A stretch of DNA of 64,000 nucleotides from Isoetes taiwanensis (taxonomy: Eukaryota; Streptophyta; Lycopodiopsida; Isoetales; Isoetaceae): NCBI GenBank assembly GCA_021234155.1, contig JAJEKV010000047.1, positions 7,529,071-7,593,070 on the forward strand, given 5' to 3'. Below the pieces are notes generated by a model. It saw only the letters and a list, made by a program, of their open reading frames with translations, was not told the DNA's origin and made no database searches. How positions within the stretch are numbered: position 1 is the first letter of the stretch; each line of letters begins with the position of its first letter. The position numbers were made by a program, and so were the translations under genes. Positions 1-64,000 of the stretch are shown one piece after another.

Positions 1-341
1 TGTTATGTTCATAACACTCCTTTTTCGCCGCATTCTTGCCCTGTTTGTAGCATATCTTCATCCTGCAGAGAGCATTGGGAAATGAAAACCTCAAGAAAAC
101 TCTGAGCTTTACCCATAGCCTGGAGCGTTGAATGACAACTCCTGCGGCAAAAAGAAGCTCGACACCGTATTTAGAACCAAAATAAGAAAGTTGTTTTTGA
201 ACCATGAAGCTCCTTAAATCCGGTGGTCGTGACCTTCTCAAATCCAAAAAGAATGTTTAGAGCTTTAAGCAAGAGAAAAAACAAAGGAACATTATATGAC
301 TCCAGCTCAAAATATTATGCAAACTCTGGAGCATTCTAGAG

Positions 342-422
342 CTCAAACGCCTATAGCAAACTCTGTTCAAACGCATGTGGCAAACCCTGTTCTGGAGCTC
401 AAACGCCTGTGGCAAACTCTGT
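342..422. repeat. Short tandem repeat, about 24-bp unit, three copies
   Basis: The phrase TCAAACGCCTGTGGCAAACT appears three times with small changes, the second and third copies being separated by an 8-base spacer. Nothing suggests coding or regulatory use. Confidence 0.7.
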
Positions 423-2029
423 TCGTGGAATCAATTCTATGTTCATATAGAAGACAGTGTACCATTGGCTAAACTGGGAACATTATTTGGCAAGCAATCT
501 TATTAGAATGGGTATTGGCTTATTTGAATGTCTCTCTATGTAGTAAATGCTCAAAATTTTGAAGGTGCAACCTCAAGATACTCTTTTTTCTTCAACCTTT
601 TATGTGCAGATTGCACTTGTTATAGTCTTACTTCATGTCTTAGGTATAAATATAGTGTTTCTTCTGCAGAATTATCATTGGCACCAAGAGTATATGCAGA
701 GCTCCTAAGTGTTTTTAGGGGGAAATATGTATTGTCAATTAATAATCATTCCATTTTCAAATATTTTCATGCCTGACTAGGATCTCTCATGCATAAATTG
801 CTGCTCTTTTATGTCTAAATATGATGGCCAAAGGGCTTAGATCCATCTCTTGCCTGATATATCAAAATATTTGCCCTAAGCTATGAAGATGTGATATCAA
901 GATTTCATGGTGTAGTGGAAAGCATTCAAGATATAATAGGGCAAGGTGTATGATCACTTAACTCGGGATGCCAAGATGTTTCTCCATCTTAAAGGATGTT
1001 ATCCATCTTAAAGGATGTTATGTCCACACTACACCTTTCTTCTATCTACATTTGATGGGTTCATGCTTAAGTTTAATTATAGTGCTTCATTTGCATAATA
1101 ATTAAAGCACTAAAATATTTTTTATGGAACATCACTTCATGCCGTTGCCATTCACATTGTTCTTGATAGGTTCATAAAGTATCATATTTGCTAAATGCTC
1201 AAAAATCTTGTGTGATGCTTGCACTAAATTCGTTAAGTGTAGCATTAAAATTTACATGCCTAGCACGTCCGAATTTTAGAGCTCTGTGTAGAAGTTCTAT
1301 TATAGATATCATTGAGAAGGCTTTAGAGTCAGTACTCGATGATTAATTCCAGTTATTCCTGCAATCTATCATTTTTAGACATTTAGAAATTTTATATAGA
1401 AATGAACTATATTTTTGAATCTCCAGACGAGGCATGACATGTGTTGTGGAAAGATTTGGATATAGAGGTCTCCAAGAAACAACTACATAAATGGAGCTAA
1501 TATCTTCAAATTCCACATAACGTGCAGTGTTTTTTGCTATGGAAAATTAGCATTTTATTATCCTACTTCTGTCTGTATTAAATATTTATGCAGTAAAAGC
1601 AGGCCTATATATAGGAATGCACAAGAGAATTGTTTAAGCATACTGGATGCTATCCAGATGACCATTACACCTATAACATAATTATATAGACATAGACACA
1701 ATATTGCTAGAATACTGCATGGCAGGTGAGTAATGGTGTTATAGATAAAAACCTAGATGGCAAATTTTGTGTGCTTTTATGATATCATATCATTGACTCC
1801 ATCCAAGCAGGGTTTTTTTCTGAAATTTTAAATTCTGTAGCAATAAAATAGATATATGAATGATGTGATATGCCATTTTTCTGCACAAAAAAGAATGTTA
1901 TTGTGCAACTTTATGCTCAATCTTTTGAAGAAATATCAATTTATAGCTGAATATCAATGTTCATTGTGTCTTAGATTTGTAATATTAGAGTTCTATATAG
2001 GTATATACTAGGAATTGAACTATAGCAGG

Positions 2030-2235
2030 CGTGGTGCTGATTGTGCTCAAATAGCACGCCACAATCAAGATGAACAAATCGCATGGTGCTGGCTATGCTC
2101 AAATGTCATGGAACAATCAAGATGAACAAATTATCCGATATCTGGCAGTGCAACCATCCATAAAAGTTACTCAAATAGCAAGAAACAATCAGAATGAATA
2201 AATCATCTGATAACTGAATGCGCAACCATCTATAA
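2030..2235. repeat. Degenerate tandem repeat, about 65-bp unit, three copies
   Basis: Three diverged copies share CTCAAATAGCA, then ACAATCAAGATGAA, then a stretch related to GTGCAACCATC. Copy divergence is high, so this is an old local duplication. No coding frame runs through it. Confidence 0.6.
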
Positions 2236-4373
2236 TTGCTGAAAGTGCGTCATTGAATGTTCAAGGGTCTACTTGATTTCACAGCTTGATCTAGTAGGAG
2301 TACTTTCTTTGGACTTCAATAGTTTCTAGTCACAATGTGTTTGGTATTTGCATGAGGCCTCCATTTTTCTTGTAACATCATATATGCCAGTGTTATGTAT
2401 GTATTCCAAAAGAAAATTGAGCCATTTGGATAAGATTATGCTTCTGTTTCTGTCTTATTTCAGTTTTGGCATTCCATATAGTGCTATAGTTTGACATGGT
2501 GTTTGATTTAATTTTGTATAAAAATTCAAAATCATAACAAACACAATGTGTGTTAGCAAGAGGGATTTTATGCAAAATATAGAGGCAACATGTTGTTGAG
2601 GTTGATTTTACAAATGATCAGGTAAACATATTTTTTGTCTGCAGTCGAATATCTACCTGTCTATACTCTATAGACCGAAGGTATATTGGCAAGCATGAAA
2701 ACAGAAAGAATTTCTATATGAAACGTACAGGAAAGAAGATGTCATAAACCTATAGAAAAATAAGAGAAAGTATTTGAGAAATATGTAAACAATATGCAAA
2801 GAATATGTTGGAATGCTGGAAATCCTATCCTTCCTATATAATAAAACCGTGACGTCTGTCTGTCCCTCCGCCCCTATCAATGGTCCAGACCAGATGTCTC
2901 TTTTGCCTCGATCAACGGCCCAAATTGTCCTGTGGTCCCTTCGTCCCAATTCACAGCACTAATTGTGCCACGTGGCATAATAAATTACCAAGCGATCTTC
3001 CACGTCAAAGAGTGATATTGTCAAGTGGCATGAAAGACAATGAAAGGTTGTGATGAAATATGGCACGATGAAGCAAAAAAATAGGGCATCGGTTTTTCTG
3101 TTGCCCTTATCGGCACTACCGTGGCCAGGATTTGGAGTTAAATTTTTGGAGCTTCCAGACTTGGTACCAGGTAAAATGGCTCTCTAGCTCTTGTTCAATA
3201 ATCCTTTGCTCGGATTTAAGACATTTTGGAAGACTCTTTAGCCCATTTCTTTTGCTGTGATTGTAGACCCGTAGATAGAATCGTTACTCCATTTTGCTTC
3301 AAATATGGTGTTTCTTTATCTCTTTTTCTTTCTGATCTATGAGAAAAAATTAAGTAAAGAGTCAGCAAATCATCTTACCTTTAAGTTCTTCACATTGTAT
3401 TGGACCTCAATAGGAATTCTAAGTTTGTATTGTATTGTATTTAAGTTCAACTCAATTTCTCCAGTTAGAGTTTTGGACCTCAATAGGAATTCTAAAGCTA
3501 TGGCTAGAGCTAAGAACCTGATTAGGGGTTCACATAGTTTTGGCCGTACAAACCATGTGAGTGACCGGAAAGGGTTTGTTTTTCCCTTAAAAAAGGGGGC
3601 TTTTTTGAGGTTTTTAGAGCAAAATTAGATCAATAGGTGCATCACCCGGGGATTAAAAAGGCCAAAATTAGATCTCCAGAGGAGTGATATAGGTGAACAT
3701 GATGTTTCAACTAAGTATGCTGGAATAGAGAATGTCCATAGGCCACAATAAGAAATGTTTAATCTTTGCATATCATCTAACAAACTGATTTGGCACTCTT
3801 GCCCTGTTGCTTGCATGGAACTATGATAGTAAGGCAAGGATGTAGAATTTGGCGCCCTATTTGCCTTGATGCTGCGACATACAAAATTTGGGGCAGAAAG
3901 TAAGAAGTCAAGAACATGCAAAAATCCTCAGGTAAAGTAAATAGAGGCTATTACATTGCGAGGTTTTTACAAATATTCAAGAAGAATTGTTGAGATTTTA
4001 ATATACATGCTACCACTGACACATATATAGAAAGGTAGATTGTGTTGGCATTTATAGGTGCTGCCAAGAAGTATTAGGAATGCAATGCTGAAGGACAAAG
4101 ATCTAATTTAAAAATTGTCCCATCCGCCGATAAGGTCAATGTTATATAAAAATGTTTTATAAAATTCCGTGAGAAGCTTGAAACATAATATATACTCGGT
4201 TCCACTTTCAATGGCATTTTCAAGCATTCAAAAATAGCTGGATTGGAAAATGCACCGCTCCTCTTTCCCATTCTTGGTAAGTGATCTTCTATATCTGTCA
4301 TGCCCCCGAGCTATGTTCTTCTTGTGGAATGCCCATGATAGTCCAGATGTCCAAGGACTTACGAAAATGTTCT

Positions 4374-4453
4374 AAGTTGTAGACTGGCACAATGATTGTG
4401 AGATTGCTTATATAAGTTGTAGACTGGCATAGTGATTGTGAGATTGCTTATAG
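4374..4453. repeat. Tandem duplication, 40-bp unit, two copies
   Basis: Two adjacent copies of a unit starting AAGTTGTAGACTGGCA and ending AGATTGCTTATA differ at about three positions. It is a simple local duplication in non-coding DNA. Confidence 0.85.
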
Positions 4454-5199
4454 AGTATTTGTAATAGTCGTAAATAAAAATGTAGTATTTTGGAGTGTCT
4501 TGATTGTTGAATGCAAGCTTTTCCTTGAAAATGCTATGTAGCAAAAAGCGGATGGCAATGGAGTCCTTTGTAGAATGAAGGCTTTCTGGGATAGAATGCT
4601 TTCAAGATATAAAGATGAATGCCATAAAAACGTGCAGTCTATAGAAGCAAAAGGTGTCAAACCAAATACAGTAACATACATGAGCCTCCATAAAAGCGTA
4701 GTTGTCAGACCAAATACAACATACACGAGTCTCTGAAGTGTAAACTCTTTTTTTCAAGTCGATTGAATATGACAAGTATCTCTATGGCTTTCTCATGAAA
4801 TTTATGGTTGGAAATATATGTATAAGGAATGCTAATGTTGATTGGATGCAAAGGGTATGTTTGTTAAAACTTCACATCCAGATATAGCAAGATCGTCTAG
4901 AGTACAGGGCCAAAAGCTTTTCCTCCAAATCTTTCTCATGAAAGTTACAATGTGCACAGGGCTTTTGCTCTCTGCATCCACAGTAAAATTCGTTTTGTGC
5001 CTCAATATGGAAATACTCATGTAATGGTGTACGTTGGCATCTGTTCTCCGATGGGCTGTCTTTCAATTTAGTCTCTTGCACATCTTATATATTCCAGTAA
5101 GGCAGAACTATAATCTAACAAAGCCTTTCTAGGTCATGAGTGTCAAGGCACTGGGAATTGTATTGAACTGTCAGTCTTTATTGCTTCCCTTCGTATGTA

Positions 5200-5411
5200 A
5201 CCTCGAATTGAAACCGTGCCTGAGAAAGCTCCTAGAGGATGGATTCACGTCGATTTGCAGAAAAAATTCCAGAAGAAATTGAATACATTGACCTCTTTGG
5301 CAACAACAAATACCGAAAAGTCCAATTGAATGGACTTCCACCAGTTTGTACGGAGTGTGGATTAAGGCTGCATGGTGGGGGAGTATGCAAAGGCATCAAA
5401 CAAGTGGTCTT
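5200..5411 (+). pseudogene. L1-type LINE ORF1 fragment (CCHC zinc knuckle)
   Basis: The end of a plant LINE gag-like ORF1. The translation reads GWIHVDLQKK, then after a one-base loss in an A-run near 5260 continues PEEIEYIDLFG, then LNGLPPVCTECG and LHGGGVC. That pattern, a short beta-rich segment followed by C-x2-C-x4-H-x4-C, is the DUF4283 plus zf-CCHC_4 end typical of plant L1 ORF1, an RNA-binding protein. The frame is cut directly by the 5' LTR of Gypsy-A. The LINE reverse transcriptase resumes beyond the retrotransposon at 17599, so both are probably halves of one element. The endonuclease domain expected between them is absent. Confidence 0.7.
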
Positions 5412-6944
5412 TGTGACGTTCCAGGTATCTATACGGTATACGTATGCATACCATGACACGTCACCAGTACATAATAGGCCTAAGGGCCCAAGTGAGGGGT
5501 TCGCCTATAATGGTTTTTATTAGCTATGCTAATAAAACCAAAGGATAATTATGGATTATAATAGCATAATTAACCTAATTAAGCCATTATGGTCTAATTA
5601 ACTAATTGTGACCAATGAGGGTGTGCCACCTGGCCCAAATCGATTGGCCAGGAGGGACTTACCATTTTGGGGCAAGGAATAGGGGTCCTACCCTCCAATT
5701 TACCCCAAATTCGAATTTGGAGTGAAGGGGAGCAGCAGCCGATAGCTCACACTTGTATTTGCCAACACTTGACCACCAGCCTCGAACTATGGATGCCTAC
5801 CGTGAACATGGCTCTAGCCAAGACACCGGTTAGTCAATAGATAGCTTCTTTGTCGCTGACACTTCTTTGAGTAGATGGGATGATTAAATTCTCTTTTGTA
5901 AGTTACTCTGAATATTTGAATGGTATTTACAATAGTTCTTTCTGCTTCTTCTATGTATTGGGAATTAAGGGAAGGGTAGAGATCTAAAAGCCTCTTAGCA
6001 TTAGAGATGTCTCTAGCTAGATCCCTTAATACCCAATAATTGCGGCCTGTGCACAAAAGCCAACCTGGCTGTGGACTATGATGTGGTTCAGCATCAGACA
6101 ACGAGTATGAGGGTGAATCGGGGGTGGGGTCTTGCCTAGTGCGGCTACAGGACTCCTATAGTGTGCTAGGCTTATACCTGGTCACTGTGTGTGGGCCGGG
6201 TATGGGTCCGACACTCTCTAGGCCAGAGGGCGGGGCCATAGAGGGCCGTCCTGGGCTCGAACGGGTTGGAGAGCTAACCTTTAGATTTAGGGGAGTAAGT
6301 CGGATACGGACGCGGGGGTCGCTGAGGCGGCACGTGTTCTTTAGCACACCCAGGGATCTGTCATGCTCGGGGAGGAGACGCCTCTTTGACCTTCCTCATT
6401 GGACCGGGGAGATGTAACTCGGAGTAGTCCCGAAGGGTGATTCCTTGGGATTGCGTCTTCGGAGGGCTACAAGCACGTCATAGCATGATTCAGCCTATCT
6501 GCAAGGTGTGCACAGGAGGGGCGGATGGAGTGGACAACCCTAGCCATTGTCTTATGCCAGCCAACGCCATGTTATACTTCCGTCTGTTGATATCTTGAGA
6601 CCCTGGTTGTCAGTTGATCCCTTGGAGTCTGAGCACGGGGTAGTGCTTTGTCATGGTGTTATTTCATGTTATTATGGATGTATTGTTTTTTCCGTGATGA
6701 TGATGGATGGGCCACCCTTCGTGGTGGTATATTATTATGCATGATGATTGTATGCTAACGTATATGTATGCTTCCGTTGTATAGGAATTTCCCATAGAGG
6801 ACGTGGGACGAATGACACCTCCGTGTTCCTCGCCCGAACACTTGGCCATGACAGAGGGCCTTGCCATGGTGATGTGGTCGCCATGGGAGGGGAAGTCCTG
6901 TATTTATACGATGGGAGCATCGTATAGATTCTGGGAGCATCACA
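5412..6944 (+). repeat. 5' LTR of Gypsy-A (1533 bp)
   Basis: Begins TGTGACGTTCCAGG and ends GGGAGCATCACA, so it has the usual TG...CA ends. The first 240 bp recur at 17332. The last 250 bp recur in reverse orientation at 32839 and 44313. The 3' end holds a small hairpin built from TACGATGGGAGCATCGTA. Being followed one base later by a tRNA primer site fixes the boundary. Confidence 0.9.
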
Positions 6945-6945
6945 G

Positions 6946-6957
6946 TGGTATTAGAGC
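6946..6957 (+). other. Primer binding site, initiator-Met tRNA type
   Basis: TGGTATTAGAGC differs at one base from TGGTATCAGAGC, the usual plant PBS complementary to the 3' end of initiator tRNA-Met. It lies one base after the 5' LTR, as expected for minus-strand priming. Confidence 0.9.
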
Positions 6958-7568
6958 ATGATTTTGGTGGACCAAAATTATTGCACTGGCTGGCCATAGT
7001 CTAACTCATTGGTTGACGATAATTTCTCCTAGGTTGGAGCATCCCAACTCTGTAATTAGTATCTTAGTTGGCCTAGTTACGGGAGGAATGACCTAGTTGT
7101 GGAGGGACGTGCTCCATAGTGGAGTGGTTAAGGTCATGAAGTGGAGCCAGAGGTACGAGTTTTGCAATCGCCATAACTTTCTCCACGTAGCTCGGATCGA
7201 CGAGATTCTTGTTCCAGCGCATCAGGCATAGTCCATATACCTTAGAGGGGTTAGTCATCCGGCAGCAAAAGGTCGAGCAAGGGGTTCAAAACCCAACTCC
7301 GGAACATCTCGGGTTTGGTCGCTCCAGAATTCCAAAAGAAACTCGTATAACATGAGTTGCGCCGGACCGTATATGGCGCGTATTTTCGCCGTATAATTTT
7401 TTTTTTTTTTTTTTTTTTTTAGTTTTGTGTGCGCCTCCTCCCGCCTACCCTAACCGCCCGCCATAGCCACCGGACTCGAGCTCGCAACTCTGCCCCTGCC
7501 TGCGCCCTTGCTACCTCCACCCCTTAGCGCCTCACTTCCTGCCTTCCTTTCAGTCAGCGCTTTTGTCC
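6958..7568 (+). other. Gypsy-A leader (5' untranslated)
   Basis: Non-coding leader between the PBS and the first ATG. It contains a run of 24 T (7397-7420) and then a C-rich stretch ahead of the start codon. Parts are related to the leaders of Gypsy-C and Gypsy-D, for example a segment like CCTAGTTACGGGAGG. On the minus strand near 7460-7490 a GCTCGAGTCC phrase may be a worn Pol III B-box like those in the other leaders. Confidence 0.65.
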
Positions 7569-8881
7569 ATGGCCAATACCAAAAGTACCTTGAACCTCGC
7601 CAGCCTCACCCTACCTCAGATTTATGCCATGCTTGGAGGGCACCTGGCTACTAACCCTGACATGGTTGAGCTCCTTCTGAACGAGCTGGTGCAGCGCTTC
7701 AGTGATGGCATCAGGATACCCTACCCTATCTTCCACCTTTCAGAGCGTTTCTTGATTAAGCTCAACCTCCAACGGCAGGCATACACCATGGTCGAACAAC
7801 CCGACCAGGTAATGATGATGGTCAAGTTTTACCCACCTGAGTGTGAGGAATACTCAGAAGAGGAGAGGGCATTTGGAGAGAGGCGGCCTGCATCAGGACA
7901 CTGGCCCGTGCAGACGATATTCGGGAGATAGAGAGGGGAGACACCGCGGCTCGAGGCCGTGAGTATGTCTACCTGGGGGAGGGGAGAGCCATCATCAATG
8001 GTGAACCTTTCGAACTTCCCCCATATGAGTGACATGAGGTTTCCCAGACCTTTACTTGGGGTGAGATCCCAGGACATGTTATCCTGGACTACCTGACAAC
8101 GGTCCAGATCGATATGCACCTCCGGCCCGACCGCTATCATCACGAGCTGCTCCGAAGGGTCGCGGCTCGGCGGTTTGCTCAGGTGGAAGTCGACATGGCA
8201 CAAGCCCGTGTGGCTCGGGAACGGGCAAAAAGGGCCCAATAGGAGCAACAAGAGCAGCAACAAAACCTGGATTAGCAGCAACAGCAGCAGGCCAACACAG
8301 AGCAGGAAACCCCGCATGAACCCGATCCGGTGGACAAGCCGGCCATCAAGAGACGCAGGAAATCCACAGCTCACAAGTCAAGCAGCCAATACAAAGAGAA
8401 GCTAAAGGTTGTCGGGAGCATAGGGAAGCACACAAGTTCAAGTCGTCGGCAGGAGAGAGTGGACGCCGCACGGCCTCACCCCACTTCCGGGGGCAAGACA
8501 TTGCCCAAGAAGCCTAGCCCGACTCCAAAGGCTGCTACCTCAAGGAAGCCCCACCGCTTCAAACCGGGCACCGTGGCTTTACGGGAAATCCGTAAATACC
8601 AGAAGACCACGGAGCTGCTGTTAAGGAAGCTGCCCTTCCAGAGGCTGGTTAGGGAGATAGCCCAAGAGTTCAAGACTGATCTCCGCTTCCAGACCTTCGC
8701 TATTTTGGCACTTCAGGAGGCTGCTGAAGCCTACCTGATAGCTCTCTTCAGTGACGCGAACCTTTGCGCTATTCACGCAAAGAGAGTCACCATCATGACC
8801 AAGGACTTTGCTCTTGCCCGAGAATTCGGGGAGATCATCTTTAGTGGCTCCTTGAACATTTATTTTGTAACAATTTTGTGA
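7569..8881 (+). pseudogene. Gypsy-A ORF-A: unknown N-terminal domain, Q-rich coil and histone H3 fold
   Basis: An accessory protein of about 437 codons, starting at an ATG in good plant context (7569). Residues 1-105 (ANTKSTLNLASL onward) match nothing I know. A frameshift near 7880 in a GAGAGAG run moves to a frame that then runs to the TGA at 8879, broken only by stops at 8030, 8240 and 8273; the last two look like CAG to TAG. Next come an arginine-rich helix, a glutamine-rich coil (about 8225-8300) and a basic tail with RKSTAHKS. From 8549 to about 8845 it is plainly histone H3: [56 protein letters not shown]. Loop 1 has no CENH3-type insertion. The last helix ([11 protein letters not shown]) is unlike ordinary H3. 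The domain is intronless and in frame with what precedes it, so it is a fusion captured by the element. The role is unknown; binding to nucleosomes or centromeric chromatin is a guess. Confidence 0.85.
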
Positions 8882-9087
8882 ATATCAAGATTAATCCAAC
8901 TTTTGTCTATGTCTTCTTGTTACAAAATAACTATTCATAATAAAATTGTTAAATTTTAATATTTATTTAAAATGCCAATGCTGACGTCAGCATAAAAGTA
9001 GGCAAGAGTACTTAAAGGGTTTTAGGGTTTCATTTCTCATCTCTTTCCCTTTTCGTTCATCCTCCTCCCTCATTTCTTCCAGCGCCA
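8882..9087 (+). promoter_or_regulatory. Promoter-like spacer before ORF-B
   Basis: An AT-rich start is followed by a perfect 12-bp palindrome GCTGACGTCAGC (about 8980), the core of a bZIP (TGACGTCA) site. Next come an ATAAAAG box and a long CT-rich stretch (CATCTCTTTCCCTTTTCG) running to the ORF-B start. That order resembles a plant core promoter and 5' UTR. An internal promoter, or a captured host 5' region, is inference. Confidence 0.4.
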
Positions 9088-10400
9088 ATGGCTGCCATCG
9101 ACCTGCTTGAATGGTACCAAGACGGAGAGCACTGGGATCCTCAAGTCCCCTTTGATCTCTTACAGCCTTTCCTACTCCAACGCATCGACCTCATCTCCAA
9201 CATGCAGAACCACCCTGACTATGCCGGGTTTTTGGAGTTCTACACCGAGGAGATGCTTCCTCTTTGCATCCCTTTGGGAGAACCCCCACAGCTATACATT
9301 GACCGAGCTGTGGTGCGGGAGATGCTTGGAGGAGACAAGCGTGCCTACGAGGTGCTCAGGGGCAAACTCCGGTGGGGCCGTAACCCACCCGTCGTCATGC
9401 ATGAGGGTCAGCAGTTCCTCGAAGTGACTTTTGCCTCAGCCATCCTCATGGATCAGTATGTGGAGGATGAGATCTTGCCATTAGCCGAGGAAATGCCGCC
9501 ACGCCGGGAGCGGGGAGGACGCTTAACCGGATTGGATGTTCTTCCCGTTATATATTACCAAGGTCAAGAGTTCCTCCTCTTGGATGATATTCTATGGACA
9601 TACCATGTAGTGGCCGGGTTCAAAGGACGAGAGAAAGTACAAGTCCTCTATGAGCTGGCTGAGTATTGCATGGATGATTTCATTGATTTTTCATCCGTGG
9701 ATCTCCCTCCCGAGGTATAGCAGCTGCTTCAATTCCACCAGCAAACCATAGAGCCGGCTGACACACTTCTCAGGCTTAGAGATCTTGTACTTCAAGATCC
9801 TCCATCCCAGCCTCCTCCGGAAGCCTTCACGGCTATGGGACCCCAAGTCCCAAATATCAACATGGTCGAGATTCCCTCTAATTCAGATGAAGAAGGGGAA
9901 GACCTTTATCATAACCCTGCCCATATTAGGAGGAGAAGGAGGAGCTTAAAGAAGAAGAGGTCTCTATGGACCTAAATAAGGAGGTAGCCACTTCAGTTAC
10001 TCCACAGGAAAAAGCGTGGGGAAACCATCTTACCCGCCTTTTCCTATCAGCCTTTCGGCAAGGGCAGGTCCTTTTTGTAGCCCGAGACCTGGCCCCGGAG
10101 GCCGAGGCATCGTGGTGGAGCCTCCGTGCCTTGTCCACCCTGGCGGGCCACAAGAAGTTGTCGTACCACGTTCACACTTATGTGTTGGTGCGTTGGAACT
10201 TCGCCCTCACCGCCTTGGGCTAGGATATAGCACCCTGGATGAGCATGAAGCTCCTCACGGCGGCTCCATTAGCTGCCGCCTATCCTCCAGAGATTGCTTC
10301 TCTTGGGACCGCCACGGTTGACCCAGGGGTCACTTTGCTACGTCATCGGCCGCCACCACCACTTACACCAATGGACCAAGATGCGGGGCCTAGTTCCTAG
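9088..10400 (+). pseudogene. Gypsy-A ORF-B: accessory protein of unknown function
   Basis: Starts at an ATG in good context (CCAATGGCTGCC) and reads 210 codons to a TAG at 9718 that was probably CAG. It continues in frame through FHQQTIEPADTLL and a proline-rich stretch, shifts frame in a purine-rich run near 9930, then reads EEKEELKEEE and on through VLVRWNFALTALG. A TAG at 10221 interrupts it, and it ends PPPPLTPMDQDAG at 10398. The full protein would be about 437 residues, close to ORF-A. The N-terminal half is acidic and rich in leucine and aromatic residues (LLEWYQDGEHW, LLDDILWTYHVV). The middle has an acidic motif followed by RRRRRS. I recognise no family. Its place upstream of gag suggests an element-specific accessory protein. 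Confidence 0.6.
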
Positions 10401-10590
10401 CTAGATGTAACAAACATTATAGAGTATAGCCTTTGGCTACTCAAAAATATGTAACCTTGCATTGATCTTTTATGCACTTTTGAATACAAGCAATTTGTTT
10501 TTTGCCTACAATACTTGTCTTTTCTCTTTCTGGAGTTTGAAGTACAAGGAATAATTCATTTGTTGTATATCCACTCTTGCCTTCTTACAG

Positions 10591-10985
10591 AAGAAGAGGA
10601 CGAGCCACCGCTAGAACAAGAATATGAAGAAGACGACGAAGATTATGAAGAAGAGGAAGAGGAAGATGAAGGAGAGCCATACGACCCCATCAAGGGCTTC
10701 GAGATCGTTAACATCCTTCGCGAACACGCTTTCGAGCATTTACAGCTTACGCTCCGTCGCACTTGGAATTATTGGGATTGTACTAATTAGGAAGCCTTTG
10801 CTGATGCTAACGATCACCTCTGGCAGATATATTATGCGCTCTGAGATCTTTTTAATCTTCTAATCATCAGCCCTACTTTGGACTTCCAGTATGTCATAAT
10901 TCAAGCTTGGGCTAGGTACAAAGTGGTCCGAGCAGTGCGGGAGAGTATTCAATACTCTATCCTATACCCCTTCACGCAGCCCTAA
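10591..10985 (+). pseudogene. Gypsy-A ORF-C: acidic exon-like ORF, unknown function
   Basis: Begins after a splice-acceptor-like stretch (CTTGCCTTCTTACAG) rather than at an ATG. The first part is extremely acidic (EEDDEDYEEEEEEDEGE) and is followed by a helical stretch (NILREHAFEHLQLTLRRTW). Two stops (10788 TAG, 10842 TGA) break a frame that otherwise runs on through LFNLLIISPTLDFQYVI to TAA at 10983. The sequences on both sides (10401-10590 and 10986-11159) are AT-rich, without open frames, and end in polypyrimidine plus AG. ORF-C and gag may therefore be joined to upstream exons by splicing. An acidic chromatin-binding role is only a guess. Confidence 0.5.
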
Positions 10986-11159
10986 GCTAGTTGTTTAAGG
11001 TTCTCCTTGTCTAGATGCAAGTTCAGTTTTGTGTGTGAGTTAACATGTTTTCTTTGTAACCGTGACCTTGATATAATACAAAGGAATGCTTCTCTGTTGT
11101 ATAATTCTTGTCATAATTACTTAAATGTGTATGCTTATCTTTCATTTGTTTCTATCTAG

Positions 11160-12396
11160 ATGGTGCACGCCCTCCCCCTTGGGCGACACCCGTGCAACCG
11201 GGCCGCCTTACCTCGGAACAGGAGCTCACTATTATGAAGCGTCAGCTTACTGAGCTCCAAGCCTACATACTGCAAATAAATCCGCCTCAAATGCCACAGG
11301 AGTATGGACCAGAGATCCCCCCTCCACAAAATCCGCAGCCGCCACCTGCACCTGCGCCTGCGCCCGCCACGGCAAGCCGATCTAAGAGGACACGCCCTAG
11401 TTCTTCCTCGGATGCTGCCTTGGAGTCTTCTGACTCTTCTGATTCCTCTGAGGATGAGGCCGACCATGCCAAGACCAACAAAAAAGATTATCAGAAAACA
11501 GTGGATTCGGCCATCACTAGCATTTGGAAGAACCGGCGACTCGCAAAATTCTCAGGGAAAACCAGGAATGGAGTGGATGCGGAATCATGGTTGGACGAAA
11601 TGCAAGAGTTTGATAAGTCATACTGACAAGGATATCGGCAAAGTTGCCACCACCAATCTTACAGGGTCAACACGAATCTGGTGGAAAGGATATGCTCGCT
11701 CTCATGGGCTCACAAGGGGAAGGTGCCGCTATAAAATCTTTGCTAAGGCCTTCAAGTCACATTATGTGTCCAAGACCCATCGTTGCCAGCAGATCCAAAT
11801 CTTCTACCGCCTAGAGCAGAAAAATATGACTGTCCAGTCTTATACAGATGAGTTTATGTGGTTACACTTATATGTCCCAGGGATAAATGAGCGTAGGGCA
11901 GTTGAAGGCTACATAGAGGGCTTATCCCCTATCCTAAGGAACATGGTTCGAGCCATAGACCCTAAGACCATTGCAGAAGCAGAGGCTAAAGCACTTAGCC
12001 TAGAAGAAGACACCCCGAAGTACCAGCTGCCACGACCCTCTTCGTTCACTCAGAACAAGGGGTACACACCTTACAGGGGGCGCTCACCCAGTCCCGGGCC
12101 CCGCCTCGACTGGATACCAGAGGCCTGATAAGAAGGTTTCCTTCACTATGCCAGACAAGCCCACCCAAGCTATCCCTAAGGAGACCCGTGAACAGCTGCA
12201 TAAGGAGCGGGCTTGTTATCGGTGCTTCCGCCCGGGGCACTGCATGCAAGAATGACCCTACATCACACAGGCAGTGCAGGCCGCCCTGGCTGATATAGAT
12301 TGGGAAAACGCGGGGGACCCAAGCCATCCGGATAACACTGCTGAGGATGACGCGCCTGACTATATAACAGGTGAGTCTCACATTTATGCTGCCATT
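11160..12396 (+). pseudogene. Gypsy-A gag (capsid and zinc knuckle)
   Basis: Reads from an acceptor-like TCTATCTAG. A coiled start (LTSEQELTIMKRQLTELQ) and a proline-rich linker lead into the capsid motif KFSGKTRNGVDAESWLDEMQ. A frameshift near 11620 moves to KVATTNLTGSTRIWW, which continues through the retrotrans_gag fold (VQSYTDEFMWL, VEGYIEGLSP). A second shift near 12110 leads to the nucleocapsid knuckle CYRCFRPGHCMQE, whose final Cys codon is now TGA (12253). Gag would package the element RNA into virus-like particles. The reading frame continues into the protease linker after removal of the inserted MITE at 12397-13338. Confidence 0.8.
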
Positions 12397-13338
12397 CAGT
12401 GTTGTCAGGTACGTTTAGTACGGTACGGGTATTATACGTACGTAATGTATTAATACCGTATGCATACCTCTCATTTAAAAAGTACTTTAAATACGTTTTT
12501 TGGAATTATAAAGTACTTATTAAATACGTAAAATACGTACTTTACGTACTATACGTAAAATACTTTTTGTAATTTTTAGAACTATTATTTCTTGTATTGC
12601 ACTTGAAATAGTTGCAATAACAACTAGTATGAAGACACTTCAAGTTTTAAATAATGAACCAGAATATATTACTTTAGAAAATTAAGTATTTCTTAAAGTT
12701 TTCAATCCAAAATATGTCTATTTAAGAGTTATATATTCTAGTCTGCAATCTACACCCACAGACAAATAAATTCAAGTAATTGTTGCTCATTTGTTGCATC
12801 TGAAGCTATTAACCGCCGCTGACCTCTGTATTTCTTTCCTGGCATGAATGCAAGCTATTAAAGTATTAAGGAGAAGGTTTGCCTCCTACCATGACAAAAC
12901 AAGGAGAAAGGTGGGTCTGCATCTCCATCTCCATTCCGATTCAACAGCCAGGGTAAGAAGAAAGAGGGGGAAACTGCAGGGGTTTTGGGTTTTTATTTGC
13001 AAGAAGATTATGTGCTTTTTTTTCTTTTTAACTACAATTCCATAATTTCCCTAATGTCTAAAATCTCTTAATGTGCTTTTTACACCTATTCTATAATATA
13101 TAATAATGTATTTTTCCTAATGTATAATTTTACCAATTCTATTGGTCTAATGTCGTTTGGACGGTTTTTTTATATAAAGTACGTATCATACGTACTGTAC
13201 GTATTAATACGTTAAGTACGGTACTAATAAAACAAGAGCTTAATTTGACCTGTCAACTTATAGGTATAGTACGTATAGTACTGTAAGGAAGGTACGGGAC
13301 GTACGTAAACGTAAAATACGGGTACGTAAACAACACTG
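12397..13338. mobile_element. hAT-type non-autonomous DNA transposon (MITE), 942 bp
   Basis: Flanked by perfect 8-bp direct repeats CTGCCATT (12389-12396 and 13339-13346), the target-site length of hAT elements. The ends are inverted: CAGTGTTGTCAGGTACG at the left and, in reverse complement, CAGTGTTGTTTACGTAC at the right. Both subterminal zones are crowded with TACGTA-type motifs, probable transposase binding sites. There is no transposase ORF; the internal 65-codon frame shows no domain. Removing the element and one target copy restores a continuous gag-pol linker (HIYAAI then ETGQANHQ), so it inserted after Gypsy-A was in place or into its parent. Confidence 0.92.
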
Positions 13339-13346
13339 CTGCCATT

Positions 13347-16300
13347 GAAACAGGTCAAGCAAACCACCAGCCCTTTGTCATTTCTGCTGTTGGTCAAGTA
13401 GATTGTAAACCTTTTGTCATTCTTATGGATACGGGTAGTACTCATAACTTTGCATCACCTAGAATGGCGGAAGCCTTACAGCTCACCCCTTTGAGGTCTA
13501 ATCCACGTCCAGTTACGCTGGCAAGTGGGGCCATACGCCACACCCGTGGCCGTCGTATCAATTTGAATATCCAGCTGCCAGGAGCCCCTGTTGCTCTAGC
13601 GGAAATAATAGATATTGGCCGCTATGATCTCATTGTAGGAATGGAATTCTTTGCCGCTGCCAAAGCCAACATTGATTGTGAGAAACGGGAGGTCACCTTC
13701 AATGCAGCCAATGGAGCCCGAGTCACTATAGCAGGTAAGCCGGTTAATCCTATTATGCAATGTATTTCATTATGCCAGTTGCATAAGGCTCTCAGGAAGT
13801 TGCAGATCATAAGCATGATTCGACTTGCTTCAGTGGAAGCTAAGTCCAAAAAAGATGAGGTCCTTGATGCCTTGCCTTCAGCAATAGCCGTGGTTCTTCG
13901 GGAATACCATGATCTTTTCCCTGATGAAATCCATCGGCTACCACATTTCAGAGGGGTGGAATGTGAAATTACCTTGGAACCAGGCACCAAGCCTACCAGT
14001 AAGGCCCCATATCGGATGAGTATTCCTGAATTGACCGAGCTTAAAAATCAGTTACAGGAACTCCTCAAGTTAGGCTTCATTAGGCCTAGTGTCTCACCTT
14101 TTGGAGCCCCGATACTCTTTGTTAAGAAAAAATGATGGCACTCTGAGAATGTACATCGATTACCGCCAGTTAAACAAGCATACTATCAAGAATCGGTATG
14201 CCTTACCGGGGGCCGATGATCTTATGGATCAATTGCAAGGAGCCAAGTATTTCACGAAGATTGATCTTCGGTCAGGGTATCACCAGATAAGGATTAAGGA
14301 GGATGACATCCATAAGTCCGCTTTTCGGACCCGTTATGGGCATTACGAGTTTACAATCATGCCATTTGGCCTGACCAACGCTCCGGCCACCTTCATGAGA
14401 CTTATGAATGATGTCTCCCGCGAGTACCTTGACGATTTCGTCATTATATTCTTTGATGATATCCTTATATACAGTAAGACCTTAGAGGATCATGAACGGC
14501 ATCTTCGGTTGGCATTACAAAAATTGAGGCGCCATCAATTATATGCCAAGTTTTCTAAGTGTCGCTTTGCCACCACCAAGGTTGATTATCTGGGACACAT
14601 TGTGTCCGCATAGGGAATAGCCACCGACCCAGCTAAAATTGAAGCAGTCAAGAAATGGCCAATTCCAACCAATGTGTCAGAAGTCCGAAGCTTTTTGGGC
14701 TTGGCGGGTTATTACCGTAAATTTGTCAAAGACTTTGCCAAGCTCACCGCACCTTTAACCGACCTGACCAAGCATGATAAGGTCAGGGATTGGATGGCAC
14801 ATTGGAAAGATAAGGTGCAGACCGGATTTCAAGCATTAAAAGATGCGTTAACAACAACTCCTGTTCTTACAATGCCAGATCCTCAAAAGGATAAGTGGGT
14901 TGCCACAGATGCCAGTAAAATTGCTACGGGGGAAGTCTTAATGCAAGAAGGTCGCGTTATCGCTTATGATTCTCGAAAGATGAACGACGCTGAACAGCGA
15001 TACCCCACGCATGACTAAGAGTTGCTCGCCGTCGTGCGTGCCTTGCGTAGTTGGCGGCATTATTTGCTTGGAAGGCGATTCCAGTTGGACACGGATCATC
15101 AAAGCCTCCAATACATCTTTACGCAACCCCATCTTAATTTGAGGTAAAGATGGTGGATGGAATTCCTCGAGGAATATGACTTTGAGGTCATTTATAAACT
15201 GGGCAAGCATAATGTTGTTGCTGACGCCCTTTCTCGACATCCATTCGTCACTCGAACGCATTGTAATGCTATCTCCACACTCTCCAGTGAGTTCGGGAAC
15301 TAAATCCAGCAGGCCCTTCCCACAGATCCGGAGTTCCGAGAGGTATGGCAAAGTGTATCTAAGGAAGCCAGACAGATAAGGAGAGAGAGACTTTCCGCCA
15401 TTATAAGAAGAAAGCTGAACTCCTTTATTACAAAGACAAATTGTATGTTCCCGAGACATCTGGAGTTCGTAAGCTCATTCTCCATGATACACATAACAGT
15501 CCGATAGCCGGGCATGCGGGATTTATGAAGACATATTTCAAAATCTGCTCCAGCTATTTCTGGCCAGGCATCAAGAAGCATATTGCCAGGTACATTAAGC
15601 AATGCCAGACCTGTCAACAAACAAAGGCAGAACAGTTGCGTATTCCAGGAGAATTGCAACCCCTCGACGTACCCAATGCTAAATGGGAAGTTATTACCAT
15701 GGATTTTATCGTGGGGCTTCCGCGCACTTTAAGAGCGTTTGATGCCTTAATGGTTGTGGTCGACAAACTTTCCAAGATGGCACATTTCCTGCCATGTCGT
15801 ACCACAGACACTGCATTGGATACTGCCTTACTCTTCACGAGGGAGATCTTTCATCTGCATGGGATGCCCCGTACCATTACATCAGACCGGGATCCCAAGT
15901 TTGTTAATGCATTTTGGAAGGATTTCTTCAGCACTATTCAAACTAAGCTTGCCATGAGCACAGCTTATCATCCGCAGACAGATGGGCAAACAGAGCGTAC
16001 CAATCGCATCATTGAGGATATGCTACGTAACTACGTCTGGAACAAACAATCGCAATGGGCAGACTACATTTCATTTGGTGGAGTTTGCTTACAATAGTAC
16101 TAGACAGAGTCCTCAAGAATGTCTCCTTTCATGATACATTATGGTTATCAGTGCCTCACATCAGACACGTGGCATAATCCAGTATCAAAGGTGGAGGTCT
16201 CGCAGCAATTGCTTACAGATATGCAAGCACTAGTCGAGGAAGTGCGAGCATACTTGATAGCCACAAGAGCTCAGCAAAAGAGTCTGGCAGATCGACACCG

Positions 16301-16805
16301 TACTCCCCGGGAGTTTCAGGTCGGTGAGTCCGTCTGGCTAAAGATCAAGGTGAAGCAAGCCAAACTTAAGATTGGCAACTGTAAGAAGCTTGCACCTAGA
16401 TGGGCGGGACCATTTTATATAACCGAAAGGATAGGTTCTCAGGCCTACCGGGATATACCCGCACGTTTAAAGATCCATAACGTTTTCCATGTAAGTCTTC
16501 TCAAGAAGCATCATCCGGATCCAGAAGAGATTCTTGACACACCAACACTTCTGAAGATGACTGAGGATCAGTTGGAGATTGTGCCAGAAGCTCTCCTTGA
16601 TCGTGCCTATAAGCGAACCCGTCGAACTCAAATCTTGCAATACTTGGTCAAGTGGAAACACTTACCCACAGAAGACGCAACATGGGTTCTTAAAGCGGAT
16701 TTGGATAAGACTTACCCGGACTTAATGAAGGAATGCCAGGGCCGTACCATTCAAGATGCAATCATCTCCAACCTGGATGGTAAGCATAGTGGTCTCTTAG
16801 TGTGA
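13347..16805 (+). pseudogene. Gypsy-A pol: protease, RT, RNase H, integrase, chromodomain
   Basis: Protease: ILMDTGSTHNF (13419). [46 protein letters not shown] (catalytic Asp pair 14455-14460). RNase [13 protein letters not shown] and the HNVVADALSRHP end. Integrase: zinc-binding H-H-C-C region (HAGFMKTYF, CQTCQQTK), then DDE at D15702, D15884 and E16014 with HPQTDGQTERTNR between the last two. A chromodomain follows (16588-16705: LLDRAYKRTRRTQ, YLVKWKHL, EDATWV), which marks chromoviruses and can steer integration to modified histone tails. Breaks: frameshifts at 14132 (A-run), about 15400 and about 16070; stops at 14611, 15016, about 15146 and 15301, all explicable as CAA or CAG to TAA or TAG. 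It is complete in domain order but inactive as it stands. Confidence 0.93.
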
Positions 16806-17318
16806 CAGGGGTCATCTGAGCGGGATCCGGCAGGGATCATTTTAGGGATTGGGTTACATGCATCTTAGATGGGGAATCGGGCATATAGGCATTCATGATA
16901 GGACGCATTCGTCTACGGTTACTATGGGATTACTGCCACTCCTTACGCCGAGACGATATGCCAGCCTTAGACATCATAGGACCTTTGCATTCATATTTTT
17001 TTTATTTTAAGGGGGTGGTCCCTTCAACCACACTACTTAACTTATCTCTTGAATACTAATCTATTCGCTTCTGCAGGCCAGTAAGATACTGCTAAGCTGC
17101 AGAGGAATCGAGGCCTCGCTTCGGAGGCCAATTTGTGTTTTTGAGATAAAATTGTGGTTCCAATGTACTTTTGAATGTAATTTCCTACTGTTTTGTTGAA
17201 AATAGGACTTCTTGTCCTGCTACCTCCGTATGTAACCCTTTCACGTTTTCAATAAATTAAAGTTATCTATACCATAGTTACTCTCCACTAACTCTAATGC
17301 TGAGGACAGCATTAATCC
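16806..17318 (+). other. Gypsy-A 3' untranslated region
   Basis: Non-coding. It contains a short hairpin GAGGCCTCGCTTCGGAGGCC near 17110 and an AATAAA-type signal (CAATAAATTAAAG) near 17250, then TAATGCTGAGGACAGCATTA, itself an inverted repeat. No ORF is seen. Confidence 0.6.
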
Positions 17319-17331
17319 AAGGGGGGGAGAA
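17319..17331 (+). other. Polypurine tract
   Basis: AAGGGGGGGAGAA lies directly against the TGTGAC start of the 3' LTR, as required for plus-strand priming. Confidence 0.9.
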
Positions 17332-17598
17332 TGTGACATTCCAGGTTCCAGGTATCTATACGGTATACGTATGCATACCATGACACGTCACCAGTACATA
17401 ATAGGCCTAAGGGCCCAAGTGAGGGGTTCGCCTATAATGGTTTTTATTAGCTATGCTAATAAAACCAAAGGATAATTATAGATTATAATGGCATAATTAA
17501 CCTAATTAAGCCATTATGGTCTAATTAACTGATTGTGACCAATGAGGGTGTGCCACCTGGCCAACCTGGCCCAAATCGATTGGCCAGGTGGCAACTTC
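17332..17598 (+). repeat. Truncated 3' LTR of Gypsy-A
   Basis: Matches the first 240 bases of the 5' LTR with four transitions, a 7-bp duplication (TTCCAGG) near its start and a 9-bp duplication in the CCTGGCC region. It stops at about 17598, where LINE sequence begins, leaving some 1.27 kb of LTR missing. Confidence 0.88.
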
Positions 17599-19070
17599 TT
17601 GTCTTCCATTTCATATCTTTCTTTTAGAAAAAAAATACTTCCCTTTTAGGAGGACGCAATGGACATTGTACTTTCCAAAGTTATGTCTATCATCTCTCTT
17701 GTACAATGCCAGGAACTCGAGGCTTCTCTCACAGAAGCAGATCTGGAATTTGTAGTATTCTTGATGGCCAAGGATAAGTGCACAAGCACAGATGGTATAC
17801 CCATAGAATTCTTTCAGTCTTGAGGAGGAGACGTTCGGCCTTGTATGGCAAGCATATCAGGATTTGTTGCAGTCTCATCAGTTGGACATTATACTTAACA
17901 CGTGTCTCATTGCTCTGATCCCTAAAGTCAAGGAACGTACTTTAATTTCTCATTGGAGATTGATTACCCTGCTGCCAGTAGTGTACAAGAATATAGCGAA
18001 GGCGTATACAAGAAAGTTGAAGAAGATTTTAGCAATCTCAATTAGTAACGAGCAGTCTGGCTTTTTGCCTGGCAGACATATTGTAGATAATGTAGATGCG
18101 GCATATGAGGGCATCTATTGGGCAAGGAAAATTGGCCATAGAGTAATGTACCTCAAATTGGATTTCGAAAAGTTTATGATAGCGTCTCTTAGTTGTTTCT
18201 CCATCGTGTCATAGAGACAAACTAGGTTTTGGTTTCTCCTTCTCCTCCATTGTCTGGAAACTGTTGAGGTCTTCTAAAGCAGCAGTAACTTTTTTAGGGG
18301 CATCCGTCACAGTTTTTCACAGTGGAAAGGGGCATTAGGCATGGTTGTCCACTTGTCCAGGTTCTCTTCACTATTGTAGTCAGGGGAGATTCACAGTTGC
18401 TTCGTAGAGTGATGGGCAGTGGTCTTGTTGCTAGTTTGGGCATGACTAATGGTTCCCAATAATTTTAATCGGTTTATTAATGATCTCTTTTAGTGGAGGT
18501 TAGCGAAGAGAACCTTACTGCAATCAAACAATGTATGGACATATTCTCTCTTGCCTCGGGTTCTATGTTGAATTGGCAGAAGTGTAATGCAATTTGGGCA
18601 CTGGATGGTCCATCCCAGATTTGTTTGTTTCAATATCCTTGGAATCTTATTCCTTCGACAACTACTACCAAACTGCTTGGGGTTTCTTTTGAAATGGAGA
18701 TCTCGGCAGTTTAAAGCATGGACAAAGTCATTCTTGGCCTTTAGAGGCATTCGCTTTGGTGGAGAGGTGCTTCTTTATCCATTGAAGAAGTATAGGTAGC
18801 TAAATTTGTCCTTAATAGTGCACACGTGTATGTGGTTTCAACAATTTTAAGAGATCATTGTGTTAGTTTAGAACTTTGTGTGGAGTTTAGAACTTTGTGT
18901 GGGGTGGCAATGAGATAGAGCAGTTGTGAAAATTGCATGGAGCAAATGTATCCGCCGCAAAAAGAATGGTAGCCTAGGTACGTCTGGTCTCAAACTTCAC
19001 GTTAAAGTTCTTTCCAGTGGCAGTGGCAGATCCTTTTGGACCATGTACAATCATGTGGTATATGCATACT
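17599..19070 (+). pseudogene. L1-type LINE reverse transcriptase remnant
   Basis: Reading across several frames gives an L1-type RT: LTEADLEFVVFLMAKDKC, DGIPIEFFQ, LIPKVKERTLISHWRLITL (17900-17960), NEQSGFLPGRHIVDNV, YLKLDFEK then YDSVS (18150-18190), RHGCPL, FSLASGSMLNWQKCNAIW (18545-18600), KLLGVSF, and VKIAWSKCIRRKKNG (about 18920-18960). Stops and shifts are numerous, and the FADD catalytic box expected near 18470 is not readable, so it is dead. No 3' tail or target duplication could be fixed. It continues the LINE ORF1 piece at 5200-5411. Confidence 0.8.
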
Positions 19071-20380
19071 TCAGTCATTGAAGTACTATGTAGCTTTTAG
19101 CAATGCAACTAAACCTCAGTTACCATGGGCTCTCTTCTATCCCCTCAAGGCGTTACCACATGCATCTCCTTTTTGCAAAGGTTTGCTACTCTTTTTTGCA
19201 AAGGTTTGCTAAATGACTGCCAAACCGTAAAACCCTTGGTGGCCATTGACCGCCTACATTGCATGCAAACCTCTTCCCTCATTTTTTGGCTTCATCTTGA
19301 TCATCTTCCATCTTCTTCTGCTTGTGGCCTCTCTGCACACTAGAAAACAAAAGAGATGGCAGTACGCCGGTGTTTCCATGCTTGATGCATGGTACTACAA
19401 TGAACGGCTTTCCACTTGATTAGCATTTTGTGAAAAGTATCATCTGACTGTGCAGGACTTTCACGTATGGGGAATTGTCACAGAGAACATAAGGCTACAA
19501 AAAATAAATGTTGCATCTGCATCAAACCCCCTGTGCCACTTCACGAATATACAAACCACCCTACTACAAATACCAAGCACAAACCTTCCAAAATTCCACA
19601 TTATGCCCAAATTTCACAACCTAGGCCAATTCCAGAGCTCCACGACAACAATCATCTTTAATCTCAGAACCTTCACATGTGGGCACACACAATCAGGAAA
19701 TTAACCGCCTTGCAAGTTTGTTGTTTCCTTGCTCAAGAATCTGCCATGTGGACATGCTAGAGGTTAGGTTGAAAGTTCCGATGCAGTGACAGCTCTGGAG
19801 GTTAGACCAAAAGTTCTGATGCTCAAGGTTAACCTGGGCATATGGCAAAATCTGGTTCTAAATACAAGCAAAGCATGACAATTTAGGCTGAAATTAAAAA
19901 TTTAGGCAATGCCAAATCGTGACTAGATATAGCGTGCTTGTCCAACAAGCCCCTTTTTTGCGAATGCAAAGAATTTGTTGTTCATCTTTAATTACTTTTA
20001 ATACAAAACAAACGATCATAGGTGCTCATCGAGAATGCATTGGAGGCTCTTTCCACTAGCTGTTTCTGTAGAAGGTATCACTTGGCCAATTTTTCATGCA
20101 AGAACAATTATTTGAAGGTGACAGGAATCTTGGCAATTGAATCAGGATCTGACTGAAGCCACATCATGTGTTCAATTAAAGCAGAATATCAAGTTTGAAA
20201 TCGTCTGTAATGGTATTTTTTAGTTGTACAAAACACAATGGGCCAAAAGCCCCACTTTGTGTGAAGATATTTTTTCGTCACGATTAAAACCCTTGGATCA
20301 CATTTGCTCGGAGCACATTAGTGTCCAATAGTGTCAGTTAATACATCCTGCTAGGAATAGGAGTAATGACTAGATATGAC
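19071..20380. other. Intergenic DNA between LINE remnant and MON1
   Basis: Non-coding and AT-rich. The 84-codon frame at 19450 has no domain and a biased composition. The region downstream of the MON1 stop (below 20468) would include its 3' UTR. No clear poly(A) signal was singled out. Confidence 0.5.
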
Positions 20381-20520
20381 TAGATATGTTTTCATCGTCC
20401 TACCAACTGGAGTGGTCCCAAAAAGAAATATCTAACTTTCTAAAGTGCTAGATATGTTTTCATCGTCCTACCAACTGAATGGAGTGGTCCCAAAAAGAAA
20501 TATCTCACTTTCTAAAGTGC
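20381..20520. repeat. Tandem duplication of the MON1 last-exon end
   Basis: Two adjacent copies, 20381-20448 and 20449-20520, share TAGATATGTTTTCATCGTCC through TAAAGTGC. The upper copy is the real end of the last exon, including its stop. The lower copy lies in the 3' UTR, lacks four bases beside the stop and cannot encode the same end. Confidence 0.92.
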
Positions 20521-23500
20521 GCAACCATTGGCAGATTTGATTGCAAACCATTATTGCAGAACCCTAGCATATCACCAAAAAAGCAGTTATGCATTAATGT
20601 CATAGTAATGTTTTGCAATTCAAGTATGGGATACCTTATCAGCCAGTGGATCAAATGCTGCATAGAGCTCAAAATCTGCTGTTTTCCAGTACAATAATAC
20701 TGGACAAGAAAGACGGAACATGAAATTAGTACAAATATATAAGTTTTTCTATCAGAGGATTACAGAGAGTTAGCATATGAACATGGAACTAGACAGAATG
20801 GTAGCATATGATATAAACAAGCTGGTCTATGGTAAAGAAATTAACTCTTAAATAAAGACATCAGGTGAACATGCACAAGTTCTTAAACGTGATAACGAAT
20901 ATGCATGTGTATTTCCATATTTATAACCAAATACCATGGTTTGCATCTCTATGATACTGCATCTTATGGGATCCCCCATTTCCATCGCGCATCAACACAT
21001 GCAGTCGTTGATACGCTCTGAACAACCTGAGTACAGAATAATCCAATACTTGCTCAATAAACTAGTACCCAATCCTGTAGACATGACAAGCGACATACAA
21101 TACAAGCAACCAACCTCTTCTGTGCAGAATATGCATGTATAGCATGCGCATATTCTGAAGATACATACTGGTTGAGGTATGCACTTTTATATATAAAATG
21201 CCATAAGCCTGCACGGCCTCCAAGAGAAGTGCCGTCATGCTGCACATTACTAAAATATCCTCCTCTTTCAGTTCTATTCAAACCAATATCGGCAGGAAGG
21301 TCTTCCACATGCAAGCCTCCTTGTTGTAGTGCCATGTTAACTTCATACAATACGCGAGACTTCCTGAGAATTATTTCAATCTTGGACCTGCAACCATGAT
21401 TTCATCAGCTTCCAAATATATATCCGAATAGTCAGGATATCTGCTTGCTAATCTAGTGTACAAGGTGCAGCAACACATGTATTTCAAACCTAGGAGCAAT
21501 GTGCAGCCAACATTTGAATTATTCTTGCATGTTTCAATCTGATATACGGCATTAATGATGGCTAAGTAAGAGAACTTGGTAATAGAAACATAAATTTGAG
21601 AGATATCGCTTGGAGATGGATATGCTGAGCATACCTGCACTCCTTTAGGTAGAAAAAGCTGTCAGACTTAGTCGAGATTAGAATTAAGCAAACGTTTGCC
21701 TGCATTATGAGACAACCAAAGTGTCTATAAGAAATTCATTTCCATATTCAGATCAGGTCACCATACCTCAAGATATTGCACATAAGCATAAAGGAAGGAT
21801 GACGCGTTATATTTTGGAAGACAGACTGGTGAAAATGACTCAGTTGTCCTGCATGATAAAGTTAAGTAATTAGGTGTAATGGCATGAAAAGATGTCATCT
21901 GTGTTAACCTAACTTTGAATGTCGTAAAGAAGCTGAAAGACCATACAAAGAGAAAATACAACGAAACTATAAGGTGACATCTGGGCCTTGCTTTCAAACC
22001 ATTCGTGGGAAATTACCTTCAGACTCCATCTTGAGCCTTTCACTACTTAATCCAATGCTTCTGCTTCAAGGGAACTAGCTACATTTTATTTTGACTTTCA
22101 CTGACAAGAGAATGGAAAGGGAAATTAATTGGGAGTGAGTCCCAGACAAAACCCACCAAACAGCATTGCATTTATTGTTAGCATAAATGGTGAAAGACCT
22201 GTAGTTGTGAAAATTGCAATTTCCATTTGCATTTTATAAAAACATTATAGTAATAATGAACTGATATTACCATTAAACAAATACCTAAAAGATTCTGACG
22301 ATGACACAAAATTTGACAAAAGGAAAAGATCGTCAGGATGAAGTGATGCTTTTCGCGGCCCTACAATGTTGATTACCTACAAGAACATTAGGTAAATGAA
22401 TATATCCTAGGAAAGGAAAAAAGAAAAACTTTTATGCAACAGCATATCATACTACTAATATTTGTTTACTGGATAATTAACAAGTATCAACAAGTTGTAC
22501 TTTCTATGCCTGTAAAAGCAAGCATCAGTAACTATGACTAAGTTACTTTCTACAGTTGCCAAACTGACCTTGTGTCCACTCAAGAGTATTGCAAACAGGA
22601 CCCCAGATTCAGCAGCATCCTGAAGAGCAGCTCCAGCAGATTGTCTTGCTGTATACGACAATGGTAGGCAAGTGTAGGCATGCAGAAAAGAAGTTGGATT
22701 CCTGCATCAGTCAGACAATTTTAAGCATTTTCCTACATGTTTGCAACCAGATATGTGCAGCTTTTGAAAAGATGTAGGTAGGAAAAAGAATAAAACATGG
22801 AAACTCAATGAGAGAATGGGAATGCCAGGTATTATATGCTGCAACAGACTCTCCTTTGGAAGCCTTTGTGCACCTCAAGTATCTCCCCAGTATCCAGGTT
22901 GGCCAACTTATTTCATGAGGGAGTCTACCTAAAGTTAATTATAAATACCAAACTTCCAACAGTAGTGGAAAGAACGCACTAGTTTATAAAAGGAAAAACT
23001 AGTTTCAGAGTGCTCCAAGAGGGCAACATAGAACTTCTGCCATAAGCCTGTTCCATCCTAAAGGGGATAGCCTTCCAAAACTGTATAACAAGACACAAGT
23101 TCAGCACTATAGATATTACCAGTTGAAGGAATGTATTAGAGACGAAAATACAACGTCTGTTCCTCCTAAAAGTGGTCTCATATCAAACTTCGAATTTTTT
23201 ACAAAACATTTGTCAACTGCTTTGGTTAAGATAAGTAACAACTGCATAGAGAAGGGCAACTAGTCAATTAAAAAAACAAAAATAGCATACTTTATGCAGA
23301 AAATACTGGTGTCATGTTTAAATGAACAAATTCTCTATGTTATGAACTGGATGGAAGCAAATATGTCATTCCCAGTATGAACCTGATGATGTAGAAGCTC
23401 TAGTTGCCTTGTCAGTGCCTGATGTGGCTCATCTGTTGCACTAATTGTCACCAGGTACAAAGGACCTTTTACCAAGAAAACTATCTGAGGAAAACAGATT

Positions 23501-25757
23501 ATAATGATAAAACCATTCGAGGAGTGTAAATTTAGAACCAGAATAACAAAGAACATCATGAGGAATAGAAATTGTATAGAATGACATACATTCTGAGGAC
23601 TTATTGATATATGCAATGCCTTCTTATCAGCTATTGGAATGCAAAGCCCATGGCAGCATGTAATATAAACATAAACAGCTCCTGCATAGATGTATTTGAT
23701 GCCTATAAAAGGATCTCTGGGGAGGTGAACATTAACTTGCATTAAGTTTTCTGCATTGGGTTCTCTCTAAGCCCTTTATAATTCTGGACTCTGTCTGAGA
23801 AGGCGTCTCGCTTTCTTCATCTTTTATTTTACTGAATTTATCACTCCCATCCTGGACTGACAAGTTGGATGATTAAACTTTTGGGTGCACAATGTGCCAG
23901 CTTCAGTATTTGCAAAGTCAATTTATTCCAAATGTTTATGCTGCTGAATCCTGGTCTATGAAGGCATCTCACATTCTTTATCCTCTACATTACTGGGCTA
24001 TAACTGCCATGACCTTCAATCCTTGGCTGCAGGATGTGCTAGCTGCAATAATATGTTGCTTTTCCTAAAAGATCTGCTGGCCCAAGGCCTTTTGGCTTAA
24101 CTAGCTTCATTCTTGGGACTTTTAGAAGTACTACTATACATGTGGACAGAATACTGCATAAATCTACCTTAACGAGCTATTCACTCGTATTTTAAAACCA
24201 ATCAGATATTGTAGACTTGGCATCCACGATACTTATCATGTGATCTAAAACTAAAGGTCTTGTTTGCAGCAGGCATGTCATATGCATCACCAAAGGAGAT
24301 AGAAATTTCTGATACTACAGTGTTTTTTACCTGATGATTGCCTGCTCTCATATACTGGATCCGATCTCCACTGGCAAAAAAGTCAAGAAGCTCACGGTCA
24401 GAGACCAGTTTGCAACCTTGAAAACAAGGACTGAAAATGGCAATTCCCACATACTTGTTCATCCAGTTACGTGAAATACAAGGGCAAGAAATAACAGATG
24501 ACTGCATGTATGCCTCGCATGATTGGAAGTTCAAAACAATTGTTCAATAATGACTCAAAAAATAATAATTAGTAAAAGGACAATCACAAAAATGCATTTG
24601 TGTGACGAAACACTTTCTAATTGCAAGAGATAATAATGGTGCTGCCTGGCATTCAGAATACGCAATTCACTCGCCATTATTGAAGCCTCAAGGTCAACGT
24701 ATAAAATTTACTTAATTACCCTAGAAGTCAAATGCTCTCCAAGCCTAGTTGAGATAATCTATCTTCTAAAAAATTTGGATTGATTAACATATGGCTGGGC
24801 ATTGAACACAATAAGATGCAACGCACAGAGATAATAGATATATGCAACAACAAATAGAGAGTTTAAGCATATGTACCTGTTTTCCACAAAAGACATTATC
24901 GCCTGTAAGGTTGCCGAAAATCCAGCCAATTTGTGCTCATGGCCATATCTGCAGCAGGAATCATCGATGTCACATGCTTCCATTATGAGAAAAGCTACAC
25001 GCTGTACTGCTCACCTAGAATAAATTGGTTTCCCGGCATTACTTAGTATAAAAAAATGCTTCTTATGCTCTCTCCATGATGTAAACGTGTCATCCTGCAT
25101 AAATTAAGTAGTAGACTGACATTGAGAGAGCCCAAAACTATAGCCAAGTACAACTCCTCGGTTTTAATTGAGATTAAATGAAGTTCCCTTACGCAACTTC
25201 AACTTGATCCATAGCATGAGCAATGTTGATAAACAAAGTGCTAGAGGAATTGATGCACAACAAAATTCCTACAATAAAATCTCACAATGCTTACATTGTA
25301 AAAATTTATGGATATGATGAAAATGGAGTGGCCAATTTAAGAGTACGTAATTAATTTTTGACACATGCAACACTGCTTAACTAACTGCAAGAGAAGGCTT
25401 TAAATCCTAACCTCATCAGCGTGCCGTTTTCCACATTGTTCAAAATTTATGGATTTGATGAAAATGCAGTGGTCAATCTAAATTAAATTTTTTGATACAT
25501 GCAACACTGCTTAACTAACTGCAAGACCTAACCTCATCAGCATGCCGTTTCCCAGGGGTCCAATTAAAGCTGGGTAATCTAGATGGCCTTTGGCCTTCGT
25601 CCCATTCTCTAATTTCGTCGGCACCACTTGCACTGGAAACACTGGCTTCAGTGCTTCCACTTCCGCCTAGATAACCACTGGTTTCTGCATCCTCGCTGCT
25701 TGGGCTTGCACATCTTTCAACTGCATGATGATCCGGAGACCCAACAAGATCCTCCAT
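20468..25757 (-). CDS. MON1: MON1, vacuolar fusion protein (SAND/Mon1 family), 14 exons
   Basis: Mon1 pairs with Ccz1 as the guanine-nucleotide exchange factor that activates Rab7 on late endosomes and vacuoles. Exons (plus coordinates, read downward): 25533-25757, 25015-25094, 24877-24948, 24331-24370, 23383-23484, 23120-23241, 22569-22701, 22285-22376, 21767-21848, 21635-21699, 21115-21387, 20935-21026, 20635-20699, 20468-20563. All introns are GT-AG, and the exons sum to 1539 nt, an intact frame of 512 residues. Family landmarks: [129 protein letters not shown] and the C-terminal PFSW. The N-terminus is low-complexity and shorter than in other plant Mon1 proteins. A splice-acceptor-like stretch just upstream (TTGGTTGTTCAG) allows a further 5' exon, so the start is uncertain. 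Confidence 0.95.
25292..25553. repeat. Tandem duplication of the MON1 exon 1/intron 1 boundary
   Basis: Two copies of about 130 bp (25292-25431 and 25432-25553) share AAAATTTATGGAT, the CAACACTGCTTAACTAACTG stretch and the 5' splice site. On the minus strand both end an exon-like GKRHADE followed by GTTAGG. The upper copy is the real exon 1 end. The lower copy lies inside intron 1 and differs only at silent codon positions in that motif. Confidence 0.9.
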
Positions 25758-25778
25758 TTCTGTCGACTGAACAACCAA

Positions 25779-26743
25779 ACAGAACAGTCCACCATATGCA
25801 ATCGTAGTAAACGTATGCGTATAAAGGATCTTTCAAAGTAAAATGACTACATTTTTCAGAATCAACTTTGGAATGGAAGTTCCACTTTAGAGCAAATCTT
25901 TAACTAAGGTAGAGGTAATGTGCCTGGGCAGGCCCTTACCCTGCCCCGCGTAAGGGCCTGCCTAGGCACATTCCCCCGTAATGAGAGGGGGCAGGAAATT
26001 TCATGATGACTTGGCGCCCAAAATGATAGAAAGTCAGTGGGACCCACCGATTAACACACCCCTTACATTACTTGATGTAATATAGGCCTGAAATTCACTG
26101 AAATTTGTTGTCCCCTCATTACGTATCCATAAAAACATTATGTTACATTCTACCCCCATCCATTAGTGTCGTGCCACGTGTTATCCTTTCAAACCTTGAA
26201 TGTCGACCATTTTTCCTTGGCTGCGGGGTTCTGTTCACTGATTTTAGCCACTAATTTCCAGCAATTCTAGACAGCTTGTGAAGATCTATCAGCATTTAGA
26301 AGACTTCTTTTTGCCGCAGAATATAACATAACATGTTTCCACGTTACAAAAATGTTGCTTTAGGCAACGTTCTGGTATGTCAGGCATGCCTTCGCGCTGA
26401 TGCGCGTCGGCAGGCCTTCCCCATCCAAATTATGTAAAGTACATCTATGCCACGTTCTACTCCCATATTGAATATGGTGCTGACACATGGCATATTTTCA
26501 AACCCAAAAAGTCTTGTAAAATTGTTAGGTATTTAAGTTTTATCAGAAAGTCTAGTAACAATTGTTTAAGGTTTATAAGAATACAGGATAAAATTCTCCA
26601 AAATGAAAGGTAAAAAAGACAGAATCAATAATAAAAACTTGCAGAATGCAAGTAAAAAGTTTGTATTCAACTTTCAAAAAGTTTTATAGTGAAAAAAACA
26701 AACATCAAAAGAACTTCCACTTCCACTGATTTTCTACACAGTT
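25779..26743. other. Intergenic DNA upstream of MON1
   Basis: Between the MON1 5' end and the recombinase pseudogene. It would include the MON1 promoter, but no single element can be assigned. It holds the hairpin at 25917-25972 and further palindromic pieces (GCATGCC, CGCGCTGATGCGCG) near 26385-26410, which suggest a worn fold-back element covering about 25910-26430. Confidence 0.45.
25917..25972. repeat. Hairpin-forming inverted repeat (23-bp arms)
   Basis: The left arm 25917-25939 (AATGTGCCTGGGCAGGCC...) pairs with 25950-25972, with one mismatch and a 10-base loop CCTGCCCCGC. Probably the core of a fold-back MITE; as a terminator it would be out of place upstream of MON1. Confidence 0.75.
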
Positions 26744-28800
26744 TCAGATATCCAGAGAAGTACCACCAGCTACAATGATACAATTGTTGAAAGTACCACA
26801 AGCAATACGAGTTGAGCCAAATTCAACATTCAAATAGAATGCCTTTCTCAATCTCTCATTCTGCCCAGCAATCTCTTCTAGCGAAATCGTGTCAAAGAAA
26901 GGGTCATCCAGTTCATTACGAGCTCGAGTGACTAAATCTTCAGCAATAGAAGCATTTTGAACTATAGCAGGTACAATTTTTGAAGCATCAACACTGTCAT
27001 TCTTTGCATCTTTTGAACTCTCAACTATTTTAACCTTAAGCAAAGCTGAATTTACAGCACCTGATACAAAAAACCTGATTAAAGAACTTCAAGAAAAAAA
27101 TCTTAAACAACTTGAAGTACAAAAACTTGAACTTGAATTACCTGTTGAAGAGTCATTTGAAGCAGCTTGATAACCGTGAGCTTGAATGGAAGCAGAATTC
27201 TGAATTGCATCATATGCATTCAGTTCTTTATTATAAACATCATTGAACATTCTACGAGAACCATTTGGATTAAGTGGCTGCCAACTATTGATATAGCAGC
27301 CTTAGAACTCAATTCCCTAGTCTTCTCATATCTTGCAATAAAATAAGATAATATTAGAAACTAAATAGTAATAAACTAACTAAATAGAAATTAAATAATC
27401 GTACCTTTTAGATGCTTCAGAAGTCATGTGTCCACTCATAGTCATCCTAACATCGATAGGTACATTAGCTCTCGCTAATCTAGTCATTACAGAAGTCCTT
27501 CCTGATTTTCTAGAGAACTTACCCTCAACCCCAATAGTAGCAAGCATGTACTTCATCTAAGTTGCATCCAAGATCCTAACACCCTTGCAGACACTATGCT
27601 TCTTGTTGTACCACACTTGCATAAACAAACAGTCAAAAACATAAAATAAGAACAAAAATATCAGGCTTACATGTGATTTTTGGAGAATTTATACACTACA
27701 TAAAACAGAAGCTCGAAGCTTTGTCACCTGGTTCACAAGTTGGAAGATGCCTTACAAGACACTTAAAACGTGAAAACTGCATCCGTTTCAAAGCATTGGA
27801 CAGGCAATCTGAATGCTTCTTCTTGATATCTCTCCATTTGAAACATTATAATTCTTACCAGTGCGCTCATTATACTCAATGCATTCCTTACAATCAATAC
27901 ATAAAACCTGGAAATCAGAAATCAGCAACTTATACAACTCTTCCCGGCCTCTGATTGCAAATCGGACACACAATAAAACATGAAGCGCCTCTGCAATCCC
28001 CTTTGACTAAACACACTATGATCAGTATCAGATAATAGAGCTAATTCTATATTGAAACTTATCTCATCCACATTTTTTCTTTTTCCACAAACAACATGTG
28101 CCGTTTGGAATCTTTTCATGCTAGCTACACAAGCTTTCCAAACATAGGACTCCTCTTAATCTCAAATGGAACTTCTTCAATTCCTGTTAAATCAATTCTG
28201 ACTTCTTGAGCTCTTCTATTGCTCCAAACTTCCTGAACATATCTTGTAACCTGCAAAGAAAGTTAGAAACAATTAGTATAATTAACAAGATCAAATAAGT
28301 AAAACATAAATAGAAGCTTACGTTTATGTTGGATAGAGTTGGCCATTTAATTTGTAAACTTGCAGCATGAATCTTTTCAACATTCTGGCAATCTCCCTTA
28401 AATCCAAGTTTTCAATCTTCTTATCAACAAGTAACTTCTTCTCAACTCTCCATGCATTAAACCAAGTTCTGGCCCATTCCAACTTATCCATTTTCCTACC
28501 AGCACAGTTGGCTTCCTTTACAAGATCGTCATCAAGATCAAGAAATGGCACTAATGTTTTTACTAGAATTAGAATGTCTTTCAGTAGGAATATCCTCGTT
28601 ATTACTATCAGAATCAGGAAGAAATAACTCTGACATCTTTTACACATCCTTCTCATACTCTCTCATCTCCTCCTCCCCGATCGAATTCCTTCCACATATC
28701 AACCTCAAAATCTTCTTCATTATCTTCTTCTTCTAGTTCTGCATTTCCTATTGCCTGAATAATATTCTGGACAAAAAAAGGATGCTTTGCCATCACTTGT
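26744..28800 (-). pseudogene. Tyrosine recombinase gene, Crypton-like, broken
   Basis: Read downward on the minus strand. Acidic N-terminus (ELEEEDNEEDFEVDMW; then LPDSDSNNEDI). SAM-like DNA-binding segment (LEWARTWFNAWRVEKK, DLREIARMLKRFMLQVYK, 28330-28500). A segment RYVQEVWSNRRAQEVR. Catalytic domain with the first Arg in RFAIRGREELYKL (27930-27966), the KSGR box (27491-27520), the MSGH box (27426-27440) and the catalytic-Tyr motif KRYEKTREL. The Tyr codon directly follows a GT-AG intron (27332-27404). A C-terminal tail (LVTRARNELDD, LRKAFYLNVEFGS) ends at 26744. Stops (for example TAG near 27558 and 28128) and shifts near 27970 and 27300 break it. The layout resembles Crypton transposases and their domesticated relatives (DUF3504 type), not phage integrases. 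No element ends were found. Confidence 0.65.
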
Positions 28801-30404
28801 GCATGACAAAGTAGATGAATCAACCATATCTAGCTGATACACGGTGAAAACTTCAAACAATACATGAGAATATAAATACAAGAACACCAAAACGCCATAA
28901 TATCGAGCCATTATAACCTTACTAGCTACAGAATCCCCAAGAACCTAAAAAACAAAGGAAATGTGGGTAAATATTAAAAAAAGGACACTAAAGAAGGATA
29001 AAGATAGCAAGTTACCTGCTGCATGTCAGATATTCCCAAGGAAAGCTACACAAAACACAAGCTACAGCCAAAAGAAGTCACTGAAACTCGCTCAGACCTA
29101 CCTATCTCAAAAAATATGTTGAATCTGTTGTTGAAATCAAGCATGCAAGCCATGATCTTGCATTTCTTACCTCCAAACCGTAACAATGAAGCCCTAGACA
29201 AGCAGTGCCGTAGCCGAAACAAATAGAGCAGCAAAAACAAGAAAGTAGCAAGAAACTGGAGCGATAATGCACCAAACTTTGCAAAAGCCTATGGCACAAC
29301 TCCCTAACAAAAAAAAACTAAGGATGAAGCTTCTACTTGGCCATTTCCATCGCTAATCCGACAAAGCCTCCGGCATTGCAAGCATAGAGAAAAAAGACGT
29401 GCAAATGAGTTGTCAAATATTTTTATATGAAAGCTGACATAGAAATGATGTGGTAGAATGTGGCCAGATCTACTCTACGTTAAATAGAAGCCCTTTTGGG
29501 CAACATTCTAGACCGTTAAGTGTGCTGTCGCACATTCTGGACCGTCAAGTGTGCCTCCGAGCTCCGCACGTCATCACACTTTCCAGTCCAGAATGTTGCC
29601 TAAAAGAGCTTTCCCTTATACGTAAATATCATTTGACTTAAATAACTACAAATTCTAGCACATATTTATGAGGTGTAATTTGCTCCACCTACTATTTGGA
29701 ACATAATTTAGGAAAAATGATATTTACGTCCCATAACTTATATGCATTTACATCCTATAACTTATATGCCTCGGGCCATTGCATAGCAAAATGCTTTGAC
29801 AGTGCCACCATCTTTGACAGAGGGCTCGAGGCAAAGCCACTTTGCCCTCTGACTCACCTGGAAGCACCGCCTCAGCATTATCCTATGTAATTGCCCTCCT
29901 CATAAAAATTATATAGTATAAAATGCAAACCAATTATATGTAATTAAATATAATGTAGGGGAGGACCACCCGCCACCGCGACTCCTTACAGTTGTGGTCG
30001 GCAGTTACCCAACCCCATCTTCCCCCCCTCCCCCCACCACGAGGCAGCGACTTCCTATTGTGCCACGTTGCATGACACTCGATTGGGTCGTCCTGGATTG
30101 ACTCTGTGCTACGACCATCACAATGATTTCCTCCACGTGCCATAACGCCCGTTGCAAACTTGAATTTCACCACGAATGCAAAGGATTTCAATTTGGCGGG
30201 CAAATCAGTCACACATCTTCCAAATGGAATCGATCATTCAAAAGAACTGGAGGAATTGGTACATGAACTATGTCTATCTCATACAAAGGGCTTTTCTGTG
30301 GACGTTTGCAACAGGGCAAATTCGAGCCCATGCAATTACCAAGAGTTTAGGGAAAAATGTCAATGCAAGCAGAGGGTAGAGCATACTCCAGACAAAACCC
30401 AGGC
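28801..30404. other. Intergenic DNA with a small inverted repeat
   Basis: AT-rich; no conserved frames. CATAACTTATATGC is duplicated near 29735 and 29757. A C-rich patch at 29940-30060 is unassigned. The 102-codon frame starting 30160 leads into the pogo-like transposase but shows no domain before about 30405. Confidence 0.45.
29489..29610. repeat. Inverted repeat with 26-bp arms
   Basis: The left arm AGCCCTTTTGGGCAACATTC... (29489-29514) pairs imperfectly with 29585-29610. Inside, ACATTCTGGACCGTCAAGTG is a near repeat of the left arm's inner part. Likely a tiny fold-back element. Confidence 0.6.
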
Positions 30405-32170
30405 CATGGAGACTCCTACATCGAAGAGAGGCCAATGGATAGAAAAACAAATGTTGGATATTGTGTAAGAGGTTAATGAATATAGTATTTTCGTTCGAGA
30501 GGCTTCTAAGATGTCCAATATACATGATTAAGGACTAGCAGTATGGGAGTATCACTAACAAGCAAAAGAAGCATCCTCGTGTGCTCCTACCCCGCAAGAA
30601 GAGGAATTGGTTGTATGGGCTTTGGAAATGGAAGCCTTAGGCATAGGGGTTACCTTAGTATGGTCAAGAAGAAGGTAGCTCAGATCTGCAACAATGAAGA
30701 GATATCCACAAGCACTGGAAGTTGTTCAAACCGAGGCATTCCCATATTTCATTGATGAGTGCATAAACTCTTGAAATGGCTTGTGCATTGGCCACACCTT
30801 GGACATGTTCTACAAAGGGTATTAATGATGAATTCCAATTCCTTCCATCCAAGATATGGAATGCAGATGAGACTGATATCCAGGCCGGCAAAGTTAGGGG
30901 CTTGAAGATAATTGCAGGGAGGGTACCATAGATGTAGATGAGGTGATCATGAATAGTAGAGAACGGGTGACAATCTTAGTTTGTATAAATGCAGAGTGTT
31001 AGGCTGCCAAACATGTACATCTTGAAGGGCAAGAGGATGAAGGCAGACTATATCAGCAGGTGTGAAGAAGGGGTTGTTCAGGCAATGCCACCAAATGCAT
31101 GGACTACCATAGAACTACTCAAGTCATGGTTTGTACATCTTCAAATGAGGGTTTCTAGGGGTGTCTCGCTAGAGAGGCCACATTTGATATTTTTGGATGG
31201 TCACAGAAACCATTTCGAGAGGTGCCAAAGGTTACAAGCCCTTGATGTCACCTGCTTTGTTTCTTTCAAAGCTACATACAAAAGGCTCATAGGTCAGTAC
31301 ACGGTGACGAGGGGCAAACAAGAACCAAAGAGGGAGGAGATTACAACGTAAATTTCTAATGCAGTAGGGGCATGATTTGCTCCAAATTACATAAGGGTTG
31401 GCTTTAGAGTTATTGGGGTTTATCTTTTTGATAATAGAAAAGATAAAGCCCCATTGCATGGAGATGCACTTAGACTGCATGAGGGACAAGGGGTTGAACC
31501 CTAGGTTAACGCCTAAGTACAGAAAACCTAACAGAGAATGAGGATGATGAAGACAATGAATGATGAAGACTTGTTATATACTGCTGCTGATGTAAAGGTT
31601 GAACAAGTGATATATGAGGTGTTGAACCTTGGAAACAACAGTCCATATCAATAGGACAATAGCAATGCCAATGGCTTCCTGCACATCATGGCACATCTTG
31701 TAGGCCATGTAATCTTTCTTGGTGCACATAGAGAATCGCTACATTTGCAACCATGTGCAATGAGCATCTTTCACATGGGGGCAGTGGAATGCCAGCAACA
31801 TGTGAATGTGGTGAAGCTTCAGGTTACTATCCAGGAAACATGCAACACTCTCAAGTACCTACTGTTGCAACAAGGACATTGCTACCTCAACCTCAATCAA
31901 GACAAGATGTGCAAAATAAGAGGAAAGGAATGTCAAGAGTGGTCTTTTCCACATCAATAGTGCAGGATTTTATGAGAGGCTAAAGATGGAGAAAGGAATG
32001 AGGGCTGAACTTGAGAGACTCAAAGCAAAAAGAATAGAGAGCAAGAAGGTTGAGGCAATTAGAAAGAATTCTTTGTGGGAGGAGAATAAAATAAGAGCAA
32101 TGACAAGAAGAGAGAGAGAGAGAGGGAACCAGAGGAGAGCAGAGGTCCAAAACCAAAAGGTTTATATAGG
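30405..32170 (+). pseudogene. Pogo/Tigger-like DDE transposase, decayed
   Basis: The N-terminal helix-turn-helix reads KRGQWIEKQMLDIV, then after a stop EVNEYSIFVREASKM, a psq/CENP-B-like DNA-binding start. Next are KEEELVVWALEMEALGIGVT and TEAFPYFID. The DDE_1 catalytic domain has IWNADETDIQAGK (first Asp, about 30860), VYILKGKRMKADYISRCEEG, FLDGHRNH (second Asp, about 31195) and QALDVTCFVSFKATYKRL (probable third Asp, about 31240). The stretch between the second and third Asp is shorter than usual. A charged coiled tail (LERLKAKRIESKKVEAI, 31990-32150) fits pogo C-termini. There are at least six frame breaks. No terminal inverted repeats were found, and the 3' side is interrupted by a Gypsy-related insertion at 32594. 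Confidence 0.72.
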
Positions 32171-32593
32171 GAGTTTATGTACTCCCGTGGACAACCGATT
32201 GTAGCTTCCATATTTGGATTCCAAAGGTCTACCAACCTAGCTGCCAAAAAAAGAAGACTAGAAGTCATGAACAAAAATTGGGGACTAGGTCTGATAGGAG
32301 TTCCCTTGCAGCAGGTTGCCATAGTCCTAGCCAGGCAGATGAAGTTGAGGAATGTGTGCCATGCAGGCACCAATGGAGAGGTACCATATCAGCATTGATG
32401 TCCATATCCCACTCGTGAGGCCAATTCCAAGCAAGGTTGTCACAATCATATCTCCATGTAAGAGATGGAATCTACCCTTACACGAGAATTTGGGTCCCCA
32501 AGAGGCCATAAGGATGGATACTCAATCATGGATAAAGTATGCCAATAATAACACTGACCCTGGTTGTGATCTAGCTGTGGACAAGGCAAAGAT

Positions 32594-34410
32594 TGTGACG
32601 TTCCACGTATTTATATGCTATACATACGAATACATGACACGTCACCAGAGGTATATAAGGGTTTATTGACCTAATGGGGTAGTACATTACATTGATTTTA
32701 AGCATAGTAATTAACATTAGCTATATTAATTAATTATGGCAAATTTAAGTGCCACGTGGCATGAACTATTCGAGCAAACTAATTAGGGCATGACCAGTGC
32801 TATGGTCCGGTCTACCAAGACCATAGCTCTGATAACGTTGCGACACTCCCCGGGACCTATATAATGCTCCCATTGTATAAATAGGAGAAATCCCCTTCCA
32901 TGGCAACTCCATCACCAAGGGAAGGCCCTCCGCCTGACTGGGACAACTTGTGATGGCCAAGTGTCCGAGTGAAGGGCACGGAGGTGTCATTCGTCCCGTG
33001 CCTTCTATGGGATATCCTACATGGCGGAAGCGTACATACATGTTAGCACTAGCAAACAATACATATAAAATGGTGGCCCACCCATCATCAATACGAACAT
33101 GAACATAATACTAACATAATATATAAAATGTATCACAAATAAAGGTTCTATTCAGGCTCTGACTCAAGGGGCTCAACTGATAGTCAGGGTCTTCGAATAA
33201 CAACAGATAGAATCATGACAATGGCATTGGTTGGCATAGAACAATGGCTACGGTAGTCTATTCCATCCGCCTCTCCTGTACATATTTTGCAGATAGGCTA
33301 AAATATGCTATGGCGTGATTGTAGCTTGCATCTCCCTGGTCCGATGAGGCAGGAAAGAGACAAATCCCTTCCCAAAGCACAATGGTTCCATGGTTGGCTA
33401 GAGGATTGTGTCACCATTGGCACCCACGCATCCGTACCCGATTTACCCCTCAAAATCCATAAGTTGACCCCAGCCGCACCTATCAAGTCTAGGATGTCCC
33501 TATAGGCTGTGATCCGGGGGTGTCAGACTATATCCGGCCCATATGCAGTAACCGACTATAAGCATAACACACTATAGGAGCCCTGTAGCCACGCTAGGCA
33601 AGGCTCCACCTTCACTTCACCATTGTATTCGTTATATGGTGTTCAATCTTGGTATTAGCATCCACATCCAAGTGGGTTCTTGTGCACATGCCGCAATTAA
33701 TGGGATTTATGGGATTCTAGCTGGAAACATCTCTATTCCTACTAGTTTTTAGGTCTCTACCCTTCCTTATCCCACAAGCACAGGAGGTGCAGCAAAGGAA
33801 CCACCATGAATCATAAATCCATCCATAACTTCAAAAAGAGCATCAATAAGAGATTAACCATCCATCTAAACAAGCAAGGGTCAATCTCTATCTAGAATCT
33901 CAACTTAACTAAACCTACTAGCCGATATCTAAGCTAGATCTCCACATCTCTCAGGTTCTCTATGGTTGAATAGGCTCCTCCTCCTTCTCCAATTGGCCCC
34001 AAATCGAATTTGGCCCCAATTTGGCTGAATCAAGTTTGGCAATTCTCCCTTGCCCAATTCATTTGGGCTAGGTGGCAATTCCCTAAACTAAACTATTTAT
34101 AAATAATTGCTAATTGAATCAATTATTAATTGGATTAATATATGCCTCCCTAAAATTAGAATTTTTCGTTGATTTCGAATTAGGGTTTGGGGCTAATGCA
34201 AATGGCAGGTTTAACTTGTCTAACCAGTTGTTGCCACATGGCACTTAGATTCCCCATAATTGATTAACATAGCTAATGTTACTATGCCTAAAATCAATGT
34301 AGTGTACTACACCATTAAGTCAACACATAAATTGTCAATAAACCCTGACATACCTCTGGTGACATGTCATGTATTTACACGTATAGCATATAAATACGTG
34401 GAACGTCACA
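32594..34410 (-). mobile_element. Rearranged Gypsy-A-family element with inverted U3 ends
   Basis: A minus-strand LTR runs from 34410 down to 32839 (about 1572 bp), followed by a PBS (GTTATCAGAGC, reverse of 32826-32836) and about 60 bases of leader. Instead of the rest of the element, the first 165-170 bases of the LTR follow in the opposite orientation (32594 to about 32762). Both outer ends therefore read TGTGACGTTCCACG inward, like long terminal inverted repeats. Flanks AAGAT (32589-32593) and AGGAT (34411-34415) look like a 5-bp target duplication with one change. No coding capacity remains. Confidence 0.78.
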
Positions 34411-34415
34411 AGGAT

Positions 34416-37131
34416 CATTAGAGGCATGGTGGAGGATGATGTAGATGCTGACATGGTCTCCAAATCAAGGGACATGGATGTCAGATTTGCCTCTACATGG
34501 AGCCCGATAAGATCTTATCTAGCAAACAAGAAAGACGTACTTCAAAGACATATTGATTGGATATATGGAGGAGATTAAAACCAATCAAAACAGCCAATTG
34601 AAAGATACAAGAGTTCATAAAGGAGATGGAAGCTCTTATAGCTGTAGATATTATTTGGACTGTGTTATCAGGAATCGTTAGTCGACCTTAGCATTCCATT
34701 CCTCCATTTGCCAAAGCACCTACTATGCATGCCTTGGCATTATACATTGTTGAGGTTCTAGATGCGCATTTCAATTGTTGAGCCCTCAATAGTCATCATG
34801 GTCTACTTAAGCCCATTTTAAGGTCCCATGACCTCTTGGTCTTTGTGAACGTTAACAAAATTTATTCTATTCTATTCTTCGATGTGATGTTTTTTTTCAT
34901 CTTTATTAGCGATGGTATATATTCCATAGATGTGTGATCTAGTTGATGGCATGCTCAAGCTCAGGTGAATTCTTTAACTGTTACATGTTCCTTTGTATAT
35001 GATATAAGAAAACCCTTAGTGGTGACTTGAGGTCCAAGTTCTAGATAGGAATAAAGGCATCTTCTTGAAAGACACAAAAACACCTCTAAAACATGCTATC
35101 TATATTCTATATTGCTCACGTGTAAAAGATTACATCTTTAATCTAGGATACAAATGTGTTCAAATCCCCAACGTGCTTCATATATTGCTTTGTCTTTCTA
35201 AAGTTTTATACTATGGCATATTGCAGCTTCTTCTTTGAACTTCCACACAGGCAACATGTGCTTCTCCAAGTTGGTAGCGTGTTCATTAACACATCTATTA
35301 GGGTCCATGTTGGTAGCATGTTCATTAATACATGTCTATATGTATGATAACATGTGGTCTATAAGTTTCAGAGCATGCTCTCTATAAGCTCGAGGTAACA
35401 TATAATGCTAATATGATTGCTATCTCTATGTTTGCTATTCTATATTATCAACCCTATTAGGTGTTCTAATATCGTGGCTTTAAATTTATATTCGTTGTAG
35501 CGTACATATAATTATTATGTCATAACTACCTACATATATAGTATTATAATATAATAATTATGCCCAACACCAACACCTTTTTTTAAGGCCCGGAAGGGGC
35601 CAATTTTTCTTTTTAAACAACACAAATCATTGCCCTTTACACTTACAATTAAATTCTCTATAAGACCCCCTTTTGCTTGTGCGCATGTTCACGCGAGAGG
35701 CGTGACGTAGGGTAGCAAGAGCCCTTTGTTTTCCCCCCTCTTTCAATTGTGCAATACATGTACTAAATTAACACCACTAAGTACATTTGCTCAAAACGTT
35801 ATAGTATCTCACCAAATTTTTTATATAGTATATACCAACTTATATGGGAGTATATCCTACAAATAAAGATCGTTATCTATGGCTGAAAATAAAGCGTTAT
35901 TCGTGAATATGCCCATCCAATAGCTCTTGATGTTCGAAGGCACCTCAAATGTGAGTATGACCCAAACAAAATAAGAAGAAAAAAAGGAAAGTGGGGGGGG
36001 GGGGTTTGGTTTGACGTTTTATCCTTCTTTCCAACATAATCAAAGGTCATGGACTTATTTGTTGCAGCACCTAGAACAAATTCCAAGAAAATAGAAAAAT
36101 ATTAATATGCAATTGTAAGGTCCACATTTGGGAAGATATTTTATTTTCATAGCTACACCATATAAGACCTAGCTAAGTATTCAGAAAACAAATGTTTTTG
36201 CCAAATTATTATATTTGACCTATCTAGATGCCTTTGAATACAAGAAATCATGAACTTTCATGTCGTACATGAACACGAGCAGGTCTACCACTTAGGAGGA
36301 GGCCCACTCTAACCATACTCCCACATAAGCTTGACATAAGCTGAAATTTGACAGATTGACATGTGTAGCCAGGTGTAGAAAAGGGTAAATATCTGTGAAT
36401 TTTGGTGGCGCAAAAGTTGGCAATGCAGTGGGGATAAGATATGGTCGTTGGCATGGCAGGTAGAAAGGAGAATGATATGGCATGGGGGATGCTGGATAAT
36501 GCTTGATGTGGCAATAGAATACTGGGGAAGGAATAATGGAGTAACATTAGGCAACACCTCAGATACGTGGTGGTTATCTAGGGAAGATATGGATGCACTA
36601 AAAGGTGGAATTTGGAGATAATCCGCGAAAAAAAGAAGATTACGTAGCATTGACTTATTGGCGGAACAGAGAGAAAATATTGAATTAAATTGAATTAATT
36701 CTTAACTTTCATTGAAATCACAAGTCTATGAGAAAATATTTGGGATTGAATTAATTTTTTAGAGTAAAAGGGAAATCAGAAGTCTATGGGACCAAAGAAG
36801 ATTTTAAATTTGCCACATTTAAGAGCTTACAAGAGTTTGTTTTGTAAGGTTATTTATGTTTCACATATTTGTTTTGTAGACAAGGATTCTTGCCTTGGAA
36901 GACAAGAATAGAATCAGGGGGTTTGACACATTTTAAACGTGTAACATTTGAAATCCCTATATTCGGACGAGGCAGAAAATTCCATTGAACCTCCAACTCT
37001 TTGGAAATCTTCACACTTTTGACCGCGCAGAGCACCTGCCTTTTAATCCGCCGCTGCAGCACGCCATTCAACCAAGATCAAGCTTCTAAGCTCCGCAGTT
37101 TCTCGCGCCTCCAATTAGCCGCTCTATTTCG
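34416..37131. other. AT-rich intergenic DNA
   Basis: No conserved coding frames. It includes a retroelement-tail copy at about 34771-34880, a run of 12 G near 35995-36006, and microsatellite-like TA-rich stretches. The 99-113-codon frames on the minus strand near 36250-36650 overlap each other and have no domain. Confidence 0.5.
34771..34880 (+). repeat. 3' tail of a LINE/SINE-like retroelement (copy 1)
   Basis: Shares GAGCCCTCAATAGTCATC and GTCCCATGACCTCTTGGTC...GTTAACAAAATTT with 40227-40418, and ends in repeated TATTC. Ending in a short simple repeat suggests a non-LTR retroelement 3' end. The family is not identified. Confidence 0.55.
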
Positions 37132-37467
37132 ATGCAAAAAATGAGCGCCATGTCTCTTAAATCCGGCAGATCGGATGAATCAAGAAGCAGACGAAGAAGG
37201 GGCAAAAGGGGCCAAGTTAAGGCTGCAATCGTTGCCGATATTGCAGAATCTTTAGCTTCCGTTTATGGCCGGATCAAATCTTCCATTTCAAGATCTGCTA
37301 GTCCGTCCAGAGCTTCTTTCGCTGTTTCTACTACTACTGCTGGATCTTTATGCTCTACCGCCCCTGTTTCGCCCCGTCTCAGCGCCTGCAGCTCTTATAA
37401 TTCTGCTCACATTGAAGAGCTCGCCGGACTTGAACTCTCCGTCAAAAGGTTTTTACTAGAATCTTAG
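37132..37467 (+). CDS. Hypothetical protein or first exon (111 codons)
   Basis: Opens at a true ATG and is followed by a basic stretch (RSRRRRGKRGQVKAA), a helical segment (IVADIAESLASVYGRIKSS) and a Ser/Thr-rich tail, ending LAGLELSVKRFLLES. The GC content and lack of low-complexity bias differ from the surrounding AT-rich DNA. A GT donor-like site at AAAAG/GTTTTT (about 37447) would fit a first exon ending ELAGLELSVK. I recognise no family and found no following exon. A serine-rich chance ORF is the alternative. Confidence 0.35.
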   Translation: MQKMSAMSLKSGRSDESRSRRRRGKRGQVKAAIVADIAESLASVYGRIKSSISRSASPSRASFAVSTTTAGSLCSTAPVSPRLSACSSYNSAHIEELAGLELSVKRFLLES

Positions 37468-38260
37468 TTTCTTGTTGAGGATTTGCAAGCATTTTTTCCA
37501 CCAGTAAAAATGGGCAAAACAGGGGATTATTATCAAAATCTTAGCTTCTTGTTCATGATTTGCAAGCTTTTTCCAAAGAAAATTGGGGAAACAGGGGTTA
37601 TGCTGTTCAGAAAATAGAATTGTGATCTTCATGGAAGACAGGCAGGGTCGAAGTTTAATCTGAAGCCTGTGATCAGATTATATTGTGGTTTCATCCAAAA
37701 AGATCTGATCTGCTTACACATTCATGAGAATTTTGAGAATCATGAGGATCATACTATGTTATCCGAATAATGGTCTATAACACAGAATGTGTAGGCCTAT
37801 GTGCAATAGTCTTGGACCAGAAAAGTATCCTTATCAATGGGGATTACTTTGTATCTCGAAATTTGATGCATATATTATATTTGTATAATACATTTTTTTT
37901 GGATTGTATTCCCTTGTTTTTTTGTATGAATTATTTTTCATTTGAGTCCAGTATGATCTCTTATCACCCAAGTTATGCATAAACATATGTGTTTCTCTTA
38001 TCATTCTTGCTTCATAATAAAAACCGGCTGAATATTCTTGCATCACAACCCTCGAGCGCCTTATTTATCAGCCACCGTCATGTTTGAACCCCAAAAAAAT
38101 ATACAACTTTTTTGTGAGTGAATCTTTCTTGCTTTGACATGTTAAAGCTATATCGGGAGAAAAAACACGCACACAGACACACACACGAAGTTTTCTTGAT
38201 TCACGACAGTGGTTGTTAAGTAAGGCGCTTGCACAACCTGGATAAGCGAATTGTTGTTTG
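37468..38260. other. Intergenic DNA
   Basis: Non-coding; T-rich around 37890-37930. Nothing else recognised. Confidence 0.5.
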
Positions 38261-38501
38261 CTTGATGTCAAGGCAAGTGGGTCTGCCTTCCGGCAGTTTT
38301 TGCATCCATTCTAATCAACAACAGCAAATCGCTATGCAAAACCTGTAGAATCAGGTTAACATCTTGCCTTGACGTCATGGAACAGGAAGGGGTCAGGCAT
38401 TCTTACCAGCCCCTGACCTGCAGAATCCGGGAGCGCCGAACGGATTCTGCAGGTCAGGGGCTGGCAAGAATGCCCTCCCCCTTCCCGTTCCACATCACGT
38501 C
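38261..38501. repeat. Large fold-back (palindromic) element
   Basis: The core arms 38371-38429 and 38441-38501 pair over about 59 bases; the inner 24 bp (CCAGCCCCTGACCTGCAGAA...) are perfect, around an 11-base loop GGAGCGCCGAA. A second, outer inverted pair (38262-38276 with 38363-38377, CTTGCCTTGACGTCA) overlaps it. The GC-rich core stands out from its surroundings. Likely a fold-back MITE. Confidence 0.8.
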
Positions 38502-39879
38502 GTAGAAGGGAATAGGATCATCCATTCTTGTTGACTCCATTCCCTTTTGCATTACAATATGGAAACTAGCTCGCTAGTTCTGCCTCCGGAATGGAAATTG
38601 GCATGGCGATTCCCCTTAGTAGGTAATTCATCTGCGACCCAGTTACCATGTTGTGGCGGCCTGGAACTGGCTCGCTGATTCCAAGACCTGCTCCTGGCTC
38701 CCGCCGGTCGCAAGACTCTCTGGAATCCGCTCCCCAGATTCCATGCCGCCATACAACATCCATTGCTTTGTCAACTTCAACCCTTTGGCAAGAAACGCTC
38801 GGAACTCATACCAAAACAAATCCCTCTTTTATATCACATGTTCGACATGTATAAAAATCTCACAAATCTCAATACTTGCTTGCACAATTTAACATCCACA
38901 ACACTTCACAAGGTTTGAAGACTTAAGCTAACACACTATAAGGTTTGAAAGAGATTGAGGCACTTAGAGTCAGATTTCAATGGCGTCACTTGCAGCAAGC
39001 CATTTAATGGAGGACCAATTAAACTCATCGTTGAGTTATTGCGTTGTTTGATATGATTTCACTATCACTGATAGTTGGATAATCTGGAGTCTAAAAACGT
39101 ATTATTAAATGCCCTCCTATCCCTCATCCTTGACATTTAGGAGTATGAAAAATGTTAGGGGTCAAACCCTTGACATTTAGGACTATGAAAACTTCTAGGC
39201 GTATATTATCTGACACAGCCTTTGGATCACCTTAGTGGATGCAAAAGTTTCTCTGCCTTAGAATCACAACAAAGGGATTTCTTGAGCTTTAGTGTAGACT
39301 TCATGCCATCTAATAAATGAATTGTTGTAGTGGAATCTCACTCTATGATTTTGTTGATGGTGGGGGCAAAATATTAGGGGTTTAGTTACGTGTCAATGTA
39401 CATCATGTTTTCAATGGATTTGTTGCTACGTACTATTGCTTACTTCTACGATATGGCATTGGGGGAGTTTAACCAACATGTGAGAACATCTTATCAAAAA
39501 GTTTTAAAAATGCCTTAAATTGCTAGAGAGTATATTGTTCATAACTCTAGCATTTGATGGCAAGCTAACTGTCATCTCTAATCCATTTGACATAAAACTC
39601 AATGGAAAAATTCTCTTACCTAGTCATAGCTCTAAACAAAAAGAGAGATGCCGCAATAGTGGCCGTATCCAACACAACTGACTCGTCAATGCAATAGATC
39701 CAAAATTGACCCGGGGGCAGGCTTGAGAAAAAGGACGAGTGGGAATACCTTGCATAAGAAACCCCTGTTCCTTAATAGTAATGTAAAAAAGAAGGTCGTT
39801 ATTTAATTTAATAACCCTCTCATGGTCATTTCTTGTGGATGTAGATGCATACATTACGATGTTTTTCTCTCGAGACCAG
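38502..39879. other. Intergenic DNA with one further inverted repeat
   Basis: An imperfect inverted pair, ATGTTGTGGCGGCCTGGAA (about 38648) and TTCCATGCCGCCATACAACAT (about 38738), encloses a GC-rich patch and may belong to the same fold-back element as 38261-38501. The remainder is AT-rich, with CCCTTGACATTTAGGA duplicated near 39125 and 39167. Confidence 0.5.
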
Positions 39880-40217
<338 letters not shown>

Positions 40218-40420
40218 GCAATTACTGAGCCCTCAGTAGTCATTATCTCCGCTTGTCTAGTATCACCATTACTGCAAAGGTTTTTCCCTTGAAAACCTTT
40301 CGAGGCAGGGGTTTTTTAATCCTAGTAGTAATGATTGTACTAGCCCATTGTATGGGTCCCATGACCTATTGGTCTCCGTGGACGTTAAAATTTTTATCTA
40401 TTCTATTCTATTCTTTTAAA
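40218..40420 (+). repeat. 3' tail of a LINE/SINE-like retroelement (copy 3)
   Basis: Contains GAGCCCTCAGTAGTCATTA, an internal imperfect hairpin (AAAGGTTTTTCCCTTGAAAA), then GGGTCCCATGACCTATTGG and CGTGGACGTTAAAATTT, with a TATTC-repeat tail. Shares both blocks with 34771-34880. Confidence 0.55.
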
Positions 40421-42173
40421 GTAATGACTACATGTTTATGCAACTTTATTAGATGAGGAGTCATGGTTCCATGGTATTTTTGGTTGAATTCAAGATGGTG
40501 TGTTTGCAATTCATTGTGAGGGTAAGACAGAAAGGGTTTATGTTAATATCACATCATTGGTTACTTTATATGATTGTTTTCTTGAGCTCTTCAGACCATG
40601 AATAGCCCTTTGGCACGAGTATGCTTTTGATTTGGTGAATTGTTCACAATGGTTGGAGATGGCAACGAGCTTGGTACATCATTTACAATGGTTGTAGTAC
40701 CACTGTAAGGCAGCAAAGTGTTCCCCTTCTCTTCTTTTTTCTGGGAGGTGCCATTGTTATGTACCGTATGGTTCGTGGTGGATGTGTAGACTACTTTTCA
40801 TGAGGAATGCATCATATTGTTCATATGTTTTTCCATATGGAATAGATATTCCCTAAATGTGGATAGAGATGTTTTTGTCCCTAAACATGTAACACTTATT
40901 CCATCTGCAATGATATAGATTTATAGCATGTCTAATATGTAGCGGAATATTCGCTTGTATTTACTATGCCATTTGGCCTTTTCATTTATTTACTATTAAT
41001 GTTTTATTTGGCATTTACAATTCTGTAGATTCGGTCTTAGCTTTTGACTTAGTTGCACTGCCAAAACACAATCACAACCCATGAGGACACAAGAAAAACG
41101 ATAAGACCAAGTTGGATATACCTACATACCATATATATTGGATAACATTTTCTTCTAAGCCTTACATATCGAAATGGATAACCTTTTATCAAAATTTGCA
41201 GTATGACGTAGCTACACATGTACTTAAATAACATGATCCAACTTCTAGCGAATAAATGCAAATAATCCTTGTCTCAGAATACAATAAGGTGGAAGGCAAG
41301 GTCCTTCCATTATCTTGCACCTTGGGGGGGAGGGCTCTTTGATCTTGTATAGGTAACACTACAATAAATGCGTAGCACAGGCTAAGATATTGATGGCTTA
41401 TAAGTCTTCATCTCTCAAGGAAGAAGTGAGAGACCATATCCAGATTCAGTATCTTCAAATTAATTCTTATCATTAGTCTTCTATGCTAGAGTAAGGGCAT
41501 AACGCTTCAGGCTCGTGTTTCAGGAGCATTTTCTTATGCTTATACAGCTAGATGAGATATGTACATCTTGTAATGTTTACTCGTGATTATTAAACTTTTT
41601 TCTTCCTTAAAGAATAAACATTACAATAAAAGCAAATTTTAAATCCAAAACAATCTTTATTAAAGTATTAATGCTTAGGTTATGAAAAGAATCAATAAAT
41701 CATAGCTTACAAAGGAATTGTTATTAGAGATCAATATGACTCGTGATGCAATTGATTATCCGAAGATTTTTTAAGTTTTTTTTTTTTTATTTATTTTTAT
41801 TCAAGGCCAAAGTTCATGACATGAATGTAGCCAACAGTGCAAGCTATAGATCAATATATGACTGAAATACAAATACAACAAGGAAAAGTCAGAGGAGGTG
41901 AGAATTAGTTGACTTGTTCTTTGATGAAACCATAAGGGTCTAAGGGTTTTCTAGGAAAGTACTTTAAGGAAAAAAAAATGTAAAGGTAACGAGTCTAGGG
42001 TTTCCAAGGGCATACGTTAGGGATTTGTCTATCAGACTGGAGACATGGGCAAAGCTGGTTATACTGACATTCCATCAACAAACACAAGGCAAGATATTTA
42101 AGGTATAGAAAGTCAAGGCCACTTCTGACCTATGGAAAGGATACTAGGTACACATCCTAGATAGGCTTAAAAA
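40421..42173. other. AT-rich intergenic DNA
   Basis: No gene or mobile-element motif recognised. G-rich CTTGGGGGGGAGGG near 41322 and an A/T-rich run near 41780. Confidence 0.5.
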
Positions 42174-42695
42174 ATGCATGAAAACTTAAAAAAATGTAGA
42201 CGGATTAGCCCAGGTCACAGGCTCATCAGGGTTGATCCCTGCCAATTCATTCTGTCCATGAGCATGGGCAGGAAGAAAGGGGACTTAAATATGGCAACCA
42301 GGAAGAAGCTGGAAGTGGAGAGCAGTATGGCTTCAAAAAGGAAGAAGCTCTTTGATATTCGTAAAGTGGCCAAAGCTCCTTTAATAGCAGGCAGCGAAAG
42401 CAATCCCAAGACATATGCAAATATGGAGGAAACACCCTCCAATACTGGAGCTCTTGGGGGCAGATCTGCAATTGAAAAGACTGCACAAAGCCCCATGAGC
42501 ACTATCATGTCTGGATGCTCAGCAAAAATAAACGAAAGTACCAAGGCTGGGGAGGCTATTGGAGCAAAGGCAAAACAACACAATCAGGGACTTCCGAGAG
42601 CAAAAGACTTCAAGATTCTATTTAGACTTCAAGGTTCTATCAAGGACTTCAAGATTCTATTTAGAAGTAATTTGTTATTTGCAGAGATCTATTAA
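42174..42695 (+). CDS. Hypothetical ORF, 173 codons, possible LINE ORF1 remnant
   Basis: An uninterrupted ATG frame, long for this AT-rich setting. It is lysine-rich (MGRKKGDLNMATRKKLEVES, MASKRKKLFDIRKVAKAP), then has a Ser/Thr/Ala-rich middle, and ends in a duplicated KDFKILFR encoded by a tandem repeat of about 27-30 bp (GACTTCAAGATTCTATTTAG). The basic, repetitive composition could suit the linker of a plant LINE ORF1 or a nuclear protein, but there is no zinc knuckle or other domain. The function is unknown and it may be a chance ORF. Confidence 0.3.
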   Translation: MHENLKKCRRISPGHRLIRVDPCQFILSMSMGRKKGDLNMATRKKLEVESSMASKRKKLFDIRKVAKAPLIAGSESNPKTYANMEETPSNTGALGGRSAIEKTAQSPMSTIMSGCSAKINESTKAGEAIGAKAKQHNQGLPRAKDFKILFRLQGSIKDFKILFRSNLLFAEIY

Positions 42696-44312
42696 AATCT
42701 AGTGATAGATCTAGGCCTAAACGTATAGATCTGCATAAGATGGATCTGGATTTAAAATTATGAATTATTGCTGCATATAGAAGTTGAGCAGACAGGAACA
42801 TTATGCAATTTGTTGATCCTAAAGCTTATGACCAAGCATTGAATAAATGAATGACACTTAGAGATTTATATTAAAAAACAGTGATAACTAGGACGAATTT
42901 AGGATCTCATATGCATGATCTATATATTTTCCTAGGATCACATAGAGCTCATGCATTATATTTTGATATATTATGATGTATGACAGCTAACTTGTGCATG
43001 GTTATTGGCTTAGTAGATGTGTCTACTTTGACATGGAAATTTAATCTCATCTGAATGAGATTCTCTGGCTGGCGAGAAAGCAAAAAGCGATGATACTAAT
43101 AAGCTAGGCAATTGGCCTGAAACGATCTCTCTCTAAAAATGCTAATGCTTAGCATATAGATGCGTCTAAAGAATCTGCTCTAGCTAATGTAAATCTGACC
43201 TTATTAAACACATGTCTTATAAATCTAACTTAGAAATATTCTAGGCATATTGCCCATCTATTTGAAGATTGCTAGTTCTTATATTCTGTGTAGCAGATCA
43301 GCTTATGCAGAACTAAAGTGGTATCCAGAGTGAAAGGATGGGCTGGTCAATGATCAAACAAGGTGCTGCGCACGGAGGGTTGCCCTCCATGGCCAGAGGG
43401 CGAAGTGGCTTAAATCATAGTTCAAAGTCATGTTTTGACAATTAATTCAAATTGCTACTTCTAGACAATAGAATACTTGATACCATGGCCAACTTAAACA
43501 TTTTTTTGTACGTGCTAACCATACAGAAAGAAGTGATATCTCTTGCAATTGACATTGTACTATAGCTAAAATATGGAAGATTGTAAACTAGAAACGTGCC
43601 ACTATTTTAGGCAATGGATATTGCATCTGTTGTTGCAAATCTATGATGTTCTATGTTTGCTTACTTGCTTACTCAAAAGTGGTCATAATGTAGAAAACAA
43701 CGGACTTTGACAATGCTTGAAGAATGCAGTGAGAAGAACGGTTTGCCCCTTATTCTAAACCTAAAATCCTATGCAATGCGGCTATGTCACAAGCTTCTAT
43801 TAGTTTGTGTTTGTGGGGCTCTGCTACTGCCGGACTTGGAGGGCTTTGCCATAGCCCGATGCACTCTCTATGTTGGGGGTTAGGCAGTTCAAACATGAGA
43901 GACCCACAATGCAGGTGACTGCCAGTTTATAGGGAACAATGGGTTTGGAGCAGTCACATCATATCCTAGGTATATTCTAGCATATACCTAGGATATGCCA
44001 CAAATCCACATAAGCGAGGTTTGCCCCCCTAGGGGCAACCCAAAGATCCACGAAAACAAGATGAAGGTAGGATCTACCTGCCTCTAAAAATATACCACCA
44101 AAAAAGTAAAATTAAATGTTGTATAACTCGCTTCATGTACAATTAACATCGACGGCTAACTCTACATGGTGCTAACTGCAATTAACTACAGAAACAGTTA
44201 CAACTTTTTAGTGGTTTATTAATTGCCCCTGCATTAGCTTGAGCATCGATAACTTTAGTTTTCAGTCTTATTAGAATGTGGGTGGTTTGGATAAGGTATC
44301 ACTAAACTTCCT
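42696..44312. other. AT-rich intergenic DNA
   Basis: No gene recognised. Contains the perfect palindrome at 43960-43997. The last five bases (TTCCT, 44308-44312) form the target flank of Gypsy-C. Confidence 0.5.
43960..43997. repeat. Perfect 15-bp inverted repeat
   Basis: CATATCCTAGGTATA and its exact complement TATACCTAGGATATG are separated by 8 bases. Function unknown. Confidence 0.85.
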
Positions 44313-45630
44313 TGTGACGCTTACCGAATCTATACGATGCTCCCATCGTATAAATACGGGAAATTCCCCTCCCATGGCAAATCCATCACCATGGAAAGGC
44401 CCTCCGTCTGACTCGGACCACTTGTGATGGCCAAGTGTCCGGGTGAAGGACAGGGAGGTGTCATTCGTCCCACGCCTTCTATGGGAATCCTATATAGCGG
44501 AAGCGTACATACATGTTAGCACCTAGCAACAATACTAGTAAATAATATACCACCACGAAGGGTGGCCCATCAACACAACTAACAATAGAATACCAACATA
44601 ACAAAGGAAACGCACCATAAATAAGGGCTCTATCCCGGGATCAGGCTACGTTTAGGCGCTCAAGTAATGGTTGGAAAGACTTTGCCCCAACCATATCTAG
44701 ATACCCTAGAAGGAGGTGACTAGTCAACAATGGTCAGATGCCACTGGACCGTTACGGTGGAACAACCCCAAAAGAGGGTAGGCCACTGTCAATTTGACAG
44801 GCGTGTGGCACAGAGAAATAATGACAGCCATATAGGTGGTGAAGTCTGGCACCCTAGATTAATTAGAGTAAAGTGTTGACATTGTTGTGGGGGTTCTAAC
44901 AAAAGCACTCACTACGTGTTACAGAGTATGTACCATGATCTGGGGGAGTGATCCATAAAAAGGAACACGACCATTGAGAAGAAATATTGAAGGGTGGTAG
45001 GATCAAAGAAATCCAAACCCATGGTCTAGAGGGGTGCTGCATGGCAATCCCTAGTCGGTTGGGCTAAGAGAGATTCTTTCTCTGGGAAATGAGATGAGTC
45101 AAGGCTTAGACACTAAAGAGAAACAATGTTAATTATAGTTATGTATTTAAAATATTGCTGAACCCTTAATATATAATGTCGAATAAGATCTAATGTAACG
45201 GATATGAATGTAGTAGAGATTAAATCATGGCAAGGCCCGAAGCAATTTTGTTATCAAGGCATCTACCAAAGGAAAAAAATATTTAAAGCTATAGGTCTAG
45301 GAACGTCGATAACTGGACATTATTATCGTCGCCTCAAGAATATCCAAGGTGAATAGTGGATTAGAATCCAACTTGGAAGTTTTTATCTTACTCCAAAAAA
45401 TTCCCTTCCATCGCTCAGCGTGAACGTTTGTCGATATGGTTGCGAAAACATTCCGCAGTGATGATAATAACTCTTAAGTTATTCCTAGCTCACCATGGCT
45501 GCACAAGTCCGGCGGAGTTGTTGCCACCGCAGCGTTGGTTTAGGGAAGAGTGATGGTAGACAGGAGTCTTTCTAGAGAATTAGAGATACTATAGTTAAGT
45601 ATAATAAGAGACTATATATCCACTAAAAGG

Positions 45631-45700
45631 AGGCTTATCCTATTGGTAAAGGGTTTGGCTGGCTGGGTGGTGGGAGGTCAAGGGTTCAAGTCCCCATAGT
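45631..45700 (+). other. tRNA-like unit with Pol III A- and B-boxes (antisense to Gypsy-C)
   Basis: TGGTAAAGGG fits the A-box, and 40 bases on GGTTCAAGTCC is a perfect B-box (GGTTCRANNCC). The overall length is about 70 nt, but no convincing cloverleaf or anticodon arm is seen, so it is a tRNA-derived or tRNA-like unit, not a tRNA gene. Confidence 0.6.
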
Positions 45701-45790
45701 ACACTTTTATATAAAAGTTGCTATGCAGAGAAACAGGGTACTACATGTGTATAAGAAATGTATAAAACGTATATACTACATTCAAGAAAG

Positions 45791-45855
45791 CTTGGTGTGG
45801 TGGTAAGTGCTTAAGATTGGAGTTGGGAGGTCGTGGGTTTAAATTTGGGTTGAGA
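45791..45855 (+). other. Second tRNA-like unit (degenerate) in the Gypsy-C leader
   Basis: About 90 bases after the first unit. TGGTGGTAAGTGC resembles an A-box and GTGGGTTTAAATTTGG a worn B-box. Same orientation as the first. Confidence 0.45.
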
Positions 45856-48375
45856 GGCCAAAAAAAAAACATGTATACAAAAAAATTCAAAAATTTTTAT
45901 ACAGCAAAAATACGCATTTTTATACGCGGGCGCCGCAATTATACAGCTTTCTTTTCAAACTTTAAGGCGCCCAAATTAGAGCGGCGTCCGAGTACGTTTT
46001 TGGGCCCTTTTGATGCCTTTTGAATGTCCCTAGAATAATTGAATTGTCCCCGACGCATTGGCGCAAAAATCGCCTCAATCCGAGTTACCTAGAGAAAGTT
46101 ATGGCCCGTGGAAACAAGGGACCAGGGACCTCTTTTTCTCTAAAAAACTTAATATACTTGATTCTAAGGACTCACACCTTAATTCGTAACTAGGTTAATC
46201 CTTCCATAACTAGGTCAACTTACATACGAGCTATGGGAAAGTATCATTGGAGCAGCTGATTTTTATGGTAGCCTTGAGGTTTTTGAGATGCAAAAGAAAA
46301 CTCTTTGGCAGAATGTAGCGGGAAGATAAGGCTAGATGGATGAAGTTCTCTTTTTTTTTTTTCTTTTCTAGAAAAAGAATGGTCTATGCTAGATAATACT
46401 GCAATATGTAGATAGGGTTGCTAGAAGGACAGTTTTGAAAATGGTGCTGATATTACAATAGATAGAAGTGGACAATGTATTGACTTGGGAGGATCAATAG
46501 CCTTGGCCACGTTTGATTAAGAATGTAACAAAACAATAAATCTTCCTTTTGTGCAAGATTTTGGATGGAAGCAAGGATTTTGTACAAGGATTTCTGCAGA
46601 AAATACTACAACAACAGCAAGATCAGAATGCACTTAGATGCAACAACAATTATACTTGCATTAATTTGCTATCCCAATCGATCAATCAGATCATGGAAAA
46701 TTCTCAAATACAACCTGTCAATGTTCTTCAGCAAAATTTCCTTCCCACAATGATCAAATAACACAATTTTTTTATTTTTTATTTTTTTTAACTTAATAGG
46801 TGATTCTAGCTTCATTTTTCCTGTCAGAACAAGAATACCATGTTGAAGAATGGATTCTCAAGTCTTGGGCGACAACAACTCCTCCAAAAACTCTGTGGTT
46901 CTCTTGCAGCGTGGTGTGTCATTTCTTGCCATCCCCTGCCTGTTAAATGCTCCCTGAATTAGTTGGCTGCATGCCATTGTGGATTTGGCATCCATAATGG
47001 GTTTGTTGCAGATCATGCCAAATCCCCCTGCATTTAAATGATTCTTCTAGTTCTTCCCTCCAAGCTCAAAACGGTTCTTTGCCAGCATCGGCCTAGGTCG
47101 AGAATGTAGAAACGAAATTGGGATGGTGGAGTTTTTGAATTTTGGATTTACGAAAATGGAATATTGGACAAAGGCTTAGGTTAGGGTAAAAATATAAGAG
47201 CAGGAATGAACGATGGAACAAGGCTGAGAAATGAAATATGCAGATTCAAAGGATGGTTATATTTCTGTTTTCTTTTTTCTTTTTTTTGGTTTTTTTTTTT
47301 TTTTTTCTCAACAAGTTTTATGGGCAATGGTTAGAACAGAGATGAAAGGCAACAGAGCGAGATGTGTACAGAGATAATGAAAGAAAAGCCTAATGATGTG
47401 AGTCATAATATGTGAAATGGATATGAGTATGTGGCAGTTGTGATAAGGATGCTGAACTGGATGCGGATGCTGGCTGAACCATGTAAGAGTCTTCAACTTC
47501 CTAAAAATTCATCCAAAAGCATGAACTTGCACCAACCTGTGTTGACTTAAACCGATGGCCTAGTCCATGTAGCCTGCTGAGTTGGTATGTTATAACTTAT
47601 AACTTAACCAGCTCACTGAGGTGATGCATCACCTAGGAGGTGCCGAGCCCATACCTTGCCCACACTCAGTGGCAAGCTACTAGGCCTAGCCCACAATGTT
47701 CCCCAGCTGTGGCTCCACACCAGAGGGATCAACTGCAGTTAGACAAGTCTCCCTTATCAAACGGTCTAACCCCATTACCCACAGCCAGCCGGGCTCCTAT
47801 GCACATGCCGCAAATACTGGGTGCTAAGGAGGTTACTCTAGGAGCATCATCTACAAAGGCTTTTGGTCTCTAACCCCCTTCCCAATACACAAGAGGCGCG
47901 CACAGAGATAAACCATCATCATCCAAATGAACTTGAAAACACATAATAACTTCTAATCTATCTACCTAGATATACAAAGTTAGGCTCGTTCGTTAGAGGC
48001 TGAGATCTGTGAATCTAAAGGTCTGCTAGGGCTAAGAAAAGATGCAAACTCGGCTCAATGCCTCGAGAAGCCGACATTGCATGTCAGATCGATCAAATAC
48101 CAGATCCTTGGCTTGCTCTCAGTCCTCGAACGCGTCCATGCTTTCGGGTTGGCTCGAGATACTTTTAGAATTCCAGACTCCTTTTATTGTGATGCTTTTA
48201 GGGTTGGCATCTAAAGGGTTATTTAGGGTTATTGTCATGTGGCAATGTTTATATGCATATGTTAATGGTCCCAATGGTCATATTTCAGGGTATAACTCTA
48301 TACGATTTGACATGTACCAGTGATGTGAAGGTATAATATACTTCTTCACACTGTATATTATGATGGAACGTCACA

Positions 48376-49235
48376 TTGCTCATTAAATGGTTCGAGATTT
48401 TTTTTTTTTTTAAATTCAACATCGTCAACATTTGCTGAAGAAGATTACGATATCATTATGACAATTAGTCTTATGATTTCTAACTTGGCTATATCAAATA
48501 CCGGCGGTAGAAATGCTATAAAACTAATGCTTTTTACAAATAAATTGCATGCCACCATAGATCCTTGTGTCCGTTCTTCTATCTTATCTTTTTACAATCT
48601 ACTTTTCTGCAGATTAAGAAAAGATTGTCAACTGAAGCTAATAGCCTTTTTGCAGTTCTAGAAGGCGTGATACTGAACATTGGATGGTAGTAGACTGTGA
48701 TGGGTTGCTTTTAACCTGGTTTTGCCTTTTACATGGCATAGTTTTATGAGGTCTTTGTTGTCTTTTCCAAGTAGTATTATTGTAGTCCAAATCAAGTTGT
48801 GCAACCACATATCATTGTATAACGGCAAAAAACAGATGATCTTGCAATGGTTGTGGCTATGGCCATGCCGGAAAGCACATGAATAACACATGGTTGAAAT
48901 GAAAGAATAGGGGAACGCGAAGCACCCGCAGCCAGTTGGAAGAAGACTAGAACGAAGGAAGGAAAGGTGGATTTTTTATTTTTTAACATTTTTAAGCCGT
49001 TTGCTATAGAAAGAATAGATATTTGGCAAAGGAACAAATGAAAGATTTGCACTGGAATTGCCAAATGAAAGATAGATTTAGAGCCAAGACTGAGATCCTT
49101 AGAAGGATTATATGCTCAAAGTGTGCCTCAGATTGGGTCAAATGGCATGGCTATATACACGAAGACTGGAGCTGAAACCTCCCCACACATGTATTCCGTA
49201 GAATATATGTGCCCTATCAAACAAGGGTCACAGTG
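48376..49235. other. Unassigned DNA before Gypsy-D, possibly its LTR
   Basis: Ends GGGTCACA directly before a primer-binding site, as an LTR should. The sequence is unlike the Gypsy-A LTR, so it would be a different LTR type. No second copy was found in the window to prove it. Confidence 0.4.
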
Positions 49236-49705
49236 TGTATCAGAGCCATGATTTTGGTTGACCGGAATCATAGTGACCAAATTCTAAACCGTTAGTTCGG
49301 TAGTGATGTGGGAGTTTAAGTTTAGCTAAACTGCCTAACTTCTCGGTGACTTAGTCTTTATGCTAGGTTTGTGTAATAAATTGTTGGAGATTTAGGAAGT
49401 TTAGGATGAATTTGGTGTGGAAATGGTATAATTAGAAGACCCAAGTTTAGATGGGCCGTAACTTTTAATGGGTAACTCGGATGGAGGCGGAAATAGTTCC
49501 AGCGTCTCCAGCACACCCCAGATACCCTAGGGGGCATGTTTTCCGAGTTAAAATGGCGACCCCAAGGCTAGAACCCAAAAGGGGCGCTGCCTGCGGATTG
49601 GGTGTTTAAAATCAAAAGTTATGAGCGTATTTAGTCAGCGCCCTTATACGGTTCCGCCGTATAAAATACGCATAGTATAAAATTTAACATTATTATTTTA
49701 CATTC

Positions 49706-49768
49706 GCCCAGTTTTGAACCTATGACTTCCCACTTCCAACCCAACACTCTTTCCATTTTGCCAACTCT
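49706..49768 (-). other. tRNA-like unit (degenerate), antisense in the Gypsy-D leader
   Basis: On the minus strand TGGCAAAATGG and AGGTTCAAAACTG stand where an A-box and B-box should be. Counterpart of 45791-45855. Confidence 0.45.
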
Positions 49769-49861
49769 CTTTATGTAGAATATATATGTTCTTCCCTTTC
49801 TTATACATATCTAATGTTCTGTTTTATCCAATTACCAGTTCTTTTAAGCAAAAGGTACATC

Positions 49862-49918
49862 ATGGGATTGAACCCCTAACCTTCTGCACCCAAGCCAACA
49901 CCTTTACCAATAAGCCAA
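49862..49918 (-). other. tRNA-like unit with Pol III boxes, antisense in the Gypsy-D leader
   Basis: On the minus strand TGGTAAAGGTG is an A-box and GGTTCAATCCC a perfect B-box. Counterpart of 45631-45700. Confidence 0.6.
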
Positions 49919-50021
49919 CTTCTTTCTTGAGAGGATATAACCCTTTTTCTACTACTTATAGTGTATCTATTCCATTTTTAAATTAGAGACGTGCCTTTGG
50001 TAAACCCACGTTGTCGAGGCA

Positions 50022-50133
50022 ACAACTCCACCGAAGCAAACCTTTTCGCCACAACTCCATCGGAGCAAGCCTTTTCGCCATCGACACCAGAGCAAGTTCT
50101 CTCGCCATGGCCGCCGGAGTAAGCAGTCTTGCC
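50022..50133. repeat. Minisatellite, 27-29-bp unit, four copies
   Basis: Units of the form ACAACTCCATCGGAGCAAGC...TCGCC. On the minus strand they would encode 9-10-residue repeats (MAKRLAPME, MARELALVS). It lies inside the open region of Gypsy-D. Confidence 0.8.
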
Positions 50134-50760
50134 ATAGCCTCCCGCACTATCGTTTTTCTTCCTCGCCAAGCGCCTTTGAACACTTACGTCGACATGGCCA
50201 TCTTTGATGTTAATCTCCATAACGTGGCGAACGGACCCGCGATTCAAGGAAGGAGACCAAATTCCTCATTGCCCCGCCGCGACAGATGCTCATCGTGGAA
50301 TTTCGTAACTGTGGGACGCAACCGATATCTTATCTAAGAACACTTAGAATGCAACCTTGTCCTTTTATTCTACCCCCATTCATTACGATGAGGAAATGCC
50401 TCCTCTCCGTATTCAATGGATATAATAACTCATCTCTCTACTATTCAGTAGTAGCTTTGTTTTTCTTAATGTAAACCATTCTAGTCTAGAAATTCTTGTC
50501 CTTCAATTAGCTAGATGCTTCTTCCATGTATCACTTTGAACCGCCACATGACTCTACCTACTGTTATCTCGACTTGCAGTACATCTTCACTCGTTCCAAT
50601 TCTACACAAGGATACCATACTGGAATTCCTTTTAGTCGATCACTTAGAATTGTTCTAGTATATCAATCTAATGCAAACCAACCATTGTTGACTAGTCACC
50701 CCCTTCTACGCTATCTAGATCGCGTTGGGGCGAAGTCTTTCCAACTATTATTTTAGTGCC

Positions 50761-51904
50761 TAAACGTCATTAAGTTTCGCAAATGAACTTACATATTCCA
50801 AGGGATTATGTGAAGATCCCAGGGGACCGTACCACCCAAAGACCCCTCAAGATAGGCCTCCTCTATTACGAGATCTTGTTGTCCTAGGACATGGAAGTCT
50901 ACCTTTGCATGTTAGCAAAGACCACCCTTTATGTTAGCTAATAACCTTCCTATCCAGTTTGCTAAATATCATTAATAAGGGTCCTTCATTCCTTCTCTTC
51001 TTCAATATGTTTTCTACGTCTATGGCTGATTTTCAGTATCTTGGCCCTTACGTCTGCCACAGCGTATACAAATCACCCTTTTGTTGTGACCTTTACTCAG
51101 TAGAGTCACCAATGCAATTACTCCTTTACGTATCCGTTAACCGTCTTGTGGCTTCTAAGCCGCTATTATATGCTCCTTGTGTTGTCAACCCACCTATCAT
51201 TGGGGGTTATGATTCAACATTGTCCTACATCCTGGAAATGTTAGCCATTACATTTCTCTGTCATGATGCTATAATTGCTCGCATTCCAAAATGACTTGAT
51301 CTCATTTAAGCCATAGTCATGGCTTCAAGAGCTGGTAGGAGTCTTTGTAAATTACCCTGACTCATCAAGGTGCCCGCTGTGCATTTTGTGAGTCTCCCTA
51401 CAATTACATTTGATATGTGACCTCACTTGTATCAATATTCAAGTCTCAGATATTCCTAGTTTTGACCTTCAGCTCGGGATCCGTATGGATCATGTGGGAA
51501 AGCTTAGTCTTGGGTATCTATGCATACATTCAACTTCTAGCAAGTAACTCAAGCATTTGATACCTATCCTGGAATTGTACTCATTGTACTATTCAACCCC
51601 CTCATCTTTTTTTTCTCATTCTAGTGGCCGTTGACATTTATTTCTAAGTGCTAACTACTTACATCATACCTAGCCTACAATAGATTCAATGTTGTTTACT
51701 TATTCCTAACATACAATTTAAACTCCTTCATCATAACTTCTGGGTCTTTTTCCTTGTGTCAGCCACCTAGATTACCTCCTAAGATGTTTATCGCATGTGT
51801 ATGGTATGTATAGAAACATATCTCCACATCCCACAATGCTAGAGTCATTTCAACTTAGCTTAGACTATAACCGCAGTAGTTCTTTCCAAACAAACCCATT
51901 ACCA
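50761..51904. other. Unassigned DNA between Gypsy-D and Gypsy-B
   Basis: No domain or repeat recognised. The 111-codon frame at 50959 shows no motif. Confidence 0.45.
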
Positions 51905-53559
51905 TGTATGGGGACGCCTTCGGCCGCATACGTGGCTCCTCACCGCATTACAAATGCGAGTTCATCCCCCATACCAGCTCCATGCAAGCACACAGGCCTT
52001 CCATTACGACACCGCAACCGTGACGGGTTCCAGTGGGGAAGAGTGGAAGGGCCATTGCACCCCGCTCCCTCGTGGCCTACCGAAGCCGCGAAGCTGCAAA
52101 CATACATGTCAAGAGTACATACATCAACATCATATGACCATCACGGCGATGGTCTCCACATATTCAGAGCAGATAAGGATCGCGACATCAAGCATAGGAA
52201 TCTCATCATGCCCGTATACTGGAGCACCGGCTGCCGGCCCCAGTTCACACAGCATAATTCATGGTACGGGATTTGGCTCGGTATAAGAACATGGCCTAGG
52301 GTTGTCCACGACCGCTTCTCCCCAGGCACACTTGGGTGCAGTAGGCTGAAAAAGTGTTGGGATTCGACCGTAGCTCCACCGATGCATAGCCAAGGGGCTA
52401 TATCCCGGTTACATCTCCCCTGGGCCCGATAGCGTGCAGGGATTTCTCCTCCAGAGATCTACAATGTCACTCAAGGTGACTAGAGGGCCACCGCCTGCAT
52501 TCACTTGAACTCAATGGAAGGTCATATTCACCACCTCACTAGAGTAAATGAGCCCATGCCTTGCTCCACACGCTAGCGGCAGCCATTAGACCTAGTCACG
52601 CGGGACTTCTGCCAGCCTTTACACACCGCAGGGGTCGCTCAAGAGCCTAACATGAACCTCTTATAAGCCACCGCCCCTTCACCCAAATCCGTGTGTGGCT
52701 CTTGTGCACATCTACAGTGGTGCTAGAGAGGCTACTCTAGAGCATCAACTACAAAGCTTTTAGGTCTCTACCCCCTTCCCAATACAAGGAGTTCATAGAG
52801 ATGCATCATCCATATATTTCACAGAGAACCAAAGAACTAAATCTAATCTACAACATAGGTTAGGTTCTTAGTTAGAATCTGCTATCTAAGGATCTAGAGG
52901 CCCGCTATGGCCAATCTAATAGGCTAAACCTAACATTCAATGCCTAAAATAGGTTTAGACTTATCTACTGGGCCAAATACTCCGATCCTTGGAGGGCCTC
53001 CCGACCCGAGCTCACCATCCTCATCAAACGCCTAATCTCGAGGAACTAAGGATGCAATTCTCCCAGCAGAAGTCTGATGCGGTTTTGGCCGTTGAGGCAA
53101 CAAACAGTAGTTCTAAAGCCCTAAAATCTAAAATTAGGTTAGCTAGGGTTTCCAACCCTATATAGACAAGGGGGTTGGTTAGGTTTCCAATTATCCCTTT
53201 TGGCATGTGGGATAATCGGGGAATGGGCCCACTGCCCTTAAGGGTTAGGTGGCTAAATGTGCCCACCTACATGGAAATGTGTGCACATTGTCGAATGTAC
53301 ATTGGAAAATGTGCACATTAATTGCACCTATGGGTATGGCCCACTTGGCATCAAGTGGCCACATGGAAATGTGCAGCCAGCCATTAATGTGTACATTGAA
53401 AATGTGCACATTAATACTAATGCACGTTTCTAGCAAGTTGCCCCAGGGTTCACCCAGCACTTGGCTACACGCTGGCTTATTAATGCCAATTCCATATGGT
53501 ATCGCGGACGCGGCAAGCATAATATACGCCCCGGGATGCATAATCGCTCGAACGCCACA
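51905..53559 (-). repeat. 3' LTR of Gypsy-B (about 1655 bp)
   Basis: On the minus strand it starts TGTGGCGTTCGAGCG directly after a polypurine tract and ends near CCCCATACA. It contains several copies of the palindrome AATGTGCACATT (53280-53420) close to its 5' end. Related over much of its length to the Gypsy-A and Gypsy-C LTRs. Confidence 0.75.
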
Positions 53560-53572
53560 TTCTCCCACCTGA
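53560..53572 (-). other. Polypurine tract of Gypsy-B
   Basis: On the minus strand TCAGGTGGGAGAA abuts TGTGGCG, the equivalent of the Gypsy-A PPT position. Confidence 0.7.
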
Positions 53573-54479
53573 ATGATGCCGCCCTGCAAAGATCGCGGGT
53601 TCTCCCCACCTGGAATCTTCCCTAACCTGCAATCAACCTACCTGATGCATACCATATACTACTAAAATACTTACACATTTATTTCACGCATTTCCTTTAA
53701 GGCAATACTTTTATCACATTATTATATTATAAAAATAACTTATCAATTCACAACATTACTACAATGTATTACTCCAACATTCCTTAACATTACTATTAAG
53801 TTTGGTCAAAAATTTAAAATTAACGCTCGAGGTGCTCCTTGATTCCTGCAACACATTCCAACAAAATTTGTGTTGCAAGTCTTCGTGAGTTTCGACCTTC
53901 CTTGCCCTCCTGGGCCAGCCATCGCTCAGCAGGTCGAATAATTAATAAAGTAGTACCATTTAATTATTAATTAAAATTTTGGCTATATGGTGACCAATTC
54001 CCCACCTATCTACATGGATGGCTGGCTAATCTCCCTACAGTGGTAGCCAGGGTGAATCTTCCATTATGGTCGCTTTATATTTACTACATGCCTATATGCC
54101 TTCATGCCTACAATTTAGTTGCCCAATGGAGGATATCCTTCTCAAGGTGGGGGGGCGCTAAGGATAGGATTCTCCTATCAAAGCATATATGGGGCTAAAG
54201 GTGCTTTCCATCAATGCATCTCAATGACCTCCTTTCTTCCGGGAGGCTCGCCTACTCCGTGGGACGTAAGTAGACTTTCTAATCTACCTTCCACTCGCCT
54301 AAGGAACGCCATGCCTACATTGACATTACACCACTCTAGAGATCACCGTAGTGGTCCCATCATCGCGATAACGATGCGACTCCATATCAGTTTAGGTGGC
54401 ATGCGTGAGATTAATCTTAACTATACAAGAATTAACCTACACAACCGACATGCCCGAGCCGACATTTCTTCGAGATGAC

Positions 54480-57400
54480 CTCGTCCCCATTGCTCCATAA
54501 CCGTGGGTACCGCTACTCAGATCTTCTTGGTACCCACGCATGCCTTCCACCGTAAGTGCTCCACTTGACCAAATACCGGAGTGAATCTCCGATCTCCTCG
54601 CTTCTTGAAAGCTTTATCAAGAATCAACACTCGAACTATTTCCACCGTTCGCCATTTCCAACAGCGATAATCCAAGACTCGGCCCGATTTGGGGTATGCC
54701 TCTTCAAAGAACTCACGCGGGAAGACCTTATGAATCTTTAGGTGTGGCCGGCAAGTCTAGCTTATAGGCTTGATTGCCTAGTTTCTAATTATTCCGAAGG
54801 TCCAGCCTAATCTTGGAGCAAGCTTGCAATTGCCGATCCCGAGCTTCGGCCGCTTCACTTAATCTTGGAGCCAAACATCATCTCCAACTTTGAACTCTCT
54901 ATCGCTCGAGCGTTTGCCTACGCATGCTCTTTCGACACTTCTTGCCGCCAGCGTATAGCCACGTAACTTCCTCTACAGCCGCCGTGATATCGCCAACATC
55001 CGCCGCTAAACTTCCACTTTTGACACGGGTTGTATAAGTATCCGAGTTAGGGTAATCGATAGCCGTAATTGATCATAAACGCCGACATTTGGGATGATTC
55101 CCGCTTGGTGCTATTGTACAAACCTACCAAGTGAATAAATTCCTTCCTACATACCTTGCTTATTCCGCATAGTTTCGTAGCATGTCCTTCTAAAAATCCC
55201 TCGCTGGTCTCATTCTCCGCCTCGCCATCCGGCCTCGGTGATGATATGCCGTGGCTTCCGCGGATAAATTTCGCCTGATCGTCGCGAAAGAGGTTCGCCA
55301 AAAGGCGCCATGACTTCGGATCCCTCGGCTTCTGAGATGATCTCTCGCATGCCATGAAGCCCCGGCGATCTCGTGAAGAGCTTGCTGTATCCATGGCTGT
55401 ATTCAGAGCCCCAAGGCACAAAATGTGCCATCTTCACAACTTGTCGACCACTCACTAAGGCATCCTTTGCCTCTCGCCGCTCTTGGGAGTCCCGCGGATG
55501 AAATCCATGCTGATTACTTCCTCCCACTTGGGGCCGCTTGGCAATCGCTTAATGGCCTAAATGCCCCTGGAATTGCTGTTCTCGCCCTCACGTAGCTGAC
55601 ATTCCTGATGTAGCGAAGCTATTTGCTTCTTCATATTCCCGCTAATAATAGCGCCAAGACTTTGAAATATATGTTTTCATGAATCCCGCATACGCTTGAG
55701 TTGGCCAAGCAGCGCGGTCGTGGAGGATCAACTCTTACACCTGATGATTCGGTACGCATACAACTTGTTCTTATGGTATAACAAAGTTGCCTTCCTTCTT
55801 ATAATGCTTGAAGGCTCCGCCTTTATCCTGCTCTAGCCTTCCTTAGAAAGGCTTGCCCATACCTCTCCTTGAAATCCACGCCCCGCTAAGGCAAGGACTC
55901 TTCAATCCTTAACAAAGTCGCCGAGAGCGCCGAAATTGCATTGCAATGCACTCTAGTTGTCGTGGATGCCTTGAAAGCCAAGATTCGCTACCACATTGAG
56001 CTTCCCGCTTGTAGACTATATGAAAGTCATATTCTTCGGTGAACTCCATCCATCTCCGCCTCGTGATTAAGGTGTGGTTGGCGTGAATACATATTGAGGC
56101 TCATGGTCGGTATCCACTGGAACTTCCTTCCCCGGGTGAGGATAATGCCTCCATATTCCCTAATGCCCCACAACCTCGCAAGCAACCTCCTCGACAAGGC
56201 CAGGTAGCTGCCTGCTGCTCATCTTCCTGAATCATAATGCCTTTCACACGCTTCTTCTTGCATAAGCACCGTGACTCAGAGGCTATCTTACTCAGACCGC
56301 TGCTAATGCAGCTTATCTTTCTCCGGTCCGCAGGTTAAGATCACCGCTTGTTAAAGCCTTCAACAATTCAAACCCCTTTTGGGCTTCTTTGTGCCAATGC
56401 TCGCCCAATTTTCACCTTCTCTCTCGCCTCGGCCGTCTCAAGTAACTGTCATATCTTAGCAAAGTTCTTCACGTAATCCTGTAGTGTACCCTGCTAGGCC
56501 TAGGAAACTTCTCACTTCATGCACATTCCTTCGGCGCCGCCAATCAATGACTCCGCCAATCTTGGCGCAATCCGCGGAGATGCCTTCACAGATCACATGA
56601 CCTAGATACTCCACCTTTTTCAAGGCGGCGGCACTTCGACAACTTGGCGCATAACCGTGCCTCTTCAACTTCTCTAGCACTCTTCTCAAGTGTTGTACGT
56701 GTCTCTTCAAGGATCTCGCTATACACCAAAAATGTCAGCTAAAGAAAACAATCACAAAGGTGTCCGTGAACTCTCAAGATATCGCTCATGAGCCCTCATG
56801 AACGCTAAGTGGGGCATTTGATAAGCCGTAAAGGCGTCACCGGTGGAACTCAATGCCCATACCGCCGCTCCGGGCGGCCCTATGGATGTCTTTCCTTTAT
56901 CCCGATCTGATGATAACTCACCTTAAGTCGCATTTTTGGAGAAGATCTTTGCACCTTTGGAGTTGATCCATCAAGTCACTGACTAGAGCGCATACTTGTT
57001 CTAATGTAGTGCTTATTCAACTGCCTATAGTCTATGCACATTCTCAAAGATCCATCCTTCTTCTTGACAAAAAGAATGGGCGCCTAAACGGGCGGTAGAC
57101 ACCAGGGTCTAATGAAAACCCAGGTCGGCAGCTCCTCGCGAATCGTGCTTTCTTCAAATTCGCCAACCTTCGTGTTGTCATTCTATATGGAGCCTGTTTG
57201 TTGGCTTTTGTTCCCCGTCTTCGAAAGCATTCTCGCATTCTGACCGCAAGGGAGGTGAGCTGCTTGATCTCATCCAAAGAGATCATGGAACTCCTCGCGG
57301 ATTAGCCGAGATACTTGCTTCTCGCAACTTGCCGAAGCGCCGCTGTCTTTGTTTCTTCTGATTCGCTCACTAATCTCAAGCTGAAGATGTATGCCACTTG

Positions 57401-58000
57401 CTCACTCTTGATGCAGTAATTTGAACAAATTTAGGAAGACATGTAATCGCATGATGGGAACAACTTCGCTACCTCGCTATCCTTCAATGATCTTGCCGTC
57501 GGGCGCTGGGAAGGTCACCTTCCGGCTTCACACAAAATGACAATGGCCCCCGCCGCCCAAGGTACTCCATTCCTATGATCAAGCCATACTTTCCAATGCC
57601 CATTACCCTATCCGGATATTAATCTCGCAAGTCGATGTCGAAAGCACTTCTCTTGCCCTCGGCCATTCCCATTTTACGCCCCACTTGCTAAAACAACGGG
57701 TCTGGTTTTGACTTTTAGCGTTTCCAACTTCAACATCCAACCATCGGGATGCAAAGTTATGGCTACTTCGAAGTCTATCAAGACTATGAAGGACTTAGCT
57801 TTAGCCTTCCCTACCGTGGAAATTACCTTATAATCGCTCGCTTGCTCAGATCTATTGGGCGCAAAGATGTGACACTCACCCAATGTAGTCGCCGCCTTTC
57901 GGCCGCCGTCCGGCTGTGGCGCCCCAATCTCCCAACTCCTCGCCAGAGCCGCACTCATGACGAGGGGCAGCTTTGTCGCCCTATGGCCCTACTGAAGCAC
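54480..58000 (-). pseudogene. Gypsy-B pol remnants (protease, RT, integrase, chromodomain)
   Basis: Downward on the minus strand: protease surroundings (SFIVLIDFEVAITLHPDG, TRPVVLASGA, 57674-57760). RT start (TKANKQAPYRMTTRRLANLK, about 57190), with the catalytic core too broken to read. RT end and RNase H connection ([32 protein letters not shown], 56456-56620). Integrase (VKMAHFVPWGSEYSHGYSK, LFTRSPGLHGM, 55300-55450, then MSAFMINYGYR at 55047). Chromodomain-like ILDKAFKKR and YLVKWSTYGGRHAWVP (54530-54660). Each motif matches Gypsy-A order, but frameshifts are dense and the DDE residues cannot all be read. Confidence 0.75.
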
Positions 58001-61000
58001 CTCAAGCACAACCGCTTGGCGCACTCCTGCTCTTTCCTTGGGCATCGCTTGCAAAAAGGATTGCACCGCTTTGGGAGTAGCTTGATTTCTCCTCGCTTGT
58101 CCTTAAAGGACACTCCGCTTCTTCCCCGCCGCTTCCCCGTTCCCACCATATTGGGTTCTAGCCGACTGACCGGCCGCCCGGGCTATAGCTTCCCGTCAGC
58201 CTTGCCTTCTCCCCCGAAGTACCGCTGCTTGTGCCCGCCATTCGAGGTCCCTAATTCTGCAAGCTTATAGCCTTGATTCTCGCTTCGACATCGCCCTAGG
58301 GTTTATTGTTTCACAAGCTATGGATCTCCCCTCATTCAGCCCTCAATATAGCTTTCATCGCATGCTTCCCAATCTCGCACATACGTTCTTTAGCCTCATG
58401 AATTCCTCTCAGATATTTCGACCGGATTTGTTGCCTTGCCGCGAACTCTGCAGAAACTGGCCGTGATCATGTCGACTTATGTTCCTTGGAACGTAATGGC
58501 GCTTTGGAAGGCTTTAGCAAACTTCCCAACTTACAAGCATCCCCGCTAAGCCATGTGCCTTTGCATACCCTTCCACCAACCGAAAGGCCTTTCTGCTGGC
58601 TGTTGCAACTCGCTTTGTCCTTATCCTTCATGCTATAAGCATTTCCGTATCAAGCCATTTCAGCTCCGCAAAATGGCGCTCTCCGCTCTAAGCTCACTGT
58701 TTCTCCCCGAGAATCGCTCTGGGCTTCCTCGCCTTTCCATACATTGCCCAAGGCGGAATCTACCTTCTTCTCGGGTAGTCGGAGGCCTGCTGTATCTTTG
58801 TCAGCTCCTCCGGGGTGTTCTCCGCTTTCCCCTCTCGCTTGTTCCTCGAAGCCCGCTTCTTCCTCTTCCTAGCTTCCAGTCCTGAAGTCTCCAACTTGAG
58901 TCTAAGATTCCTGACTGGGATCTCCTTCTTGCTCCTCTTCTTGTCCTTCCTTCCTCCGAAGCTGATGCTTGCGTAACCGAAAGCATTGCCCACCTAACCT
59001 TACTCTGCTTGCACGGGATGCGAATGCTCTTTATCTCGCCTCCGTGATCCGGCCCCTCATCCGGCTATCTCAAGCCTGGGTCATCATGGGTTCTATCTTC
59101 AAATAGGTTCCTAACGGGGTGGTCCGGGCGTGGGGTTTGCTCTTCTGATAAGGTCTCGCAGCTTGTCGCTCCTCGCTAGCCCTAGCTGCATCCACAAGTG
59201 ATTAATGGCTATATGGTTAGTTCCATTTGTTCTCTTGCATTGTTTATGTTTGTTGGTATAATTGTGGGCAACATATCAATAAAACATTTAAAGTGCAACA
59301 GAATTGTATTTATATATCATATAATATTTTAGGTGCCAAGAAGTCTCCTGATCAAGAGTCTAACTAGTCTTGAAATCACGAAGACGGGTTGTCTTCAATA
59401 GGGGTCTCTAATCCTGGCCGCCCCTACCGAAAGTGACCTAAGTTCCCGATGATGCTTACGGGCGAGCCTCCTCGATGGCTCTCACCGTGCCTTCTACTCA
59501 TGTCGGATGTAAGGGCCGCAAATAACGCTAATCTCCCCTGACGCTTGCAGGGGATGGCTGTCGAAGAGGTCAAGTGCCATTGCCCTTGACTAAGACAAAG
59601 ATAGTCGACATTTGCCGCCATATTCGAAAGCATGCCCGCTGGCCTCGAGTGCAATCAAAGATAAACACTCTTCTTCTGACTGAACTTGCGTGAATTACCG
59701 CTATTCTGCCATCCATCAGCAGTGGTGGCAGTACCTGAGCCACCTGTCATTGTGTGTGTCGCCGCTTCTCCGCTGGTTTGGCCTCCGCCTGCAAGGCTTC
59801 AACAGACTGGCCGACCTCTACTTCCAGTGAGCCCTCGTAGTCTTCGAATTGTGCTGGTCGAGCCTCCCGAGGCCGCATTCCTTCTCCTTTTGGCAAGGGT
59901 GATATTGAAGGACTCCGGCATTAGGATACTCGTGGTCTTCCCACCATCCTCATCTCCGCTCTGGAGGGCGAAACTCCTCCTTCCGCTGGCGCCCGCCGCC
60001 TCCATCAATTGCCCGATGCCGCTATAGGCCTCGATGTTTCCAGGTCGCCTCCCCCGTGTAGGTATGTCGGACTCCCTCACTGAGCGGAAATCTGATGCTC
60101 CCGGACGCATGAAGTCAGCCTGTGCCGGGTTCCGGGCCACCGTGGAGCAGCCGTCTAACCTCAGCTCCCTCTCCCTACATTCTGGAGGTTCGATGTCACG
60201 TAGGAGTAGATACTCCTCTCCGCCGAGATGATGATAGGGCTAGGCTTGTGATGCCTAGCCCAAGTGGGGAGTACCATGCCCTCACGTCACTGCTGATCAG
60301 CTCCTCGCCTCCTTGGCGCCGCTCTTCGTCCGAAGTCGAAGCTCCGCGGTACCTGCCCCACTCTTTCTTCTTTCATCCTCTCTTGCTTTGTTCTTGTTGA
60401 TACTGTGAGTAGCAGCATTTGCCCTTCCTTCGTTTCAGCTATGGGGTCTACTTCCATCTAGGATAGAGGCTGCCCCTCATCGGGTTCTCTGCTGTGATAA
60501 GAAGATGGCTAGGCTACAAGTAGACGCAGAAGTACTTGGTCCTCGCTTGGCTGTCGTGACCATGTAATCAGGTAGCTCTCAAGGCCTTTATTAGTCAAGT
60601 ACTCTGCATGTTGGGACACGCTTCAAGGCTGCTTAGCGATGGGGCGGGAAACGGCATCCTATGCAAGGGGGACTTGGACAAGGGAGGGCCCTAGCCCTCG
60701 GCCCCGCTTAGCACCCGCCTATATGCCGCTGCTGCCTTCGCCAGAAGCTGATGTCAATTCTTTCACAAAGGCTTGAAGATGTCGCTGACATCCGCCAAGC
60801 AGAGCGGGTAATCGGGCGCCGTACTCATCGCCTCGAAATCGCGAAGGGCTACTGATCTAGCAAGGAAGGGAGTATCAAAATCCTGATGCGTATGGAGCCG
60901 GTGAAAGATCGCTTGCTAGCAAGGGGAGCGGATTTGCGTGGTGCCACCTGAGAAATGGGGACTTATTTATAGAAAGGGGAAAACCCTAATTTTGGATGAC

Positions 61001-62860
61001 CTAGATTTTTATCGAGATTAGGTAATTCCCATCTATTAAGGGATGCAATTGCAGTTTGAGGACTATTTCTAGAGTTTGAGCATGTGCTAAGGAGAGCTAA
61101 CAACCTATTGTGCAATTTGGAGATCATTTGGTGATGACATGGTATCGTGGTTCATATTGTCGTACCATTTCTAAAATGTAGAAATCATTCCGCTGACGCG
61201 GTGAGACATGGGGTCTTAATTGGGCCAGGATTGCTCAATTTAGGTGATCTAAGGTCAGAATTTACTAAACTCATCGAAGAAGCGTGCACTGACCCTTACT
61301 TGGTCGATTTGGAGCCGCTTGGGCATTTTATATTTGTCCATTGCCGCTATGCCTGTTCATTTCTAAAATGTAGAAATCAGCCCTGCTGCCGACGCAGAGA
61401 CATCGTCTCAATTTTGCTCAAACTCCAATTTACTCAAAACGGTTGGCTAGGGATCGACATCTTGACCTATTTAAAATGGTGTTTAACACTTTATTTACAA
61501 TGTAAAATTTTCTTTATATTAGCAAAATTTCATAAATATTTACAAGGTTCAAGGGCGTTTTCCTTGATGTGTCCGCAAGATACATATCCCCGCCTCATGA
61601 GGGTGACCCTTCACAGGTAATCGTGGCAAAAGCCGCTGAATCTTCAAATGTTTCACTAAGGGCTTCGCCGCCTCTTTGCAAACATGTTAAATATCTCGGG
61701 CTCACACGCCGTGACAAACTGTGGTTATATTCTTGAATGACTTCGCGACTGTGACGCTGGAACGGGCGCCGGGAATCAGGAGTCTGTGAATTTTCTCCGA
61801 AGTGGCGATCTCCTTGAGTGCCTCGCCTTCCTCCTCGCTTTCTTCTTGCCCGCCTTCTTCCCGTGCTCGTGGGGGCTTGGTTGCGGAGGGGGCCAAAGGT
61901 TCTGCTCGTCGTGCCCGGCCAATCGCCACCCTCGCAGGCTCCCGTAGTAGGCATTGTAGGCCTCCCACTTTGCCATATACGCCGGGGTAAGCCCTCGCCT
62001 CTTCTTCCTCGATAGACCTTTAAGGGGTCTATCACATAGAGCCGCGCCAGGCCTTGACTCCTATCCCATGCTTCCGAATGGTGGGGGCTTCGCCACCGCC
62101 TCTCCTCTCCCCGCTCTTGGGCCGCCTCGCTGCACCTCTTCCTCTACAAATCGGGCTTTGAAGAGCTTGCCCCTGCTCAAGGCCGCAGACGTAGTCTTGG
62201 TCCGACCGCTTGCAGGGCGGGCCTCCCTCCCCGACGCGCTGCTGACCTATCTTCTTCCCCAACCTTCACCAGCCTCTTGCCTCGCTTTGGATGGCCTTGG
62301 CCCTCCTCTTCTTTCTTGGGTCCGCTGCCTTCCTCATCCTTTTGATTCTGCCTCCCAAGGGCGCTTTTGACTTCGTGATTTGTGGACGGCTGCATAGGTC
62401 GGCCTCTTCCTCCTGTGGTGAGTTCCGCGGCCGCCGCTTCCTACCTCGCTTCCTCCCGCAGTGGATCTCATCCCGGGTTGTTCTGGCCTATTGCGGGTTC
62501 CGCCGCTCCTCTCGCCTTCCTCGTGGGTTGGCGCCTCTCGGTGTTGCTCCCGCTGCCGCCGCCAGCTTCCCCGCCGCTCAATTCTCAAGGAGGATCTGGC
62601 CATGACGCCCGGCCGACGTCTCCAAGATTCACAGGTGGTCGCCCGTCCACTGACTCGCCGACGTAAGATCCGCCTTTATCGCGGAGAAGGCGCTCGCAGA
62701 ATTCTATGAAAAGGCTTCGAGATACCGGGCGCCGAGGATCCGCTGCTAGGCCTTTGGTACCGCTGCAAGGGCTAACATTTTACAGCTCGCCGCATTGGAG
62801 CTACGCGCCAGAAGATCGCCTTTGACAATTGGAAATGGGTTCTCGTGAAGGACTAAAATG
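58001..62860 (-). pseudogene. Gypsy-B gag and upstream region, heavily scrambled
   Basis: GC-rich DNA with coding-like composition but no frame longer than about 150 codons. Minus-strand pieces are charged and proline- or arginine-rich (MARSSLRIERRGSWRRQREQ near 62600, RRRARRKRGGRRG near 61880), which might be linkers of gag or of an accessory ORF. I could not find a zinc knuckle, capsid motif or H3 fold. The size fits gag plus an accessory region like that of Gypsy-A. Confidence 0.4.
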
Positions 62861-63394
62861 GGAGGGTCCGGGCCCATTTATAGGCCAATTTTAGGTCAAC
62901 TTTAAACTACCTTTTTGGGTTGTCTAAGGCATCTAAAACACCTAATTGTTAGTGTTCACACGCTATGTTCCATTCCTAGAATCTAGAAACCCGTCTCCGG
63001 CGCCGACGCAGGAGACATGGTGGGGCCCACTACAAATTAACATGTAACATGCTAAATCTACTAATTCTAGCTTAAATTTAGAATTATCAAGATATTTTAC
63101 TCAGAATTTACAACTTTTTGGTGTCAGCCGGACAAAACTAAGACGCTATACCAAACATTTCTAAAATGTAGAACTGGGTTCCGCTTAATGGGTGAGACCA
63201 CACCCTACTTTTTGATGTTGTCAATAATTTAGTCTTTTTACGCTTTCTATTCTTTTTAATCGTTACTAGCTTAGTGATAAATTCAGCAAAAAATGAGAAA
63301 AATTTTCATTTTTCGAGGTTTGAGGATCCTATCAAGTTAGTGCTACCGGGAATATGGCTGCTGCTTGCTCTTGGTCTCCAAGAACATAGCTCAT
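62861..63394 (-). other. Gypsy-B leader and primer binding site
   Basis: AT-rich leader. At its upper end the minus strand reads GTTATGAGCTATG (63382-63394), a worn form of the GTTATCAGAGCTATG primer site seen at 32822-32836. An ATTTCTAAAATGTAGAA phrase recurs at about 61170, 61350 and 63160, with a diverged form near 62970. Confidence 0.55.
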
Positions 63395-63395
63395 A

Positions 63396-64000
63396 ACATC
63401 AGGATGCCTCGCCGCATACTGGCCTCTACCCCAGATACAAACAGAGTTCATCCCCATACCAACATGCTAAATGGCTGTGGCCTTCATGACACCGCAACCG
63501 TGACGGGTTCCAAAGTGGGGAAGAGTGGAAGGGTCATTGCACCCCCGCCTCTCGTAGCCTAACAGCCGAAGCTTAAACATACATGTCAAGAGTAATATAC
63601 ATCGGTCATCATATGACCATCACGGCGATGGTCCTCCACATATCCACAGATAGACAAGGATCAAGACATCACATAGGGAATCCTACCCAAGGCCTGCATA
63701 TCGGGATGGACTGATGTTTGGCCCCAGAGTTCATTGCGTATGCTGCACTATGGCAATGGATTTGGCCGCATACAAGAACATGGCCTAGGTTGTCCACTCC
63801 ATCCGCTTCTCCCCGTGCACACTTTGGGTGTGGCTGGTAAGTGTTGGGACTCATCAGAGTTCACGGATGCATAGCCAAGGGGCCATCCTCGGGTTACATC
63901 TCCCCAGCCCATGGGGCAGTGCAGGATTCTCCCCTCCGCAGGATCTACAATGCCGACTAAGGTGACTAGAGGGCCACTACCAGATTCACTTGAACTCAAT
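63396..64000 (-). repeat. 5' LTR of Gypsy-B, cut by the window end
   Basis: The last 600 bases (minus-strand sense) of the 5' LTR, homologous to 51905-52520. The 5' end lies beyond the window. Confidence 0.78.

Follow-up and report, generated by a model that had tools for sequence, protein, structure and literature searches.

A histone H3 fold retained in an accessory ORF of a Gypsy chromovirus family in Isoetes taiwanensis

The window analysed here, a stretch of 64,000 nucleotides from Isoetes taiwanensis, contains a damaged member of a family of Gypsy chromoviruses of about 13 kb (family 1), in which an accessory ORF ahead of gag (ORF A) ends in histone H3. The ORF A protein, of about 400-460 aa, begins with a unique, conserved N-domain, continues through an E/Q-rich coil and a basic linker, and closes with a complete plant-type H3 fold. 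Constraint was found to be strongest in the H3 core, where purifying selection is very strong, and the core diverges together with the rest of the element, with which it has been inherited through a deep divergence.

The order of features in the family 1 element is LTR, primer binding site (PBS), ORF A, ORF B, ORF C, gag, protease (PR), reverse transcriptase (RT), integrase (IN), chromodomain, and LTR, and the window copy lies on the plus strand. Its 5′ LTR (TGTGAC...TCACA, 5412..6944), the start motif of which is also present in other copies, is followed by the PBS tggtattagagc (6946..6957), which we take to be of the initiator-Met type; the exact motif TGGTAT[CT]AGAGC was present in 15 of the 20 other copies that were read over 10 kb. 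A run of T residues lies in the leader just upstream of ORF A (7398-7421). Downstream of ORF A are ORF B (9088..10397), which encodes a conserved protein of no known family and is broken in this copy, and a partial match to the third conserved ORF ahead of gag, ORF C (10686..10976; L057:6237-6767 in reverse-complement numbering and L058:5814-6338), for which there was no Pfam match. These are followed by gag (11304..12125; Ty3_capsid, Pfam 7.4e-13) and the aspartic protease (13425..14132; RVP_2, Pfam 5.7e-07). The RT (14089..14610) and the core of the IN (15441..16094) were recognised by eye in translation and are conserved among other copies and in L024/L035, respectively. The C-terminus of the IN matched Pfam SH3_Tf2-1 (1.7e-17), the chromodomain (16581..16733) matched Pfam Chromo (4.8e-10), and the truncated 3′ LTR (17332..17580) was 98.6% identical to the 5′ LTR across 218 bp. 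Just after this LTR, at about 17580-18214, a LINE-like reverse transcriptase frame was seen by eye. Relatives of the element LTR were also found in inverted orientation at 32593-34411 and 44313-44571. The sequence that they enclose showed no ORF A, ORF B, gag, or RT, and they perhaps represent a non-autonomous derivative.

The H3 core of the window copy (8549..8821) is in register with H3, as the first-pass annotation had read from the letters alone: the Pfam match to Histone was 1e-38, and the best PDB sequence match was a plant H3.3 (1.6e-48). That annotation had also placed the H3, the Q-rich coil, and an unknown domain in one frame, which holds for the coil and part of the domain; the first approximately 100 aa, the part of the N-domain called N1 (7569..7877, frame 0), are in a different frame from the H3, with a frame change near 7865-7877. 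The remaining part of the N-domain (M), the coil, and the basic linker (7865..8548) contain in-frame stops at 8030, 8240, and 8273. The C-terminus (8822..8881) is out of register and has lost alpha-C, and the divergent alpha-C previously regarded as a property of the element turned out to be damage in the window copy, because alpha-C is present in 17 of the 20 other 10-kb copies.

To place the window copy in its genome, the 1,658,258,908-base assembly (1,110 contigs) was searched with the H3 query. There were 8,240 loose candidates, and the best 150, which were scored, all matched with E<=2e-47 and 84-100% identity; by our own count, 38 of these 150 matches sit in open frames of at least 400 aa. 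Therefore, family 1 copies are likely to number in the thousands, an estimate derived from loose candidates rather than from a count. A canonical H3 query gave 9,018 candidates; among the 150 scored were 15 full-length host H3 genes (96-99% identity, at least 271 bits), each matching in a single uninterrupted frame, and the other 135 scored at most 192 bits.

The loci read comprised 8 short ones and 20 of 10 kb, the latter picked for long open frames, although one of them (L028) has a stop. One locus (L001) is the window copy and two (L003 and L028) are the same place, giving 27 distinct copies. All 27, including the window copy, contain N1, M, and H3 together, in agreement with the earlier proposal that a host-type H3 was captured by a chromovirus and kept in an accessory ORF between the PBS and gag. 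Among the 20 10-kb loci, ORF B was present in 19, gag in 15, and RT in 14. Measured from its first Met, ORF A was 400-462 aa long in 19, L028 having a shorter one; in 16 it finishes like H3 (LARRIRGE/D.., with one LARRIRREQP), in L013 the end motif is present and the frame continues past it, and in L015, L022, and L028 the end is altered.

Complete elements were encountered rarely. An LTR pair was detected in two of the six copies tried and also in L024, which together with L035 represents one element with LTRs, gag, PR, RT, RH, IN, and a chromodomain region. The first 10 kb of L024 lack gag and RT, and gag, PR, RT, RH, IN, the chromodomain region, and the 3′ LTR (94.6% identity over 840 bp) are located farther on. 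The mutual homology of L023-L026 ends in a TA-repeat right after ORF B, at about 5930, and in L024 a long insertion at this point separates ORF B from gag. The idea that L023-L025 lack pol by design was rejected because L024 has gag and pol past the insertion; in L025, gag, pol, and a 3′ LTR were sought across 18 kb and none was found. In L009 (with L029), the sole copy with both ends comparable, a 5-bp target duplication (GTTAT) lies outside LTR termini (TGTGAC/GTCACA) that by their coordinates are about 12.7 kb apart. The gag and protease domains, the integrase-linked chromodomain, the LTRs, the PBS, and the short target duplication identify the family as a Ty3/Gypsy chromovirus.

The position of H3 behind N1 and M in all 27 copies is contrary to the H3 being a separate insertion or a host gene outside a mobile element. 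Two findings that would have told against the first-pass proposal were looked for. An H3 that entered as a retropseudogene with its own target duplication was not found; in L009, the duplication lies outside the LTRs. Nor were full copies without H3 found when the genome was searched with N1 (2,499 candidates, 150 scored) and 20 copies were taken at about every seventh row, skipping places already read. In 14 of these, H3 was at the expected place (a 351-bp stretch), in some cases partial or damaged, and the other 6 had no H3 and, by eye in translation, no continuing ORF A. Furthermore, third-position distances of H3 were correlated with those of N1, ORF B, gag, and RT, with Mantel r values of 0.90, 0.83, 0.79, and 0.71, respectively (p=0.001 each; 18 copies; 153, 153, 91, and 78 pairs).

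A deeply diverged lineage, represented by L057 and L058, also carries the H3. Its ORF A N-domain is 31-36% identical and its H3-containing matches are 65-81% identical, the ORF B of L058 is 48% identical over the full length, and L057 has the PBS and the LTR start, neither of which was found in L058. This lineage retains the host residues H87 and Q125 and has T86, I89, A107, and L124 in common with the main lineage. A tree of the H3 cores contained 53 rows, with four places doubled (L001/window, L003/L028, L047/L057, and L050/L058). In this tree, the host side was split from all element H3s at 100/100 and the deep lineage formed one group; the root is arbitrary and most other branches are weak. 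The E of the motif QEFKTD is common to the host and element H3s, and it is therefore likely, judging from this residue, that the H3 was captured from a plant bearing a histone of the QEFKTD type. The synonymous distance between host and element H3s was saturated in 36 of 36 comparisons, and therefore the capture is old.

The strength of selection was evaluated in two sets of copies, which were picked for an open ORF A and for likeness to the window H3 and so are biased towards constraint. In the first (17 copies), the median dN/dS was 0.043 for H3, 0.090 for N1+M, and 0.254 for the linker (118, 48, and 86 of 136 pairs each, respectively, being within the dS range used). In the second alignment (15-20 copies), the medians were 0.039 for H3, 0.056 for RT, 0.062 for gag, 0.072 for N1, 0.077 for ORF B, and 0.146 for PR, with 119/190, 29/105, 42/120, 46/190, 76/190, and 43/120 pairs within range, respectively, and the ratios of sums were 0.036 for H3, 0.072 for N1, 0.090 for ORF B, 0.105 for gag, 0.132 for RT, and 0.197 for PR. 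Because pol has perhaps decayed in some copies with an open ORF A, the comparison of H3 with pol is biased, and a fairer one is that between H3 and the other parts of ORF A. A functionless H3, captured by chance and hitch-hiking in the element, might be read from the stops and frame changes of the window copy. This explanation is very improbable, and already contradicted by a median dN/dS of about 0.04 at a dS near 0.8-0.9, the co-divergence with the element, the many open frames, and the retention of H3 in the deep lineage.

Turning to the protein itself, the ORF A of L016 gave a Pfam Histone match of 5.9e-41, and this match and the alignment show that the H3 fold is complete. Relative to the H3.3/H3.1-like histones of the host (10 of the 15 genes read), the element H3 has the same fold and the E of QEFKTD, and at 72 of 96 core positions each of the 19 open copies keeps a host residue, whereas it has an N-terminal extension in place of a recognisable tail and the fixed changes S86T, V89I, E105G/S, T107A, and I124L. 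Nearly fixed are H87F (17/19), G102A (18/19), and Q125A (17/19). On general lists of H3 contacts, rather than contacts computed from a structure, the H3-H3 bundle is kept at 9 of 9 positions and the contact with DNA at 16 of 18. The canonical N-terminal tail (K4/K9/K27) was unrecognisable, with the linker aligning no better than shuffles in eight of eight copies. Two short motifs were considered and rejected as mimics: MANTKST, as a mimic of the H3 start, is missing from the deep lineage, and ARK[ST] in the linker, as a mimic of H3K9, is present in some copies only, the linker as a whole not being above shuffles.

The rest of ORF A, and ORF B, gave no significant matches when profiles of the N-domain and ORF B were compared with PDB and Pfam (best E 0.36, 0.26, and 0.17). 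In the protein database, there was no match at E<=1 for the region upstream of H3 among 1,330 candidates and none for ORF B among 241 candidates. The window frame 2 translation with X at stops (P0001) had 7,905 matches, of which the 120 listed carry a histone domain and cover 27-53% of the query. The proteins P0034, P0042, and P0055, the source names of which are CENH3 or centromeric, and P0059 are tandem canonical H3s and apparently wrong gene models. In viral contigs, neither ORF B (2 stretches) nor the H3 ORF (40 stretches) had a confirmed match. No relationship between the ORF A N-domain and ORF B was detectable, and an AlphaFold model of ORF B from one sequence was unusable (pLDDT 38).

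The location of ORF A upstream of gag, with its coil and basic linker, could suggest that the H3 fold is a DNA- or RNA-binding part of a gag-like particle protein that is unrelated to host chromatin. We consider this quite improbable, as the element has a separate gag with a Ty3_capsid domain, and the surfaces that contact histone partners are nearly all conserved. These conserved surfaces fit entry into nucleosomes, and binding to a chaperone or to DNA alone could also explain the kept core. On the sequence evidence, we think it somewhat probable that the element encodes, in ORF A, an H3 variant of its own that would join host H4 in nucleosomes. The ORF A H3 and host H4 would form (H3-H4)2 and particles resembling nucleosomes, in all likelihood on element DNA or cDNA or at element loci, and the N-domain would take the place of the methylatable H3 tail; such nucleosomes would therefore resist H3K9/K27-dependent silencing. 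The exposed N-domain might in addition be a docking surface for the chromodomain-bearing integrase or recruit element proteins. Against this reading, the N-domain is large and might not fit a standard nucleosome.

ORF A might instead compete for H4 or for chaperones (ASF1, HIRA, CAF-1) as a dominant-negative mimic, loosening host chromatin globally without forming stable nucleosomes. The full fold, the replaced tail, and altered residues in the patch that discriminates between chaperones would suit such a decoy, for which the H4 of bracoviruses (PMC9145170) is a viral precedent. The DNA contacts are also kept (16/18 on the general list) and a decoy has no need of them, and we regard this mechanism as improbable. 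If the nucleosome-variant role is true, a retrotransposon supplies the very protein that bears its silencing marks, and the family offers a natural, heavily replicated, and selected histone variant for testing silencing through the H3 tail, the choice of variants by chaperones, and centromere targeting.

A second, decayed Gypsy element (element 2) occupies positions 51923-64000 of the window on the minus strand. It has a decayed H3 domain (61562..61885, minus strand) with a Smith-Waterman score of 90, compared to at most 52 in 200 shuffles, and decayed RT and IN with a weak chromodomain remnant of E 0.084 (54516..57116, minus strand); the RT, at about 57.1-56.6 kb, is 35-37% identical to that of the family 1 element. 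A probable LTR (51923..52515) is a direct repeat, at 75%, of a probable second LTR (63411..64000), which is cut by the window end and at which no PBS was recognised. In the genome, the frame of this family (family 2) had 2,320 loose candidates, of which 150, including the window, were scored, many of them in open frames of 400-490 aa. Four copies were read, three with an undamaged H3 domain and one broken. The undamaged domains are 46-48% identical to host H3 (E about 5e-37) and 56-57% identical to family 1 H3, their best PDB match is H3.3, and by eye they do not have the family 1 changes at 86, 89, 107, and 124.

The family 2 H3 resembles CENH3/CENP-A in, for example, ALKEIRHFQK and LLIP. At 38 columns that separate AtCENH3 (a working reference sequence) from host H3.3, it agrees with CENH3 at 11, with H3 at 15, and with neither at 12. 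Family 1 H3 has 0-1 CENH3 residues at these columns, which fits the first reading that it is not a typical CENH3. In a small tree with long branches, family 2 H3 grouped with this AtCENH3 reference at 88/89. It differs from CENH3/CENP-A in being closer to host H3.3 (50/87 identities) than to AtCENH3 (46/87), in its canonical loop 1 without the insertion, and in its H3-like end, IKGER. A putative second capture, perhaps of CENH3 type, is the explanation we favour; convergence or a fast-evolving H3 is a possible source of the likeness.

The main rival to the nucleosome variant is that ORF A joins host nucleosomes or histone chaperones solely as a tether, one that would hold the pre-integration complex or Gag at selected chromatin, namely H3.3-type sites for family 1 and centromeres for family 2. 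The integrase carries a chromodomain, the CENH3-like histone of family 2 makes targeting attractive, and the fixed or nearly fixed changes at 86-89, 102-107, and 124-125 include site 87, which discriminates plant H3.1 from H3.3. Tethering can nevertheless do without the keeping of every nucleosome contact. As the sole function we consider it unlikely, with a better chance than the decoy; targeting and the nucleosome-variant role are not exclusive and may hold together. Chromatin targeting and nucleosome mimicry, the uses named in the first-pass proposal, are thus putative roles. If the nucleosome-variant reading is extended to family 2, the same strategy would operate with a CENH3-like histone, that is, in centromeric chromatin. 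The strong conservation of H3 in family 1 and the centromere-like H3 of family 2 suggest that these elements assemble or mark chromatin to their own advantage. A more general proposal, which we offer tentatively and as something short of probable, is that there is a class of LTR retrotransposons with its own nucleosome component, represented by two chromovirus families of a single plant genome with H3.3-type and CENH3-type captures behind N-terminal extensions. At the loci of these elements, the captured histones would serve to make chromatin that resists silencing or resembles that of centromeres.

The plant chromovirus clades include CRM, Tekay, Reina, Galadriel, and Tcn1. Family 1 has the LTRs, PBS, gag, PR, RT, IN, and C-terminal chromodomain of plant Ty3/Gypsy chromoviruses in the same order, and differs from them in the three extra ORFs between the PBS and gag, the first of which ends in H3. 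The lycophyte element SM-Tcn1 is given as 5704 bp with two ORFs in PMC2864245. A search of the open-access literature, with subscription journals and preprints outside its scope, gave no report of a retrotransposon-encoded histone. VANDAL elements are DNA transposons, and the VANDAL/VANC system is not known to include a histone. As an analogy only, VANDAL/VANC anti-silencing likewise involves a plant mobile element with a counter-silencing protein, in that case a sequence-specific one (PMC10398659, PMC5735166). The word "histone" is absent from a review, published in 2026, on the capture of genes by mobile elements of plants (PMC13317346), as is "retrotransposon" from a review of viral histones, which covers DNA viruses (PMC9145170). 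Single viral histones such as the bracovirus H4 resemble the family 1 H3 in that a parasite carries a host-derived, highly conserved, single core histone; family 1 differs in being a retrotransposon, in the histone being H3, and in its fusion behind a new N-domain. The parts (a chromovirus, a captured gene, and a histone) belong to known kinds. Their combination in a retroelement that carries a conserved core histone is new as far as we searched, and it extends the biology of viral histones from DNA viruses to retroelements.
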